DNA from: Limnohabitans curvus
GTDB lineage: Bacteria > Pseudomonadota > Gammaproteobacteria > Burkholderiales > Burkholderiaceae_C
DNA length: 64,000 bases
NCBI RefSeq assembly: GCF_003063475.1
Contig: NZ_NESP01000001.1
Coordinates: 1,116,001-1,180,000 of the forward strand
Reading direction: 5' to 3'
The notes under the pieces are model-generated. The model was not told the origin of the DNA and ran no database searches. It was given only the letters and a program-made list of their open reading frames with translations. Position numbers and translations under genes: made by a program. Below, piece by piece: positions 1 to 64,000 of this stretch (within the stretch, counting starts at the first letter, position 1; each line of letters opens with the position of its first letter).

Positions 1-5
1 ACGTT

Positions 6-82
6 TGGTGGGTCTGGTTGGAATCGAACCAACGACCCCTGCGTTATCAACACAGTGCTCTAACCAACTGAGCTACAGACCC
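6..82 (-). tRNA. ileT: tRNA-Ile (GAU), second rRNA operon
   Basis: A 77-nt tRNA read on the minus strand, beginning GGGTCTGTAGCTCAG and ending in an encoded CCA. The anticodon loop TTGATAA gives anticodon GAU. It lies just 3' of the truncated operon's 16S gene, as in standard rrn operons. It is identical to the copy at 5632-5708. The tRNA-Ala and 23S expected next lie outside the window. Confidence 0.97.
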
Positions 83-180
83 AAGCCGGTCGCGACATCC
101 TCAGCGAACTGAGTTAATCGACGACAACCTTCAAAACAACCGATAAGTGTGGACGTTCAATTTAGATTGCAGTTTTCCAG

Positions 181-1715
<1,535 letters not shown>

Positions 1716-1943
1716 GATCTTGATATTTTTTTGATCTTTCGATCAACTCATAAATTGGAATCGACGTGATTTTCTTTGACGAATTTCACATCTTTTTTAC
1801 TTCATGAGCGTTTGTTAGCTAATTAAAGCTAAGTTCCTAAAGAACTTGGCAATCACCATCAAACGCCCACGCTTATCGGCTGTATGTTTTTAATGAACCA
1901 CTCAACTACTTGAGCAACCACGCTGCGATCAGCGAAGCCTTGC

Positions 1944-1973
1944 AGTATAGCACAACTAAGTGCTATTTAGCAA
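1944..1973 (-). promoter_or_regulatory. Probable sigma-70 promoter of the second rRNA operon
   Basis: On the minus strand a -35-like TTGCTA (1968-1973) and a -10 TATACT (1944-1949) are separated by 18 bases. The -10 sits in GTGCTATACTG, closely matching the upstream promoter of the first operon (7683-7712, also 18-base spacing). It lies about 230 bases before the 16S 5' end. The -35 is only a moderate match. Confidence 0.55.
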
Positions 1974-2030
1974 ATGTTTGGAGATTTTTCGTTAAGAAGA
2001 ATCTCCAAACATCTCTATCCTTAGATAGAG
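1974..2030. repeat. Two stem-loops between the tandem rRNA operons
   Basis: A perfect 13-bp inverted repeat, ATGTTTGGAGATT (1974-1986) and its complement (2000-2012), has a 13-base loop. Next to it is a 7-bp hairpin CTCTATC/GATAGAG (2013-2030, 4-base loop). Both lie between the terminator of the first operon and the promoter of the second. Neither has a long T-run, so they may be processing, pausing or back-up termination structures. Confidence 0.6.
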
Positions 2031-2041
2031 AGCCTGGGAAC

Positions 2042-2071
2042 AAAAACCCCCACTCAATCGAGCGGGGGTTT
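2042..2071 (-). terminator. Rho-independent terminator of the first rRNA operon
   Basis: The stem is AAACCCCC/GGGGGTTT (2044-2051 with 2064-2071), extended by CTC/GAG around a small loop. A T-run follows it on the minus strand. It starts 15 bases beyond the 5S gene, where the first operon should end. Confidence 0.85.
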
Positions 2072-2085
2072 CTGAGGCTGTAATA

Positions 2086-2199
2086 GCCTGACGATGTCCT
2101 ACTTTCACACGGGAACCCGCACTATCATCGGCGCTAAGTCGTTTCACTGTCCTGTTCGGGATGGGAAGGAGTGGTACCAACTTGCTATGGTCATCAGGC
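2086..2199 (-). rRNA. rrf: 5S ribosomal RNA
   Basis: About 114 nt on the minus strand, starting GCCTGATGACCATAGC and ending near ATCGTCAGGC, so the termini pair. The conserved loop CCATCCCGAACAG is present. It is the last gene of the complete operon, about 115 bases after the 23S 3' end and directly before a strong terminator. Confidence 0.95.
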
Positions 2200-2315
2200 A
2201 TAACTTGTTGTCACCTTGATCAAATCAAGGCAACGAATTCATAGAGCAATATCAGATTTATTTTGAATGCGTCACTTGGCATAACTTCCTTGATCACATT
2301 GGATCAAAGTTATAG

Positions 2316-5192
<2,877 letters not shown>

Positions 5193-5302
5193 CTATAACT
5201 TTGACGCCTCTTTCGAGATCAAAAATTGTTTTCAAGGACTGATTTGACAGGTCTCTCACCTGTCGCGTTATGCCGTAAATATGAATAATCCTTCAATATC
5301 GC

Positions 5303-5314
5303 TATTAAAGAACA
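5303..5314 (-). promoter_or_regulatory. boxA antitermination element in the tRNA-Ala/23S spacer
   Basis: On the minus strand TGTTCTTTAATA closely matches the rRNA boxA consensus TGCTCTTTAACA. It lies about 110 bases upstream of 23S, the usual spacer position, where Nus factors bind. The rest of the 344-base spacer (5193-5536) shows no gene. Confidence 0.65.
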
Positions 5315-5536
5315 TTCGTCATTACTTGAAATCCAAACCAAAGTTTGAATATTCGTTTTGACGCAATCAAAAATGTTACTAGCGGCACGGTCTGCACTAA
5401 ACCTTTACGAATGTGCAGTTTCCGCTAGTAACTCTGATATCTACTCTATGAATTTTTAATGAACAGCCTAGTTAATCAATCAATATCGATCAACAACAAA
5501 GAAGCCTCAACAGAAGCTGCTTTGTTGTTGAATGAA

Positions 5537-5612
5537 TGGTGGAGGATGACGGGATCGAACCGACGACCCCCTGCTTGCAAAGCAGGTGCTCTCCCAGCTG
5601 AGCTAATCCCCC
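5537..5612 (-). tRNA. alaT: tRNA-Ala (UGC)
   Basis: A 76-nt tRNA on the minus strand starting GGGGGATTAGCTCAG and ending in an encoded CCA. The anticodon loop TTTGCAA gives anticodon UGC. It lies in the 16S-23S spacer, 19 bases after tRNA-Ile, the normal arrangement in proteobacterial rrn operons. Confidence 0.97.
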
Positions 5613-5631
5613 AATGAATCACTTAGACGTT

Positions 5632-5708
5632 TGGTGGGTCTGGTTGGAATCGAACCAACGACCCCTGCGTTATCAACACAGTGCTCTAACCAACTGAGCT
5701 ACAGACCC
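5632..5708 (-). tRNA. ileT: tRNA-Ile (GAU), first rRNA operon
   Basis: A 77-nt tRNA on the minus strand, identical to the one at 6-82: anticodon GAU, encoded CCA and a normal cloverleaf. It sits between 16S and tRNA-Ala of the complete rRNA operon. Confidence 0.97.
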
Positions 5709-5806
5709 AAGCCGGTCGCGACATCCTCAGCGAACTGAGTTAATCGACGACAACCTTCAAAACAACCGATAAGTGTGGACGTTCAATTTAGATTGCAGTT
5801 TTCCAG

Positions 5807-7341
<1,535 letters not shown>

Positions 7342-7569
7342 GATCTTGATATTTTTTTGATCTTTCGATCAACTCATAAATTGGAATCGACGTGATTTTC
7401 TTTGACGAATTTCACATCTTTTTTACTTCATGAGCGTTTGTTAGCTAATTAAAGCTAAGTTCCTAAAGAACTTGGCAATCACCATCAAACGCCCACGCTT
7501 ATCGGCTGTATGTTTTTAATGAACCACTCAACTACTTGAGCAACCACGCTGCGATCAGCGAAGCCTTGC

Positions 7570-7712
7570 AGTATACATCGGATTTTCAAGCATTTCGAAG
7601 AAATTTTAAAAATCTTTTTCTACCACCTCCGCCAACATTGTTTCGGGTAAACCCTTAACAATTCTCATCAGCGGAGCCCGTCAGTATAGCACTACTTTTT
7701 GGCTTCGCGCAA
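7570..7712 (-). promoter_or_regulatory. Promoter region of the first rRNA operon (P1 and possible P2)
   Basis: P1 on the minus strand has -35 TTGCGC (7707-7712) and -10 TATACT (7683-7688) with 18-base spacing. A second TATACT (7570-7575), shared with the other operon, has only a weak -35 (TTCGAA-like) here. The stretch 7342-7815 between 16S and the next gene holds only this promoter zone and the leader; no gene was seen. Confidence 0.55.
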
Positions 7713-7815
7713 CTATTTTGAAAAAAGTTCGCAATCAGCTCTTCGTGCCTCGTTTCTACAAAGCCTGCGCTTTGTTTAAATAGAAGCCGCCCAAGGGCGC
7801 CCTTGATAATGGGGC

Positions 7816-9708
7816 ATGTCTTTAATTACTCTACAGAACGCCCAACTCGCTTTTGGGCACGTCGCTCTCCTTGATCACGCAGAGTTCTCACTTGAAACCG
7901 CTGAGCGCGTAGGCCTGATCGGCCGCAATGGTGCTGGCAAATCCTCATTACTGCGCATCTTGGGCGGACTAGAAAAGCCTGACGACGGTGACTTACGTGT
8001 CCAGCAGGGCTTGCGCGTGACTTATGTGGCCCAAGAGCCTCAACTAGATAGCAACGCCTCTGTCTTTGAATCCGTGAGTGCGGGCTTGGCGCGCGTCATC
8101 CACCTGATTGATCAGTACTCGGCTGGTGAGGGTGATCTCACAGCCATGCAAAACGAGATTGAACTCTTTGACGGCTGGAACTGGGAACAACGCGTGCAAG
8201 AAACATTGCACCGCTTGCACCTTGACCCCGATGCCCGCATCAGCGCACTCTCTGGTGGCACGCTCAAACGCGTGGCACTCGCACAAGCCTTGGTGACATC
8301 CCCGGACGTGCTCCTACTCGACGAGCCTACCAACCACTTAGACCTCGACAGCATCGAGTGGCTGGAGCAGCTTTTGATTGATTTCAAGGGAAGCATCATC
8401 ACCATCACGCATGACCGATCGTTCTTAGATAAGGTCGCCACACGCATAGTGGAACTGGACCGCGGTCATTTGTTGACTTACCCCGGGAACTTCTCGCAGT
8501 ACCAATTGCAAAAAGAAGAACAAGCCGCCCAAGAAGCGGTGATCAACGCCAAAGCCGACAAACTGCTGGCTGGTGAAGAAGTGTGGATTCGCAAAGGCGT
8601 AGAAGCGCGCCGCACACGCAGCCAAAGCCGCATTGGACGCCTAGAAGCTTTGCGCAGCCAGCGCGAAGCACGCCGCGAAGCCGTCGGCCGTGTGAAGCTA
8701 GACGTCGCCAGCGGCGCCCCCACAGGCAAGATCGTGGCCGAACTCACCGAGGTAGACAAAGCCTTCGGCGGCAAGGTGATTACCAAAAACTTCTCGGCGA
8801 CCTTCTTGCGCGGTGACAAGATTGGTTTGATCGGCCCGAACGGCGCTGGCAAATCAACGCTGTTGAAAATGATCTTGGGCGAGCTTGAAGCCGACAGCGG
8901 CAAGATCCGCCAAGGCGCGAATCTGCAAGTGGCGTACTTTGACCAAATGCGCAACGCGCTAGACATGGACGCCTCACTCGAAGACTTCATCAGCCCCGGC
9001 AGCGAGTGGATTGAAATTGGCACCCAGCGCAAACACGTCAAAAGCTACTTGGACGACTTCTTGTTCTCGCCCGCTCGCGCTACGTCTCCTGTGCGCTCGC
9101 TGTCTGGCGGTGAGCGCAACCGCTTGCTGCTCGCTCGTTTGTTTGCACGCCCAGCCAACGTACTGGTGCTAGACGAACCCACCAACGACTTAGACATCGA
9201 CACGCTGGAACTGCTAGAAGAGTTGCTGCAAAAGTATGACGGCACCGTGTTCATCGTCAGCCATGATCGCACCTTCCTCGATAACGTGGCCACTAGCACT
9301 TTGGTGTTTGAAGCCACAGAGGACAACCCCGGCTTCTGGCGCGAATACGAAGGCGGCGTGCAAGATTGGCTCATCCAGTCAGAGCGCGCCCGCAGCCTCG
9401 CCCCTCAAACCAAAGTTGCCGCACCCGTAGTGGTCAAAGCGGCGGTCACAGAAGCGCCCAAGCCCGCAGCCCCCGCCACAAAGACGCGCAAGCTCAGCTA
9501 CAAAGAGCAACGCGAACTGGAAGCACTACCGGCACTGATTGCATCGCTCGAAGCTGAGCAAAAAGAAACCCAAGCAGCCCTCAGCGACAGCAGCCTGTAC
9601 GCCAGCGACCCCGCCAAAGTCGCGCAAATTCACAAACGCGACACTGAAATTGAAGACGCACTGATGACAGCCCTTGAACGCTGGGAGCAACTATCCTCAC
9701 CGGCATGA
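7816..9708 (+). CDS. uup: ABC-F ATPase, Uup type
   Basis: A 630-residue protein with two ABC ATPase cassettes and no membrane segment, so it is an ABC-F protein acting on ribosomes or DNA rather than a transporter. The first cassette has Walker A GRNGAGKS (36-43), signature LSGGT (145-149) and Walker B VLLLDEPTNHLD (165-176). The second has GPNGAGKST (340-348), LSGGE and VLVLDEPTNDLD. The inter-cassette linker is charged and helical. The C-terminal extension, from about 555, starts KLSYKEQRELEALPALI and looks coiled-coil, which is the feature that marks Uup within ABC-F. Length fits E. coli Uup (635). Uup affects precise excision of transposons and ribosome assembly. The stop overlaps the next gene by 4 bases. 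Confidence 0.88.
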   Translation: MSLITLQNAQLAFGHVALLDHAEFSLETAERVGLIGRNGAGKSSLLRILGGLEKPDDGDLRVQQGLRVTYVAQEPQLDSNASVFESVSAGLARVIHLIDQYSAGEGDLTAMQNEIELFDGWNWEQRVQETLHRLHLDPDARISALSGGTLKRVALAQALVTSPDVLLLDEPTNHLDLDSIEWLEQLLIDFKGSIITITHDRSFLDKVATRIVELDRGHLLTYPGNFSQYQLQKEEQAAQEAVINAKADKLLAGEEVWIRKGVEARRTRSQSRIGRLEALRSQREARREAVGRVKLDVASGAPTGKIVAELTEVDKAFGGKVITKNFSATFLRGDKIGLIGPNGAGKSTLLKMILGELEADSGKIRQGANLQVAYFDQMRNALDMDASLEDFISPGSEWIEIGTQRKHVKSYLDDFLFSPARATSPVRSLSGGERNRLLLARLFARPANVLVLDEPTNDLDIDTLELLEELLQKYDGTVFIVSHDRTFLDNVATSTLVFEATEDNPGFWREYEGGVQDWLIQSERARSLAPQTKVAAPVVVKAAVTEAPKPAAPATKTRKLSYKEQRELEALPALIASLEAEQKETQAALSDSSLYASDPAKVAQIHKRDTEIEDALMTALERWEQLSSPA

Positions 9709-10328
9709 GCAGCGCTGAACTCTTTGCCTTGATTGCCCTCGCTACCGTGGGCACCTTCACTCCCGGCCCCAACACCGCCCTGTCCGCCACGCTTGCGGCG
9801 AACCATGGCTTGCGACGTGCGCTGCCTTTTGTGTGCGCCGTGCCTGCAGGCTGGGGGGTTTTACTCGTGCTCAACGCAGCCGGCTTGGGAGCGCTGGTGC
9901 TGGGCTTTCCACCGCTGCGTTGGGGTCTGCTGGCCGCCGGCGTGTTGTATTTGCTGTGGCTCGCTTGGAAACTCGCCAGCACGCAGCGCTTGAGCGATGC
10001 CGCACAAGGCCCCATCGTGGGTTTCAAGCAAGGCGTGATGCTTCAGTTCATCAACATCAAAGCCTGGTTCTTGGCCATGTCAGTGGTAAGCGGCTGGGTC
10101 ATCGATCACGACGACACCCCTGCACGTCTGCTGGAAACATTGCCCATCTTCATGTTCTTTGGCCTCGCCAGCAACTTCACCTATGCATGGATAGGCGCCA
10201 GCTTGCGCCACTGGCTGCGCGGCCCAAACGACACCGCACAGCGCCTGCAATGGTTCAACCGACTGATGGCCTTGGCGCTCTTAGGCACGGTCGCGTGGAT
10301 GGTGCGGTCGGCGCTGCAAACACTCTAA
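9705..10328 (+). CDS. LysE/RhtB-family amino-acid exporter
   Basis: A 207-residue, very hydrophobic protein with about six membrane segments. The N-terminal segment carries the family hallmark TFTPGPNTAL (about 17-26) and a basic loop precedes GVMLQFINIKAWF (about 109-121), typical of LysE/RhtB efflux proteins. These export amino acids or small metabolites across the inner membrane; the substrate cannot be read from sequence. The ATG overlaps the uup stop (ATGA), so the two are probably translated together, although their functions are not obviously linked. Confidence 0.85.
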   Translation: MSSAELFALIALATVGTFTPGPNTALSATLAANHGLRRALPFVCAVPAGWGVLLVLNAAGLGALVLGFPPLRWGLLAAGVLYLLWLAWKLASTQRLSDAAQGPIVGFKQGVMLQFINIKAWFLAMSVVSGWVIDHDDTPARLLETLPIFMFFGLASNFTYAWIGASLRHWLRGPNDTAQRLQWFNRLMALALLGTVAWMVRSALQTL

Positions 10329-10432
10329 ACATGGGCGGCGCGCGCTGCCGCACAGGTGACTGCGGGTCTCAGTCGTGACTGTTTGTCTTGCCATTCGTCT
10401 TCAGAATGAACGCAAACAACCCACATCACACC

Positions 10433-11101
10433 ATGGGACAACTCTATTTAGTGCGACACGGGCAAGCCTCGTTGGGCGCCGCCGATTACGACCAACTCAG
10501 TCCTTTGGGCCTGCAGCAAAGCCATCGCCTCGGCGAGCATTGGCAAGCGCAAGGCCTCACGTTTGATGCCGTCATCATCGGGGGACTCAAGCGCCATGCA
10601 CAAACCTTGGCAGGTATTCAACAAGGCATGGGAACACGACATGAAGCACGGGTTTGGCCGGGCCTGAACGAATACGACAGCGAAGCCCTCATCCGCGCCA
10701 TTCAACCGGGCGAGCTGGTGAAGCCCACCACGCCAGAGGGCTACAAACAGCATTTCCGCTTGCTACGCGATGGCCTCACACAATGGATGGCCGGCGTGGT
10801 CAGCCCACAGGGCATGCCCAGCTACACCGAGTTTGCAAAAGGCGTCACGTCAGCCCTCGATCACATTCGCCAACAGCACGAGGGAAATGTTTTGCTTGTG
10901 TCCAGCGGTGGCCCCATTGCCACGGCCGTGGCGCATGTGCTGCGCGTCAGCCCTGAAACCAGCATCGAGCTGAACATGCGGCTTCGCAACAGCGCGGTAA
11001 GCGAATTTAGCTTCAACGCCAAACGTCACAGCCTGATCGCATTCAACAGCGTGCCGCACTTGGAAACGCCCAGCCACAAAGACTGGGTGACGTTCGCCTG
11101 A
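10433..11101 (+). CDS. Histidine-phosphatase superfamily protein
   Basis: Read from the ATG at 10433 (222 residues) because the conserved core begins at once with MGQLYLVRHGQAS. The TTG and ATG further upstream would add an unconserved leader. The RHG motif (residues 8-10) carries the phospho-accepting histidine of the phosphoglycerate-mutase/acid-phosphatase fold. The second catalytic region, usually a V-S/T-H-G-G type motif, reads LLVSSGGPIAT here, with serine where histidine is normal. Substrate unknown. It could be a phosphatase with altered chemistry or a non-catalytic member. Confidence 0.8.
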   Translation: MGQLYLVRHGQASLGAADYDQLSPLGLQQSHRLGEHWQAQGLTFDAVIIGGLKRHAQTLAGIQQGMGTRHEARVWPGLNEYDSEALIRAIQPGELVKPTTPEGYKQHFRLLRDGLTQWMAGVVSPQGMPSYTEFAKGVTSALDHIRQQHEGNVLLVSSGGPIATAVAHVLRVSPETSIELNMRLRNSAVSEFSFNAKRHSLIAFNSVPHLETPSHKDWVTFA

Positions 11102-11113
11102 AGGCTGAAATAT

Positions 11114-11956
11114 TTAAACGCGCACCGTGCTGAGCGGCAGCGCCACCAGCTCTTGCAGCAGCAGCGCCAGCTGCTCGCCCGCGCTGTGCACCAGCGCTTC
11201 ACCTTTCGCCGCAGTGGCCGCCGCCGCATTGCCCGCGGCACCTTGGGGGTTGTAGTCCTGCATGTGCCAGCCAAGCTTGGCGCTTTTGCCATTGCCCAAG
11301 ACCGGATAATGTTTGGCCCGGTCTTGCGACGTGGAGGCAAAGTTTTGGGCCTCCGCCATGTTCACGCAATCGGGCGCCAGCGCCCGCATCATGGATGTTT
11401 CAATGTCACCCGCGTGGATGCCAAAGCGGTGTTCGTCCGCCGAGAACTGCCCCATCACGGCCGCATCCAAGGGCAAGTTGTACCAACTGCTGCTGTAAAC
11501 AATCAGGCCATGCTGGGCACGCAGCTCGCGCGCCACCACATCCATCAGCCCCACATTGCCGCCGTGGGCGTTGAACATCAGCAGCTTCTTCACACCCGCG
11601 CGTGCCACCGAGGCACCGATGTCGCACCAGAGTTGGATCAAGGTTTGTGGCGACAGATGCAGCGTGCCAGCAAAGGCCGTGTGCTCGGTACTCAGGCCGA
11701 GCGTCTGCGTGGGCAACACCAGCACGGGGTCTGTGGCAGCCAAGTGCGTCAATGCAGCGTTCACCACACCATCGACCAACACCGTATCAACCGATAGCGG
11801 CAAATGCGGCCCATGTTGCTCGGTTGCCCCCAGAGGCAACAAGGCCACGGTGCGCGCGGGGTCGAGGGCCGCAAAGTCACGGGTGTTGAGCTCGGCCCAA
11901 CGGTGTGATGCCAAAGCGAGGAAGGGGGTGCTGGTGTGCGCAGTCATGAGCGCCAT
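11114..11956 (-). CDS. Creatininase-family metal-dependent amidohydrolase
   Basis: A 280-residue protein of the creatininase (creatinine amidohydrolase) superfamily. Metal-binding motifs are visible: LLPLGATEQHGPHLPLSVD (39-57, with E46, H48 and D57), FNAHGGN (about 128-134) and a downstream HAGDIETS with the conserved Glu. Family members open cyclic amides or formamides, including creatinine and flavin or cofactor intermediates, so the exact substrate is open. It is transcribed opposite to its neighbours, convergent with the histidine-phosphatase gene and divergent from the DsbD gene. The start is the ATG at 11956; an in-frame ATG four codons later is also possible. Confidence 0.82.
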   Translation of the reverse strand: MALMTAHTSTPFLALASHRWAELNTRDFAALDPARTVALLPLGATEQHGPHLPLSVDTVLVDGVVNAALTHLAATDPVLVLPTQTLGLSTEHTAFAGTLHLSPQTLIQLWCDIGASVARAGVKKLLMFNAHGGNVGLMDVVARELRAQHGLIVYSSSWYNLPLDAAVMGQFSADEHRFGIHAGDIETSMMRALAPDCVNMAEAQNFASTSQDRAKHYPVLGNGKSAKLGWHMQDYNPQGAAGNAAAATAAKGEALVHSAGEQLALLLQELVALPLSTVRV

Positions 11957-12020
11957 CTTACTTTCCTGTCATGGGTTGGGCTTTACACGCAGGCGGCTGT
12001 AGCTCGGTAACATCTGGCGC

Positions 12021-14354
12021 ATGCTTCATTTTGTTTCGCGCCTGCTGGGCGCAGCTCATCCCCGTGTCGTGACCGTCTGCGCCAAACCCATGTTGGCAAA
12101 AGCATTTGGCGTTTTACTCTGGGGGGCTTGTGCATTTACCCTGCCAAGCAATGCCCAGACCTTGGCCAGTGCCGTGGTCAGCACGCCGCAGTTGCGCGCC
12201 GAGTTGGTGGTGCATGCCCCGCAAGGGGTGCAAGCGGGTCAGCCGATGTGGGTGGGCCTGCAACTCACACACCAGCCCGAGTGGCACACCTACTGGCGCA
12301 ACCCCGGCGACTCAGGTCTGCCCACGCAGCTAGAGCTGAATTTGCCTGCGGGCATCACCGCGGGCGAGGTGCAATGGCCGCTGCCGCAAAAACTCAAAGC
12401 AGGCAGCTTGACCAACTACGGCTTCGACAAAACCGTGTTGTTGGCCGTGCCACTGACGGTGTCGACACAGTTCAAACCCAACGCCACACAAACGCTGGAC
12501 ATTCAACTGCACGCCAACTGGTTGGTCTGCCGACTGGAGTGCATTCCACAAGAAGGCGACTTCGCCTTGCGCATTCCCGTCAACAGCAGCTTTGCGCCCC
12601 ATGCCACCGCGTTTTCAGCGCTGCTGGCGGAGCAAGCCAAAGCTTTGCCAGGCGTCAAAGCCACCACCCGCTTTGAAGCACAACGCTTGACACTGCAAAT
12701 CAGCGGATTGCCTACCTCGCTGCACGGCAAAACGCTCCGCGTGTTTCCAGACACCGCCGAGCTGGTGGCGTCTGCCACTGAACAACACCCGCGCGCCAGC
12801 CAATCGTGGCAAGGCGATGTGTGGACAGCCCAACTCCCTCTGAGCAATTTGCGCATGACGGAACCTAAGCAAATGGGGTTTTTGCTCATCGCTGACGAGG
12901 GCGCCAAACGCCAAGGCTTCGTGGTCTCCGCCCCTGTCACGCACGCTTGGCCTGCCGTATCTGATCTGCCCGCCGACTCAGCAACCGTGACCAACACCAC
13001 AAGCCATGCAAGCGCCATCGGCAACGAAACCATGCTCGGCAGTGATGGCTTTCTGGGCTTTGCCTTGGCGCTGCTAGGCGCGTTCGTGGGCGGGCTCATC
13101 CTCAACCTCATGCCTTGCGTGTTGCCGGTGCTGGCCATCAAGCTGTTGGGGTTTGCGCAACACAGCCATGCACACCGGGCACACCGCGTGGCAGGCCTGG
13201 CCTACACCGCCGGTGTGGTGCTCAGCTTCTTGGCGCTGGGCGCTGGCGTGCTGGCCTTGCGCGCAGCGGGTGAACAACTGGGCTGGGGCTTTCAGCTGCA
13301 ATCTCCCGTGGTGGTAAGTGTGCTGGCGGCCCTCTTCACGCTCATCGCGCTCAATTTGTTAGGCCTGTTTGAGTTTGGGCAAATCTTGCCCTCGCGCGTG
13401 GCCAGCTTTCAATACAAGCACCCCGTCATGGATGCGGCACTCTCTGGCGTGCTAGCCGTGGCCGTGGCGTCGCCCTGCACCGCCCCCTTCATGGGCGCGT
13501 CGTTGGGACTCGCAATGACTTTGCCAACATGGCAAGCGCTGACTATTTTTATGGCCATGGGCTTGGGCTTGGCCGCGCCTTATTTGTTAGCCAGCTTTGT
13601 GCCCGCCGTCGCGCGTTTGCTGCCACACCCCGGCCCGTGGATGGTCACGCTGCGCCAGCTGTTGGCCTTCCCCTTACTCGCCACTGTGGTGTGGCTGCTG
13701 TGGGTGTTGGGCCAACAAACCAGCTTAGATGCCGCCATGTTTGCGCTGGGGGGTTTGCTGCTGCTGACCGCTTTGATGTGGGCACTCAAACAACACGGCC
13801 CTGCATCTCGCGTTTTGAGCGGGCTTTTGGCCGCCGCACTGGTTTGGGGCGCACTCACCTTCGCAGAAGATTTAAAAGCACCGACGAGCAGCCCCTCTAC
13901 ACCGACGTTGCCAAGCACCGCGCAAACGCAAGGCGCCGTTTGGCAGCCTTGGTCTGACGCCGCCGTGGCACAAAGCTTGGCCCAAAGCCGACCTGTGTTT
14001 GTCGACTTCACTGCCGCGTGGTGCGTGACCTGCCAAATCAACAAAAAATCCACCCTGTCCAACAGCGATGTACTGGCCGACGTGGCGGCGCACCAAGTCA
14101 CGCTCATGCGTGCTGATTGGACGCGCCGCGACCCAGCCATCACCGCCGCACTCACCGCATTGGGCCGCAGCGGCGTGCCGGTGTATGTGCTGCACGCGCC
14201 TGGCAAAGCACCGCTGGTGCTGTCTGAGTTGTTGAGCGTGCGCCAAATGCGCGAAGCGCTGGCCACCTTGCCTGCGGCTGAAAGCCCTGCCCCCACAACT
14301 GACTTTGCGCAGCAGCCCCCAACCAACGGCGCATCCACGCTCACCCGCAAATAA
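12021..14354 (+). CDS. dsbD: Thiol:disulfide interchange protein, DsbD/ScsB type
   Basis: A 777-residue protein with three parts. A periplasmic N-terminal domain follows a signal peptide; its core may start at an internal ATG at 12090 (MLAKAFGVLL). A central membrane domain has about eight helices, including LNLMPCVLPVL and VASPCTAPFMG, whose cysteines relay electrons. A C-terminal thioredoxin-like domain carries WCVTC (about 668-672) in DFTAAWCVTC. The N-terminal domain has a CRLEC pair as in ScsB-like proteins, so this fits ScsB better than classical DsbD. The role is moving reducing power from cytoplasmic thioredoxin to periplasmic thiols, for example for disulfide isomerisation or copper tolerance. 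The next gene starts 3 bases after the stop. Confidence 0.88.
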   Translation: MLHFVSRLLGAAHPRVVTVCAKPMLAKAFGVLLWGACAFTLPSNAQTLASAVVSTPQLRAELVVHAPQGVQAGQPMWVGLQLTHQPEWHTYWRNPGDSGLPTQLELNLPAGITAGEVQWPLPQKLKAGSLTNYGFDKTVLLAVPLTVSTQFKPNATQTLDIQLHANWLVCRLECIPQEGDFALRIPVNSSFAPHATAFSALLAEQAKALPGVKATTRFEAQRLTLQISGLPTSLHGKTLRVFPDTAELVASATEQHPRASQSWQGDVWTAQLPLSNLRMTEPKQMGFLLIADEGAKRQGFVVSAPVTHAWPAVSDLPADSATVTNTTSHASAIGNETMLGSDGFLGFALALLGAFVGGLILNLMPCVLPVLAIKLLGFAQHSHAHRAHRVAGLAYTAGVVLSFLALGAGVLALRAAGEQLGWGFQLQSPVVVSVLAALFTLIALNLLGLFEFGQILPSRVASFQYKHPVMDAALSGVLAVAVASPCTAPFMGASLGLAMTLPTWQALTIFMAMGLGLAAPYLLASFVPAVARLLPHPGPWMVTLRQLLAFPLLATVVWLLWVLGQQTSLDAAMFALGGLLLLTALMWALKQHGPASRVLSGLLAAALVWGALTFAEDLKAPTSSPSTPTLPSTAQTQGAVWQPWSDAAVAQSLAQSRPVFVDFTAAWCVTCQINKKSTLSNSDVLADVAAHQVTLMRADWTRRDPAITAALTALGRSGVPVYVLHAPGKAPLVLSELLSVRQMREALATLPAAESPAPTTDFAQQPPTNGASTLTRK

Positions 14355-14357
14355 GCC

Positions 14358-14762
14358 ATGACTCAAAGCGCCATTCGTCAAAGCCTTGCCAATTGCCACA
14401 CCATCGCCGTGGTGGGTCTCTCGCCCAAACCCCACCGCGACAGCTACCGGGTGGCCAAATACATGCAAGACCACGGATGCCGCATCGTGCCCATCAACCC
14501 CAATGCCACCGAAGTATTGGGTGAAAAAGCCTACGCCTCGCTCACCGAAGCGGCCATGCACGAACGCATCGACATGGTGAACTGCTTTCGCAATTCCGAA
14601 GACATCCCGCCCATCGCCGCAGAGGCGATTGCCATTGGCGCCAAATCGCTGTGGCTGCAAATCGGCGTCGTGCATGACGTGGCTGCACAACAAGCCCAAG
14701 CTGCAGGCCTCACCGTCGTGCAAGACAAATGCTTGATGGTTGAGCACCGTCAGCTTCGCTGA
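14358..14762 (+). CDS. CoA-binding (Rossmann) domain protein, YccU type
   Basis: A 134-residue single-domain protein. The N-terminal [19 protein letters not shown] is the nucleotide/CoA-binding loop of the CoA_binding_2 family, followed by [17 protein letters not shown] typical of YccU-like proteins. The C-terminal [13 protein letters not shown] matches the usual conserved end. No catalytic domain is present. The family is structurally known but its biological role is not established. It starts 3 bases after the DsbD stop, so the two are likely cotranscribed. Confidence 0.85.
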
Positions 14763-14787
14763 GCACCACCTCGGCGACAATGTCGCC

Positions 14788-15894
14788 ATGTTTGCACCAC
14801 TCCAAAACGACACCTTTTTGCGCGCTTGCCTGCGCCAAGCCACCGACCACACCCCCGTTTGGCTCATGCGCCAAGCTGGACGCTATTTGCCAGAGTACTG
14901 CGCCACACGCGCTAAAGCAGGCAGCTTCATGGGCTTGGCCACCAACACCGACTTCGCCACCGAAGTCACCCTGCAGCCGCTGGAGCGCTACCCGCTCGAC
15001 GCCGCCATTTTGTTCAGCGACATCTTGACCGTGCCCGATGCCATGGGCTTGGGCCTGTCTTTCGCCCAAGGCGAAGGCCCCAAGTTCGCCAAGAACGTGC
15101 GCAACGAAGCCGCCGTCAACGAGCTGGCCGTGCCCGACATGGCCAAGTTGCGCTATGTGTTTGACGCCGTCACCTCCATTCGCAAAGCGCTCAACGGCCG
15201 CGTGCCTTTGATTGGCTTCTCGGGCAGCCCTTGGACCTTGGCTTGCTACATGGTCGAAGGTGCAGGCTCGGACGACTACCGCCAAGTCAAGAGCTTGATG
15301 TACAGCCGCCCCGACCTGATGCACCGCATTTTGGAAATCAATGCCGATGCGGTGGCCCTGTACCTCAACACCCAAATCGAAGCCGGCGCGCAAGCAGTGA
15401 TGATTTTTGACAGCTGGGGCGGCGTGCTGGCCGACGGCATGTTCCAACAGTTCAGCATGGCATACACCAAGCGCGTGTTGGCACAGCTCAAGCGCTCGCA
15501 CGATGGCGCCGTCATTCCCCGCTTGGTGTTCACCAAAGGCGGCGGTTTGTGGTTGCCCGAAATGGCCGACCTCGACTGCGACGTGTTGGGTGTGGACTGG
15601 ACGGTCAACCTCGCCAAAGCGCGCGCCCAAGTGGGCGGCGCGGTGGGGGGCCCCGGCAAAGCCTTGCAAGGTAACCTCGACCCCAACGCCTTGTTTGCCC
15701 CTGCCGACGCCATTGCGACCGAGGCACGCCGTGTGCTGGACGCGTTTGGTAAACCGCACACCGACAAGACCACGACGGGCCCGACCCAAATCTTCAACTT
15801 GGGCCACGGCATCAGCCAATTCACCCCGCCTGAGAGCGTGGGCGTGTTGGTGGAAGCGGTGCACAGCCACTCCCGCGCACTGAGAAAACCTTAA
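14788..15894 (+). CDS. hemE: Uroporphyrinogen decarboxylase
   Basis: A 368-residue HemE, which decarboxylates the four acetate side chains of uroporphyrinogen III to give coproporphyrinogen III in haem synthesis. The start at 14788 gives [17 protein letters not shown], the family's usual beginning; an ATG 16 codons upstream would overlap the previous gene. The signature [11 protein letters not shown] is present (about 28-38), as are [11 protein letters not shown] and the C-terminal NLGHGI. Full length for the family. It is followed by a 347-base gap and then priA, an order I recall from other Burkholderiales. Confidence 0.95.
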
Positions 15895-15950
15895 AACTGA
15901 CTCAAGAAATAGTGTGTCAAGTCATCAAAAGTTTTACTTCGACTTCACAC

Positions 15951-15959
15951 TTATGCACA
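15951..15959 (+). promoter_or_regulatory. DnaA-box-like site TTATGCACA
   Basis: This matches the relaxed DnaA-box consensus TTWTNCACA. It lies in the AT-rich, gene-free hemE-priA gap (15895-16241), 186 bases from a perfect box at 16137. Function is inferred only. Confidence 0.4.
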
Positions 15960-16136
15960 AAAAAGTTGATCCGGTGCACCAAGTTGGTTTTTTCGGCTGC
16001 CCCATTTTGAAAAACTTTAATTTCTCATAAGTCATTGATTTATATAGGATTCTTGGTCTGCATTTTTTTGAGGCAGTTTGTTCAAAGCCTTGATTCATGC
16101 GCCTTCGGAGCCACTCACCTGTAGATATCAACAAAG

Positions 16137-16145
16137 TTATCCACA
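16137..16145 (+). promoter_or_regulatory. Perfect DnaA box TTATCCACA upstream of priA
   Basis: A consensus TTATCCACA about 100 bases before the priA ATG. The stretch 16000-16070 between the two boxes is AT-rich. The gap holds no convincing gene. The site could place priA under DnaA control or titrate DnaA; a replication origin is not supported because dnaA, dnaN and gyrB are absent and only two boxes are visible. Confidence 0.5.
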
Positions 16146-16241
16146 GAAACTCTGGGTTTACCCTGAAGCCTTTGTAAATCAACGACTTAAAGCCTTTTCT
16201 GCTAAAACACCTGAGCTAACCACCCCAACTTAACGCTTGAC

Positions 16242-18344
16242 ATGTCGCACCAAATTTCAGTGATGGTCCACACCCCCGCGCACAGCGGCATCGGTGGCGC
16301 ACTCACGTACGAAAGCGGCACAGCGCACACAGCAGGCACTTTGGTGCGGGTGCCACTGGGCAGCCGAGAGCTGTTGGGCGTGGTGTGGGGCGGGGCTGCG
16401 CCACACGCCGACAGCGGCGAAACAGCCCCTATGCAGCTGCGCGCCATCGCCAGCGTGTTGGAAGGCCTCACGCCGCTGAACGCCCATTGGCGCCAGCTGG
16501 TGCAATTTGCCGCCAGTTATTACCAACGGAGTGCAGGCGAGGTGGCCTTGGCCGCGCTGCCCAGCCAACTGCGTGACCTGAGCGCCGAACAATGGGCGCG
16601 CCGCTTAAAACGCAAGCCCAAAGTTGTCGCGGCCTACGAAGGCGCCACACAAACCATCCCCACCCCCACAGAAGAACAAGCCCAAGTACTGGCTGACATT
16701 GCCACGCACAAAGGCCCGTTCTTGTTGTTTGGCAACACCGGCAGCGGCAAGACCGAGGTGTATTTGCGTGCCGCACAAGCCGTGCTGGAACACAACCCGC
16801 AAGCGCAAATTTTGGTGATGGTGCCGGAGATCAACCTCACGCCACAGTTGGAAGAACGCTTTCGCGCCCGCTTTTGCCCGCAATGGGGTGCCGACTGTTT
16901 GGTGTCCATGCACAGCAGCCTCACGCCCGCGCAGCGCCTGAAAAACTGGCTGGCCGCGCACAGCGGCGAAGCGCGCATTGTGTTGGGCACGCGCATGGCC
17001 GTGTTTGCGTCCATGCCGCATTTGCAGCTCATCGTGGTCGATGAAGAACACGACCCCAGTTACAAACAACAAGAAGGCGCGCGTTACTCGGCACGCGACC
17101 TGGCCATCTACCGCGGACAACTCGAAGGTGCGAAAGTCATCTTGGGATCAGCCACACCCTCGCTAGAAAGCTGGCACCACAGCCGCCCCGCCACCACCTC
17201 AGAACCCGCAGGCCGCTACATGCGTTTGGCCATGCCTTCACGCGTGGGCCAAGGTGCCTTGCCTTTGGTGCGCCGCGTGGACATGAACCGCCAGCCCTAC
17301 AAAACCGTGTTCTCCAACCACCTGCTCGACGCCATGCGCGAGCGCGTGACACGTGGCGAACAAATCTTGGTGTTACTCAACCGCCGTGGCTATGCGCCCG
17401 TGCTCAACTGCAACGACTGCGGTTGGAAAAGCGAATGCCCGCATTGCAGCGCGTTTCGCGTGTTCCACAAACTCGACCGCACCTTACGTTGCCACCATTG
17501 CGGCTTCACACAACCGGTGCCACGCGCCTGCCCGAGCTGCGGCAATTTAGACATCAGCCCCTTGGGCCGAGGCACCGAACAACTCGAAGAACACTTGGCA
17601 GAATTGCTGGCCGATGTGCGCCGGCCAGACGGCGAGCCCATTCGCATCGCCCGCATTGACGCTGACAGCACCCGCCTCAAAGGCGAGCTAGAGCGCCAGC
17701 TGGCCGAAGTCCACGCAGGCGCGGTGGATGTGTTGGTGGGCACGCAAATGATTGCCAAGGGCCACGACTTCCGACGCGTCACCTTGGTGGCGGCACTCAA
17801 CACGGATGGCGCTTTGTTTTCGAGCGATTTCCGAGCGCCTGAGCGTTTGTTCAGCTTGCTCATGCAAGCCGCCGGACGGGCAGGACGCGATGCCACGATG
17901 AACTTGGTCAGCCCTTGCGAAATGTGGGTGCAAAGTCACCACCCGCAGCACCCCTTGTTTGAAGCACTCAAGCAACACGACTACCCCGCCTTCGCCGAGC
18001 AACAGCTCAAAGAACGCGCACAAGCCACCTTGCCGCCCTTCAGCTTTCAAGCCCTGGTGCGCGCCGAGGCACGCAGCCAAGAAGCCGCTCAAGGCTTTTT
18101 AAATGCCGCACGCGAAGCCGGTGCCGCACTGGCGGACGAACTGATGGTGGACTTGTATCCCGCTGTGCCCATGACGATTCAGCGCGTGGCCAACATCGAG
18201 CGCGCACAAATGTTGATCGAATGCACCTCACGCAAAGCACTGCAACATTTCTTGGCGCATTGGCAAGCTGATCTGCACGCCCTGCGCAACGCCCATCGGC
18301 AAGTGATTCGTTGGGCGGTCGACGTGGACCCGCTGGCGATTTAA
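16242..18344 (+). CDS. priA: Primosomal replication-restart helicase PriA
   Basis: A 700-residue 3'-5' superfamily 2 DNA helicase that reloads the replisome at collapsed forks. The N-terminal DNA-binding domain (about 1-110) is followed by Walker A GNTGSGKT (164-171) and a DEEH box in VVDEEHDPSYKQQEG. The zinc-binding region has paired CxxC motifs (CNDC, CPHC, CHHC, CPSC), and the helicase motif VI region QAAGRAGRD is present. Length is close to E. coli PriA (732). The upstream gap carries a perfect DnaA box. Confidence 0.95.
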   Translation: MSHQISVMVHTPAHSGIGGALTYESGTAHTAGTLVRVPLGSRELLGVVWGGAAPHADSGETAPMQLRAIASVLEGLTPLNAHWRQLVQFAASYYQRSAGEVALAALPSQLRDLSAEQWARRLKRKPKVVAAYEGATQTIPTPTEEQAQVLADIATHKGPFLLFGNTGSGKTEVYLRAAQAVLEHNPQAQILVMVPEINLTPQLEERFRARFCPQWGADCLVSMHSSLTPAQRLKNWLAAHSGEARIVLGTRMAVFASMPHLQLIVVDEEHDPSYKQQEGARYSARDLAIYRGQLEGAKVILGSATPSLESWHHSRPATTSEPAGRYMRLAMPSRVGQGALPLVRRVDMNRQPYKTVFSNHLLDAMRERVTRGEQILVLLNRRGYAPVLNCNDCGWKSECPHCSAFRVFHKLDRTLRCHHCGFTQPVPRACPSCGNLDISPLGRGTEQLEEHLAELLADVRRPDGEPIRIARIDADSTRLKGELERQLAEVHAGAVDVLVGTQMIAKGHDFRRVTLVAALNTDGALFSSDFRAPERLFSLLMQAAGRAGRDATMNLVSPCEMWVQSHHPQHPLFEALKQHDYPAFAEQQLKERAQATLPPFSFQALVRAEARSQEAAQGFLNAAREAGAALADELMVDLYPAVPMTIQRVANIERAQMLIECTSRKALQHFLAHWQADLHALRNAHRQVIRWAVDVDPLAI

Positions 18345-18351
18345 GTTGGGG

Positions 18352-19320
18352 TCAACCGTGGAGCAGCGCCACTGCCCCTGAGAAAGTAAAAAACGCCGCG
18401 GCCGTGGTGACCAAAATAATCATGGCAATGCGCCCCGTGTCTGCGCCAAAACGCTCCGACAACAAAGCCACATTGCTGGCGCTGGGCAAAGCCGCCACCA
18501 ACACCACCACGACCATGGTGAAGTGTTCAATGTGAAAGCCCATTTGCACCGCAGCGGCCAACACCAGTAGCACCAGCAACGGGTGCAACACCAATTTGAA
18601 AAGTGCCACAGGCAACACATCGCGCCACAGAATGGGCGGATGTCCACTTTCTTTCACGCGAATTTGTGAACGTGCCAGCACCGCGCCAATGGTGAACAAG
18701 GCCACAGGCGAAGCCGCATCAGCCAACAAGCCCACGGTTTTCGCCACGGGTCCCACCAACTGCCAATCCAGGGCCGAGGACAAACCACCCAAGCTGATGG
18801 CCCACGGCATGGGGTTGGTCAACACGCCTTTGAGGGCACTCTTGGCCGCGCGGCTGGCACCGTGCTCGTCCGCGCCGTCTAAGCGCGACAAGGCAATGCA
18901 CAAGGACGTGGTGATGACCATGTCCACCACGATGGTCACGATGGCAGGCCCTGCCGCCGAGGCACCCAGCAAGGCCACCAACAACGGCACGCCCATGAAA
19001 CCCGTGTTGGGGAACGCGCCCACCAACGCACCAAACGACGCGTCGTTCCAGCCGATGCGTTTGTTCATGCTCACCGCCACCACAAAGCCCACCATCAACA
19101 AGGCGCAAAGCAAATAGGCACAAAACAAGGTGGCATCCAACAGCTGCACGATGGGCGTGCTCGCACCAAACCGATACAACATGCACGGCAGCGCAAAGAA
19201 CAGCACAAAGCCATTCAAACCAGGAATCGCGTCCAGCGGCAACATGCGGCGATGCGCCGCCACAAAGCCAGCCAAAACCAGCGCAAAGAAGGGAAAGGTA
19301 ATGAGAAGAATGTTCAGCAC
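18352..19320 (-). CDS. AEC-family (auxin efflux carrier type) transporter
   Basis: A 322-residue membrane protein with about ten hydrophobic segments in two repeats of five. The N-terminal LNGFVLFFALPCMLYRFG, the central FPNTGFMGVPLLVALLG and the C-terminal half match the AEC (auxin efflux carrier / MdcF) family. Bacterial members move organic acids such as malonate or malate, or amino acids; the substrate is unknown. It is convergent with priA, with 7 bases between stops, and divergent from rep across a 63-base gap. Confidence 0.85.
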   Translation of the reverse strand: MLNILLITFPFFALVLAGFVAAHRRMLPLDAIPGLNGFVLFFALPCMLYRFGASTPIVQLLDATLFCAYLLCALLMVGFVVAVSMNKRIGWNDASFGALVGAFPNTGFMGVPLLVALLGASAAGPAIVTIVVDMVITTSLCIALSRLDGADEHGASRAAKSALKGVLTNPMPWAISLGGLSSALDWQLVGPVAKTVGLLADAASPVALFTIGAVLARSQIRVKESGHPPILWRDVLPVALFKLVLHPLLVLLVLAAAVQMGFHIEHFTMVVVVLVAALPSASNVALLSERFGADTGRIAMIILVTTAAAFFTFSGAVALLHG

Positions 19321-19383
19321 CCGCCTATTTTGCCCGTTGGGCGGGTCGGTATCATTGCCCGCTTCACATCAACTGTCTCCTGA

Positions 19384-21468
19384 ATGTCTGCTGGCCTGAA
19401 TCTCGCGCAACAAGAAGCCGTCAATTTCTTGCACGGTCCCTGTCTTGTGCTGGCGGGGGCGGGCTCGGGTAAGACGCGCGTCATCACGCACAAGATTGGC
19501 CGCCTCATCCAAACCGGGCTAGAGCCCAAGCGCATCGCCGCGATCACCTTTACCAACAAGGCCGCCACCGAAATGCGTGAGCGTGCCAAAGGGCTCATTG
19601 GCAAGGCGGCCAACGACGTGGTGATTTGCACCTTCCACGCCTTGGGCGTGCGCATGTTGCGCCAAGACGGCGGCGTGATGGGCCTCAAACCCCAGTTCAG
19701 CATCATGGACAGCGCCGACGTGACCGGCATTTTGAAAGACGCAGGCGGCACCACCGACGCGGCCACCGCACGCCAATGGCAATGGACCATCAGCCTGTGG
19801 AAAAACATGGGCCTCAACTCGGAACAAGCTTTGGCACTGGCCAAAGACGACAACGAACGCATCATCGCCAAGATCATGGCGCGCTACGAAGAACGCCTCA
19901 CCGCCTACCAAAGCGTGGACTTTGACGACCTGATTGGCCTGCCTTTGAAGTTGCTGCAAGAGCACGACGAGGTGCGCCTCAAATGGCAATCCCAACTCGG
20001 CCATGTGCTGGTCGACGAATACCAAGACACCAACGCCACGCAATATGAAGTGCTCAAGTGTTTGGTGGGCGACAACGCCCGCTTCACCGCTGTGGGCGAC
20101 GACGACCAATCGATTTACGGCTGGCGCGGTGCCACGCTGGACAACCTGCGCAAACTGCCGCAAGACTTTCCGAACCTGAAAGTCATCAAGCTGGAGCAAA
20201 ACTACCGCTCCACCAGCGCCATCTTGCGCGCGGCCAACAACGTCATCCAGCCCAACCCCAAGCTGTTTCCCAAAACCTTGTTCTCTGAACTCGGCGAGGG
20301 CGAGCCCGTGCGTGTGGTCGATGCCGATAACGAAGAACACGAAGCCGAACGCGTGGTGGCGCGCATCCAGTCTTTGCACGGTGGCACCGATGCAGGCAGC
20401 TGCGGCTTCAAAGAACTCAAAGACTTTGCGGTGCTGTACCGCGCCAACCACCAAGCGCGCATCTTCGAAAAAGCGCTGCGCAAGGCACAAATTCCCTACA
20501 AGGTGTCGGGCGGCCAAAGCTTTTTTGACCGCGCCGAAATTCGTGACCTGTGCGCGTGGCTGCGCCTGTGGGTCAACAACGATGACGACCCGGCTTTCTT
20601 GCGCACCGTCACCACACCCAAGCGCGGCATTGGCCACCAAACCTTGGCCAGCTTGGGCCAGTTCGCCAGCCAATACAAGCTCAGCATGTTTGAAGCGCTG
20701 TTCAGCAATAGCTTGCCCTCGGTGCTCAATGCGCGCGCCCTGGGTAGCCTGCACGAATTTGGCCGCTATGTGAACGACCTTGAATTCCGCGCTCGCCTCA
20801 CCACCGGCGCCGAAGATGCCCGTGCGTTTTTGACCGACTGGCTCAAAGACATTGGCTACGAAAAGCACCTCTACGACGCGGAAGAAAGCGAAAAAGCCGC
20901 TGCCTCCAAGTGGAACAACGTGATGGAGTTTTGCGACTGGATGGCCCAGCGCTGCGGCGGCCAAATTGACGACACCGCTGGCGTGACCTCTGGCAACGAA
21001 GTGAAGAACCTGCTGGAAGTGGCCCAAACCATCGCGCTGCTCTCCACCTTGACTGAGCGCGAAAAAGACCAAAACGTGGTCACGCTCTCGACCCTGCACG
21101 CCTCCAAAGGTTTGGAGTGGCCGCATGTCATGTTGGTGGGCGTGACCGAAGGCATGTTGCCCTTCAAACTCGACGACGAACCGGGCACCGAACACACCAA
21201 CGACAACATCGCGGTGCGCTTGCAAGAAGAACGCCGCCTGATGTACGTGGGCATCACCCGTGCCCAACGCTCTTTGTCCGTCAGCTGGACACGCAAACGC
21301 AAAAAAGGCCGCGACATGATTGCCGCCATCCCCAGCCGCTTCATCGCGGAGATGGGTTTGGACAAAGACACCGTCAAAGAAGACCCGCGCGAAAAACTCA
21401 AAGCCTTGCGTGCTGAGTTTGCCCAACGCGCCAGCGCGGCATCGGCTGAAAGCGCCGCCCACAAATAG
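19384..21468 (+). CDS. rep: ATP-dependent DNA helicase Rep (UvrD/Rep family)
   Basis: A 694-residue superfamily 1A helicase that moves 3'-5' on DNA and helps replication forks pass bound proteins. It begins LNLAQQEAVNFLHGPCLVLAGAGSGKT in conserved form, with the Q-motif region followed by Walker A GAGSGKT (24-30). ITFTNKAATEMRER, the DEYQDTN Walker B and the C-terminal TLHASKGLEW and YVGITRAQ motifs complete the set. The short N-terminus and overall length (E. coli Rep 673, UvrD 720) favour Rep. The MocR regulator gene follows 18 bases after the stop. Confidence 0.92.
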   Translation: MSAGLNLAQQEAVNFLHGPCLVLAGAGSGKTRVITHKIGRLIQTGLEPKRIAAITFTNKAATEMRERAKGLIGKAANDVVICTFHALGVRMLRQDGGVMGLKPQFSIMDSADVTGILKDAGGTTDAATARQWQWTISLWKNMGLNSEQALALAKDDNERIIAKIMARYEERLTAYQSVDFDDLIGLPLKLLQEHDEVRLKWQSQLGHVLVDEYQDTNATQYEVLKCLVGDNARFTAVGDDDQSIYGWRGATLDNLRKLPQDFPNLKVIKLEQNYRSTSAILRAANNVIQPNPKLFPKTLFSELGEGEPVRVVDADNEEHEAERVVARIQSLHGGTDAGSCGFKELKDFAVLYRANHQARIFEKALRKAQIPYKVSGGQSFFDRAEIRDLCAWLRLWVNNDDDPAFLRTVTTPKRGIGHQTLASLGQFASQYKLSMFEALFSNSLPSVLNARALGSLHEFGRYVNDLEFRARLTTGAEDARAFLTDWLKDIGYEKHLYDAEESEKAAASKWNNVMEFCDWMAQRCGGQIDDTAGVTSGNEVKNLLEVAQTIALLSTLTEREKDQNVVTLSTLHASKGLEWPHVMLVGVTEGMLPFKLDDEPGTEHTNDNIAVRLQEERRLMYVGITRAQRSLSVSWTRKRKKGRDMIAAIPSRFIAEMGLDKDTVKEDPREKLKALRAEFAQRASAASAESAAHK

Positions 21469-21486
21469 CGCAGCGGGACAAATACG

Positions 21487-22869
21487 ATGTCATCCTCACA
21501 GACGCCTCTTTTCACCGCACTTGCTGACTCCATCGAGCGGCAGATTCGTGATGAGGCGTACAAGGTCGGCGAAAAACTCCCCTCCTTGCGCGAAATCGCG
21601 GCCTTGCGTAACTACGGGAAAAACACCGTCGTCGCCGCGTTTGAATTGTTGGTCGCCAGAGGCTTGGTCGAGCCGCGTCACGGCTCAGGTTTTTACGTCA
21701 AAGAAAGAACCGTCAAAGCCGAGCCCCACGACACGCAATCGCTGAACGGCGCCATGAACATCGTTTGGCTCATGAACATGCAGCTCAGGAACGAGCCGGG
21801 ACAACTGACCGTCGGCGACGCTTTTCCGCCCTCCCAATGGCTGGCCGGCGCGAGGCTAGACCGCCCACACCACAAAGTCGCACGCAGTGGTTTGGGCACC
21901 TTGTTCCGCTATGGCGACCGGCTCGGCTATGCACCTTTGCGTCAGCGTTTGGTGCGCCGCTTGGCAGACCAAGGCATTGACGCGCACCCGTCTCAAATTG
22001 TGTTGACCCACGGTGCCAATGAAGCCTTGGATTTGATCGTGCGCTACTTTGTGCCTGCGGGTGGAACGGTGCTGATTGACGATCCCGGCTATTACCCACT
22101 GATCGGCAAACTGCGCTTGGCAGGTGCCAACACGATTGGTGTGCCACGCTTGGCGGATGGTCCTGATTTGAAAGAGCTCGAGCGTCTTTTGATCACATGG
22201 CGCCCGCGCCTGTTTTTCACACAATCACTGGCCCACAATCCCACAGGCTCGGACCTGTCAAAGCAAAAAGCGCGGGCCATTTTGAAACTGGCCGAACAAC
22301 ACAATTTGTTGTTGGTTGAAAACGATGCGCTCAGCGACTTTCGAAGTGCCAGCCAAACACGCCTCTCGGCCTTGGACCAACTGGAGCGCACGCTGTACAT
22401 CAGCAGTTTTTCAAAGTCGCTGTCAGCGGCTCTGCGCGTGGGGTTTTTGGCCTGCAGCGCTGACATCGCCAACGACATTGCCAACATCAAAATTCTGACC
22501 AGTGTCAGCAGCTCTGAATATGCCGAACGCACGGTCGACACATTGCTGGCCGAGCGGCACCATTTGAAGTACCTCGAAGAGCTGCGCAGCAAACTGGAAG
22601 AAGCCACAGGCCGTGCTTACGATCTGCTGGACGATGTTGGCGCCACCATCTTTGTCAGGCCTGAGCGCTCGCTCTTTATCTGGGCCCAACTGCCCGGCGT
22701 CTCCGACACACAAAAGCTAGCGCACGCCATGCTGAACGAAAACATCGTGATGGCCCCCGGCAACATCTTCAGCGTGAACCCCAACAACATCTCACCTTGG
22801 ACACGCTGCAACCCCCATGCGGTGCTAGACCCCAGGTTCCGCCGCGCGCTCGATAAGCTGCTGGGCTAA
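21487..22869 (+). CDS. MocR-type regulator (GntR winged helix + aminotransferase fold)
   Basis: A 460-residue PLP-dependent transcription factor. Residues 1-75 form a GntR-type winged helix with VGEKLPSLREIA and EPRHGSGFYV. Residues 90-460 form a type I aminotransferase fold with NPTG (251-254), D280 and the PLP lysine K310 in SSFSKSLSAALRVGF. MocR proteins usually control genes nearby and bind repeated half-sites. The ligase, GST, HMG-CoA reductase and Liv transporter genes adjoin it, and a 49-bp palindromic element occurs twice in that cluster. I infer that this protein is their regulator. It overlaps the convergent ligase gene by 4 bases. Confidence 0.85.
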   Translation: MSSSQTPLFTALADSIERQIRDEAYKVGEKLPSLREIAALRNYGKNTVVAAFELLVARGLVEPRHGSGFYVKERTVKAEPHDTQSLNGAMNIVWLMNMQLRNEPGQLTVGDAFPPSQWLAGARLDRPHHKVARSGLGTLFRYGDRLGYAPLRQRLVRRLADQGIDAHPSQIVLTHGANEALDLIVRYFVPAGGTVLIDDPGYYPLIGKLRLAGANTIGVPRLADGPDLKELERLLITWRPRLFFTQSLAHNPTGSDLSKQKARAILKLAEQHNLLLVENDALSDFRSASQTRLSALDQLERTLYISSFSKSLSAALRVGFLACSADIANDIANIKILTSVSSSEYAERTVDTLLAERHHLKYLEELRSKLEEATGRAYDLLDDVGATIFVRPERSLFIWAQLPGVSDTQKLAHAMLNENIVMAPGNIFSVNPNNISPWTRCNPHAVLDPRFRRALDKLLG

Positions 22870-24518
22870 CGTGCGTTCGTGCGCTTCTTCCATGCGCGCA
22901 GATCGTGCATGCCCGTCAGGCCACGCGGGTCGATTCCTGGCGCAAAGATGCTGTGCTTTTGAATTTTCTGTGTGCCTGTCGTCGGAATGTGGTCGGCAAA
23001 CCAAACCCAACCCGGGGCTTTGAAATAGGCCAAGCCCGCACTGCAGTGGTCAAAAATCGAACGCAGCAACGCCTCCTGCGAAGCCGCTGACAACGCCTGC
23101 GCCGCATGCGGCTTCAGCACAATGCAAGCCAGCACTTCTTCTTCGCGCACCTCATCGGGCACAGCAATCACAGCGGTCTGCTCGACATCGGGGTGCGACA
23201 GCAACCAAGCCTCCACTTCGGCCGCGGCGATGTTCTCACCGGAGCGTCGGATGATGTTCTTGCGACGCTCCACAAAATGCAGCATGCCCGTGTCATCACG
23301 CGTCACGACATCGCCCGTGTGAAACCACCCACCTCGCCAAGCAGCCTCCGTGGCCGCTTCATCATCGAGATAACCTGAGAAAAAATCTTTGCGCGGCGTG
23401 CGCTCGGAATGGCGAATCACCATCTCGCCAGGCTGACCGTCTGGCACATCGCCATCCGCATCGTCCACCACGCGCACCTCAATGCCTGGCAAGGCATGCC
23501 CAAAAGCTCGGGTACCCACTTGGCGCGGCGGCATGTTGTCCACCAAAATGCGCACGTTTTCCGTCATGCCCCACAGCTCTAGCAATGGAAAGCCAAACCG
23601 CGCCTCGACTGCCGCATGCAAATGCGGCTCTACGCCAGCCCCCATACCAAAGCGCACGCAGTGGTCGCGCTCTTGGTCGTGAGGTGCTTGCGCATGCAAC
23701 ATTTGAATGATGACCCCCAAGTAATGCACGATGGTGGCCTGAGATTGGCGCACCTCGGTCCACCACCGTGAGGGCTGAAAACGATCGGACTGAATCTGGC
23801 AACTGCCCGTCAGCAGCACGGCATAGAACGACAAAATCGAGGCGTTCACATGAAACAGCGGCAAGGGGTTGTAAAGCCGTTCACCCGTTGCACGGAATGT
23901 GGCCAGCCCGCCGCGCGTGGCATACGCCTCGCCTGCTGCAAGTTCGTAACGATGCGACAACACACAGCCTTTGGGACGGCCTGTCGTGCCCGAGGTGTAC
24001 AGAATGCTCGCGGGGGTTTGCGCCTCTGGCACGTAGGTCTTGGCAGGGACCAAAGCAGGCGGCAAACCCGCGGCCCATTGTTCAAACACCACGTGTGGGG
24101 GTTGCCACGTGGCCTCATGGCGCGCGGCCTCCCAGTCAGCCACGCGGGCCGACAAGACCACCGCCAAATCAACGTGTGCATGTTCGATCAAATACGCCAG
24201 CTCACGCGGGCGGTAGTCTGGATTCACGGGCACGCAACAAACACCGAGCGCGTTCAACGCCAACTTGTGCAGCATGTGCTCCAGTCGGTTCTCCAGGAAC
24301 AGGGCCACGCGATGGCCAACGCCATAACCGGCTTCACGGTACTGCGCCATCAATCCATGCACCGCATGCGCAGCCTCGGCGTAGCTCAGCGAACGGCCCT
24401 GCGGGTCATAGGCACGCGCCGAATTCGATGGCGCAACCAACAAAGGGCGATCGGCATAGCAATGCGCGGCGTCAAAAAAAAATTCTCCGATGGTTGCGGT
24501 TTCACTCGGAACAATCAT
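22866..24518 (-). CDS. Acyl-CoA ligase, CaiC-like AMP-binding enzyme
   Basis: A 550-residue ANL-superfamily enzyme that activates a carboxylic acid to an adenylate and then to a CoA thioester. The P-loop SILYTSGTTGRPKGCVLSH (about 171-189), LLELWGMTEN (A5 region), GWFHTGDVVTRDDTG and RRKNIIRRSGENIAAAEVE are present, with the adenylation lysine in TGTQKIQKH near the end. The motifs resemble CaiC, the carnitine/crotonobetaine-CoA ligase, but the substrate is unknown. It is divergent from the GST gene, and the shared gap holds the palindromic element 24566-24614. It could feed CoA esters into the pathway served by mvaA. Confidence 0.85.
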   Translation of the reverse strand: MIVPSETATIGEFFFDAAHCYADRPLLVAPSNSARAYDPQGRSLSYAEAAHAVHGLMAQYREAGYGVGHRVALFLENRLEHMLHKLALNALGVCCVPVNPDYRPRELAYLIEHAHVDLAVVLSARVADWEAARHEATWQPPHVVFEQWAAGLPPALVPAKTYVPEAQTPASILYTSGTTGRPKGCVLSHRYELAAGEAYATRGGLATFRATGERLYNPLPLFHVNASILSFYAVLLTGSCQIQSDRFQPSRWWTEVRQSQATIVHYLGVIIQMLHAQAPHDQERDHCVRFGMGAGVEPHLHAAVEARFGFPLLELWGMTENVRILVDNMPPRQVGTRAFGHALPGIEVRVVDDADGDVPDGQPGEMVIRHSERTPRKDFFSGYLDDEAATEAAWRGGWFHTGDVVTRDDTGMLHFVERRKNIIRRSGENIAAAEVEAWLLSHPDVEQTAVIAVPDEVREEEVLACIVLKPHAAQALSAASQEALLRSIFDHCSAGLAYFKAPGWVWFADHIPTTGTQKIQKHSIFAPGIDPRGLTGMHDLRAWKKRTNAR

Positions 24519-24565
24519 GCAAGCTTCCTATCCATGTGCTTCGTCATTCATCGACGTTTCATCTA

Positions 24566-24614
24566 CTTTATCCAAACTGTACCCATCTCAAAAGGTACAG
24601 TTTGATAGAACAGT
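24566..24614. promoter_or_regulatory. Palindromic operator, copy 1 (probable MocR site)
   Basis: The 11-bp arms CAAACTGTACC (24573-24583) and GGTACAGTTTG (24594-24604) are separated by 10 bases. An extra half-site AACAGT follows at 24609-24614, in the same direction as TACAGT (24596-24601). The 49-base block matches 34876-34924 at 44 positions. It lies between the divergent ligase and GST genes, 48 bases upstream of the ligase ATG. On the minus strand ATAAAG at its left edge could be part of a -10. Confidence 0.7.
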
Positions 24615-24711
24615 GATGCGTTCGCATCCGATGCGGCAGCTGACGCGAAAGATAGCGCTATTTTCAGTTAAGGTGACGCGAACAACACGATCACCCCTCA
24701 AGGAAAAACCG

Positions 24712-25383
24712 TTGATTACTCTGTTTCACTGCATGAGCGCGCGCTCGTTCCGCCCCCTGTGGATGCTTGAAGAACTCGGCATACCGTATGCGTTAGAGAT
24801 GCTGCCGTTTCCGCCAAGGGCGCTGCAACGCAGCTACTTAGACGTCAATCCGCTGGGCACCATTCCCTTGCTGGTGGATGGCAACACACGCATGACCGAG
24901 TCGGTGGCCATCTGCGAATACTTGTGCGCACGGCATGCGCCCACACCACTGCAAGTCTCGCCCGACGAGGCTGACTTTGGGGCGTACTTGAACTACCTTC
25001 ACTTTGGCGAAGCGACGCTGACCTTCCCTCAAACCTTGGTGCTGCGCTATGCCCATTTCGAACCGCCCGAGCGCAGACAACCGAGCGTCGCCGAGGATTA
25101 CGCCAAATGGTTTTTGGCGCGCCTCAAAACGCTAGAACCCGTGCTCGCCAACCAGTCCTACCTGTGCGCCAACCGCTTCACGGCGGCCGATATCTCGGTG
25201 GGGTACGCCTTGATGTTGGCCACGCATCTTGGGCTCGCACCGCGTTTCACGCCCGCTGTTGCTGCGTATTGGGCACGCCTGCAGGAGCGTACGGGCTACA
25301 TCAAGGCGCTCGCGGCGCAGCAGCACGCCGCCCAAGCGCAAGGGGTGTCGGAGGTGCCCGCCCCCGACATTCGGCCCGCTTGA
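24712..25383 (+). CDS. Glutathione S-transferase family protein
   Basis: A 223-residue GST. I chose the TTG at 24712 because it gives MITLFHCMSARSFRPLW, a standard N-terminus, with AAGGA (24700-24704) at good spacing. Longer upstream reading would run through the operator and lacks conservation. The N-terminal thioredoxin-like domain (1-78) includes VNPLGTIPLLVDGN and ESVAICEYL; the helical C-terminal domain contains NRFTAADISVGY. Likely roles are conjugation or isomerisation of an electrophilic intermediate. It is divergent from the CoA ligase and shares its operator region, which suggests a place in the same pathway. Confidence 0.82.
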   Translation: MITLFHCMSARSFRPLWMLEELGIPYALEMLPFPPRALQRSYLDVNPLGTIPLLVDGNTRMTESVAICEYLCARHAPTPLQVSPDEADFGAYLNYLHFGEATLTFPQTLVLRYAHFEPPERRQPSVAEDYAKWFLARLKTLEPVLANQSYLCANRFTAADISVGYALMLATHLGLAPRFTPAVAAYWARLQERTGYIKALAAQQHAAQAQGVSEVPAPDIRPA

Positions 25384-25397
25384 TTGAGCTGCGACGT

Positions 25398-26696
25398 TCA
25401 GGCCCTGGCTGCGCCTTGACGAATTTCCTGCAAGAGCGCAAGCGCGCGGTCGGTTCGAACATCGCGCTCTTGCGCCATGCGGCGGGCAATGATGTCGACC
25501 TCTTCGCCAACAGCCCCGGCGATCACCGCCAAGTTTCGGCCATGCAACGCCATGTGCCCACGTTGGATGCCTTCCGTTGACAGCGCGCGCAAGGCCGCCA
25601 TGTTCTGCGCCAAGCCCACGGTGACCGCCACTTCGGCCAACTCTTGCGCCGATTGCACATTCAAAATTTTCAGCGCCACACGTGCCAGCGGATGCGTGCG
25701 TGTGGCGCCCCCCACCAAGCCCACAGCCATCGGCATTTCCAAGGTGCCCACCAAGGCGCCCGAACTGTCTTTTTCCCAATGCGTGAGTGAGGTGTAACTG
25801 CCCTTGCGGCAAGCCCACGCGTGGGCGCCTGCTTCAATCGCACGCCAATCGTTGCCGGTGGCCACAATCACCGGATCAATGCCGTTCATGATGCCCTTGT
25901 TGTGGGTGGCGGCGCGGTAAGGGTCCACCACGGCCAGCGTGTAGGCATCCAGAATGCCTTCGATGACTTCTTCACCTTTGTACTCGCTGGTACTCAACAC
26001 CTCCGGTGTGACACGCACACGCGCACGGGCCAAACGCAAATCAGCCAAGTTCGACAAGATGCGCAAGCAGACACGGCCACCCGTGATTTGCTCAACCAGG
26101 GGCGACACGGCTTCCGCCATGGTGTTGACGGTGTTGGCACCCATCGCATCGCGCACATCCACAATCAAATGCATCACCAACATGGGGCCGCGTGGGGTGT
26201 CGTCAAACACGTGGACGTCGATGTCTTTGCAACCACCGCCCAAACTCACGAGCAATTTGTCGCGGACATTGGCGGTGTCCAAGATTTGTTGACGCGCACG
26301 CAGCAACGCATGACGTGCGCCGTGCGGATCTGTCGCGCCCAACACTTGCACTTGTGCGCGCATCACAGGGCCGCTGGTCGAGGTTTGAAACCCGCCACAT
26401 TCGCGCGCCAGTCGCGCCATGTACGAGGCCGCTGCCACCACCGAAGGTTCCTCAACGGCCATGGGAATCAACACATCACGATCGTTGATTCGGAAATTTG
26501 CAGCCACGCCCAGCGGCAGCTCAAACGTGCCAATGACGTTTTCGACCATGCCATCTGCGGTGGCCAGCGGCAACGCCCCTGGCGTGCTCAAGAGCGCGAG
26601 GTCTTCCGCCGTCAAGCCCACGGAGGTCTGCAGTTGGCTCAAGCGCTGTGCAGGGGTCAAAGAACGAAAGCCAGGAAGACGTGAATCGAGTGTCAT
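25398..26696 (-). CDS. mvaA: Hydroxymethylglutaryl-CoA reductase, class II (degradative)
   Basis: A 432-residue soluble class II HMG-CoA reductase with no membrane anchor. It closely resembles the Pseudomonas mevalonii enzyme as I recall it, including [10 protein letters not shown] and the dinucleotide loop [17 protein letters not shown]. The four catalytic residues of that enzyme, E83, K267, D283 and H381, fall at the same numbers here (EEP, HNKG, NDW, RGHM). In P. mevalonii the enzyme works in the oxidative direction, mevalonate + CoA + 2 NAD+ to HMG-CoA, for growth on mevalonate. No HMG-CoA lyase (mvaB) is next to it here. Twelve bases separate it from the GMC gene upstream, so it should be the last gene of the Liv-GMC operon. 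Confidence 0.94.
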
Positions 26697-26708
26697 GAAA
26701 AATCCATT

Positions 26709-28388
26709 TCAAGGGTGAGTGGGCAAAGTAGCGGGGTCCTCGGCGGCAGGTGCCGCGTGGCCAAGGATCAAATCAGCAGCCTTCTCGGCAATCATCATGG
26801 TGGGCACCTGCGTGTTGCCCGAGGGCATGGTGGGCATGATCGAAGCGTCTGCAATGCGCAAGCCTTCTAGCCCGATCACACGCAGCTCGGGGTCAACCAC
26901 CGAGTCGGGTTGGTGGGCGGGACCCATGCGACATGTGCCGATCAAATGCCAAGCCGTTCCCCCACGCTGACGCGCAAACTCCAACAGTTGGGCATCGCTG
27001 GTCGCATCGGCAGGCGGAAACATGTCAACGTCGCGAAAACGGCTCAAGGCTTGACCGTGCAAGATGCGACGCGTCAAACGCAAAGCAGCCACCGTGGCCT
27101 CGCGGTCCGATGCTTCAGACAAATAGTTGGGCTGCACGATGGGCAGATCAAATGGGTTTGACGAAGCCAAGCGCACATGGCCGCGGCTTTGTGGACGCAT
27201 CAAATAAAAGCCCAAAGTCATGCCCGGAAAATCGTCCAACAATCCAGCCACGCCCTCCTTGTAGCTGCCGGGGCTGAAATGAAATTGCACATCCGCACGC
27301 GCCAGTGAGGCATCGGTTTTCCAAAAGGCGTAGGCCACCGAAGGGCTGATGCTGAGGATGCTCGGGCGGCGCATCAACCAGCGCACCACTTGACCCACGA
27401 GGCGCCAACCGCGCGCCATTTCATTGAGGGTGACCACACCGTGCACACGTGCGGACGATCGCACCATGTGATGGTCCTGCAAGTTGTCGCCAACACCTGG
27501 CAACGCATGTTGCACCGCAATGCCATGCGGCGAAAGTCGATCAGGCCGACCGATGCCAGACAGCATGAGCAACTTGGGCGTGTTGGCAGCCCCCGCACTC
27601 AGCACCACCTCGCGCCTGGCGTGCACTTTGTGCATCGGCGCATGCGCGCCCGCACTGTAGGCCACGCCAATGGCGCGTTTGCCATCCAGCAAGATGCGGG
27701 TGGCCTGCGCATGTGTCACCACCGTGAGGTTGGGGCGTTTGCGTGCAGGCCTTAAAAAAGCACGTGCGGTGCTGTAGCGGCGACCACGGTAAATCCATCG
27801 CTGGTAGTAGCCGGCCCCCTCTTGGCAAGCGCCGTTGTAGTCGGGGTTATCAGGAACACCCACCTCGCGCGCACTTTCAATGAAGGCATCGCACAAGGGA
27901 TGTCGCCAGTCGCAATCGGTGATGGGCAACGGGCCATCGGTGCCCCGATAGCGCGGATCGGCCACACCAATGCGACGTTCCGAGCGTTTGAAATACGGCA
28001 ACAGTTGCGCGTAACTCCAGCCTGTATTGCCTAACGCAGCCCAACCATCGTAGTCCTCGCGTTGGCCTCGGGTGTAGTTGAAACCGTTGATGGCACTTGA
28101 ACCACCCAAGGTGCGCCCTTGCGTGGTGGGGATGCCGCGCCCAGCCGTCCACTCGGTCGGCTCGGTCTTGATTTGCCACGTGTTGCGCGGGTCGTACGCC
28201 AGCTTGATGAACCCCGCAGGAATGTGAATGAATGGGTTGTAATCTGGTGGCCCGGCCTCTAGCAGGCACACGGTGTAGCGCCCGTCCGCCGAGAGCCGAT
28301 TGGCAAGCACACAGCCCGCAGCACCGCCGCCGACAATGACGTAATCAAAAACGCGAGCATCGCTCGTCGTTGATGCAGAGGCATTCAT
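26709..28388 (-). CDS. GMC-family FAD-dependent oxidoreductase 1
   Basis: A 559-residue glucose-methanol-choline oxidoreductase. It has the FAD dinucleotide fold DYVIVGGGAAGCVLANRL (about 15-32), the GMC signature around GRTLGGSSAINGFNYTRG and the C-terminal active-site region AWHLIGTCRMG, followed by GNTQVPTMMIAEKAADLI. Members oxidise alcohols to aldehydes with FAD, often passing electrons to quinone. The substrate is unknown. It is a tandem paralogue of the next gene upstream, with 17 bases between them. It lies in an operon with the Liv transporter and mvaA, suggesting oxidation of an imported alcohol. Confidence 0.87.
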   Translation of the reverse strand: MNASASTTSDARVFDYVIVGGGAAGCVLANRLSADGRYTVCLLEAGPPDYNPFIHIPAGFIKLAYDPRNTWQIKTEPTEWTAGRGIPTTQGRTLGGSSAINGFNYTRGQREDYDGWAALGNTGWSYAQLLPYFKRSERRIGVADPRYRGTDGPLPITDCDWRHPLCDAFIESAREVGVPDNPDYNGACQEGAGYYQRWIYRGRRYSTARAFLRPARKRPNLTVVTHAQATRILLDGKRAIGVAYSAGAHAPMHKVHARREVVLSAGAANTPKLLMLSGIGRPDRLSPHGIAVQHALPGVGDNLQDHHMVRSSARVHGVVTLNEMARGWRLVGQVVRWLMRRPSILSISPSVAYAFWKTDASLARADVQFHFSPGSYKEGVAGLLDDFPGMTLGFYLMRPQSRGHVRLASSNPFDLPIVQPNYLSEASDREATVAALRLTRRILHGQALSRFRDVDMFPPADATSDAQLLEFARQRGGTAWHLIGTCRMGPAHQPDSVVDPELRVIGLEGLRIADASIMPTMPSGNTQVPTMMIAEKAADLILGHAAPAAEDPATLPTHP

Positions 28389-28405
28389 GCGCAGTTCTTT
28401 CTGGG

Positions 28406-30049
28406 TTATTCAGCCATCGTTCGCGCAGCAGGCAATGCAGCCCGGCCCAGAATCATGTCTGCCGCTTTCTCCGCGATCATCATGGTGGCAGCGCATGTGT
28501 TGGCCGACACGATGCTCGGCATGACCGAGGCATCCACCACGCGCAGTCCCTGTAAACCATGGACGCGCAACTCAGGGTCCACCACGGCAGTGGGATCGCT
28601 GGCCAATCCCATGCGTGCTGTGCCGTTGAGATGGTAGGAAGACACGCCATAGCGTTTGGCAAAGTCCATGAGTTCATCGTCGCTTTGCACGTGCGCGCCC
28701 GGTAAGGTTTCTTTTGTCACGTACCCAGACAACGCGGACGTCGCCAACAATTCACGTGCCAAACGCATGCCGCCGAGCAACACCGCACGGTCTCGTTCAT
28801 CCGCGAGGTAGTTGGGCTGAATCACCGGCGGCGCCAACGGATCGCGCGAACGCAATGTGACGGTGCCTCGGCTTTCTGGGCGGTGTTGCCACACGCCACA
28901 CGTCATGCCCGGGTAGCGATCCAACATGCCCACATATCCCTCGCGGTAACTCGCCGGCGCAAACACGCCCTGCAAATCTGGGCGGTTCAACCCAGGTTGA
29001 GACTGCCAAAACCAATGCACCAGCGACGGGCTCACGGCCAAAATATTGGGCCGTCCTGCCAACCAGGCTGCAATCTGGCCCCACAAGCGCGGGGCGCGTG
29101 AAAGTTCGTTGATCGTGGTGATGCCTTTGACACCGGCCACAAAGCGAACAGAAAAATGATCGCTGAGGTTCGCACCCACACCTGGCAAGGCATGCACCAC
29201 CGGGATACCGAGACTTTGCAGTTGGTCCACCGGTCCCACGCCCGAGAGCTGCAACAGCTTGGGCGTATTGGTGGCGCCACACGAGAGCACAACTTCACGA
29301 CGTGCATGCACTTGCCGCACGTTGTGCTGATCATGGCCCTGCACATAGCGCACACCTGTGGCACGGGTTCCGTCAAACACCACCGAAGTGGCTTGCGCAC
29401 GTGTGATGATCTTCAGGTTAGATCGGCCTCGCACAGCGCGCAAATAAGTGCGCGCCGTGCTCATGCGCCAACGCCCCTCAATGCTGCGCTGGAAATAGCC
29501 CACACCGGCTTGTGTTTCCCCGTTGTAATCGGGATTGCGCGGCATGCCCAAGCCTTGTGCGCCAGCAATGAATTGTTCGCACAAGGGGTGAATCCACGAC
29601 AAATCACTGACCGGCAATCGCCCTTCGCGACCACGAAAACGGTCGTCGCCACCCGCATAGCGTTCATTGCGCTGAAAGTACGGCAGCACCTCGTCGTAGC
29701 CCCAACCAAGGTTGCCCTGCGCCGCCCAGCCATCGAAATCTTCACGTTGGCCACGGTTGTAGACCAAGCCATTCATCGAGGTCGAACCGCCCAACGTTCG
29801 CCCCTGCGGAAGGGGCACACGCCGCCCGTGGGTCCACTCGGTAGGCTCAGACGAATAGGTCCATGTGAATGCGGGGTCGAACAACACTTTGATGAACCCA
29901 GCGGGAATGTGCAAAAACGGATGCCAGTCAGCCGGCCCCGCTTCCAGCAAACAGACCGTGTGGCGACCGTCCTCACTCAGACGGTCCGCCAAGATGGCGC
30001 CTGCTGCGCCACCCCCAACGACGACGAAGTCAAAACTATCTTCAGTCAT
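28406..30049 (-). CDS. GMC-family FAD-dependent oxidoreductase 2
   Basis: A 547-residue paralogue of the adjacent GMC enzyme. FVVVGGGAAGAILADRL near the N-terminus binds FAD. GRTLGGSTSMNGLVYNRGQR carries the GMC signature, and SSYHLNGTARMG contains the C-terminal catalytic histidine region. I place the start at the ATG at 30049 (MTEDSFDFVVVGGG); a TTG at 30058 would overlap the livF stop. Substrate unknown. Two similar but not identical GMC enzymes side by side suggest different stereoisomers or successive alcohols of the same pathway, or a heteromer. Confidence 0.86.
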   Translation of the reverse strand: MTEDSFDFVVVGGGAAGAILADRLSEDGRHTVCLLEAGPADWHPFLHIPAGFIKVLFDPAFTWTYSSEPTEWTHGRRVPLPQGRTLGGSTSMNGLVYNRGQREDFDGWAAQGNLGWGYDEVLPYFQRNERYAGGDDRFRGREGRLPVSDLSWIHPLCEQFIAGAQGLGMPRNPDYNGETQAGVGYFQRSIEGRWRMSTARTYLRAVRGRSNLKIITRAQATSVVFDGTRATGVRYVQGHDQHNVRQVHARREVVLSCGATNTPKLLQLSGVGPVDQLQSLGIPVVHALPGVGANLSDHFSVRFVAGVKGITTINELSRAPRLWGQIAAWLAGRPNILAVSPSLVHWFWQSQPGLNRPDLQGVFAPASYREGYVGMLDRYPGMTCGVWQHRPESRGTVTLRSRDPLAPPVIQPNYLADERDRAVLLGGMRLARELLATSALSGYVTKETLPGAHVQSDDELMDFAKRYGVSSYHLNGTARMGLASDPTAVVDPELRVHGLQGLRVVDASVMPSIVSANTCAATMMIAEKAADMILGRAALPAARTMAE

Positions 30050-30054
30050 AGCGT

Positions 30055-30780
30055 TCAATGCTCACCTAAATAAGCCGCACGAATGCGGGGGTCTCGACGC
30101 AGCTCAGCGCCCGTGCCTTCGATGGTGATGTGCCCGGTCTCCAACACGTACGCACGATCAGCAACGGCGAGCGCTTGGTTGGCCATTTGCTCGACCAGCA
30201 AGATGGTCACGCCGCGTGACTTGAGCGCACGGATGACCGCAAAAATTTCTTTCACGATCAACGGCGCCAATCCGAGCGACGGCTCGTCCAACAGCAGCAG
30301 CTTAGGCTGCGCCATCAGCGCCCGTGCAATGGCCAACATTTGTTGCTCACCGCCGGACATGGTGCCCGCGGGTTGCTCTTGACGCTCACGCAAGCGAGGG
30401 AAGGTTTCAAATTGCGCTTGCAAGTCGGCTTCCAACTCAGCAGCACTGGCCTTGCGGTGGTACGCCCCCAGCAACAAGTTGTCGCGCACGGTTTGATCAG
30501 GGAACACCTGTCGCCCCTCGGGTGACTGAGCCACGCCAAGCGCCACCCGCTGATAACCCGGCATGCGCGTGATGTCGTGGCCTTCAAACATCACACGGCC
30601 AGCAGCCGCTGGCTCCAAACCCGAAATGGTTTTCATCAAGGTGCTTTTGCCTGCGCCATTGCCGCCAATGATGGTGACCACCTCGCCCGCATTCACGTGG
30701 ATGGAGACACCCTTGAGGGCTTCCACCGCCCCATAGCGGACCTCAAGATTTTCAATTTTTAACAAGGGGGTATCAACCAT
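30055..30780 (-). CDS. livF: Branched-chain amino acid type ABC transporter ATPase LivF
   Basis: A 241-residue ABC ATPase of the LivF group. Walker A GGNGAGKST is at about 39-47, the signature MSGGEQQ is in the middle, Walker B is LLLDEPSLGLAP, and the family-typical end YLGEH is present. It drives uptake with LivG, LivH and LivM. Its start overlaps the fused livMG gene by 8 bases and GMC gene 2 begins just beyond its stop, so transporter and enzymes share a transcript. The name gives the family; in this cluster the substrate may not be an amino acid. Confidence 0.9.
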   Translation of the reverse strand: MVDTPLLKIENLEVRYGAVEALKGVSIHVNAGEVVTIIGGNGAGKSTLMKTISGLEPAAAGRVMFEGHDITRMPGYQRVALGVAQSPEGRQVFPDQTVRDNLLLGAYHRKASAAELEADLQAQFETFPRLRERQEQPAGTMSGGEQQMLAIARALMAQPKLLLLDEPSLGLAPLIVKEIFAVIRALKSRGVTILLVEQMANQALAVADRAYVLETGHITIEGTGAELRRDPRIRAAYLGEH

Positions 30781-32596
30781 GGGTCGCTCCTGTCACCACA
30801 TCGTTTGCATCATCCGTCTCATCCTCGGTCCCAAGGTAGGCGGCGATCACACGGGGGTTACTTTGAATCTCAGCGGGCTTGCCCTCTGCAATCTTTTGGC
30901 CATAGTCCAGCACGATGACATGGTCTGAAATGCGCATGACCAAGTCCATGTGGTGTTCAATCAACAAGACCGTGATGCCTAGGTCGCGAATGCGGGCAAT
31001 CACGTCCACCAAGTCACGGGTTTCATGTGGGTTCAATCCGGCCGCTGGCTCATCCAGCAACAGCAACCGTGGGTGGGTCGCCAAGGCGCGTGCAATTTCC
31101 ACGCGACGCTGCACGCCATAGGGCAAGCTGCCTGCACGCTCATACGCTTTGTCGGCCAAACCAAGGAACCCCAAAATTTGCAGCGCTTCTTCTGTTGCCT
31201 GAATTTCGCTACGCGCAGAAAGCCGCGAGCCAAACAAGCAAGACCAAAACCCCGCCTCCATGTGGCGATGCAAGCCAACCTTGACGTTGTCCAAAACGGT
31301 CATGTCAACAAACAAACGCAGGTTTTGAAACGTGCGCGCCAAGCCTAAGCGCGCCACACCGTTGATAGACATGCCCACCACATCTGTGCCATTGAAACGA
31401 ATCGTGCCGCGATCAGGTTCGACCACGCCCGACAGGATGTTGAGCAAGGTGGTCTTGCCAGCGCCATTCGGACCGATCAAGGAATGCACATGGCCTGTGC
31501 GCAGCGTCAGGTCCACGTCGTTGGTGGGAACGACACCACCGTAGGCTTTGTAAAGGCCCTTGGCCTCTAACAAAGGGCGGTTGGCTTCTAAGGCTTCGTT
31601 CGCATGCAAACGCCAAGGACTCAGCGCCGAGGGCAAAGCAGGGTGACGCGCCAACCCCGGAAAAATTCGAACGGCAATCGAACGCAGCCAAGCGGACAGG
31701 CCGTCTGGCATGGCGTACAACGCAAACAACAACAACGCACCATAGGTGAAATGTTGCACATGGGGCCAACGCGCCAAGAAGTTGTCGAGCAAGGTCAACA
31801 CCACCGCGCCCAGCAAAGGCCCATACACCGAACTGCCGCCAAACAAGACGATCAACAAGAAGAAGATCGACATGTTGAAGGTGATGAAGTCCGAAGAAAT
31901 AAATTGGTTCTGCTGCGCAATCAAAGCGCCAGCAAAGCCACAAGTGACGGCGCTGATGACAAACGCAATGACCTTGATTCGGTAAACGCTCACCCCCACG
32001 CTTTCAGCCGCCACTTCAGCTGTGTTGACGGCCATGAAGGCGCGTCCATATTTGCCGTTCAACAAACTGCGCAGCATCAGATGTGTGACGATGCACAACG
32101 CGGACACCAGCCACACCCAGTCGCGGTCATCCAGAGACTGGCTGCCCCAGGTCGGCGGCACCACACCATAGATACCGGCCTGACCGCCAAACACGTCTTG
32201 CCACTCGGCGACAACCTTTTCAGCCACGATGCCAAAACCAATGGTCACCATCGCCAAGGCGGGGCCCTTGACACGCAAGGCTGGCAAAGCGATGAGCGCA
32301 CCAAACAATGCGGCGACGACACCCGCCGCCAAAAATGCAACCCAAGGATTCCAACCGTGGCGTGCCGTCAGCACCGCCACTGTGTATGCGCCAACGGCAA
32401 ACAAGCCGGCATGGCCCAGTGACTTCTGTCCTGTGTGTCCCACCAACACATTCAGGCCAGCAGCGGCCAGGTAGTTCACGCCAATCATGAACATGATCTT
32501 CAGGTAGAAGCCGTTATTTGTGAGTTGTGGGCCAATGACGATGGCAGCCACCACCAACATCAAACCCATCCAGTGTGTGTTGTAAGCCTTCATCAC
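30773..32596 (-). CDS. livMG: Fused LivM permease - LivG ATPase
   Basis: A 607-residue two-domain transporter subunit. Residues 1-300 are a LivM-type permease with about nine hydrophobic segments, including LVGHTGQKSLGHAGLFAVGA and the loop GLNVLVG. Residues 340-607 are a LivG-type ATPase with Walker A GPNGAGKTT (375-383), RVEIARALATHP and LLLDEPAAGLNP. In E. coli these are separate proteins; fused versions occur in some proteobacteria. The ATG overlaps the livH stop. With livF, livH and livK it makes a complete importer. Confidence 0.9.
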   Translation of the reverse strand: MMKAYNTHWMGLMLVVAAIVIGPQLTNNGFYLKIMFMIGVNYLAAAGLNVLVGHTGQKSLGHAGLFAVGAYTVAVLTARHGWNPWVAFLAAGVVAALFGALIALPALRVKGPALAMVTIGFGIVAEKVVAEWQDVFGGQAGIYGVVPPTWGSQSLDDRDWVWLVSALCIVTHLMLRSLLNGKYGRAFMAVNTAEVAAESVGVSVYRIKVIAFVISAVTCGFAGALIAQQNQFISSDFITFNMSIFFLLIVLFGGSSVYGPLLGAVVLTLLDNFLARWPHVQHFTYGALLLFALYAMPDGLSAWLRSIAVRIFPGLARHPALPSALSPWRLHANEALEANRPLLEAKGLYKAYGGVVPTNDVDLTLRTGHVHSLIGPNGAGKTTLLNILSGVVEPDRGTIRFNGTDVVGMSINGVARLGLARTFQNLRLFVDMTVLDNVKVGLHRHMEAGFWSCLFGSRLSARSEIQATEEALQILGFLGLADKAYERAGSLPYGVQRRVEIARALATHPRLLLLDEPAAGLNPHETRDLVDVIARIRDLGITVLLIEHHMDLVMRISDHVIVLDYGQKIAEGKPAEIQSNPRVIAAYLGTEDETDDANDVVTGATHG

Positions 32597-33510
32597 ACTT
32601 TCTCCACAACACGTGTGCCCAGCAAGCCTTCAGGCTTGACGACCAGCACAATGATGATGAGCAAGAAGATGCTGATCTCTCGCATCTCTGCTTGCCACAG
32701 ACCCACCATGGCTTCCATGATGCCCAACATAAAACCACCCAACATGCAGCCACGGGCGTTCGAGAGTCCGCCCACGATGGCAGCTGAAAACGCCTTCAAC
32801 GCAATCAGCAAGCCCATGAAAACCGAAGCAGTGGTGATCGGTGCAATCAGCAAGCCAGCAACACCTGCCAAGCCCGAACTGATCACGAAGGCGAGCACGA
32901 CGACGGCGCCCACGTTGATGCCCATCAAGGTCGCGGCGTTCTTGCTGTGCGCGACGGCGCGAACCGCTTTGCCGATCTTGGTTTTGCGCATCACCAAGTC
33001 CAACCCCAACATGATGCAAATGCTAAAAACCAGCACCAAAATTTCTTGTGGCAGCACACCCGCGCCACCGATGCGAATGACATCGCTCCCCAATATAGAA
33101 GGCACCACCATGGCGGCAGGCCCCCAAACGGCCAAGGCCGCGTTTTGAATGATGATGCCAAAGCCCAGGGTACTCATGACCCAAGCCAAACCGCCACCAC
33201 CGACAAAAGGTCGCACGGCGGTGTAGTACAGCAACACACCCAGCGCACCGAGAACGGCCATACAAATCACGAGCGCAGCGATCATTCGCCACACCGTCAC
33301 GTCTTCAGGCGTCAACGCGCCATGGATGTCTTTGCCAGACAACAACAGCATGGCAGACACCGCAACCACCGTACCCACCGACAAGAACTCGCCTTGTCCA
33401 AAGTTGAAGGTTTTCGTGGTGTTGTGGGTGATGTTGAAACCGACGGCGACGAGCGCGTAAATACCGCCCAACGCGAGTCCGCTCAGCAAGGCTTGCAAGA
33501 TAGCAACCAT
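32593..33510 (-). CDS. livH: Branched-chain amino acid type ABC permease LivH
   Basis: A 305-residue inner-membrane permease with about eight hydrophobic segments. The N-terminal LALGGIYALVAVGFNITHNTTKTFNFGQGEF region and the central VMRKTKIGKAVRAVAHSK loop, which contacts the ATPase, are typical of LivH. It pairs with the LivM half of the neighbouring fusion. Its stop overlaps the start of livMG by 3 bases. The binding protein gene lies 84 bases upstream. Confidence 0.9.
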   Translation of the reverse strand: MVAILQALLSGLALGGIYALVAVGFNITHNTTKTFNFGQGEFLSVGTVVAVSAMLLLSGKDIHGALTPEDVTVWRMIAALVICMAVLGALGVLLYYTAVRPFVGGGGLAWVMSTLGFGIIIQNAALAVWGPAAMVVPSILGSDVIRIGGAGVLPQEILVLVFSICIMLGLDLVMRKTKIGKAVRAVAHSKNAATLMGINVGAVVVLAFVISSGLAGVAGLLIAPITTASVFMGLLIALKAFSAAIVGGLSNARGCMLGGFMLGIMEAMVGLWQAEMREISIFLLIIIVLVVKPEGLLGTRVVEKV

Positions 33511-33594
33511 GGGGAAACTTTCTAAGAGCGCCGAGCGCTCCCCCAGTCACACAAGGACCCGAGGGAAACGCAAGGCGTCAGGGGAACAGCAAAA

Positions 33595-34794
33595 TTACTT
33601 CTTCAAATCCGCTGCAGTGAGCGACTTTGTCACAGCATCTTCGTAGCGCACCACCGTCGTGCCGTTTTTCCACTTGGCCAAGTAGAAGTCAGCGACGCCC
33701 AAGCCTTCATGGTCGGTCTTGGAGAACGGCTTGTTGTAGGTCTTGATCACGCCTTCAACGTTGTTCACGTTTTCCAGCGCGGCAGCCACTTTCTCGCCGT
33801 CGGTGGTACCTGCTGCCTTCATGGCCGCAGCCAACAACATCACCGAGTCATAAGCCTGAGCCGAACAAGGGAACGTGGTCAACGTGGGGAAGTTCTTGCG
33901 CACGCGCTCACCCAAAGACTTGGTCTTGGCATTGGAATCTTCGGTCGTCGAAGCAGCCAAGATGAGGTGGTCGGCCATCTTTGGACCGGCCAAGCGAGGC
34001 AACAACGAGCTCAGGTTGCCCCAAGTGCCGAGCGTCGTAGGCAGGTAGTTGATTTTTTCCATGCTGCGCAACACGTTGGCCGCGCCGTCTGCAATGCCAT
34101 AGATGATCACAGTGTCTGCGCCAGCATCGCGAATTTTGGTCAACTGCGAGGTGATGTCTGTGTCCTTGGGGCCGTATTTTTCAACAGCCACAGGCTTGAC
34201 GCCATGCAATGCCAACACTTCGGTGGCGTCTTTGATACCACCTTGGCCATAACCCGTGGAGTCAGCCAAGATCGCGATCTTGTGACCCTTTGAGGCTTTC
34301 GCGGCATAAGCGGCCAACAAAGCCACTTGCTCGCGATCCACCATGGAGACGCGGAAGAGGTAGTTCTGTGCTTCTTTGGCGTAGCGCGTCGTGATCTCTG
34401 TCGAGGTCGCAATTGGCACCACCACAGGAATCTTCTTTTGTTGCGGCAGATGCAACCAAGCCAACGCGTTGCCCGAGTTGGCGGGGCCGACGATGGCTTG
34501 CACTTTCTCGTTGTCAATCAGTTCGGTGACGTTTTGAATGGCCTTGGGGGGCGTGCCGAGGTCATCACGCACCACACCCACCACCTTACGGCCAAGAATG
34601 CCGCCAGCCTTGTTCAAATCTTCAATCGCGGCTTCAAAACCCCAGCGTCCGGCAATGCCCAGCTCGGCAACGCCGCTGGCAGATTGGTCTGCTGTGTAGC
34701 CAATCTTGATCACATCTTGCGCATGTGCACTGATGGCACATACCGCCGTCAGGGCAATGGCCGCGGCCTTGGCTATCTTATGAATCATTCTCAT
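33595..34794 (-). CDS. livK: Periplasmic ABC substrate-binding protein, LivK type
   Basis: A 399-residue secreted binding protein. I place the start at 34794: MRMIHKIAKAAAIALTAVCA is a clean signal peptide ending AHA, and AGGAG sits 7 bases upstream. An upstream start would add an unlikely 34-residue leader. The mature protein begins DVIKIGYTADQSASG and has the two-lobed type I periplasmic binding fold, with DDLGTPPKAIQNVTELI and VPVVVPIATSTEITTRY. It captures the substrate for the Liv importer encoded downstream. The operator copy at 34876-34924 lies about 80 bases upstream, so this is the promoter-proximal gene of the liv-GMC-mvaA operon. Confidence 0.9.
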   Translation of the reverse strand: MRMIHKIAKAAAIALTAVCAISAHAQDVIKIGYTADQSASGVAELGIAGRWGFEAAIEDLNKAGGILGRKVVGVVRDDLGTPPKAIQNVTELIDNEKVQAIVGPANSGNALAWLHLPQQKKIPVVVPIATSTEITTRYAKEAQNYLFRVSMVDREQVALLAAYAAKASKGHKIAILADSTGYGQGGIKDATEVLALHGVKPVAVEKYGPKDTDITSQLTKIRDAGADTVIIYGIADGAANVLRSMEKINYLPTTLGTWGNLSSLLPRLAGPKMADHLILAASTTEDSNAKTKSLGERVRKNFPTLTTFPCSAQAYDSVMLLAAAMKAAGTTDGEKVAAALENVNNVEGVIKTYNKPFSKTDHEGLGVADFYLAKWKNGTTVVRYEDAVTKSLTAADLKK

Positions 34795-34875
34795 GTCTTG
34801 TCTCCTGGTTGACGTCACTGCTACTTGAACCGCACGCGCTCGCCACATAAGCGGCGTGAACACGTGTGCGTCACA

Positions 34876-34924
34876 CTTTATACAAACTGTACCCACCCAG
34901 AAAGGTACAGTTTGATAGAACAGT
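34876..34924. promoter_or_regulatory. Palindromic operator, copy 2 (upstream of livK)
   Basis: The arms CAAACTGTACC (34883-34893) and GGTACAGTTTG (34904-34914) carry the same extra AACAGT half-site (34919-34924) as the copy at 24566-24614. Only 5 of 49 positions differ, four of them in the spacer. On the minus strand TATAAA at the livK-proximal edge is a good -10 candidate. It lies about 82 bases before the livK ATG. Confidence 0.7.
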
Positions 34925-35260
34925 TAGGACGTGTCCCCAATGCGATGTCACGCACTTTGGGACTCCAAGAGGTCGGTGCCGTGCGCTTGACACGGTCAAC
35001 GAACGATCCAGAAAATAAAAAAGCCTCAGTGCGAACACTGAGGCTTTCTCGTTTTGGTGGTGGAGTATAGCAGACTGGCAAACACTCATCCCGCAGGAGT
35101 GAGGCGTACCGTCCTGAAATTGCCCCTCAATGAGGAATACGGGGTGCATCCAAGGATCTGCTCTAACCACCTCACTGGTTCGGGAAATTCCGGCCCAGTG
35201 CGTGTGTCGACTGCTTGCTCCAACCTAGTGGCGCTTACGTAGATCTGATTCTATCCCCAT
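34925..35260. other. Gene-free stretch at the catabolic-operon / metal-island boundary
   Basis: No convincing gene was found. It contains the strong hairpin at 35023-35044 and, on the minus strand, an isolated -10-like TATACT (35063-35068) just before it. A small CACTC/GAGTG repeat lies near 35085. This is where the GC-rich core gives way to the lower-GC metal island, but no integrase site, tRNA or insertion sequence is visible. Confidence 0.5.
35023..35044. terminator. Strong stem-loop, probable bidirectional terminator
   Basis: The perfect 9-bp stem GCCTCAGTG/CACTGAGGC has the 4-base loop CGAA. On the minus strand it is followed by TTTTTTATTTTC, and on the plus strand by TTTCTCGTTTT. It would end transcripts coming from the small zinc-finger/PIN genes at 35261-36698. 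Confidence 0.8.
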
Positions 35261-35479
35261 CTAGCGTTTCTTGCCGCCGCCAATGGCCCCGCCCGAAAAG
35301 GTGGCTGTGTGGTGCTGGTCGCGGACATCTCGAACTCGCTCGGTCGCCGAAACCATGTTGACCGAACGCGTGACCCGCCTCAGATCCACTGTTGAAGGAT
35401 CCGAACTTAATTTCTGCTCCAAGGCCTTTTTGAAGTCTGCTGCGCTAACGTCAGGATGGGCCTTCTTTGCATGCGCCAT
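35261..35479 (-). CDS. Small protein, remnant or downstream half of a zinc-finger-like gene
   Basis: A 72-residue open frame beginning MAHAKKAHPDVSAADFKKAL and ending in a basic GGGKKR tail. No Shine-Dalgarno precedes its ATG. The frame continues upstream, through a single TGA at 35483-35485, into MREYEVDVRCPLCNAQTRLN. Together the two halves would give a C-x2-C-x11-H-x4-H zinc-finger pattern (CPLC ... HAKKAH). It therefore looks like the rear part of a roughly 93-residue gene broken by a nonsense codon, or a product of reinitiation. Family not recognised. Confidence 0.5.
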   Translation of the reverse strand: MAHAKKAHPDVSAADFKKALEQKLSSDPSTVDLRRVTRSVNMVSATERVRDVRDQHHTATFSGGAIGGGKKR

Positions 35480-35482
35480 CAG

Positions 35483-35545
35483 TCAATTCAGCCGGGTCTG
35501 GGCGTTGCACAAGGGGCAACGAACGTCGACTTCATATTCACGCAT
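35483..35545 (-). pseudogene. Front half of the interrupted zinc-finger-like gene (20 codons)
   Basis: Reads MREYEVDVRCPLCNAQTRLN then TGA, in the same frame as the 72-residue frame at 35261-35479. Its ATG overlaps the stop of the PIN-domain gene (TATGCGTGA), which suggests translational coupling and supports the idea that one gene once started here. The CPLC pair is the front half of a zinc finger whose histidines lie after the stop. Confidence 0.5.
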
Positions 35546-36698
35546 ATGACTCCTCACCAAAGTCAGGATCAACCTCCCCGACCTCGACGTCATACTCACC
35601 GCCTGCCAGTTCAATTGATGGGTCTAATTCATCAACTGCGACATGCTCAAGATCGCCGCGCAAAGTGATGAACACATCCACTTCCATCTCATGATTGCGT
35701 GTGACTTCTAGAGAGCCAAAATTAAGCTCATCATGGTCGATCGTGTCATATACAAAGAATTCAACATTTACGTCCACAGAAACCTGAACTGTAGCCCTGA
35801 CCTCGATGATGCAAATGCTCGGGTCATGCTCCACCAACCATGTACCGATTCCAGTCAGGTCCACCGAGTGAGCGAGGTAGTGCGCTTGATCCACCTCTGC
35901 CTCAACACGGTGACAAAACCCGGTCCAGACATCATCTGCATTCCAATATGCACCGGCGACATGATTTTCAACTGCGGCTTGCACCAACGTAGAAAGACTG
36001 CTGGCGGTGTTTCTTAGCTCCGCGCTCACTTTCGTAGTCACGGCCGCCGCCACCGGATTGGTGGACTTGAACAGCGCAGCGAATTCATCCAAGGATTTCA
36101 CACAGTAGAGCCAATCACTGTGCTTGGCGAAATCTGCCCAACCGCCGTCCCTTGAGATCAAGATGCCTTGCTTTTGGGTTGCCTTGGCATGGTTTTCCAG
36201 TGTCAAGAGCGCGGCAGCATCGGGGAATTCGGACTTCTTTCTGGCTTCAAATGGTGCTGCTTCCTGGAAGTAGCGGTCAAATATCTGCCGCGCCAAATCT
36301 GGTCCAGCTATTGGTAGGACGCCCCCACCTAGGCTTGCCACAAAGGCCCTGAATTCTCTGGAAAAATTGCGCGCGGCAACAGATTCGGAATCAAGCGCTT
36401 TGATTTGCTCGCTGACTGGGTTGAAATTCACCCCTGATAGGCGTTGCAGTTTCGCAATTGCCGTATTCAAGTCTTTAGCGACCTTGGACACCGGCTCCAT
36501 CCGATGACTATGAACTTCCCGCTCAACGATCTCGGTTTGCTGAATGCTCAGCCAAGCTGGCCTCTGCAATGGCAACGCGCGTAAAGCACCGGCAGAAAAT
36601 TTGTACCCATGGTTATGAAGTACGTCCGTATCGATCGAAAAGAAACCAACGCTCTTATCTTCGAGTAATGCTTGCGCACTTGGCAATCCAATAGGCAT
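35538..36698 (-). CDS. PIN-like (DUF4935-type) putative ribonuclease
   Basis: A 386-residue protein started at 36698, where AAGGGAG precedes the ATG by 4 bases; an in-frame ATG six codons upstream has no such site. Residues 15-215 look like a PIN nuclease domain: SIDTDVLHNHGY (D23/D25), TEIVEREV (E56/E59), FPDAAALLTLENHAK (D160) and ILISRDGGWADF (D184), the spaced acidic residues that bind metal. The C-terminal 130 residues are strongly acidic and beta-rich in appearance. Such proteins are RNases, often toxins or stress effectors. It starts 34 bases after the copper sensor-kinase gene and may be cotranscribed with it. A small zinc-finger-like gene overlaps its end. Confidence 0.65.
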   Translation of the reverse strand: MPIGLPSAQALLEDKSVGFFSIDTDVLHNHGYKFSAGALRALPLQRPAWLSIQQTEIVEREVHSHRMEPVSKVAKDLNTAIAKLQRLSGVNFNPVSEQIKALDSESVAARNFSREFRAFVASLGGGVLPIAGPDLARQIFDRYFQEAAPFEARKKSEFPDAAALLTLENHAKATQKQGILISRDGGWADFAKHSDWLYCVKSLDEFAALFKSTNPVAAAVTTKVSAELRNTASSLSTLVQAAVENHVAGAYWNADDVWTGFCHRVEAEVDQAHYLAHSVDLTGIGTWLVEHDPSICIIEVRATVQVSVDVNVEFFVYDTIDHDELNFGSLEVTRNHEMEVDVFITLRGDLEHVAVDELDPSIELAGGEYDVEVGEVDPDFGEESYA

Positions 36699-36732
36699 AC
36701 AACTCCCTTCGGTCAACTATGAACAAATGAAG

Positions 36733-38127
36733 TCAACCGACTTCATTGATTGAATGTGGAAACTGCAGGGAAAATCGTGTTCTACCTTGATTAGATGTGA
36801 CCGTGGCTGTACCTCCATGGATTTCAGCGATAGCTTTCGTAATTGATAAGCCCAATCCGGCACCATCAGATTCTGGGTGAGACCGTGCCGGATCAGCCCG
36901 AAAGAAGCGATCAAACAAACGAGGAAGTACTTGTGGATCAATCTCTGAACCGGTGTTTTCAACCCGGACCTCTGTAACAGACCCCTTATCAACGACTGCC
37001 ACATCCACCTTCCCGTCTTCTGGAGTGTGTCGCAATGCATTCGAAAGTAAATTGCTAACAGCGCGGCGGAACATTAATCGGTCCCCAAGAATTTCACCAT
37101 CTCCATACGTCGTCAGCGAAATTCTCTTTTCCTCAGCTACTGCTTCGTAGAACTCACACAAGGACAGAATTTCGTGAGCTGCAGAAAATTTTTCTTTGTT
37201 TGGCAACTCAACACTGCGCTCTGTTTTCGCCAAAAAGAGCATGTCAGATACCATCCGACCCAAGCGCTGTAACTCTTCGGCGTTTGACGCCAAAATTTCA
37301 CGGTAAGTCGCTACATCGCGTTTAGTTGAAAGTGTTACCTGCGTTTGCGTGAGCAGGTTACTGATTGGAGTACGCAACTCATGAGCCAAATCTGAAGAAA
37401 ATTCGGACAAGCGCTGAAAATCACTCTGCAACCTATCTAACATTTGATTGAGCTCACGGGCCAAATCAGCCATCTCAATCGGGACTGCATCTACAGGCAT
37501 GCGCTCTTGCAGTTGTTGACCTGAGACGCCTGCGGCCCTGGTCTTCATGGCTCGCAGAGGTGCCAATCCTTGATGAGCTGCCACCCAGCCTAGAAAACCG
37601 CTTACAAGCGTTGCCATGACAGCGTAAATTGCTAAGCTTCGCTCCAATTCTTTCAAAAATTCCTGATGGTGCTCAGCATCAATCGCCAAGGAGACGTCGA
37701 AGTCCACATCCTGGATGTACTTGGCTTTCGCTTGAAATTCAATCGCATGAAATTCAGTTGCATTGTCCTTCCAAGTTTTTAACTCTCTCCCATCCTTCCC
37801 ATTCATAGATTGCCGAGAGCTTTCAGGAGGATTAAATCCCTCAGATTGAAATAATGTTTCACCGCTTGAGCTTCTAATTAAAGCCCAAAGTCCATGGTGG
37901 TGACTCAATGATTCACCAAGCCGCAAACGGGCATCATCCGATGAATTGGCATCTGAAAGAATGCCTTCAATTAGCTGCCTTTTGTCAGCCAACGCAACAC
38001 GATCAAGGTCCAGAAAGTGGCGATCTGCTGCAGTCATTAATATCCAACCGAGACCCAAAACAACAGTAGCAGCAACCAATGTAAAAAAAATGGTTAGACG
38101 GCTCGTCAGTGAAAAGCTTTTAAACAT
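36733..38127 (-). CDS. cusS: Heavy-metal sensor histidine kinase (CusS/CopS type)
   Basis: A 464-residue membrane kinase. Two membrane segments (about 10-32 and 165-185) flank a periplasmic sensor of roughly 130 residues. A HAMP linker follows, then the phosphorylated H249 in LAHELRTPISNLL. The N-box NLLSNALRHTPEDG and the G-box GAGLGLSITKAI near the end show an intact ATPase domain. Length and layout match CusS/CopS. It starts immediately after the stop of the response-regulator gene, so the two form one operon. It probably senses periplasmic Cu(I) or Ag(I) and switches on the adjacent plus-strand copper genes. Confidence 0.88.
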   Translation of the reverse strand: MFKSFSLTSRLTIFFTLVAATVVLGLGWILMTAADRHFLDLDRVALADKRQLIEGILSDANSSDDARLRLGESLSHHHGLWALIRSSSGETLFQSEGFNPPESSRQSMNGKDGRELKTWKDNATEFHAIEFQAKAKYIQDVDFDVSLAIDAEHHQEFLKELERSLAIYAVMATLVSGFLGWVAAHQGLAPLRAMKTRAAGVSGQQLQERMPVDAVPIEMADLARELNQMLDRLQSDFQRLSEFSSDLAHELRTPISNLLTQTQVTLSTKRDVATYREILASNAEELQRLGRMVSDMLFLAKTERSVELPNKEKFSAAHEILSLCEFYEAVAEEKRISLTTYGDGEILGDRLMFRRAVSNLLSNALRHTPEDGKVDVAVVDKGSVTEVRVENTGSEIDPQVLPRLFDRFFRADPARSHPESDGAGLGLSITKAIAEIHGGTATVTSNQGRTRFSLQFPHSINEVG

Positions 38128-38811
38128 CTAATGCGTCTCCGGCGCTTCAAGTACATAGCCCATTCCGCGTACTGTTTGAATCAGCTTGACTTCTTGCCCC
38201 TCATCGATCTTCACTCGCAAACGACGCATGGCTACTTCAATAACATTGGTGTCGCTGTCAAAGTTCATATCCCACACTTGTGATGCAATCAACGATCTCG
38301 GCAACACTTCCCCCTGTCTGCGCATCAGGAGTTCAAGCAGGCCGAACTCTTTTGCGGTTAAGTCAATTCGCTTTCCGGCACGAGAAACTCTCCGCCGTAG
38401 CAAATCTAATTCCAAATCAGCCACCCTCAAGGTCGTATTTTCAGTTCCACTTTTACCTCTGCGCAGAATGGTTCGGACTCGAGCCAACAACTCCGCAAAA
38501 GAGAAGGGTTTGACTAGATAGTCATCCGCCCCTAGCTCCAGCCCCTTGACTCTGTCCTCGACCTGATCTTTTGCGGTCAGGAACATGGCAGGCATGTTCA
38601 AGCCACGCTTACGAAGAGCCTCCAAGACCTGCCAGCCGTTGAGCCCTGGCAGCATCACATCCAGTATTACGAGCTCGAAGTCACCCTGCTCCGCCAAATG
38701 AAGACCATCGATTCCCGTTTGCGCCAGTTCCACTAAAAATCCGGCTTCGCGTAAGCCCTGCCTCAGATATTCGCCTGTTTTGGGTTCGTCCTCGACGATC
38801 AGAATTTTCAC
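38128..38811 (-). CDS. cusR: Heavy-metal response regulator (CusR/CopR type)
   Basis: A 227-residue OmpR-family regulator. The receiver domain has the acidic pocket VEDEP (6-10), phospho-acceptor D51 in [14 protein letters not shown], and the conserved lysine in [10 protein letters not shown]. The C-terminal winged helix includes [20 protein letters not shown] and [15 protein letters not shown], as in CusR/CopR. It is the first gene of the cusRS operon, divergent from the copper gene operon. An imperfect palindrome (38873-38890) in the shared gap is a likely binding site. Confidence 0.9.
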
Positions 38812-38872
38812 AACGGTCCTCCTTCAGTGCGCCAGTCTGTAGTGTGACAAGTTTTATGAAGCCTGACACGAA

Positions 38873-38890
38873 GATAACAAATATGTAATC
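38873..38890. promoter_or_regulatory. Putative CopR/CusR palindrome, copy 1
   Basis: GATAACA-AATA-TGTAATC, a 7-4-7 palindrome with one mismatch to GATTACA-N4-TGTAATC. It lies between the divergent cusR and the copper operon, 62 bases from the cusR start. The same pattern recurs at 49853-49870 before the cus efflux genes. Confidence 0.55.
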
Positions 38891-38965
38891 AGACAGACGC
38901 ATTGTTGTCAGGCGCTGCTCTTCAGAATCGCATCCTATCAATCAATGGATGACCAAGAGACACTC

Positions 38966-39292
38966 ATGCCACATCGAACATCACTGTTCAGCGTAATGCT
39001 TTCTGGTGCCCTGGCATTTCTGTCAGTTGCTGCAAGTGCCCAAGCAGTAGCGCCAACTCCGCCCTCGACATCAGAAAGCAGGTTGCCTACAAAGTTGCAG
39101 TACAAATCGGCAATTGGCGGCTATCAAGCCTATGCTGATCAAGAGGTTTTATCCTGGCGCGAGGCTAATGATCGAGTAGGACGCATAGGAGGTTGGCGTG
39201 CATACGCAAAAGAGATTTCCGCAGGTCAACCAGCCTCAGAAGCGCAAACTTCCCCAGACTCGCACGCAACTCATCATGGAGGCGAAAAATGA
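38966..39292 (+). CDS. Small periplasmic protein preceding the TolC-type gene
   Basis: A 108-residue protein with a signal peptide (start taken at 38966, MPHRTSLFSVMLSGALAFLS, cleaved near ASAQA). The mature part contains KLQYKSAIGGYQAYADQEVLSW and a short His-rich end (HATHHGGEK). The His end hints at metal binding. I do not recognise a named family; I have an impression that similar small proteins precede copper-efflux OMF genes elsewhere. The stop overlaps the next gene's start (ATGA), so the two are translationally coupled. Confidence 0.7.
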   Translation: MPHRTSLFSVMLSGALAFLSVAASAQAVAPTPPSTSESRLPTKLQYKSAIGGYQAYADQEVLSWREANDRVGRIGGWRAYAKEISAGQPASEAQTSPDSHATHHGGEK

Positions 39293-40725
39293 TGAAGCGT
39301 GTCACATACCTTTCACATATCAGGCTGCCACTGTCAATCATCGCAGTGGCAATATTGGCTGGTTGTGCGAGCGTCAGCTTCGAACAAAACGTTGGACGAG
39401 TCAATGAAGAAGTAGCGGGATTTGCCGAAGGTAAGCTGACACTGGCACGTACAAATGAGGAGCGCACTCAGCGTGCTCAGGCTGCCGCGACGCTACTGAA
39501 AGCGCCCGTGGGACAAAAGGAAGCCGTCCAGTTGGCTTTGGTAAACAGCCCTGCATTGCAAGGCCTACTGGCTCAAGGATGGGCCGAGTCGGCGGATGCT
39601 GCACAAAATGGGCGCATCTCCAACCCGGTATTCAGTTTTGAACGGCTCGTCGCTGGTGATGAACTGGAGCTGGGTAGAGCTCTTTCATTTGGTCTGCTCG
39701 ACATATTGACCTTACCTGCACGTAAAGGAATTGCAGAGCGTCGAATTGAGCAAGCGCAACTGCGTCTAACAAGTGAGGTTGTTGATCACGTCACACGAGT
39801 TCGACAGGCATGGGTTCGTGCCGTTGCTGCAAAACAGACTCTGAATTACGCGCATCAGGTATTTGAAAGTGCCGAGGCCAGCGCAGAGCTGGCTCGCCGC
39901 ATGCAATCTGTCGGCAACTTTAATCGTCTCAGTCGTGCTCGAGAGCAAGCTTTCTATGCAGATTCTGCGAGTCGCTTGGCAACTGCTCAGCACGTAACCA
40001 ACGCAACACGTGAAGAATTGATCAGGTTACTCGGCCTCGACGAGGCTCAAGCCGGACTGCTCCAGTTGCCAGAGCGATTACCCGACCTGCCAAAGCAAGC
40101 GCTTGATCCGGGCGAGATCGGAGCCACAGCTACCAAGACGCGCTTGGATATTCGATTGGCACAGGCGGCGCTTGATGGCGCTAGTCGAGCACAAGGATTG
40201 GGAAAGATTACGAGCGTCACAGACATCGAATTGACGGCTCGACGCAATACAAAAATCGACAATTCAACTGGCACCCGGTCAGATCCGAGAGGCTATGAAA
40301 TTGGTGTTCGCTTACCCATCTTTGATTGGGGTGGGATGCAACGAGATGCTTGGAATGCTCGAACATTGGCGGCAGCTAATCAACTAGAAGCAACGATACG
40401 GACAGCGGGCTCTAACCTGCGTGAAAGCTACTCTGCCTACCGGACAGCACACGAAATTGCGCGGCATCATCGAGAGGAAGTGATTCCAGTGCGCAAGGTG
40501 ATATCAGAAGAAAACCAACTGCGCTACAACGGAATGATCATCGGAATTTTCGAACTGATTGCCGACGCCCGAGATCAAGTCAATACCGTGATCGCCGCGA
40601 TCAACGCTGAACAGCAGTTCTGGCTGGCCGATGCTGCACTTCAAGCAGCATTGATTGGCCGCCCCACCAATACTTCACTGTCCGTCACAACCAGCACACC
40701 AAACGCTGGTGGCGCTGGCCATTGA
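39289..40725 (+). CDS. TolC-family outer-membrane lipoprotein
   Basis: A 478-residue outer-membrane factor. I use the ATG at 39289, preceded by GGAGG and overlapping the previous stop; the following ATG at 39292 is equally possible. The N-terminus is a lipoprotein signal with lipobox LAGC. The rest shows the two long alpha-helical hairpin repeats of the TolC/CusC group. It would form the outer-membrane duct of a metal efflux system, possibly with components encoded elsewhere, since a separate cusC lies at 50209. It is cotranscribed with the multicopper oxidase gene. Confidence 0.82.
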   Translation: MMKRVTYLSHIRLPLSIIAVAILAGCASVSFEQNVGRVNEEVAGFAEGKLTLARTNEERTQRAQAAATLLKAPVGQKEAVQLALVNSPALQGLLAQGWAESADAAQNGRISNPVFSFERLVAGDELELGRALSFGLLDILTLPARKGIAERRIEQAQLRLTSEVVDHVTRVRQAWVRAVAAKQTLNYAHQVFESAEASAELARRMQSVGNFNRLSRAREQAFYADSASRLATAQHVTNATREELIRLLGLDEAQAGLLQLPERLPDLPKQALDPGEIGATATKTRLDIRLAQAALDGASRAQGLGKITSVTDIELTARRNTKIDNSTGTRSDPRGYEIGVRLPIFDWGGMQRDAWNARTLAAANQLEATIRTAGSNLRESYSAYRTAHEIARHHREEVIPVRKVISEENQLRYNGMIIGIFELIADARDQVNTVIAAINAEQQFWLADAALQAALIGRPTNTSLSVTTSTPNAGGAGH

Positions 40726-40741
40726 TTCAAAGGACCACGCG

Positions 40742-42154
40742 ATGACATCTAGAAGAGAATTTTTCAAATATGCAGGTATTGCCGGTGGCGCGGTAGCAGC
40801 CACTGCTGTGAGTCGTGTAGCCATGGCAGCATTGCCGGAACCTGTTATTCAGTCATCTCCGCAAACCATGGCCCCCCTAGTGCCGAACAATGGTCAGCCC
40901 TACAACCCCGTCGTCACACTCAATGGCTGGACTTTGCCTTGGCGCATGAACCAAGGTGTCAAAGAGTTTCATCTGGTGGCGGAACCGGTAGTACGTGAAA
41001 TGGCTCCCGGTTTTAAGGCGCACTTGTGGGGCTACAACGGGCAGAGCCCCGGTCCCACCATCGAGGTTGTGGAAGGTGACAGGGTTCGGATCTTTGTAAC
41101 GAACAAGCTACCAGAACATACCAGCATCCACTGGCATGGCCAACGCTTGCCTAGCGGCATGGATGGGGTGGCTGGTCTGACACAGCCTGCCATTCAACCA
41201 GGCAAGACTTTTGTGTATGAGTTTGTGGCTCGACGGCCCGGTACTTTCATGTACCACCCACATGCAGATGAAATGACGCAAATGGCCATGGGGATGATGG
41301 GTTTCTGGGTAACGCATCCGAAATCTAAGCATCCAATGATTGACGAGGTTCAGCGCGACTTTTGCTTTCTTTTGAATGCCTTTGATATAGACCCAGGAAG
41401 CTATACGCCAAAAACAATGACGATGCTGGACTTCAACCTTTGGGCCTGGAATAGCCGCATCTTTCCGGGCATCGATACGCTCAACGTCAGATTGAACGAC
41501 AAAGTTCGAATCCGCGTGGGCAACTTGACGATGACGAATCATCCGATTCATGTACACGGCCATGAATTTACTGTAACTGGCACTGATGGTGGTCCAACGC
41601 CCAAAACCACCCGCTGGCCAGAGGTTACAACTGACATTGCGGTTGGCCAAATGCGACAGATTGAGTTTGTTGCAGATGAGGAAGGGGATTGGGCATTTCA
41701 CTGTCACAAGAGCCACCACACTATGAATGCCATGGGGCACGCAATGCCCAATCTGATCGGGGTTGATCATCGTGGAGTTGCGAAAAAAATCAACAAGCTA
41801 ATCCCAGACTACATGGTCATGGGAGAGCGTGGTATGGCTGACATGACTGAAATGGAAATGCCTATTCCAGACAACACCGCTCCAATGATGACGGGTGAAG
41901 GGCCATTTGGCTCGGTTGAAATGGGCGGCATGTTCAGTGTGTTGAAAGTACGCAAAGATCAAAAGCCAGGGAATTACAAAGATCCCGGGTGGTTTAAACA
42001 CCCAAAAGGTACGGTAGCACACGAATACACAGGTCCGCTGGCTGAGCCCGCTCGTTTTAAATCTGAAGGAGGTCAATCTATGCCGCGAGTGCAGAAATCT
42101 TCACCCGTCACAGAAGTTCAGATACGAAAACCCACGTCACACAACGGACATTGA
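40742..42154 (+). CDS. Multicopper oxidase (periplasmic copper tolerance)
   Basis: A 470-residue oxidase started at 40742. MTSRREFFKYAGIAGGAVAA is a twin-arginine (Tat) signal, so the folded enzyme is exported. All four copper ligand clusters are visible: HWHG (130-133), YHPHADEM (171-178), HPIHVHGHEF (267-276) and HCHKSHHTM (320-328), the last containing the type 1 Cys321. A Met-rich C-terminal stretch (MADMTEMEMPIP) may take up copper. Such enzymes oxidise Cu(I) to less toxic Cu(II). The cupredoxin gene follows 26 bases after its stop. Confidence 0.9.
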   Translation: MTSRREFFKYAGIAGGAVAATAVSRVAMAALPEPVIQSSPQTMAPLVPNNGQPYNPVVTLNGWTLPWRMNQGVKEFHLVAEPVVREMAPGFKAHLWGYNGQSPGPTIEVVEGDRVRIFVTNKLPEHTSIHWHGQRLPSGMDGVAGLTQPAIQPGKTFVYEFVARRPGTFMYHPHADEMTQMAMGMMGFWVTHPKSKHPMIDEVQRDFCFLLNAFDIDPGSYTPKTMTMLDFNLWAWNSRIFPGIDTLNVRLNDKVRIRVGNLTMTNHPIHVHGHEFTVTGTDGGPTPKTTRWPEVTTDIAVGQMRQIEFVADEEGDWAFHCHKSHHTMNAMGHAMPNLIGVDHRGVAKKINKLIPDYMVMGERGMADMTEMEMPIPDNTAPMMTGEGPFGSVEMGGMFSVLKVRKDQKPGNYKDPGWFKHPKGTVAHEYTGPLAEPARFKSEGGQSMPRVQKSSPVTEVQIRKPTSHNGH

Positions 42155-42180
42155 TCCATTTCCTTCAACTGGAGAAATTC

Positions 42181-42669
42181 ATGAACAACAAGTTATTTCC
42201 GACATTTTTAGCCCTTTCCGCCCTTTCTTTGTCGGCCACTGTATTTGCTGGAGGCAATCACGCTGGCGGCCATAGTCATGACCACGAAGACTCGGCCATC
42301 GGGAAACCAGGCGTCGCAGCAAAAGCAAGTCGCAGCATCAACGTCGAGATGACAGACAACATGCGGTTCACTCCTTCAGACATAAAGGTCAAGCAAGGTG
42401 AAACAGTCCGCTTCGTTGTCAAGAACAACGGCCAGGTCAAGCACGAACTTAGTTTGGGAACTCAGAAAGAGTTGTTAGAGCACCTAGAGGTCATGAAAAA
42501 ATTCCCAGATATGGAGCACGACGAACCGAGCAAAGTCACGCTGGAGCCTGGAAAACAGGGTGAGATCATCTGGCAGTTCACAAAGGCAGGGTCTGTAAAT
42601 TTCGCTTGCCTGATGCCCGGCCACTATGAGTCTGGAATGAAGGGCGTGATCAAGGTTGGTAAGAAATAA
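42181..42669 (+). CDS. Periplasmic cupredoxin (blue copper protein)
   Basis: A 162-residue exported protein started at 42181 (MNNKLFPTFLALSALSLSAT). After the signal there is a His-rich stretch (HAGGHSHDHED) and then a cupredoxin fold. A ligand histidine lies in KHELSLG, and the C-terminal loop FACLMPGHYESGM supplies Cys, His and Met, the usual type 1 copper set. It could shuttle electrons or copper for the multicopper oxidase just upstream. Confidence 0.87.
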   Translation: MNNKLFPTFLALSALSLSATVFAGGNHAGGHSHDHEDSAIGKPGVAAKASRSINVEMTDNMRFTPSDIKVKQGETVRFVVKNNGQVKHELSLGTQKELLEHLEVMKKFPDMEHDEPSKVTLEPGKQGEIIWQFTKAGSVNFACLMPGHYESGMKGVIKVGKK

Positions 42670-42697
42670 ATTCGACCTTAGCAAAGGAGCTCAAGAC

Positions 42698-43180
42698 ATG
42701 CAACACCAAGTTTCTGAATTGAATGCTGTGAGACGCACATTCGTTCTGAGTGCTATCGCATTGGGAGGTGCATTTTTGACCAATGCTGCTAGTGCTCGAA
42801 CGACCACCATACAGGTCTGGAAAGACCCTAATTGCGGCTGCTGCAAGGATTGGATTTCCCATCTTGGAAAAAATGGATTTCAGGTAGCCGCTCTAGATCA
42901 AGGTAACAATGCCGCGCGCTCGCGTCTAGGAATGCCTCAGAAGTTCGCATCGTGTCACACAGCTCTGATTGATGGCTATGTCATTGAAGGACATGTTCCA
43001 GCAGAAGACATCAAACGGATGCTAGAAGAAAAGCCGCAGGCTCTTGGGCTAGCTGTTCCCGGTATGCCAATCGGATCGCCAGGAATGGATGGTCCAGCCT
43101 ACGGAAAGAGGCGAGACGCCTATCAAGTTTTGCTGATTCAAAAAGACGGATCATCAAAAGTATTCAACTCCTACTTATGA
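42698..43180 (+). CDS. DUF411 protein (periplasmic metal-binding candidate)
   Basis: A 160-residue protein started at 42698, with AAGGAG upstream. An N-terminal export signal (FVLSAIALGGAFLTNAASA) is followed by the DUF411 core IQVWKDPNCGCCKDWISHL, whose CGCC cysteines (46, 48, 49) are a likely metal or redox site, and by ASCHTALIDGYVIEGHVP. The family is common next to copper-resistance genes. Its biochemical role is not settled, with copper binding or delivery proposed. Confidence 0.85.
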   Translation: MQHQVSELNAVRRTFVLSAIALGGAFLTNAASARTTTIQVWKDPNCGCCKDWISHLGKNGFQVAALDQGNNAARSRLGMPQKFASCHTALIDGYVIEGHVPAEDIKRMLEEKPQALGLAVPGMPIGSPGMDGPAYGKRRDAYQVLLIQKDGSSKVFNSYL

Positions 43181-43187
43181 GGACAAC

Positions 43188-43532
43188 ATGAAAACTATCC
43201 ATAGAAAATTCGCAATTGCCGTCTTGACTATTGGCATGGCCCTGCCGTTGAGCAGTTTTGCCCAAGCCGCCATGGATCACAGCAAGATGAACATGTCACA
43301 AATGAATCCCGTCATGACAGATGGGGAAGTCAAGAAAGTTGACCTTGAAACGGGAAAGGTCACGATCAAGCACGGTGAGATAAAGCACTTAGACATGCCT
43401 AGCATGACCATGGTGTTCACGGCCAAAGACAAGACTTTATTGACCAACGTCAAGCCTGGCGAAAAAATTAAGTTTATGGTGAGCAACGAAGGCGGCAAGA
43501 TGGTCTTGACAGACATACAGCCAGCCCGATAG
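43188..43532 (+). CDS. cusF: CusF-like periplasmic copper chaperone
   Basis: A 114-residue exported protein with a signal peptide (to about residue 28) and the OB-fold CusF domain GEVKKVDLETGKVTIKHG ... MPSMTMVF. By spacing to E. coli CusF (H36, W44, M47, M49), the ligands here are H62, M70, M73 and M75, so the capping tryptophan is replaced by methionine. It is expected to carry Cu(I) or Ag(I) to CusCBA. A Met-rich segment (MDHSKMNMSQMN) precedes the domain. It starts 7 bases after the DUF411 stop. Confidence 0.87.
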   Translation: MKTIHRKFAIAVLTIGMALPLSSFAQAAMDHSKMNMSQMNPVMTDGEVKKVDLETGKVTIKHGEIKHLDMPSMTMVFTAKDKTLLTNVKPGEKIKFMVSNEGGKMVLTDIQPAR

Positions 43533-43620
43533 GAATACACCGAAGCGGTGTGCGGTTGCTGCCTACGCGATCATCAGATTTGCGCAAGTGGTTTTTTTCA
43601 AACTTGGTAAGGAGTAAGTC

Positions 43621-44082
43621 ATGACCAATATTCGCAACTCTCTGATTGGATTTTGTGTAGCAGCGGCCTCAATAGGCACTCTTGCTCAAACCTCCGATGA
43701 GCACAAAGATCATCACCCAGCGGGCACAACCCAACCTGCTGCTGCATCCAAGAAATCAACGGCTAAAACCATGAATGCCGACAGGATGGCAGCGATGGAT
43801 AAACAGATGAAAAACATGCAAGCCATGCATGAAAAGATGATGTCTGCAAAAACGCCTGAGGAACGTCAAGCACTTATGGCAGAGCACATGAAGATGATGC
43901 AGGACGGAATGGGAATGATGAAGCAAATGGGCGCTATGTCCGGCATGGGCGGCATGGAAGGCGGCAAAGGAATGAATGGCAACATGGCTGATCGTCAGCA
44001 GATGATGGAAAAGCGTATGGAAATGATGGAGTCCATGATGCAAATGATGATGGACCGCATGCCCGCTGCAACGGTTAAATAA
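43621..44082 (+). CDS. Methionine-rich periplasmic protein, putative copper sponge
   Basis: A 153-residue exported protein (signal about 1-22) with 33 methionines, nearly all after residue 50. The Met-rich part forms charged helices with repeated pairs such as KMMSAK, MKMMQDG, MEMMESMM and MQMMMD. HEHKDHH-like histidines lie near the mature N-terminus. Methionine clusters bind Cu(I) in the oxidising periplasm. No named family was recognised. It is preceded by an 88-base gap after cusF containing a small ACACC/GGTGT repeat. It may buffer copper for the neighbouring carriers. Confidence 0.8.
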   Translation: MTNIRNSLIGFCVAAASIGTLAQTSDEHKDHHPAGTTQPAAASKKSTAKTMNADRMAAMDKQMKNMQAMHEKMMSAKTPEERQALMAEHMKMMQDGMGMMKQMGAMSGMGGMEGGKGMNGNMADRQQMMEKRMEMMESMMQMMMDRMPAATVK

Positions 44083-44108
44083 TATTTTTTCCTACTAGGA
44101 GATCCTTT

Positions 44109-44372
44109 ATGGAACATCCACATGAAGGTCATGAGGCGCCACCGAGCTTTTGGACCACGCGCTATGCGATTGGACTGCTGGTAATTGGAGGGGTAGCGGC
44201 CTACTTCCTACTCACGGAGCATCTGGCCCACGTAGTGGGTGCTTTGCCATTTTTGCTGTTGCTAGCCTGCCCCTTGATGCACGTATTCATGCATGGCGGT
44301 CATGGAAGCCATGGACATCACCACCATGATTCCAGCAGTTCAGAACCACGCAAACCAGGAGAACCATCATGA
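44109..44372 (+). CDS. DUF2933 small membrane protein
   Basis: An 87-residue protein with one or two membrane segments. The pattern FWTTRYAIGLLVIGGVAAYFLLTEH, then LLLLACPLMHVFMHGGHGSHG is the DUF2933 signature, ending in a His-rich tail (HGHHHHD). The CPLMH motif and histidines suggest metal binding at the membrane. The family is typical of copper and silver resistance clusters, with no proven function. The stop overlaps the next gene's ATG (ATGA). Confidence 0.85.
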   Translation: MEHPHEGHEAPPSFWTTRYAIGLLVIGGVAAYFLLTEHLAHVVGALPFLLLLACPLMHVFMHGGHGSHGHHHHDSSSSEPRKPGEPS

Positions 44373-45025
44373 ACCACTCAGAATCGGCTTATGGCTTGTG
44401 GTCTTTGGTAATTCTCAATTCAGCGATCTTCATCATGTTCGCCTTCAGTTTCTTCAAGCCAGCTACTGGACGTGACTGGAGGACCTTTGGCGCCTTCGCG
44501 GCGTTTGTCGTTGCTTTGTTTGTTGAAATGTATGGTTTTCCGCTGACCATCTATCTAATGTCGGGCTGGCTGCAAACTCGGTTCCCAGGACTTGATTTGC
44601 TTTCCCATAACTCGGGACACCTGTGGTCGACACTACTAGGCGAGAAAGGAGATCCACATTTTGGAGTTTTGCACATCGCCAGCTACATATTCCTTGGCTA
44701 TGGCTTCTATTTGCTTTCTACAGCTTGGCATGTCCTGTACCACGCTCAACGGCGTAACTCTCTGGCCACCAGCGGTCCTTATGCACGCATTCGGCATCCG
44801 CAATATGTAGCCTTTGTGATGATTTTGCTTGGCTTTCTCCTGCAATGGCCCACGTTACTGACCTTGGTCATGTTTCCAATTCTTCTTCTCATGTACGGTC
44901 GACTGGCTGTTACTGAAGAAGAGGAGATGCGATCTCAATTTGGTGACGTGTACGACCTATACGCAAAAAGAACTCCTCGCTTTTTTCCGAATCTTTCCCC
45001 GTCATCTGGCACACCCAAAGACTAA
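44369..45025 (+). CDS. Isoprenylcysteine methyltransferase-like membrane protein
   Basis: A 218-residue protein with about five membrane segments. The C-terminal GPYARIRHPQYVAFVMILLG and the acidic TEEEEMRSQFGD are the conserved SAM-binding and active-site signature of the ICMT/phospholipid methyltransferase fold. The substrate in bacteria is unknown; it is probably not a prenylated protein. It recurs beside DUF2933 in copper clusters, which suggests a membrane-lipid or protein methylation role in metal tolerance (inference). Confidence 0.78.
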   Translation: MNHSESAYGLWSLVILNSAIFIMFAFSFFKPATGRDWRTFGAFAAFVVALFVEMYGFPLTIYLMSGWLQTRFPGLDLLSHNSGHLWSTLLGEKGDPHFGVLHIASYIFLGYGFYLLSTAWHVLYHAQRRNSLATSGPYARIRHPQYVAFVMILLGFLLQWPTLLTLVMFPILLLMYGRLAVTEEEEMRSQFGDVYDLYAKRTPRFFPNLSPSSGTPKD

Positions 45026-45083
45026 TCAGCATTGAATCATTGATGTGTATTTAAATCAATGAACCACATGAAAGGACACATCA

Positions 45084-45374
45084 ATGAAAACGATTGAATT
45101 GACAGTAGAGGGCATGACATGCGGATCATGCGTAAAGCATGTCAAACAAGCATTGCAAGCTGTTCCTGGCGTGGTACATGTCGAGGTGGATCTATTAAGT
45201 GGCCGAGCCAGAGTACAGGGCGACTTGCAAGCAGGAAGTACCTCGCTTATCGCTGCTCTGGCCGAAGAAGACTACGTCGCGAACATCGCAACCGAGTCTT
45301 CTCCTGCGACTGCAACTACCAAGCCCGGGTGTACATCGCAGCCTAGAAACTCAGGTCGCTGCTGTTGCGGCTAA
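45084..45374 (+). CDS. HMA-domain metallochaperone
   Basis: A 96-residue cytoplasmic protein. Residues 1-65 form a ferredoxin-like heavy-metal-associated domain with the ligand motif GMTCGSCVKHV (10-20). The tail is unusual: it has no second domain but ends CTSQPRNSGRCCCG, with four further cysteines. It probably binds Cu(I) or another soft metal and may pass it to the P-type ATPase at 47419, which lacks its own HMA domain. A clear ribosome site (AAAGGA) precedes it. Confidence 0.85.
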   Translation: MKTIELTVEGMTCGSCVKHVKQALQAVPGVVHVEVDLLSGRARVQGDLQAGSTSLIAALAEEDYVANIATESSPATATTKPGCTSQPRNSGRCCCG

Positions 45375-45408
45375 CCTGAAAATTCACAATCACTTTGGAG
45401 TAATCAGC

Positions 45409-46041
45409 ATGTGCAAATTATTTATTCTCCTGATATCAGTCTTTGTCCTTACTCTGAGTGGTTGTGGGTACAACACTTTCCAAAATACTGACGAACAAAT
45501 CAAGGCCAGTTGGGCAGAAGTTCTGAACCAATACCAACGACGCGCAGATTTGATCCCCAATCTGGTGAGCACAGTCAAAGGGGAAACTAAATTCGAGCAA
45601 GACACCCTGATCAAAGTGGTGGAAGCACGAGCCAAAGCCACCTCGATCCAAGTGAATTCGGAGCTAATCAACGATCCGGCTGCTTTCGCAAAATTTCAAC
45701 AGGCACAAAGTCAGTTGTCAGGCGCGCTCTCTCGCCTGCTGGTGGTATCTGAGAATTATCCCAATCTGAAAGCCAACCAAGCATTCAGAGATTTGCAGGC
45801 ACAGCTGGAAGGCACCGAAAACCGCATCACGGTGGCACGAAATCGGTATATCAAAGCAGTTCAAGAATACAACGTGACAGTCAGGTCCTTCCCATCAAAT
45901 CTGACCGCAATGGTCTTTGGTTACAAAGAGAAGGCCAATTTCACTGTGGAGAATGAGAAAGAAATCACCAAGCCCCCCTCTGTAAATTTTGATAGCGCTC
46001 CGGCTGCGAATCAAAGCTCCACACCCGGGATCACCAAATGA
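45409..46041 (+). CDS. LemA-family lipoprotein
   Basis: A 210-residue LemA protein started at 45409. The signal peptide ends in lipobox LSGC. The body is helical, with the family signature NQYQRRADLIPNLVSTVKG and RYIKAVQEYNVTVRSFPSNL. LemA proteins are membrane-anchored helical bundles of unclear function, often encoded with TPM-domain proteins as here. The stop overlaps the next start (ATGA). Its presence within a copper island suggests an envelope-stress role. Confidence 0.88.
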   Translation: MCKLFILLISVFVLTLSGCGYNTFQNTDEQIKASWAEVLNQYQRRADLIPNLVSTVKGETKFEQDTLIKVVEARAKATSIQVNSELINDPAAFAKFQQAQSQLSGALSRLLVVSENYPNLKANQAFRDLQAQLEGTENRITVARNRYIKAVQEYNVTVRSFPSNLTAMVFGYKEKANFTVENEKEITKPPSVNFDSAPAANQSSTPGITK

Positions 46042-46898
46042 TTGGTAAAGGAGTGATATACCGCTTTCTGATAGCCTGCTGGCTATCGTTGGCACTTTTC
46101 GCTCCTTACGTTGCCAAGGCGCAGGTTGCGGTGCCGCCCCTAGTGGGGCATGTTACTGATCAAACCGGCACACTCACACAAGATCAGAAGACCGCACTGG
46201 AGCAAACCCTGTCAGCATTTGAAGCCCGCAAGGGATCTCAGCTGGCGGTATTGATCATTCCAACCACCGCTCCTGAGGGCATCGAACAATATGCACTGCG
46301 CGTAGCCGAGCAGTGGAAGCTGGGTCGGCAGAAGGTGGATGATGGCGTTATTTTGGTGGTGGCCAAAGATGATCGGACTGTACGTATCGAAGTCGGCTAC
46401 GGTCTAGAAGGTGCCTTATCTGATATCACCAGTAAGCGAATCATCAGTGAAGTTATCGTTCCCCATTTCAAGCGAGGCGATTTTTTCCAAGGACTTCAAT
46501 CGGGCGTTGGACAAATCATCTCTGTAATCGATGGTGAACCACTACCAGAACATCAACGCCACTCCAAAAATTCCGATCAAGGACTTCGTCAACTTGTCCC
46601 CTTCTTGTTGATTGTGTCTTTAGGTGTCGGCAGTGTATTGCGCAGTGCATTCGGAAGAGTTGGCGGTTCACTCGTCACGGGTATGGTCGTGACTGGCCTT
46701 GCCTGGTTGGTTGTCGGATCACTGCTTCTCGCCATCTTCGCTGGCATTGCCGCTATGTTCGTCACGCTGATCGGGGCGTCTACGGTGCTTCACGGATTAG
46801 GCGGTATGTCAGGGGGTGGGCGTCATGGATGGGGCGGCGGCGGATTTCGAGGTGGTGGTGGCGGATTCGGCGGCGGCGGCGCATCGGGAAGGTGGTGA
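46038..46898 (+). CDS. TPM-domain membrane protein (YgcG type)
   Basis: A 286-residue protein with a signal peptide, a TPM domain (about 40-165: VTDQTGTLTQDQKTALEQTL, VDDGVILVVAKDDRTVRIEVG), then two hydrophobic segments (about 190-250) and a glycine-rich tail (GGGRHGWGGGGFRGGGGGF). TPM domains occur in Psb32-like repair proteins and YgcG; phosphatase activity has been proposed for some. Coupled by ATGA to the LemA gene upstream, and followed by a second TPM gene. Confidence 0.85.
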   Translation: MIGKGVIYRFLIACWLSLALFAPYVAKAQVAVPPLVGHVTDQTGTLTQDQKTALEQTLSAFEARKGSQLAVLIIPTTAPEGIEQYALRVAEQWKLGRQKVDDGVILVVAKDDRTVRIEVGYGLEGALSDITSKRIISEVIVPHFKRGDFFQGLQSGVGQIISVIDGEPLPEHQRHSKNSDQGLRQLVPFLLIVSLGVGSVLRSAFGRVGGSLVTGMVVTGLAWLVVGSLLLAIFAGIAAMFVTLIGASTVLHGLGGMSGGGRHGWGGGGFRGGGGGFGGGGASGRW

Positions 46899-46900
46899 CT

Positions 46901-47410
46901 ATGCCAATCAAACGTATCTTTCAACATTTGCTGTTCTCAGATTGGCAGGTCCACCGTGCTTTTAAACGTGAAAGCCTTGATGCCATCACAAAAGCGATTC
47001 ATAACAGTGAACATTTGCATGGCGGTGAGATTCGCTTGGCGATAGAAGGTGGCTTAGACGGCATTCGTCTTCTCAAGGGCCAATCATCTCGCGACCGCGC
47101 CATCGAGGTGTTTTCTCAGCTAAGAGTTTGGGACACTGAACACAACAATGGTGTCTTAGTTTATGTACTGCTTGCTGATCGTGCGGTGGAGATCGTTGCC
47201 GACAGGGGAATTCATATCAAGGCTGGCGATGAATGTTGGCGGTCGATATGTCAAACCATGCAAGACCATTTCTCCAGATCAGAGTTCGAGACAGGTGCAT
47301 TAAAAGGAATAGCGGCAATTGCGAATGTGATCGGCCTCCATTTTTCCGCTCATGAAAAGCATGAAAACGAACTTCCTGACGCACCCGTCATGTTGAATTT
47401 TAAAAACTAA
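46901..47410 (+). CDS. Second TPM-domain protein
   Basis: A 169-residue protein started at 46901, two bases after the previous stop, with AAGGTGG upstream. It has no signal peptide or membrane segment. The core [44 protein letters not shown] matches the C-terminal TPM_phosphatase pattern found next to LemA genes. It would stay in the cytoplasm, unlike the preceding TPM protein. No catalytic residues can be assigned. Confidence 0.8.
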
Positions 47411-47418
47411 AAAATACT

Positions 47419-49812
47419 ATGAATGAAAACCAACACGACCCTCACGCCCACGAACACGAACACGGGCACGTTCACCACAACCCAATAGAACATCCCGACG
47501 CGTCTTCTTCTGAGAAATCTAGTAAGAGCAACACCACGGACCTAAAAGATCCTGTTTGTGGAATGACAGTAACCAGGCAGGCTGCGTATCAATCTGTACA
47601 CATGGGAAGCACATTTTTCTTTTGCGGGACCAAATGCAAAACGAAGTTTGATGTCAACCCCATGTTGTACATGAGCGGAAACGCTGAAAAGTCGCAAATG
47701 ACATCTGCTGCCGCAGGAACAATCTATACCTGCCCTATGCATCCTGAAATCCGGCAGGATCATGCAGGAAATTGTCCCAAGTGCGGCATGACACTCGAAC
47801 CGCTTTTGCCTGAGTTGGAAGAAGACGAAAACCCCGAGTTGCGTGACTTCCAAAGACGCTTTTGGTGGACGCTTCCACTCACCATCATCGTGACATTTTT
47901 GGCGATGGCTGGCCACCGGTTGAAGTGGTTTGACATGTCTGTGCAAAGCTGGATCGAATTTGCGCTTTCACTGCCAATCGTTATATGGGCTGGCTGGCCA
48001 TTTTTCTCTCGAGGCTGGCAATCTGTTGTAAACCGCAGTCCCAATATGTGGACACTGATTGGCCTGGGCACCGGTGCAGCCTTTGTTTACAGCGTGGTTG
48101 CCACTGTGGCACCGCAGGTATTTCCAGACTCCTTTATTTCGATGGGCCGAGTCGCTGTGTATTTCGAAGCAACGGCTGTCATCATTTCACTAACCTTGTT
48201 GGGACAAGTTCTTGAGCTCAAGGCTCGCTCTCAGACTTCTGCTGCAATCAAATCACTTCTCGGGCTGGCCCCTAAGACGGCACGTCGCCTGCGTCCCGAT
48301 GGCTCTGAGGAAGACGTTCCATTAACGCATGTGCATGTAGGAGATTTGCTACGCATTCGCCCCGGCGAAAAAGTTCCAGTTGATGGAGTAGTGACCGAGG
48401 GCAGTAGCGCCATCGATGAATCCATGCTGACCGGTGAACCCGTGCCAGTGTCTAAGCGAGTTGGCGACAAGGTGATTGGAGCAACTCTCAACACCAATGG
48501 CTCTCTCGTGATGCGGTCTGAAAAAGTCGGCGCGGCCACCATGCTCTCTCAAATCGTTCAAATGGTGGCCCAAGCGCAACGCTCCAAAGCACCGATGCAA
48601 CGAATGGCTGACACCGTAGCGGGGTGGTTCGTGATGGCAGTTGTCAGCGTTGCCTTGCTCACTTTTTTTGCTTGGGGCCTGTTCGGTCCCGAGCCAAGCT
48701 GGGTTTATGCCCTGATTAACGCAGTTGCAGTTCTGATCATCGCCTGCCCCTGTGCGCTGGGCCTGGCCACACCGATGTCCATCATGGTCGCCACCGGGCG
48801 TGGTGCCACCCATGGCGTTCTTTTCCGCGATGCCGCTGCAATTGAGAATCTGAGAAAAATTGATACCCTGATCATCGATAAAACCGGCACGCTGACGGAG
48901 GGTAAACCGGCGTTTGATCGCGCGGTGGCTGCCCCGGGTTTTAACGAAATAGAGGTGCTGCGCCTTGCGGCCAGCCTGGACCAAGGCAGCGAGCACCCAC
49001 TGGCCGATGCCATCGTGCGCGCGGCCCGCGAACGTCATCTGTCTTTGGACAAACCTGAGAACTTCGAGTCGGGTTCAGGAATTGGCGTGCGAGGTCAGGT
49101 TGGAGGACGACAACTGGCTCTGGGCAACACGGCATTGATGGAGCAGCTTGGTGTGGCTGTCCAGGCACTGGTGTCACAGGCGGAGTTATTGCGGTCAGAG
49201 GGAGCAAGCGTAATGCATCTGGCCGTTGATGGGCAACTAGCAGGCTTGTTAGCCGTGTCTGATCCGATCAAGGCTAGCACGCCCGAGGCTCTGGCCACTC
49301 TCAAGGCTGCCGGTCTGCGTATCGTCATGGCGACAGGTGACGGCTTGACCACTGCCCGCTCAGTTGGCGAACGACTTGGAATCGACGAGGTGCATGGTGA
49401 AGTCAAGCCCGCAGACAAACTGGCTCTCGTGGACCAGTTGCAAAAACAAGGCCGTATCGTAGCGATGGCTGGCGACGGTATCAACGACGCACCTGCACTG
49501 GCCAAGGCCGATGTCGGCATCGCCATGGGAACAGGCACTGATGTGGCCATGAACAGTGCCCAGGTGACTCTCGTAAAAGGTGATTTGCGCGGGATTGCGG
49601 TAGCCCGCACGCTCTCACAGGACACTGTGCGCAACATGAAACAGAACCTGATGTTTGCTTTTCTGTACAACGCGTTGGGGATTCCTGTTGCGGCGGGTGT
49701 GTTGTATCCATTGACTGGCTGGCTGCTGTCCCCATTGATCGCTGCGCTGGCCATGAGCTTCAGTTCGGCCTCGGTGATCGGCAATGCCCTTCGCTTGCGT
49801 CGTGGTGAATAA
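47419..49812 (+). CDS. copA: Copper-exporting P1B-type ATPase
   Basis: A 797-residue P1B ATPase. The N-terminus is His-rich ([10 protein letters not shown]), then a YHS-like domain with DPVCGMTV and FFCGTKC (residues 41-80), then a heavy-metal-binding zinc-ribbon-like unit [16 protein letters not shown] (103-125). There is no HMA domain. The transport motif CPC is at 443-445 in [14 protein letters not shown], the phosphorylated aspartate D487 is in DKTGTLTEG, and TGE and [16 protein letters not shown] are intact. It pumps Cu(I) (or Ag(I)) from the cytoplasm. It starts 8 bases after the second TPM gene; the separate HMA protein upstream may feed it. Confidence 0.92.
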
Positions 49813-49852
49813 GACTAAAACCAGGTTATGAAATAGTCAGTGTAGGTCATCA

Positions 49853-49870
49853 GGTTACATGAATGTAATC
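49853..49870. promoter_or_regulatory. Putative CopR/CusR palindrome, copy 2
   Basis: GGTTACA-TGAA-TGTAATC, with a perfect TTACATGAATGTAA core. It has the same 7-4-7 layout as 38873-38890. It lies about 100 bases upstream of the DUF2789-cusCBA operon. A TACATA-type -10 (about 49893-49898) follows some 22 bases later. Confidence 0.6.
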
Positions 49871-49969
49871 TGGCCATCATCTTCACAACAGGTACATATT
49901 TAGAAAATGAAATCGTTAGTCTGACCAAGCGCAGGCCAGCGACATTTGAAGCCAATTGGAATCTGTGCA

Positions 49970-50212
49970 ATGAATCAAAGCTACCACCGCTTTACTGAAC
50001 TCTTTTTGCAGTTGGGTCTGCCATCCGATGTTGATGGCATAAAACATTTTCTAGAGAACCATAGCCCACTTGACCCATCTATTCGTTTGGAAAACGCGCC
50101 CTTTTGGACGCAGGCGCAATCTACCCTGCTACGTGATGAAATACTCCAGGACGCAGACTGGGCCGAAGTTATTGATCAGCTGAATGCGGCCCTACGGCGA
50201 GGAAAGCAATGA
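49970..50212 (+). CDS. DUF2789 small protein
   Basis: An 80-residue protein started at 49970 (MNQSYHRFTELFLQLGLPSD). It matches DUF2789 along its whole length, including FLENHSPLDPSIRLENAPFW and the end DADWAEVIDQLNAALR. No catalytic or metal ligand is obvious. The family is found in many proteobacteria, function unknown. Here it is translationally coupled to cusC (ATGA overlap) and follows the putative CopR site, so it is part of the copper-efflux transcript. Confidence 0.85.
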   Translation: MNQSYHRFTELFLQLGLPSDVDGIKHFLENHSPLDPSIRLENAPFWTQAQSTLLRDEILQDADWAEVIDQLNAALRRGKQ

Positions 50213-51477
50213 TTAACTTCAAATCGGCCATCGCTGCAGCGTGCTTCACTCTCTTTCTTGCCCCAACGAGCTACGGCCAAGATCTACAAATTGGTAGCAA
50301 TTTGCAAGGATTACTAAAGCTAGCCAAGGAAAGAAATCCTGACTTAGCCAGCATGAGCTTTGATGCGAATGCTGCATCTGAAAGAGTTATACCTGCCGGG
50401 TCACTCCCAGATCCTAAATTTCGCACTGAGTGGCGTGACATCACACGTATGGGAGAACAGGGACCCACCCTTTCACCCAGTCGTGTTGGAAGCACGCGCT
50501 ACTTGCTAATGCAAGACCTCCCTTGGTTTGGCAAGCGTGAACTAAAGCGTGAAACAGCTGAAGCCCTTTCTGAAGCAGCGAAAGTACGTGTAACAAGTAC
50601 TTGGCTTGAGTTGGCCTCGAAGATAAAAACAACCTACGCACAACTCTACTATTTAGATCAAAGCGAACGCTTGACCCAGGAAATTTTGGATCTAATGGTT
50701 CGTTTAGAAAAAGTGGCTCAGGTTCGGTATGCAAGTGGGCTGGCTGCTCAGCAAGACGTTATCCGGTCTCAAGTGGAACAAACCGCTATACGCAGTGAGT
50801 TGATTTTCATTGAGTCGGAGCGTCGTCAATTGCAAGCGAGGTTGAATGCTCTGACAGGCAGGCAAGCCGATGAACCACTAGCAAGACCAACACAAATTCG
50901 GTCTCTACCTACGCCGGAAGTTTTGAATTTTTCAGCCTTAGAACAACGTGTTCGTTCGAACAATCCACTCTTGCAAGTTGAAGGTGCACAGATCAAAGCG
51001 GCGGAAAAGACACGTGAACTTGCTTATAAAAATCGATTTCCTGACTTCACTGTGGGCGCGTCACCCATTCAATACGGCAACTCAGTTCGCGAATGGGAGT
51101 TGATGGTTGAAATCAATATCCCACTGCAGCAAGGCGCTCGTCGAGCACAGGAAAGAGAGTCTGACGCCATGCTTTCCGCCTCACGCTCCAGACGAGAAGC
51201 GATAAACAACCAAGTCCTGGCTGATCTTTATGAAAACGTTACAGGATTTGAGTCAGAGCGACGCTCGCTCACTTTGACAACAGAAAGTCTTCTACCCCAG
51301 TCAGAGTTGAACTTCCGGTCGGCTCTTGCTGGATATGAATCAGGAAAAGTTGACTTTGCGACACTTCTGGATGCTCAAAAGCAAATCCGCCAAGCCAAGT
51401 TGAATCAAGTCAAGGCAGGCATCAATGCACAAATGCGTCTCGCGGATATCGAGCGCATCGTAGGAGAAGAATTATGA
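50209..51477 (+). CDS. cusC: Outer-membrane efflux protein CusC-like
   Basis: A 422-residue TolC-family protein with a signal peptide (MINFKSAIAAACFTLFLAPTS). Unlike the earlier TolC-type gene it has no lipobox. Two homologous halves with long helices (YAQLYYLDQSERLTQEILDLM, SGKVDFATLLDAQKQIRQAK) form the barrel-and-tunnel fold. It completes the CusCBA tripartite pump, taking Cu(I)/Ag(I) from the periplasm out of the cell. Its stop overlaps cusB (ATGA). Confidence 0.88.
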   Translation: MINFKSAIAAACFTLFLAPTSYGQDLQIGSNLQGLLKLAKERNPDLASMSFDANAASERVIPAGSLPDPKFRTEWRDITRMGEQGPTLSPSRVGSTRYLLMQDLPWFGKRELKRETAEALSEAAKVRVTSTWLELASKIKTTYAQLYYLDQSERLTQEILDLMVRLEKVAQVRYASGLAAQQDVIRSQVEQTAIRSELIFIESERRQLQARLNALTGRQADEPLARPTQIRSLPTPEVLNFSALEQRVRSNNPLLQVEGAQIKAAEKTRELAYKNRFPDFTVGASPIQYGNSVREWELMVEINIPLQQGARRAQERESDAMLSASRSRREAINNQVLADLYENVTGFESERRSLTLTTESLLPQSELNFRSALAGYESGKVDFATLLDAQKQIRQAKLNQVKAGINAQMRLADIERIVGEEL

Positions 51478-53078
51478 CAACTGCCTTGAAGTTGGGCATG
51501 GCGGCGGTATTCGTTGCAACCTTGACAGCAAGTGGAGGATATTGGTATGGGAAACAGCAAGCCATTGTTCATAAGGATGGTAGTGCTGAAACAAATACGC
51601 TAGCCAAGAGTGCTTCTGAAGCACGAAAAATACTCTTCTACCGGAATCCGATGGGGCTGCCCGACACCTCGCCCACGCCCAAGAAAGATCCTATGGGCAT
51701 GGACTACATACCGGTCTATGAGGGAGAGCAGGAATCGACACTCGGTAGTGCAAATTTGATTCGTATCAGCACGGATAAAGTTCAAAAGCTGGGCGTGCGC
51801 GTCGAGGCAGCAAGCACGCAAGCTCTGAACAAGACCGTGCGTGCAGCAGGACGAATAGAGCCTGACGAGCGCCAGACCTTCACCATTGCTCCCAAGTTTG
51901 AGGGCTATGTAGAACGTCTGTATGTCAATGCAACGGGTCAACCGGTTGGCAAAGGCCAGCCACTATTCGATGTGTACAGTCCCGAATTGGTCTCCGCTCA
52001 GCGTGAATACGCCATTGCATCGCAAGGTGTTGATTCCTTGAAAAGTGCCAGTGAAGAAGCCCAGCGAGGCATGCGTGAACTGGCGGACTCCAGCTTGTCA
52101 AGACTACGCAACTGGGATATCTCGGATGAACAAATCACGGCTTTGACCCAATCTACAGCGACGCGTCGCACATTAACGCTGCGTTCACCAGTTTCGGGCA
52201 TCGTTACCGAGAAGAAGGCCGTTCAAGGCATGCGTTTTATGCCGGGAGAAATGCTTTACCAAGTTACCAATCTGGCCTCTGTATGGGTGATTGCCGATGT
52301 CTTTGAGCAAGACATCGGTCAGATTCGAACCGGTGCCAAGGCCACTGTGCGGATCAACGCCTATCCAGAGAAGCAGTTTTCGGGGGCAATTACCTATGTT
52401 TACCCGACCCTCAAATCGGAGACGCGAACCGTTCCGGTTCGCGTGGAGTTGTCGAATCCACATGGACTTCTCAAGCCCGGCATGTTTGCGCAGGTCGAAC
52501 TGCCCGTAGACAGCAAGCGTTCTGTGCTAACCGTTCCTACGTCCGCCGTGATTGATAGCGGGACTCGTCAAATCATTCTTGTTCAAGTGCAGGAAGGACG
52601 CTTCGATCCAAGGGAGGTCAAGCTTGGCGCGCGTAGCGATGATCGCATCGAGGTTCTGGAGGGCGTGCGAGATGGCGAGATGGTAGTTGTTGCTGCGAAC
52701 TTCTTAATTGACGCCGAAAGTAACCTCAAGGCTGCGATCGGGGGGCTGGGACATTCGGGACACGGGGCGGCAGCTTCTAAAGGAGGATCGGCAGAATCCA
52801 AGACCACGGCATCCGTAGGTCATCGTGCAGAAGGAAAAATCGAGGACATCGATACCAAAAGTGGTTCGCTGACGATCGCACACGGTCCGGTATCCACCCT
52901 TAAATGGCCTGCCATGACCATGGAATTCAAGGTTGCAAATAGCAGCCTGCTATCTGGTCTGAAGCCTGGAATGTCTTTGAGCTTTGAGTTCGTTGAGCGT
53001 GGCCAGGGCGAATGGATCATCACCGCCATCAAGCCTGTCACGGCAAGTGCGGCCAATCCACACACTGGTCACAACTGA
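51474..53078 (+). CDS. cusB: CusB-like periplasmic adaptor with C-terminal CusF domain
   Basis: A 534-residue membrane-fusion protein. After a membrane anchor, a heavy-metal-binding unit FYRNPMGLPDTSPTPKKDPMGMDYIPVY (about 54-82) supplies Met ligands. Then come the hairpin and beta-barrel domains (AGRIEPDERQTFTIAPKFEG, LRSPVSGIVTEKKAV). From about residue 450 a CusF-like OB domain is fused: IAHGPVSTLKWPAMTMEF keeps the H, W, M, M copper ligands. It links CusA to CusC and hands over metal. Coupled to cusC by ATGA; cusA follows 15 bases later. Confidence 0.9.
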   Translation: MTTALKLGMAAVFVATLTASGGYWYGKQQAIVHKDGSAETNTLAKSASEARKILFYRNPMGLPDTSPTPKKDPMGMDYIPVYEGEQESTLGSANLIRISTDKVQKLGVRVEAASTQALNKTVRAAGRIEPDERQTFTIAPKFEGYVERLYVNATGQPVGKGQPLFDVYSPELVSAQREYAIASQGVDSLKSASEEAQRGMRELADSSLSRLRNWDISDEQITALTQSTATRRTLTLRSPVSGIVTEKKAVQGMRFMPGEMLYQVTNLASVWVIADVFEQDIGQIRTGAKATVRINAYPEKQFSGAITYVYPTLKSETRTVPVRVELSNPHGLLKPGMFAQVELPVDSKRSVLTVPTSAVIDSGTRQIILVQVQEGRFDPREVKLGARSDDRIEVLEGVRDGEMVVVAANFLIDAESNLKAAIGGLGHSGHGAAASKGGSAESKTTASVGHRAEGKIEDIDTKSGSLTIAHGPVSTLKWPAMTMEFKVANSSLLSGLKPGMSLSFEFVERGQGEWIITAIKPVTASAANPHTGHN

Positions 53079-53093
53079 TCTTTGGGGGACACC

Positions 53094-56000
53094 ATGCTTG
53101 CAAAGATCATTGATTGGTCAGGACGAAACCGTTTTTTGGTCCTGCTTGCTACTTTGTTCGTCGTTGTTGGCGGTGTATTCGCCGTCATCAGGACACCACT
53201 GGACGCGCTTCCCGATCTGTCTGATGTTCAGGTAATCGTTTACACAGAGTACCCAGGACAAGCTCCGCAGGTGGTTGAAGACCAGGTCACTTATCCACTG
53301 ACCACAGCCATGTTGTCGGTTCCGAAATCGAAAGTCGTTCGGGGCTTTTCATTTTTCGGCGCGTCCTTTGTCTACATCATTTTTGAAGATGGCACCGATA
53401 TTTACTGGGCGCGTTCACGGGTACTGGAGTATTTGAACTTCGCGTCCAGTCGCATGCCCAAGGGGGTGACGCCACAAATCGGTCCTGATGCAACCGGGGT
53501 GGGCTGGGTTTACCAGTATGCCGTGCTGGCCAAGGACAAAACCCTGGCTGAACTGCGCACCTTGCAAGACTGGTACCTGCGGTATCAACTCACAAAAGCA
53601 CATGGGGTCGCCGAAGTGGCTTCCATCGGTGGGTTTGTCCAGACTTACCAGATCACTGTCGACCCTGTAAAACTCCGCGCCTACGGCGTTCCTCTGGCCA
53701 AAGTGTCTCAGGTGGTGCGCGAATCCAACCGAGATGTTGGTGGCCGTGTGGTCGAAATGGCCGAAACTGAATACATGGTTCGGGGACGTGGCTACCTGCG
53801 CGGCGTTTCGGATATCGAGAATCTTGTCGTCAAGTCCGACAAGGGAACGCCAGTGTTGGTGCGAGATATTGCACGAGTTGAATTGGTTCCTGATGAGCGG
53901 CGCGGCATCACTGAACTCAACGGTGAGGGTGAGGTCGTCTCCGGCATCGCCATGTCTCGTTACGGTCAAAATGCCCTAGAGGTAATCCACAACCTCAAGG
54001 AAAAGATCACGGAAGTCTCAGCAGGATTACCGGAGGGGGTCAGCATCCAAGCGGTGTATGACCGCTCTGATTTGATTCACCGCGCGATCGACACTCTCAA
54101 GCGCACGCTGCTGGAGGAAAGTCTGATCGTTGCCTTGGTCTGCGTTGTGTTTCTGATGCACGTTCGCTCGGCTCTGGTGGCAATTTTGATGCTACCTGTG
54201 GGGGTGTTGATCGCTTTTATTGCCATGCGTCTGCTGGACATGAACTCGAATTTGATGAGCTTGGGAGGTATTGCCATCGCGATTGGTGCCATGGTGGATG
54301 CAGCCATCGTGATGATTGAGAACGCTCACAAGCATCTGGAACGCTTACCCGAAGACCACGATAACGCGCAACGGGTTGAGGCCATGATCACTGCGTGCAA
54401 GGAGGTGGGACCAGCATTGTTCTTCTCGCTTTTGATCATCACCGTGTCCTTTTTGCCCGTGTTCACGCTTGAGTCGCAGGAAGGACGTCTGTTCTCACCG
54501 CTTGCCTACACTAAGACCTTCGCCATGGCGGGGGCGGCAATGCTTTCGGTGACACTGGTGCCTGTACTGATGATGCTGTTCATCCGGGGAAAAATCATGC
54601 CGGAAGCTAAAAATCCGGTGAATCGCTTCTTGATCTGGGTGTATCGCCCGATCATCGCTGGCGTGATGCACAAGAAAAAGCTAACCGTTGGCGTAGCGCT
54701 CTTCGTGCTGGGAATTTCGCTATATCCAGCCAGCAAGCTCGGATCCGAATTCATGCCGACACTCAATGAAGGCACGTTGCTTTACATGCCAGCGTCGTTA
54801 CCAGGCATGTCGATCACCAAGGCTGCCGAGTTGTTGCAGACGCAGAACAAGATCATCAAGAGTTTCCCTGAGGTGGCTTCGGTGTATGGCAAAGCTGGCC
54901 GGGCGAACACGGCCACGGACCCGGCACCGACAGAAATGTTTGAAACGGTCATCAACCTCAAGCCAACCTCTGAGTGGCGCAAAGGTATGACGACCGACAA
55001 ACTGATTTCCGAGATGGACAAGGCGTTGCAGTTCCCGGGCGTATCAAACGCTTGGACCATGCCGATCAAGGCGCGCATCGACATGCTGTCCACCGGCATT
55101 CGTACACCGATTGGCATCAAGGTCTTCGGCAAGGATCTCAACGAGATGGAACGTTTGGCCCGCGAGATTGAAACGGTGGTCAATCAGGTTCCAGGCACCA
55201 CATCTGCATTTGCCGAACGTATCACTGGCGGCTTCTACCTGAACATCGAACCAGATCGCGCACAACTGGCGCGCTACGGACTGGCTGTAGGTGACTTGCA
55301 AGAGGTGATCGGTACCGCGCTTGGCGGAGACATGGTGACCACCACCGTTGAAGGACGTGAACGCTTTGGAGTGACAGTCCGTTACCCTCGCGAACTTCGT
55401 TCAGACCCGCAGCAAATTGCACGGGAAGTTCTTGTGCCCACCATGGACGGTGCAATGGTGCCTCTGGGACAGGTCGCTCGGGTTGAGGTGGCCAAAGGTG
55501 CACCAGGCATTCGTACTGAAAACGCGCTGCTATCCGCCTACATCTTTGTCGACATTCGTGAGCGTGACATCGGCAGTTACGTTGCGGATGCCCGTAAGGC
55601 GGTAAACGAACAGGTCAAATTTCCTACTGGTTACTACGCGACTTGGAGCGGGCAGTTCGAGTCGATGGAGCGTGCTGTACAAAAGATGAAGCTAGTTGTT
55701 CCTGTAACGCTGCTGATCATCTTCTTGCTCCTGTATCTGAATTTCAAGCGATTAACCGAGACACTGATCGTCATGCTGTCAGTTCCCTTCGCGCTGGTGG
55801 GCGGAGTCTGGCTGATGTGGTTGCTCGGATACAACTTATCTGTGGCAGTTGCGGTCGGCTTTATTGCACTGGCTGGCGTAGCTGCTGAGACTGGAGTGGT
55901 GATGCTGATTTATTTGGATCATGCATGGGAGGAAATAAAGGAAAGACGCATCTCTGAAGGAAAAATTCCTGATACCAATGATCTATATCAAGCAGTCATG

Positions 56001-56219
56001 GAAGGTGCTGTAGAGAGGGTTCGCCCCAAGATGATGACTGTAGTTGCCATCATGGCGGGCCTATTACCCATCATGTGGGGTACTGGTACGGGCTCTGAAG
56101 TTATGAGCCGCATTGCGGCCCCGATGGTGGGCGGAATGATTTCCTCAACTGTGCTGACGCTGGCAGTTATTCCCGCGCTTTATGCTTTGGTTAAAGTTCG
56201 GGAGCTCAACTCAAAATGA
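53094..56219 (+). CDS. cusA: CusA-like RND heavy-metal efflux pump
   Basis: A 1041-residue RND transporter started at 53094 (MLAKIIDWSGRNRFLVLLAT), with GGGGGA just upstream. Twelve membrane segments and two large periplasmic loops are evident. The TM4 motif GIAIAIGAMVDAAIVMIENAHK is the HME-4 (Cu/Ag) type, and Met-rich loop segments such as YMPASLPGMSITKA fit the methionine shuttle that moves Cu(I). Proton-driven inner-membrane engine of CusCBA. It is the last gene of this operon; a weak ATTCTC/GAGAAT hairpin follows at about 56226. Confidence 0.93.
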   Translation: MLAKIIDWSGRNRFLVLLATLFVVVGGVFAVIRTPLDALPDLSDVQVIVYTEYPGQAPQVVEDQVTYPLTTAMLSVPKSKVVRGFSFFGASFVYIIFEDGTDIYWARSRVLEYLNFASSRMPKGVTPQIGPDATGVGWVYQYAVLAKDKTLAELRTLQDWYLRYQLTKAHGVAEVASIGGFVQTYQITVDPVKLRAYGVPLAKVSQVVRESNRDVGGRVVEMAETEYMVRGRGYLRGVSDIENLVVKSDKGTPVLVRDIARVELVPDERRGITELNGEGEVVSGIAMSRYGQNALEVIHNLKEKITEVSAGLPEGVSIQAVYDRSDLIHRAIDTLKRTLLEESLIVALVCVVFLMHVRSALVAILMLPVGVLIAFIAMRLLDMNSNLMSLGGIAIAIGAMVDAAIVMIENAHKHLERLPEDHDNAQRVEAMITACKEVGPALFFSLLIITVSFLPVFTLESQEGRLFSPLAYTKTFAMAGAAMLSVTLVPVLMMLFIRGKIMPEAKNPVNRFLIWVYRPIIAGVMHKKKLTVGVALFVLGISLYPASKLGSEFMPTLNEGTLLYMPASLPGMSITKAAELLQTQNKIIKSFPEVASVYGKAGRANTATDPAPTEMFETVINLKPTSEWRKGMTTDKLISEMDKALQFPGVSNAWTMPIKARIDMLSTGIRTPIGIKVFGKDLNEMERLAREIETVVNQVPGTTSAFAERITGGFYLNIEPDRAQLARYGLAVGDLQEVIGTALGGDMVTTTVEGRERFGVTVRYPRELRSDPQQIAREVLVPTMDGAMVPLGQVARVEVAKGAPGIRTENALLSAYIFVDIRERDIGSYVADARKAVNEQVKFPTGYYATWSGQFESMERAVQKMKLVVPVTLLIIFLLLYLNFKRLTETLIVMLSVPFALVGGVWLMWLLGYNLSVAVAVGFIALAGVAAETGVVMLIYLDHAWEEIKERRISEGKIPDTNDLYQAVMEGAVERVRPKMMTVVAIMAGLLPIMWGTGTGSEVMSRIAAPMVGGMISSTVLTLAVIPALYALVKVRELNSK

Positions 56220-56314
56220 GTTTTTATTCTCCTAGAGAATTTGACTTGCTTGTGTATTGACCAAGCGGAAACTGCAATCCTGAGCAGTCGCATGTCCGTG
56301 AAGAAAGCGATAGG

Positions 56315-56791
56315 TCACTTCTGATGTTCCTCAAGAAATGAAACTGCTATTAGCGCAACAACTCCTCCCGTGATCGCCACGTCGGCGATGTTGAACGCAG
56401 GCCAGTGCATACCACGCAAGTGAAAGTCCAGATAGTCGACGACCTGCCCGCGTGCGACACGGTCAAAGCCATTGCCGACGGCACCGCCCAAGATCAGGCT
56501 GTACGCCAAGGCCTCAAGACGGCGCACCGGTTTGCTCAGCATCCAGGCCAACCATATTGAAGCCCCCAGTGCGATCGCAAGGAAGAACCAGCGCTGCCAA
56601 CCTCCGGCGCCAGCCAGAAAGCTAAAAGCCGCGCCCGGGTTCAGAACATGGACCAGATTGAAAAACGGTGTCACTTCAAGTGACCAGCCCAGCGGCGTGG
56701 TCAGATCAATGAGACTCTTAGTGGCTTGGTCGATTGCAAGCACGATGAACGCCACGGAATACCAATAGGATTTGCGATTCGGATACGTCAT
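56315..56791 (-). CDS. lspA: Lipoprotein signal peptidase (signal peptidase II)
   Basis: A 158-residue, four-segment membrane aspartyl peptidase that removes signal peptides from lipoproteins. The catalytic aspartates lie in GGAVGNGFDRVARGQVVDY and FNIADVAITGG, and LNPGAAFSFL is the conserved central motif. Length is typical. It is not next to the usual ileS-lspA pair and sits on the opposite strand between the cus and czc blocks, as accessory lspA copies often do in metal-resistance islands. It could service the lipoproteins encoded here. Confidence 0.92.
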   Translation of the reverse strand: MTYPNRKSYWYSVAFIVLAIDQATKSLIDLTTPLGWSLEVTPFFNLVHVLNPGAAFSFLAGAGGWQRWFFLAIALGASIWLAWMLSKPVRRLEALAYSLILGGAVGNGFDRVARGQVVDYLDFHLRGMHWPAFNIADVAITGGVVALIAVSFLEEHQK

Positions 56792-57086
56792 TACTACTTT
56801 TCAATTTCGAGGACATCGATGCTTGGCACCGCATGTGACGGCGGCCAGTGCAACTTGAAGGGGCATACGGCTGCGTGAATATCCGGTAGTCAAAAGTGCA
56901 TCAGCAGCCAGCGGCCTGAACCTGCGCAGCGATTCGAATTGGTGGCATCAGCACATCTCGAAGAGGTTAAAGCAGACGCTCCTTAACTTGATCATCAAAT
57001 TCATCAAATCATGCATGACAGGAACTTTCACAGGCCAAGTCAGTGCAAGCGACACCGAAAAGTTGTCGCCTACAAAGATGGTTCCG
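56792..57086. other. Gene-free stretch between lspA and the zinc-ribbon gene
   Basis: No gene, hairpin terminator or promoter stands out. A short open stretch on the plus strand resembles no family I recognise and may be a gene remnant. Confidence 0.4.
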
Positions 57087-57380
57087 TCAAGTCGCTGCCT
57101 TTCCGCAATGAGCACAGAACTTCGCCCACGCTTGCAGGGTCGTTCCGCATTGCGTGCACGCAGAAGGAACCAACGTAGTTCCGCACTGCTGGCAGAAACG
57201 AGCCCCTAGCGCGTTCAGCGCCTTGCAGTTCGGGCATGCAACGCCGGCGTTGCCTCCTCCGCTGGCTGGAGGTCCGCCGCTTCCGTACCCACCGCCATAG
57301 CCGTGGCGATCACCGTGATGCGCCCCACCATGGTGGCCGCCACCCTGATGACCACCGAAAAGTCTGTCAAAAATACTCAT
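57087..57380 (-). CDS. Small His/Gly-rich double zinc-ribbon protein
   Basis: A 97-residue protein (start at 57380, MSIFDRLFGG, with AGGAAAG upstream). The first 50 residues are Gly- and His-rich (GGHHGGAHHGDRHG). The rest has two zinc-ribbon units: CPNC...CQQC and CTQC...CAHC. The histidine stretch could bind Zn, Co, Ni or Cu. Double zinc ribbons usually mediate protein contacts. Function unknown. It is the last gene of the czc operon direction, downstream of the small periplasmic gene at 57516. Confidence 0.75.
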   Translation of the reverse strand: MSIFDRLFGGHQGGGHHGGAHHGDRHGYGGGYGSGGPPASGGGNAGVACPNCKALNALGARFCQQCGTTLVPSACTQCGTTLQAWAKFCAHCGKAAT

Positions 57381-57515
57381 ATATCTTTCCTCTTTCAAGA
57401 ACGCCTTACAAGGCCGCTAAGGCCAACCAACGGATCTCATCACAATTGTTCGAAACATTCGCACTCGCTAGGGCAATGCAAAGAAGTGCCAAGAAGGTCG
57501 TTCTCCGCCCTTACG

Positions 57516-57899
57516 TCACTTCAGAACAAATCGTGCCGTCGCTGCCTTGCTTGCAAGATTCACCTGCGCGACAACCTTCGTACCGGGCGCGACTTTAAAA
57601 CTGCCTTTTGCTTCAAGCTTGTCACCCGATGGTTTCAAATCAATCTCTTGCTTGTCGCTACCTGAGAGCAAAGTGATTTTTGCTGTTGCCCTGCTGACAT
57701 CAACTGGTTTCCCGTGATCGCGCACGTACAACTGCAGCACATCGGGCTTGGCCACGAGCTCGTAGTCCATATCCTTGATTTCCGTGACCAAACCTCCATG
57801 GAGAGGCTTGTCTTCATGACCATGGTCATGTTTGTCCGCAGCAAATACGACGCCTGATGCCATCAACATCAAAGCGAAGGTGGTCGAAATCAGTTTCAT
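57516..57899 (-). CDS. Small periplasmic protein resembling the CzcB N-terminal domain
   Basis: A 127-residue exported protein started at 57899 (MKLISTTFALMLMASGVVFA), with AAAGGAAAA upstream. A His-rich start (DKHDHGHEDKPLHGG) is followed by a beta-rich domain (LQLYVRDHGKPVDVSRATAKITLLSG). By eye this matches residues about 90-190 of the CzcB encoded at 61160-62758 (GPHGG, LRVWLYDKGKP, SATITRLTG). It may be a stand-alone periplasmic metal carrier for CzcCBA. Spacing of 49 bases from the czcA stop indicates one operon. Confidence 0.75.
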   Translation of the reverse strand: MKLISTTFALMLMASGVVFAADKHDHGHEDKPLHGGLVTEIKDMDYELVAKPDVLQLYVRDHGKPVDVSRATAKITLLSGSDKQEIDLKPSGDKLEAKGSFKVAPGTKVVAQVNLASKAATARFVLK

Positions 57900-57948
57900 G
57901 AGTTTTCCTTTCAAAAGTACAGGTTAAGAATCAGATCTAAAGACTGGC

Positions 57949-62758
<4,810 letters not shown>

Positions 62759-62760
62759 GT

Positions 62761-64000
62761 TTATTCCTTATTCGCTGGCTGTGTAGCATTTGCACCAAAT
62801 TCGCCGAGCACGCGGTCAATGTCCGCTGCTGCGCGATGCGCCTCAGCCAATGCTTTGAGGTATTGAGACTTGGCGGCAAAGTAAGTGCGCTGTGCATCCA
62901 GCACTTCCAAGAAGTTGAACTTGCCGTTTTCAAATCCGATGGTGGCCGCGTCGTAGGCGCTCTTGGCTCCAGGCAAAACATCCCGTTGCAGGACATCGAC
63001 CTCATCACGAATGGATTCCAGCCGCTCACGGGCTTGGAATAAATCCGTGCTGACGCGAACGTCCAGCGCTTGAAGTTCGTCCTGCGCCTTACCTTCGCGT
63101 TTTAGAGCTTCCAACAAGTTCCCCTGATTGCGATCAAACATTGGCAAGGGGACGGAAACACCGAACAGCAGTTGATCGCGTTGCAGCTCGTTGGGGCGTT
63201 TCACCCCCAGACTGAAAGTGACGTCCGGTATCCGTTTACTGCGCTCAACATCAACCAACGACCTGCGGCGCTCAACCTCCAGCTGCGCACGGCGCAGTGT
63301 TGGCGAAGCAGCAAGGCGCTGCTGAACGTTATCGAACGAAGGGACCGTCGGAAATTCGTCCACACTGCCCGCCACGAGGGTAAATCGAGGTGGGTTGGAC
63401 CCAAGCAAACTGGCCAAACGTGAACGAGTACTGCGTTGTTCGCTCTGTGCCTGTGCCAGTTCGACCCGCACACCTGCTTCGGCCACCCGTGCCTTGGTTT
63501 CTTCGACTGGAGAAACCCTGCCTGCTGCCACACGTTTGGCAGCTGCATCAGTAGCGCGTTTTGCCAGATCGACACTATCCTCGGCCAATGCTACGCGTTC
63601 CTGTGCTGCCAAAGTCTCGAAGAAGGCAGCGACCACAGCGGCACGAATTTCGACGCGGCGCACGTTCAGGTCCTCGGCCGCAATGTCACGTCCTCGCTCT
63701 GCCGCAGTGACACGGGCAGCGCGCTTGCCTCCCATTTCGATGGGCAAATTGATCTGCACGCTTGTTGTGCGACTCTGTACCTGCCTATCTTCGAGTGAGT
63801 AAGCAAGTTCAGGATTACGGCGAACTTGCGCCTGGACCACCTGGCCTTGTGTTGCCTCTATTTCCCGCCTTGCGACAGCCAGATCAAGGTTGCTGTCAAG
63901 GGCTAAATTGATGGCCTTTTGCAGCGTCAGTATCGTTATCGCTTCGCTCTGTAAGCCTCTTCTGACGGCTGGATGATTCTCTTGTGCTGCTGGAAGCGCC
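62761..64000 (-). CDS. czcC: CzcC-like outer-membrane efflux protein (5' end outside the window)
   Basis: The frame is open to the right window edge, so only the C-terminal 412 residues are seen. The region near the edge reads TLQKAINLALDSNLDLAVARR, the conserved first helical repeat of the TolC/CzcC family, so the missing part should be only the signal and N-terminal strand. The second repeat contains FENGKFNFLEVLDAQRTYFAAK. It gives CzcCBA its outer-membrane channel. A GTG at 63840 is an internal codon, not the start. Confidence 0.9.
   Translation of the reverse strand, partial: ALPAAQENHPAVRRGLQSEAITILTLQKAINLALDSNLDLAVARREIEATQGQVVQAQVRRNPELAYSLEDRQVQSRTTSVQINLPIEMGGKRAARVTAAERGRDIAAEDLNVRRVEIRAAVVAAFFETLAAQERVALAEDSVDLAKRATDAAAKRVAAGRVSPVEETKARVAEAGVRVELAQAQSEQRSTRSRLASLLGSNPPRFTLVAGSVDEFPTVPSFDNVQQRLAASPTLRRAQLEVERRRSLVDVERSKRIPDVTFSLGVKRPNELQRDQLLFGVSVPLPMFDRNQGNLLEALKREGKAQDELQALDVRVSTDLFQARERLESIRDEVDVLQRDVLPGAKSAYDAATIGFENGKFNFLEVLDAQRTYFAAKSQYLKALAEAHRAAADIDRVLGEFGANATQPANKE

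Follow-up and report, generated by a model that had tools for sequence, protein, structure and literature searches.

The analyzed window, a 64,000-nt stretch of the Limnohabitans curvus genome, contains a gene for a MocR-type regulator (21487..22869, plus strand), assigned by Pfam as a GntR winged helix joined to an aminotransferase-like domain, which starts 18 bp behind a rep-type helicase gene. An acyl-CoA ligase gene (AMP-binding; 22866..24518, minus strand) comes next; its product reached an NCBIfam cut-off with none of the matches listed and had a below-cut-off match to crotonobetaine/carnitine-CoA ligase. A glutathione S-transferase-like gene (24712..25383, plus strand) is followed by a minus-strand run in the order livK-livH-livMG-livF-GMC-GMC-HMGR. 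The run begins with a livK-type substrate-binding protein (33595..34794; the start is 34794 or 34788, judging by start codons and an AGGAG) and continues with livH, a livMG fusion, and livF of a branched-chain-type ABC transporter (30055..33510), two choline-dehydrogenase-like GMC-family oxidoreductases (26709..30058), and, as its last gene, a class II (degradative-type) HMG-CoA reductase (25398..26696). The reductase scores 418 bits against TIGR00532 (cut-off 260), which places it in the degradative class II, and 708 and 659 bits against the PDB sequences 6dio and 1qax, respectively. The best NCBIfam scores of livF and livH are below cut-off, livMG was assigned by Pfam, and the two GMC proteins score 546 and 524 bits against the choline dehydrogenase subfamily, below its cut-off of 605.

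The regulator contains the GntR (51 bits, cut-off 27) and Aminotran_1_2 (127 bits, cut-off 19.7) domains and classifies within the MocR subfamily. Its scores are below the NCBIfam cut-offs for PdxR (206.5/320), YczR (178/487), EhuR (150/480), the rhizopine regulator MocR (150/650), and GabR (80/600). In an alignment of 46 MocR proteins, of which one is 49% identical and three are 42% identical, K310 is conserved in 45 (the remaining row has a gap) and D280 in all 46; both are presumably PLP-binding positions, as assigned from the aminotransferase alignment. The position aligned with a Tyr of 2egy is Leu or Phe in 46/46 proteins.

Two 49-bp blocks, at 24566..24614 (copy 1) and 34876..34924 (copy 2), are identical at 44 of 49 positions in pairwise comparison, which bears out the first-pass annotation that a 49-bp element occurs here twice; their similarity stops at the edges, with none continuing in the flanks. 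Both contain perfect 11-bp arms (CAAACTGTACC / GGTACAGTTTG) around a 10-nt spacer, in which six of the ten positions are equal, and the additional AACAGT, all at the positions given in that annotation. In a seeded search of the window, the blocks constitute the top direct pair of 49-mers separated by more than 8 kb. The remaining two listed pairs at or above 38/49 each match at 38/49 with an offset of 1685 and are located within the two GMC genes, and no pair reached 34/49 in any of three sequences simulated under a Markov-1 model. Perfect 11-bp inverted repeats with loops of 3–20 nt produced nine overlapping hits at five places of the window, two of which are these copies; over 50 Markov-1 simulations, the number of hits averaged 0.28 and peaked at 3. 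A genome-wide motif search had been set beforehand, with many unrelated copies as the outcome that would speak against a regulon; that outcome is excluded, since the palindrome (22 fixed bases, up to 3 mismatches) occurs at two places in the 3.03-Mb genome and its reversed control at none. With 16 fixed bases and up to 3 mismatches, 4 places were found vs. 33 for the control, and the two places beyond the blocks sit at exactly 3 mismatches.

Both copies read on the minus strand as predicted operator/promoters, copy 1 facing the acyl-CoA ligase gene and copy 2 facing livK. The glutathione S-transferase-like gene, which is divergent from copy 1 and had been labeled automatically as its target, was ruled out by the strand of the matrix match. 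Toward the target, the element consists of box 1, then box 2 and box 3 separated by 10 bp, and then a −10-like TAnAnT. In copy 1 these are located at 24609–24614 (ACTGTT on the minus strand), 24594–24601, 24576–24583, and 24565–24570 (TAAAGT), and in copy 2 at 34919–34924, 34904–34911, 34886–34893, and 34875–34880 (TAAAGT), all on the minus strand. Box 2 (ACTGTACC) repeats box 1 (ACTGTt) directly at a distance of 13 bp, whereas box 2 and box 3 (GGTACAGT) form an inverted repeat. A direct repeat combined with an inverted half-site had been read as fitting MocR regulators, and it matches the commonest MocR operator layout according to the main text of the comparative study of this subfamily (Suvorova and Rodionov, 2016; PMC5320631).

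The conservation of these features was analyzed in 399 genomes, with thresholds of E ≤ 1e-110 for MocR and E ≤ 1e-80 for the reductase. MocR was found in 43 genomes, HMG-CoA reductase in 46, and both in 42 (contingency table 42, 1, 4, 352; Fisher 5e-51, uncorrected for relatedness). A strict form of the pattern occurs in 23/399 genomes (reversed control, 5/399), of which 22 have a MocR ortholog. In relatives of the same family, it lies between divergent mocR and HMG-CoA reductase genes in 17 of these genomes, before livK in 3, and before the ligase and livK in the 2 genomes of the window's genus; in the single genome G279 (locus L014), none of mocR, the reductase, livK, and the ligase is present there. 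A looser criterion yielded 45 sites in 39 loci outside the genus: 33 before the reductase, 11 before livK, and 1 unassigned. The matrix built from these 45 sites of 39 genomes scores the window copies, which it had not included, at 49.3 (copy 1) and 51.7 (copy 2), and the next unrelated place at −15.1. In total, the element was found in 41 of 43 MocR genomes and in 39 of the 41 outside the genus, in 38 of which it precedes the reductase and/or livK, so the MocR regulon proposed in the first-pass annotation gains support. In G129 the element is beside mocR, the reductase and livK not being within reach. Two MocR genomes have no site at this criterion: G142, where the contig ends inside mocR, the livK side is missing, and one half-site is seen in the mocR–reductase gap, and G188, where MocR is 49% identical, the best matrix score is 4.6, and the reductase was not found. 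The mocR–reductase gap contains a single half-site also in the closest relatives outside the genus (L117–L121 and L156), so that the reductase there is at most a possible target. No operator upstream of mocR was found by the matrix scan of the window, and autoregulation there was rejected on this ground.

The layout is constant over the 45 sites of the 39 loci: the CTGT of box 1 is found at the same place in 45/45, and the N10 spacing is common to all, as fixed by the search itself. TAnAnT follows at 40/45 sites and occurs at the mirrored place in 0/45; it is displaced by one base in L141 and absent from the L124–L127 sites before the reductase, which have CAGAAT instead. The arms are perfect at just eight of the 45 sites, and elsewhere the mismatches fall mostly at the two outer positions.

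Three readings that dispense with this MocR were considered. A dispersed, REP/MITE-like repeat with no regulatory role would suit two near-identical palindromic copies that agree even within the spacer; however, the genome-wide palindrome counts and their controls show that the block is not a repeat family, and outside the genus the same promoters carry the element, with variable spacers, in 38 of the 39 loci that have a site, so this reading, ruled out by there being two genome-wide copies, has a negligible probability. An RNA hairpin, whether a terminator or a leader structure, is just as improbable: the window copies do have perfect 11-bp arms, but the arms precede the −10-like element and are not followed by a run of T, Rfam gives no match at the gathering threshold at the palindromes, and among the arm changes over 45 sites 67 are one-arm or unpaired and 0 compensatory, the missing compensation and the lack of an Rfam match there ruling it out. 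Binding by a regulator other than the neighboring MocR is very unlikely, if slightly less so. Recognition of the element by MocR is itself a prediction from sequence, and in the window mocR follows rep and lacks a dedicated operator; on the other side, 22/23 strict-pattern genomes have a MocR ortholog, the half-site type and layout fit MocR, and the loci retrieved from the four reductase genomes with MocR below threshold yielded no site with the matrix (4/4).

Because comparative genomics ties element and regulator together across genomes, we assign the 49-bp blocks, with a probability of roughly 0.85, as operators of the neighboring MocR, which would have its own regulon. The data show the element, its copy number, its orientation, and its co-inheritance with MocR and the reductase; that MocR binds it and switches, which ligand it senses, and in which direction the pathway runs are predictions. 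The likely targets in the window are the acyl-CoA ligase gene and the entire livK-livH-livMG-livF-GMC-GMC-HMGR run. Each block would serve as a promoter-operator for MocR, which would recognize CTGTACC-type half-sites, and since TAnAnT follows box 3 at a nearly fixed distance, the inverted repeat probably overlies the −35 region and the −35/−10 spacer. The apo form of PdxR favors direct repeats, and its PLP form inverted repeats. By analogy, MocR bound to boxes 2 and 3 would most likely keep the promoter closed, and when moved to boxes 1 and 2 would most likely help RNA polymerase at a promoter without a conserved −35; for a two-state switch of this kind as a whole, we put the chances at a little under even.

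The regulon probably serves mevalonate/HMG-CoA catabolism. The controlled genes would import a substrate, HMG-CoA reductase would then act oxidatively from mevalonate to HMG-CoA, and an HMG-CoA lyase would be supplied from elsewhere in the genome, where two candidates score 442 and 323 bits (cut-off 246). The reductase is closely related to that of the Pseudomonas mevalonii mva operon (the 659-bit match, 1qax, which we take to be this enzyme); the regulator of that operon is presumably MvaR, unlike the MocR described here. Counting against this explanation as a whole, a mevalonate pathway offers no obvious amine-type ligand of the kind found in other MocR systems, and Leu or Phe stands at the position of the aligned 2egy Tyr. 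An unlikely, though not negligible, alternative keeps the operator and changes the pathway: the reductase would act on a different branched compound, which may carry an amine and be sensed by MocR, as the choline-dehydrogenase-like GMC enzymes, the liv-type transporter, and the crotonobetaine/carnitine-CoA ligase match may suggest. However, the gene that accompanies mocR consistently from genome to genome is that of the reductase, and several 12–20-kb loci (e.g., L129, L132, L135, and L154) contain, of the window's genes, these two only. For the small mocR–reductase clusters L131 and L147, no family common to both was found among ten neighbor proteins (three without a Pfam match). If mevalonate catabolism holds, the lack of an evident amine would imply a non-amine ligand for the aminotransferase-like domain, with mevalonate, mevaldate, or an acyl-CoA product as candidates, possibly in a PLP pocket altered by the Leu/Phe that replaces the aligned Tyr. 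That a PLP-binding MocR group controls mevalonate/HMG-CoA breakdown family-wide by sensing such a ligand in an altered pocket is speculative and rather doubtful.

MocR-subfamily regulons, including the PdxR, GabR, TauR, and ectoine groups, were reconstructed previously (Suvorova and Rodionov, 2016; PMC5320631). Judging by its main text, they share with the present one the GntR winged helix, the aminotransferase-like domain, and the TGT core of the box, whereas the targets here are different, namely HMG-CoA reductase, acyl-CoA ligase, GMC oxidoreductases, and a liv-type transporter. HMG, livFGHMJ, branched-chain, and CTGTACC are absent from that main text, which mentions dehydrogenases and transporters among unassigned MocR groups; an unnamed group in its supplementary tables may overlap. 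YczR regulons, in the part of the source consulted, target YczE-type membrane proteins, unlike here (Milano et al., 2016; PMC4944035). A search of freely available papers, some of them judged by title, returned no work joining MocR with control of HMG-CoA reductase or mevalonate. The proposed regulon is new within a known regulator family: the switch type is known, and the target set was not found described. It gives a MocR group without assigned function a testable regulon, offers a candidate sensor, possibly a biosensor, for mevalonate- or HMG-type compounds, and bears on how environmental bacteria turn over isoprenoid precursors. What the present analysis adds to the first-pass annotation is the orientation of the element, its −10-like sequence, the family-wide extent of the regulon, and its probable pathway.

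Half-sites of the same type were also sought in the 260 bp upstream of genes for MocR relatives at 32–39% identity. In favor of the assignment, all nine loci of one set contain between one and four copies of CTGTAC, as compared with the 0.04–0.18 expected from the locus rate; against it, CTGTAC is absent from two loci of another set (L026 and L027, 0/2).

The two 49-bp blocks of the window, copy 1 at 24566–24614 and copy 2 at 34876–34924, are identical at 44 of 49 positions within dissimilar flanking DNA, as the first-pass annotation had described. Each block comprises perfect 11-bp arms, a 10-nt spacer, and AACAGT at one side, and the two form the top 49-mer direct pair among those found more than 8 kb apart within the window. 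Comparable palindromes seldom arise in simulated sequence. The genome-wide motif search that had been proposed earlier (3.03 Mb, up to 3 mismatches) detected the palindrome at two places and the reversed control at none; a version with 16 fixed bases added two places, both at 3 mismatches, with 33 places for its control.

Copy 1 is located upstream of an acyl-CoA ligase gene (22866–24518, minus strand), and copy 2 precedes a run of genes in a single direction (34794 down to 25398), comprising livK, livH, livMG, livF, two GMC oxidoreductases, and class II HMG-CoA reductase (HMGR). The MocR gene (21487–22869, plus strand) starts 18 bp behind a rep-type helicase gene and is convergent with the ligase gene, whose end it overlaps by 4 bp.

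Relatives were represented by 399 genomes of the family, evenly drawn from a larger group and including the window genome. The strict pattern was found in 23 of them and the reversed control pattern in 5, as read from the match table. In 17 of the 23 genomes the site lies between divergent mocR and HMGR, in three it precedes livK, and in two members of one genus (the window genome and G080) it precedes both the ligase gene and livK. The remaining site (L014 in G279), with no mocR, HMGR, livK, or ligase gene beside it, looks like a chance match. Orthologs of MocR (E ≤ 1e-110) and HMGR (E ≤ 1e-80) are encoded in 43 and 46 genomes, respectively, and 42 genomes have both; four further genomes of the window's genus contain no element, MocR, or HMGR at the thresholds used.

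Forty-seven regions around these genes were retrieved for site analysis. Relaxing the criterion to 15 or more of 18 core positions (non-genus loci counted one per genome) identified 45 sites in 39 non-genus loci, 33 before HMGR and 11 before livK, the last one (L141, G129) adjoining mocR with a distant HMGR 3 kb away. Six loci (L123–L127, L146) carry two sites each, and G301 carries its site at the HMGR locus (L158) and none at the mocR locus (L122). The element is present in 41 of the 43 MocR genomes, the window genome and G080 included. The two genomes with no site at this criterion are G142, in which the contig ends inside mocR and the livK side is missing, and G188, in which MocR is 49% identical and HMGR has no match. 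No matrix site was found in the retrieved loci of four HMGR genomes with MocR below threshold (G116, G047, G294, G359), three of which encode, approximately 3–4 kb off, a 42%-identical MocR with a different helix-turn-helix sequence. In loci L160–L162, distantly related HMG-CoA reductases (53%) are accompanied, 3–4 kb off, by a different MocR (42%), and in L160 CTGTAC-like half-sites occur in another order immediately upstream of the 42% MocR gene. The G003 reductase (L121, 7989–9232) is split into two overlapping pieces, as if by a frameshift or assembly error.

The target-oriented consensus of the element is aCTGTtcc..caAACTGTACCT.t....a..GGTACAGc...ccTAcAGT, with CTGT of box 1 conserved in 45/45 sites. 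The last hexamer is TACAGT (32 sites), CAGAAT (4), TAGAGT (3), TAAAGT (3), TAAATT (2), or, shifted by one base, ACAGTG (1); TAAAGT is the aligned hexamer in each window copy. Because T-A..A.T is kept, rather than the half-site CTGT, we read this hexamer as a putative -10 element; it never occurs at the mirrored place (0/45), and the element therefore has a direction. The spacer between boxes 2 and 3, the expected -35 position, is largely unconserved. The arms are perfect in only 8 of the 45 sites, and the prevalence of one-sided or unpaired arm changes (67, vs. no compensatory ones) argues for protein binding and opposes an RNA hairpin.

A weight matrix trained exclusively on the 45 non-genus sites scores the two window copies at 51.7 and 49.3 on the minus strand and at 5.4 and 2.7 on the plus strand, compared with -15.1 for the best unrelated place in the window and a maximum of -1.0 in 30 Markov-1 simulated windows; since the sites share ancestry, this statistic is not fully independent. 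The recovery of both copies by this matrix and the near-universal presence of the element in MocR genomes support the earlier proposal of a MocR regulon. The blocks are probably regulatory elements of an ordinary kind; a description of their regulon was not found in the papers searched.

Among distant MocR relatives (32–39% identity; 260 bp upstream of the gene inspected), CTGTAC half-sites occur in 9/9 loci of one set (Kiloniella, Phyllobacterium, Crenobacter, Pseudoteredinibacter, and others), with 1–4 per locus against 0.04–0.18 expected at the locus rate, in layouts that differ from the window's. In Kiloniella relatives (L047, L048, L051, L053, L054; 32–34% identity), 3–4 CTGTAC half-sites precede the MocR gene itself in a different arrangement. 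No CTGTAC was found in the 260 bp upstream of the MocR genes of L026 and L027.

The predicted operator shares its layout, a pair of direct boxes with a third, inverted one, with MocR systems for which it is given as the commonest arrangement (Suvorova and Rodionov, PMC5320631). According to PdxR work cited there, the apo form prefers direct repeats and the PLP form inverted repeats. By analogy, this layout suggests an apo/PLP-type switch, in which MocR would alternate between direct- and inverted-repeat binding and could act by repression, activation, or both. The window MocR retains the PLP lysine and aspartate, and Leu or Phe occupies, in 46/46 aligned proteins, the position that aligns with a Tyr of the solved aminotransferase 2egy.

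The window HMG-CoA reductase scores above the degradative-class cut-off and is closely related to bacterial enzymes of solved structure. A 2026 preprint (PMC13370337) describes NADH as the sole cofactor of the Burkholderia cenocepacia and P. mevalonii reductases and cites a paper titled on the kinetics of oxidative HMG-CoA reductase of B. cenocepacia. Candidate HMG-CoA lyase genes are located elsewhere in the window genome, and a root-exudate transcriptome study (PMC5789663) places an induced beta-rhizobial HMG-CoA lyase in isoprenoid catabolism. The likeliest route is therefore breakdown of mevalonate to HMG-CoA and on to acetoacetate plus acetyl-CoA; pathway roles for the GMC enzymes, ligase, and transporter are guesses.

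Most relatives examined have a single operator between divergent mocR and HMGR, and the closest non-genus relatives (L117–L121, L156) keep a single ACTGTACC in this gap (6/6 examined). Within the window's genus, mocR follows rep, the liv run ends with HMGR, and the ligase gene has an operator copy to itself. The spacer letters are partly common to both window copies, so one copy may derive from the other by duplication.

Just past copy 2, a terminator-like 20-nt inverted repeat (35012–35055; 4 nt between arms, 85% complementary) is A-rich at one end and T-rich at the other. The adjoining region (36733–42154) encodes a heavy-metal-type two-component system, whose histidine kinase and response regulator each exceed the cut-off, and, below cut-off, a protein resembling multicopper oxidases. 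A tandem pair of rRNA operons in the same direction occupies 9–7341 on the minus strand: one comprises 16S (5807–7341), two tRNAs, 23S, and 5S, and a second 16S (181–1715) and a tRNA lie only ~370 bp farther along.
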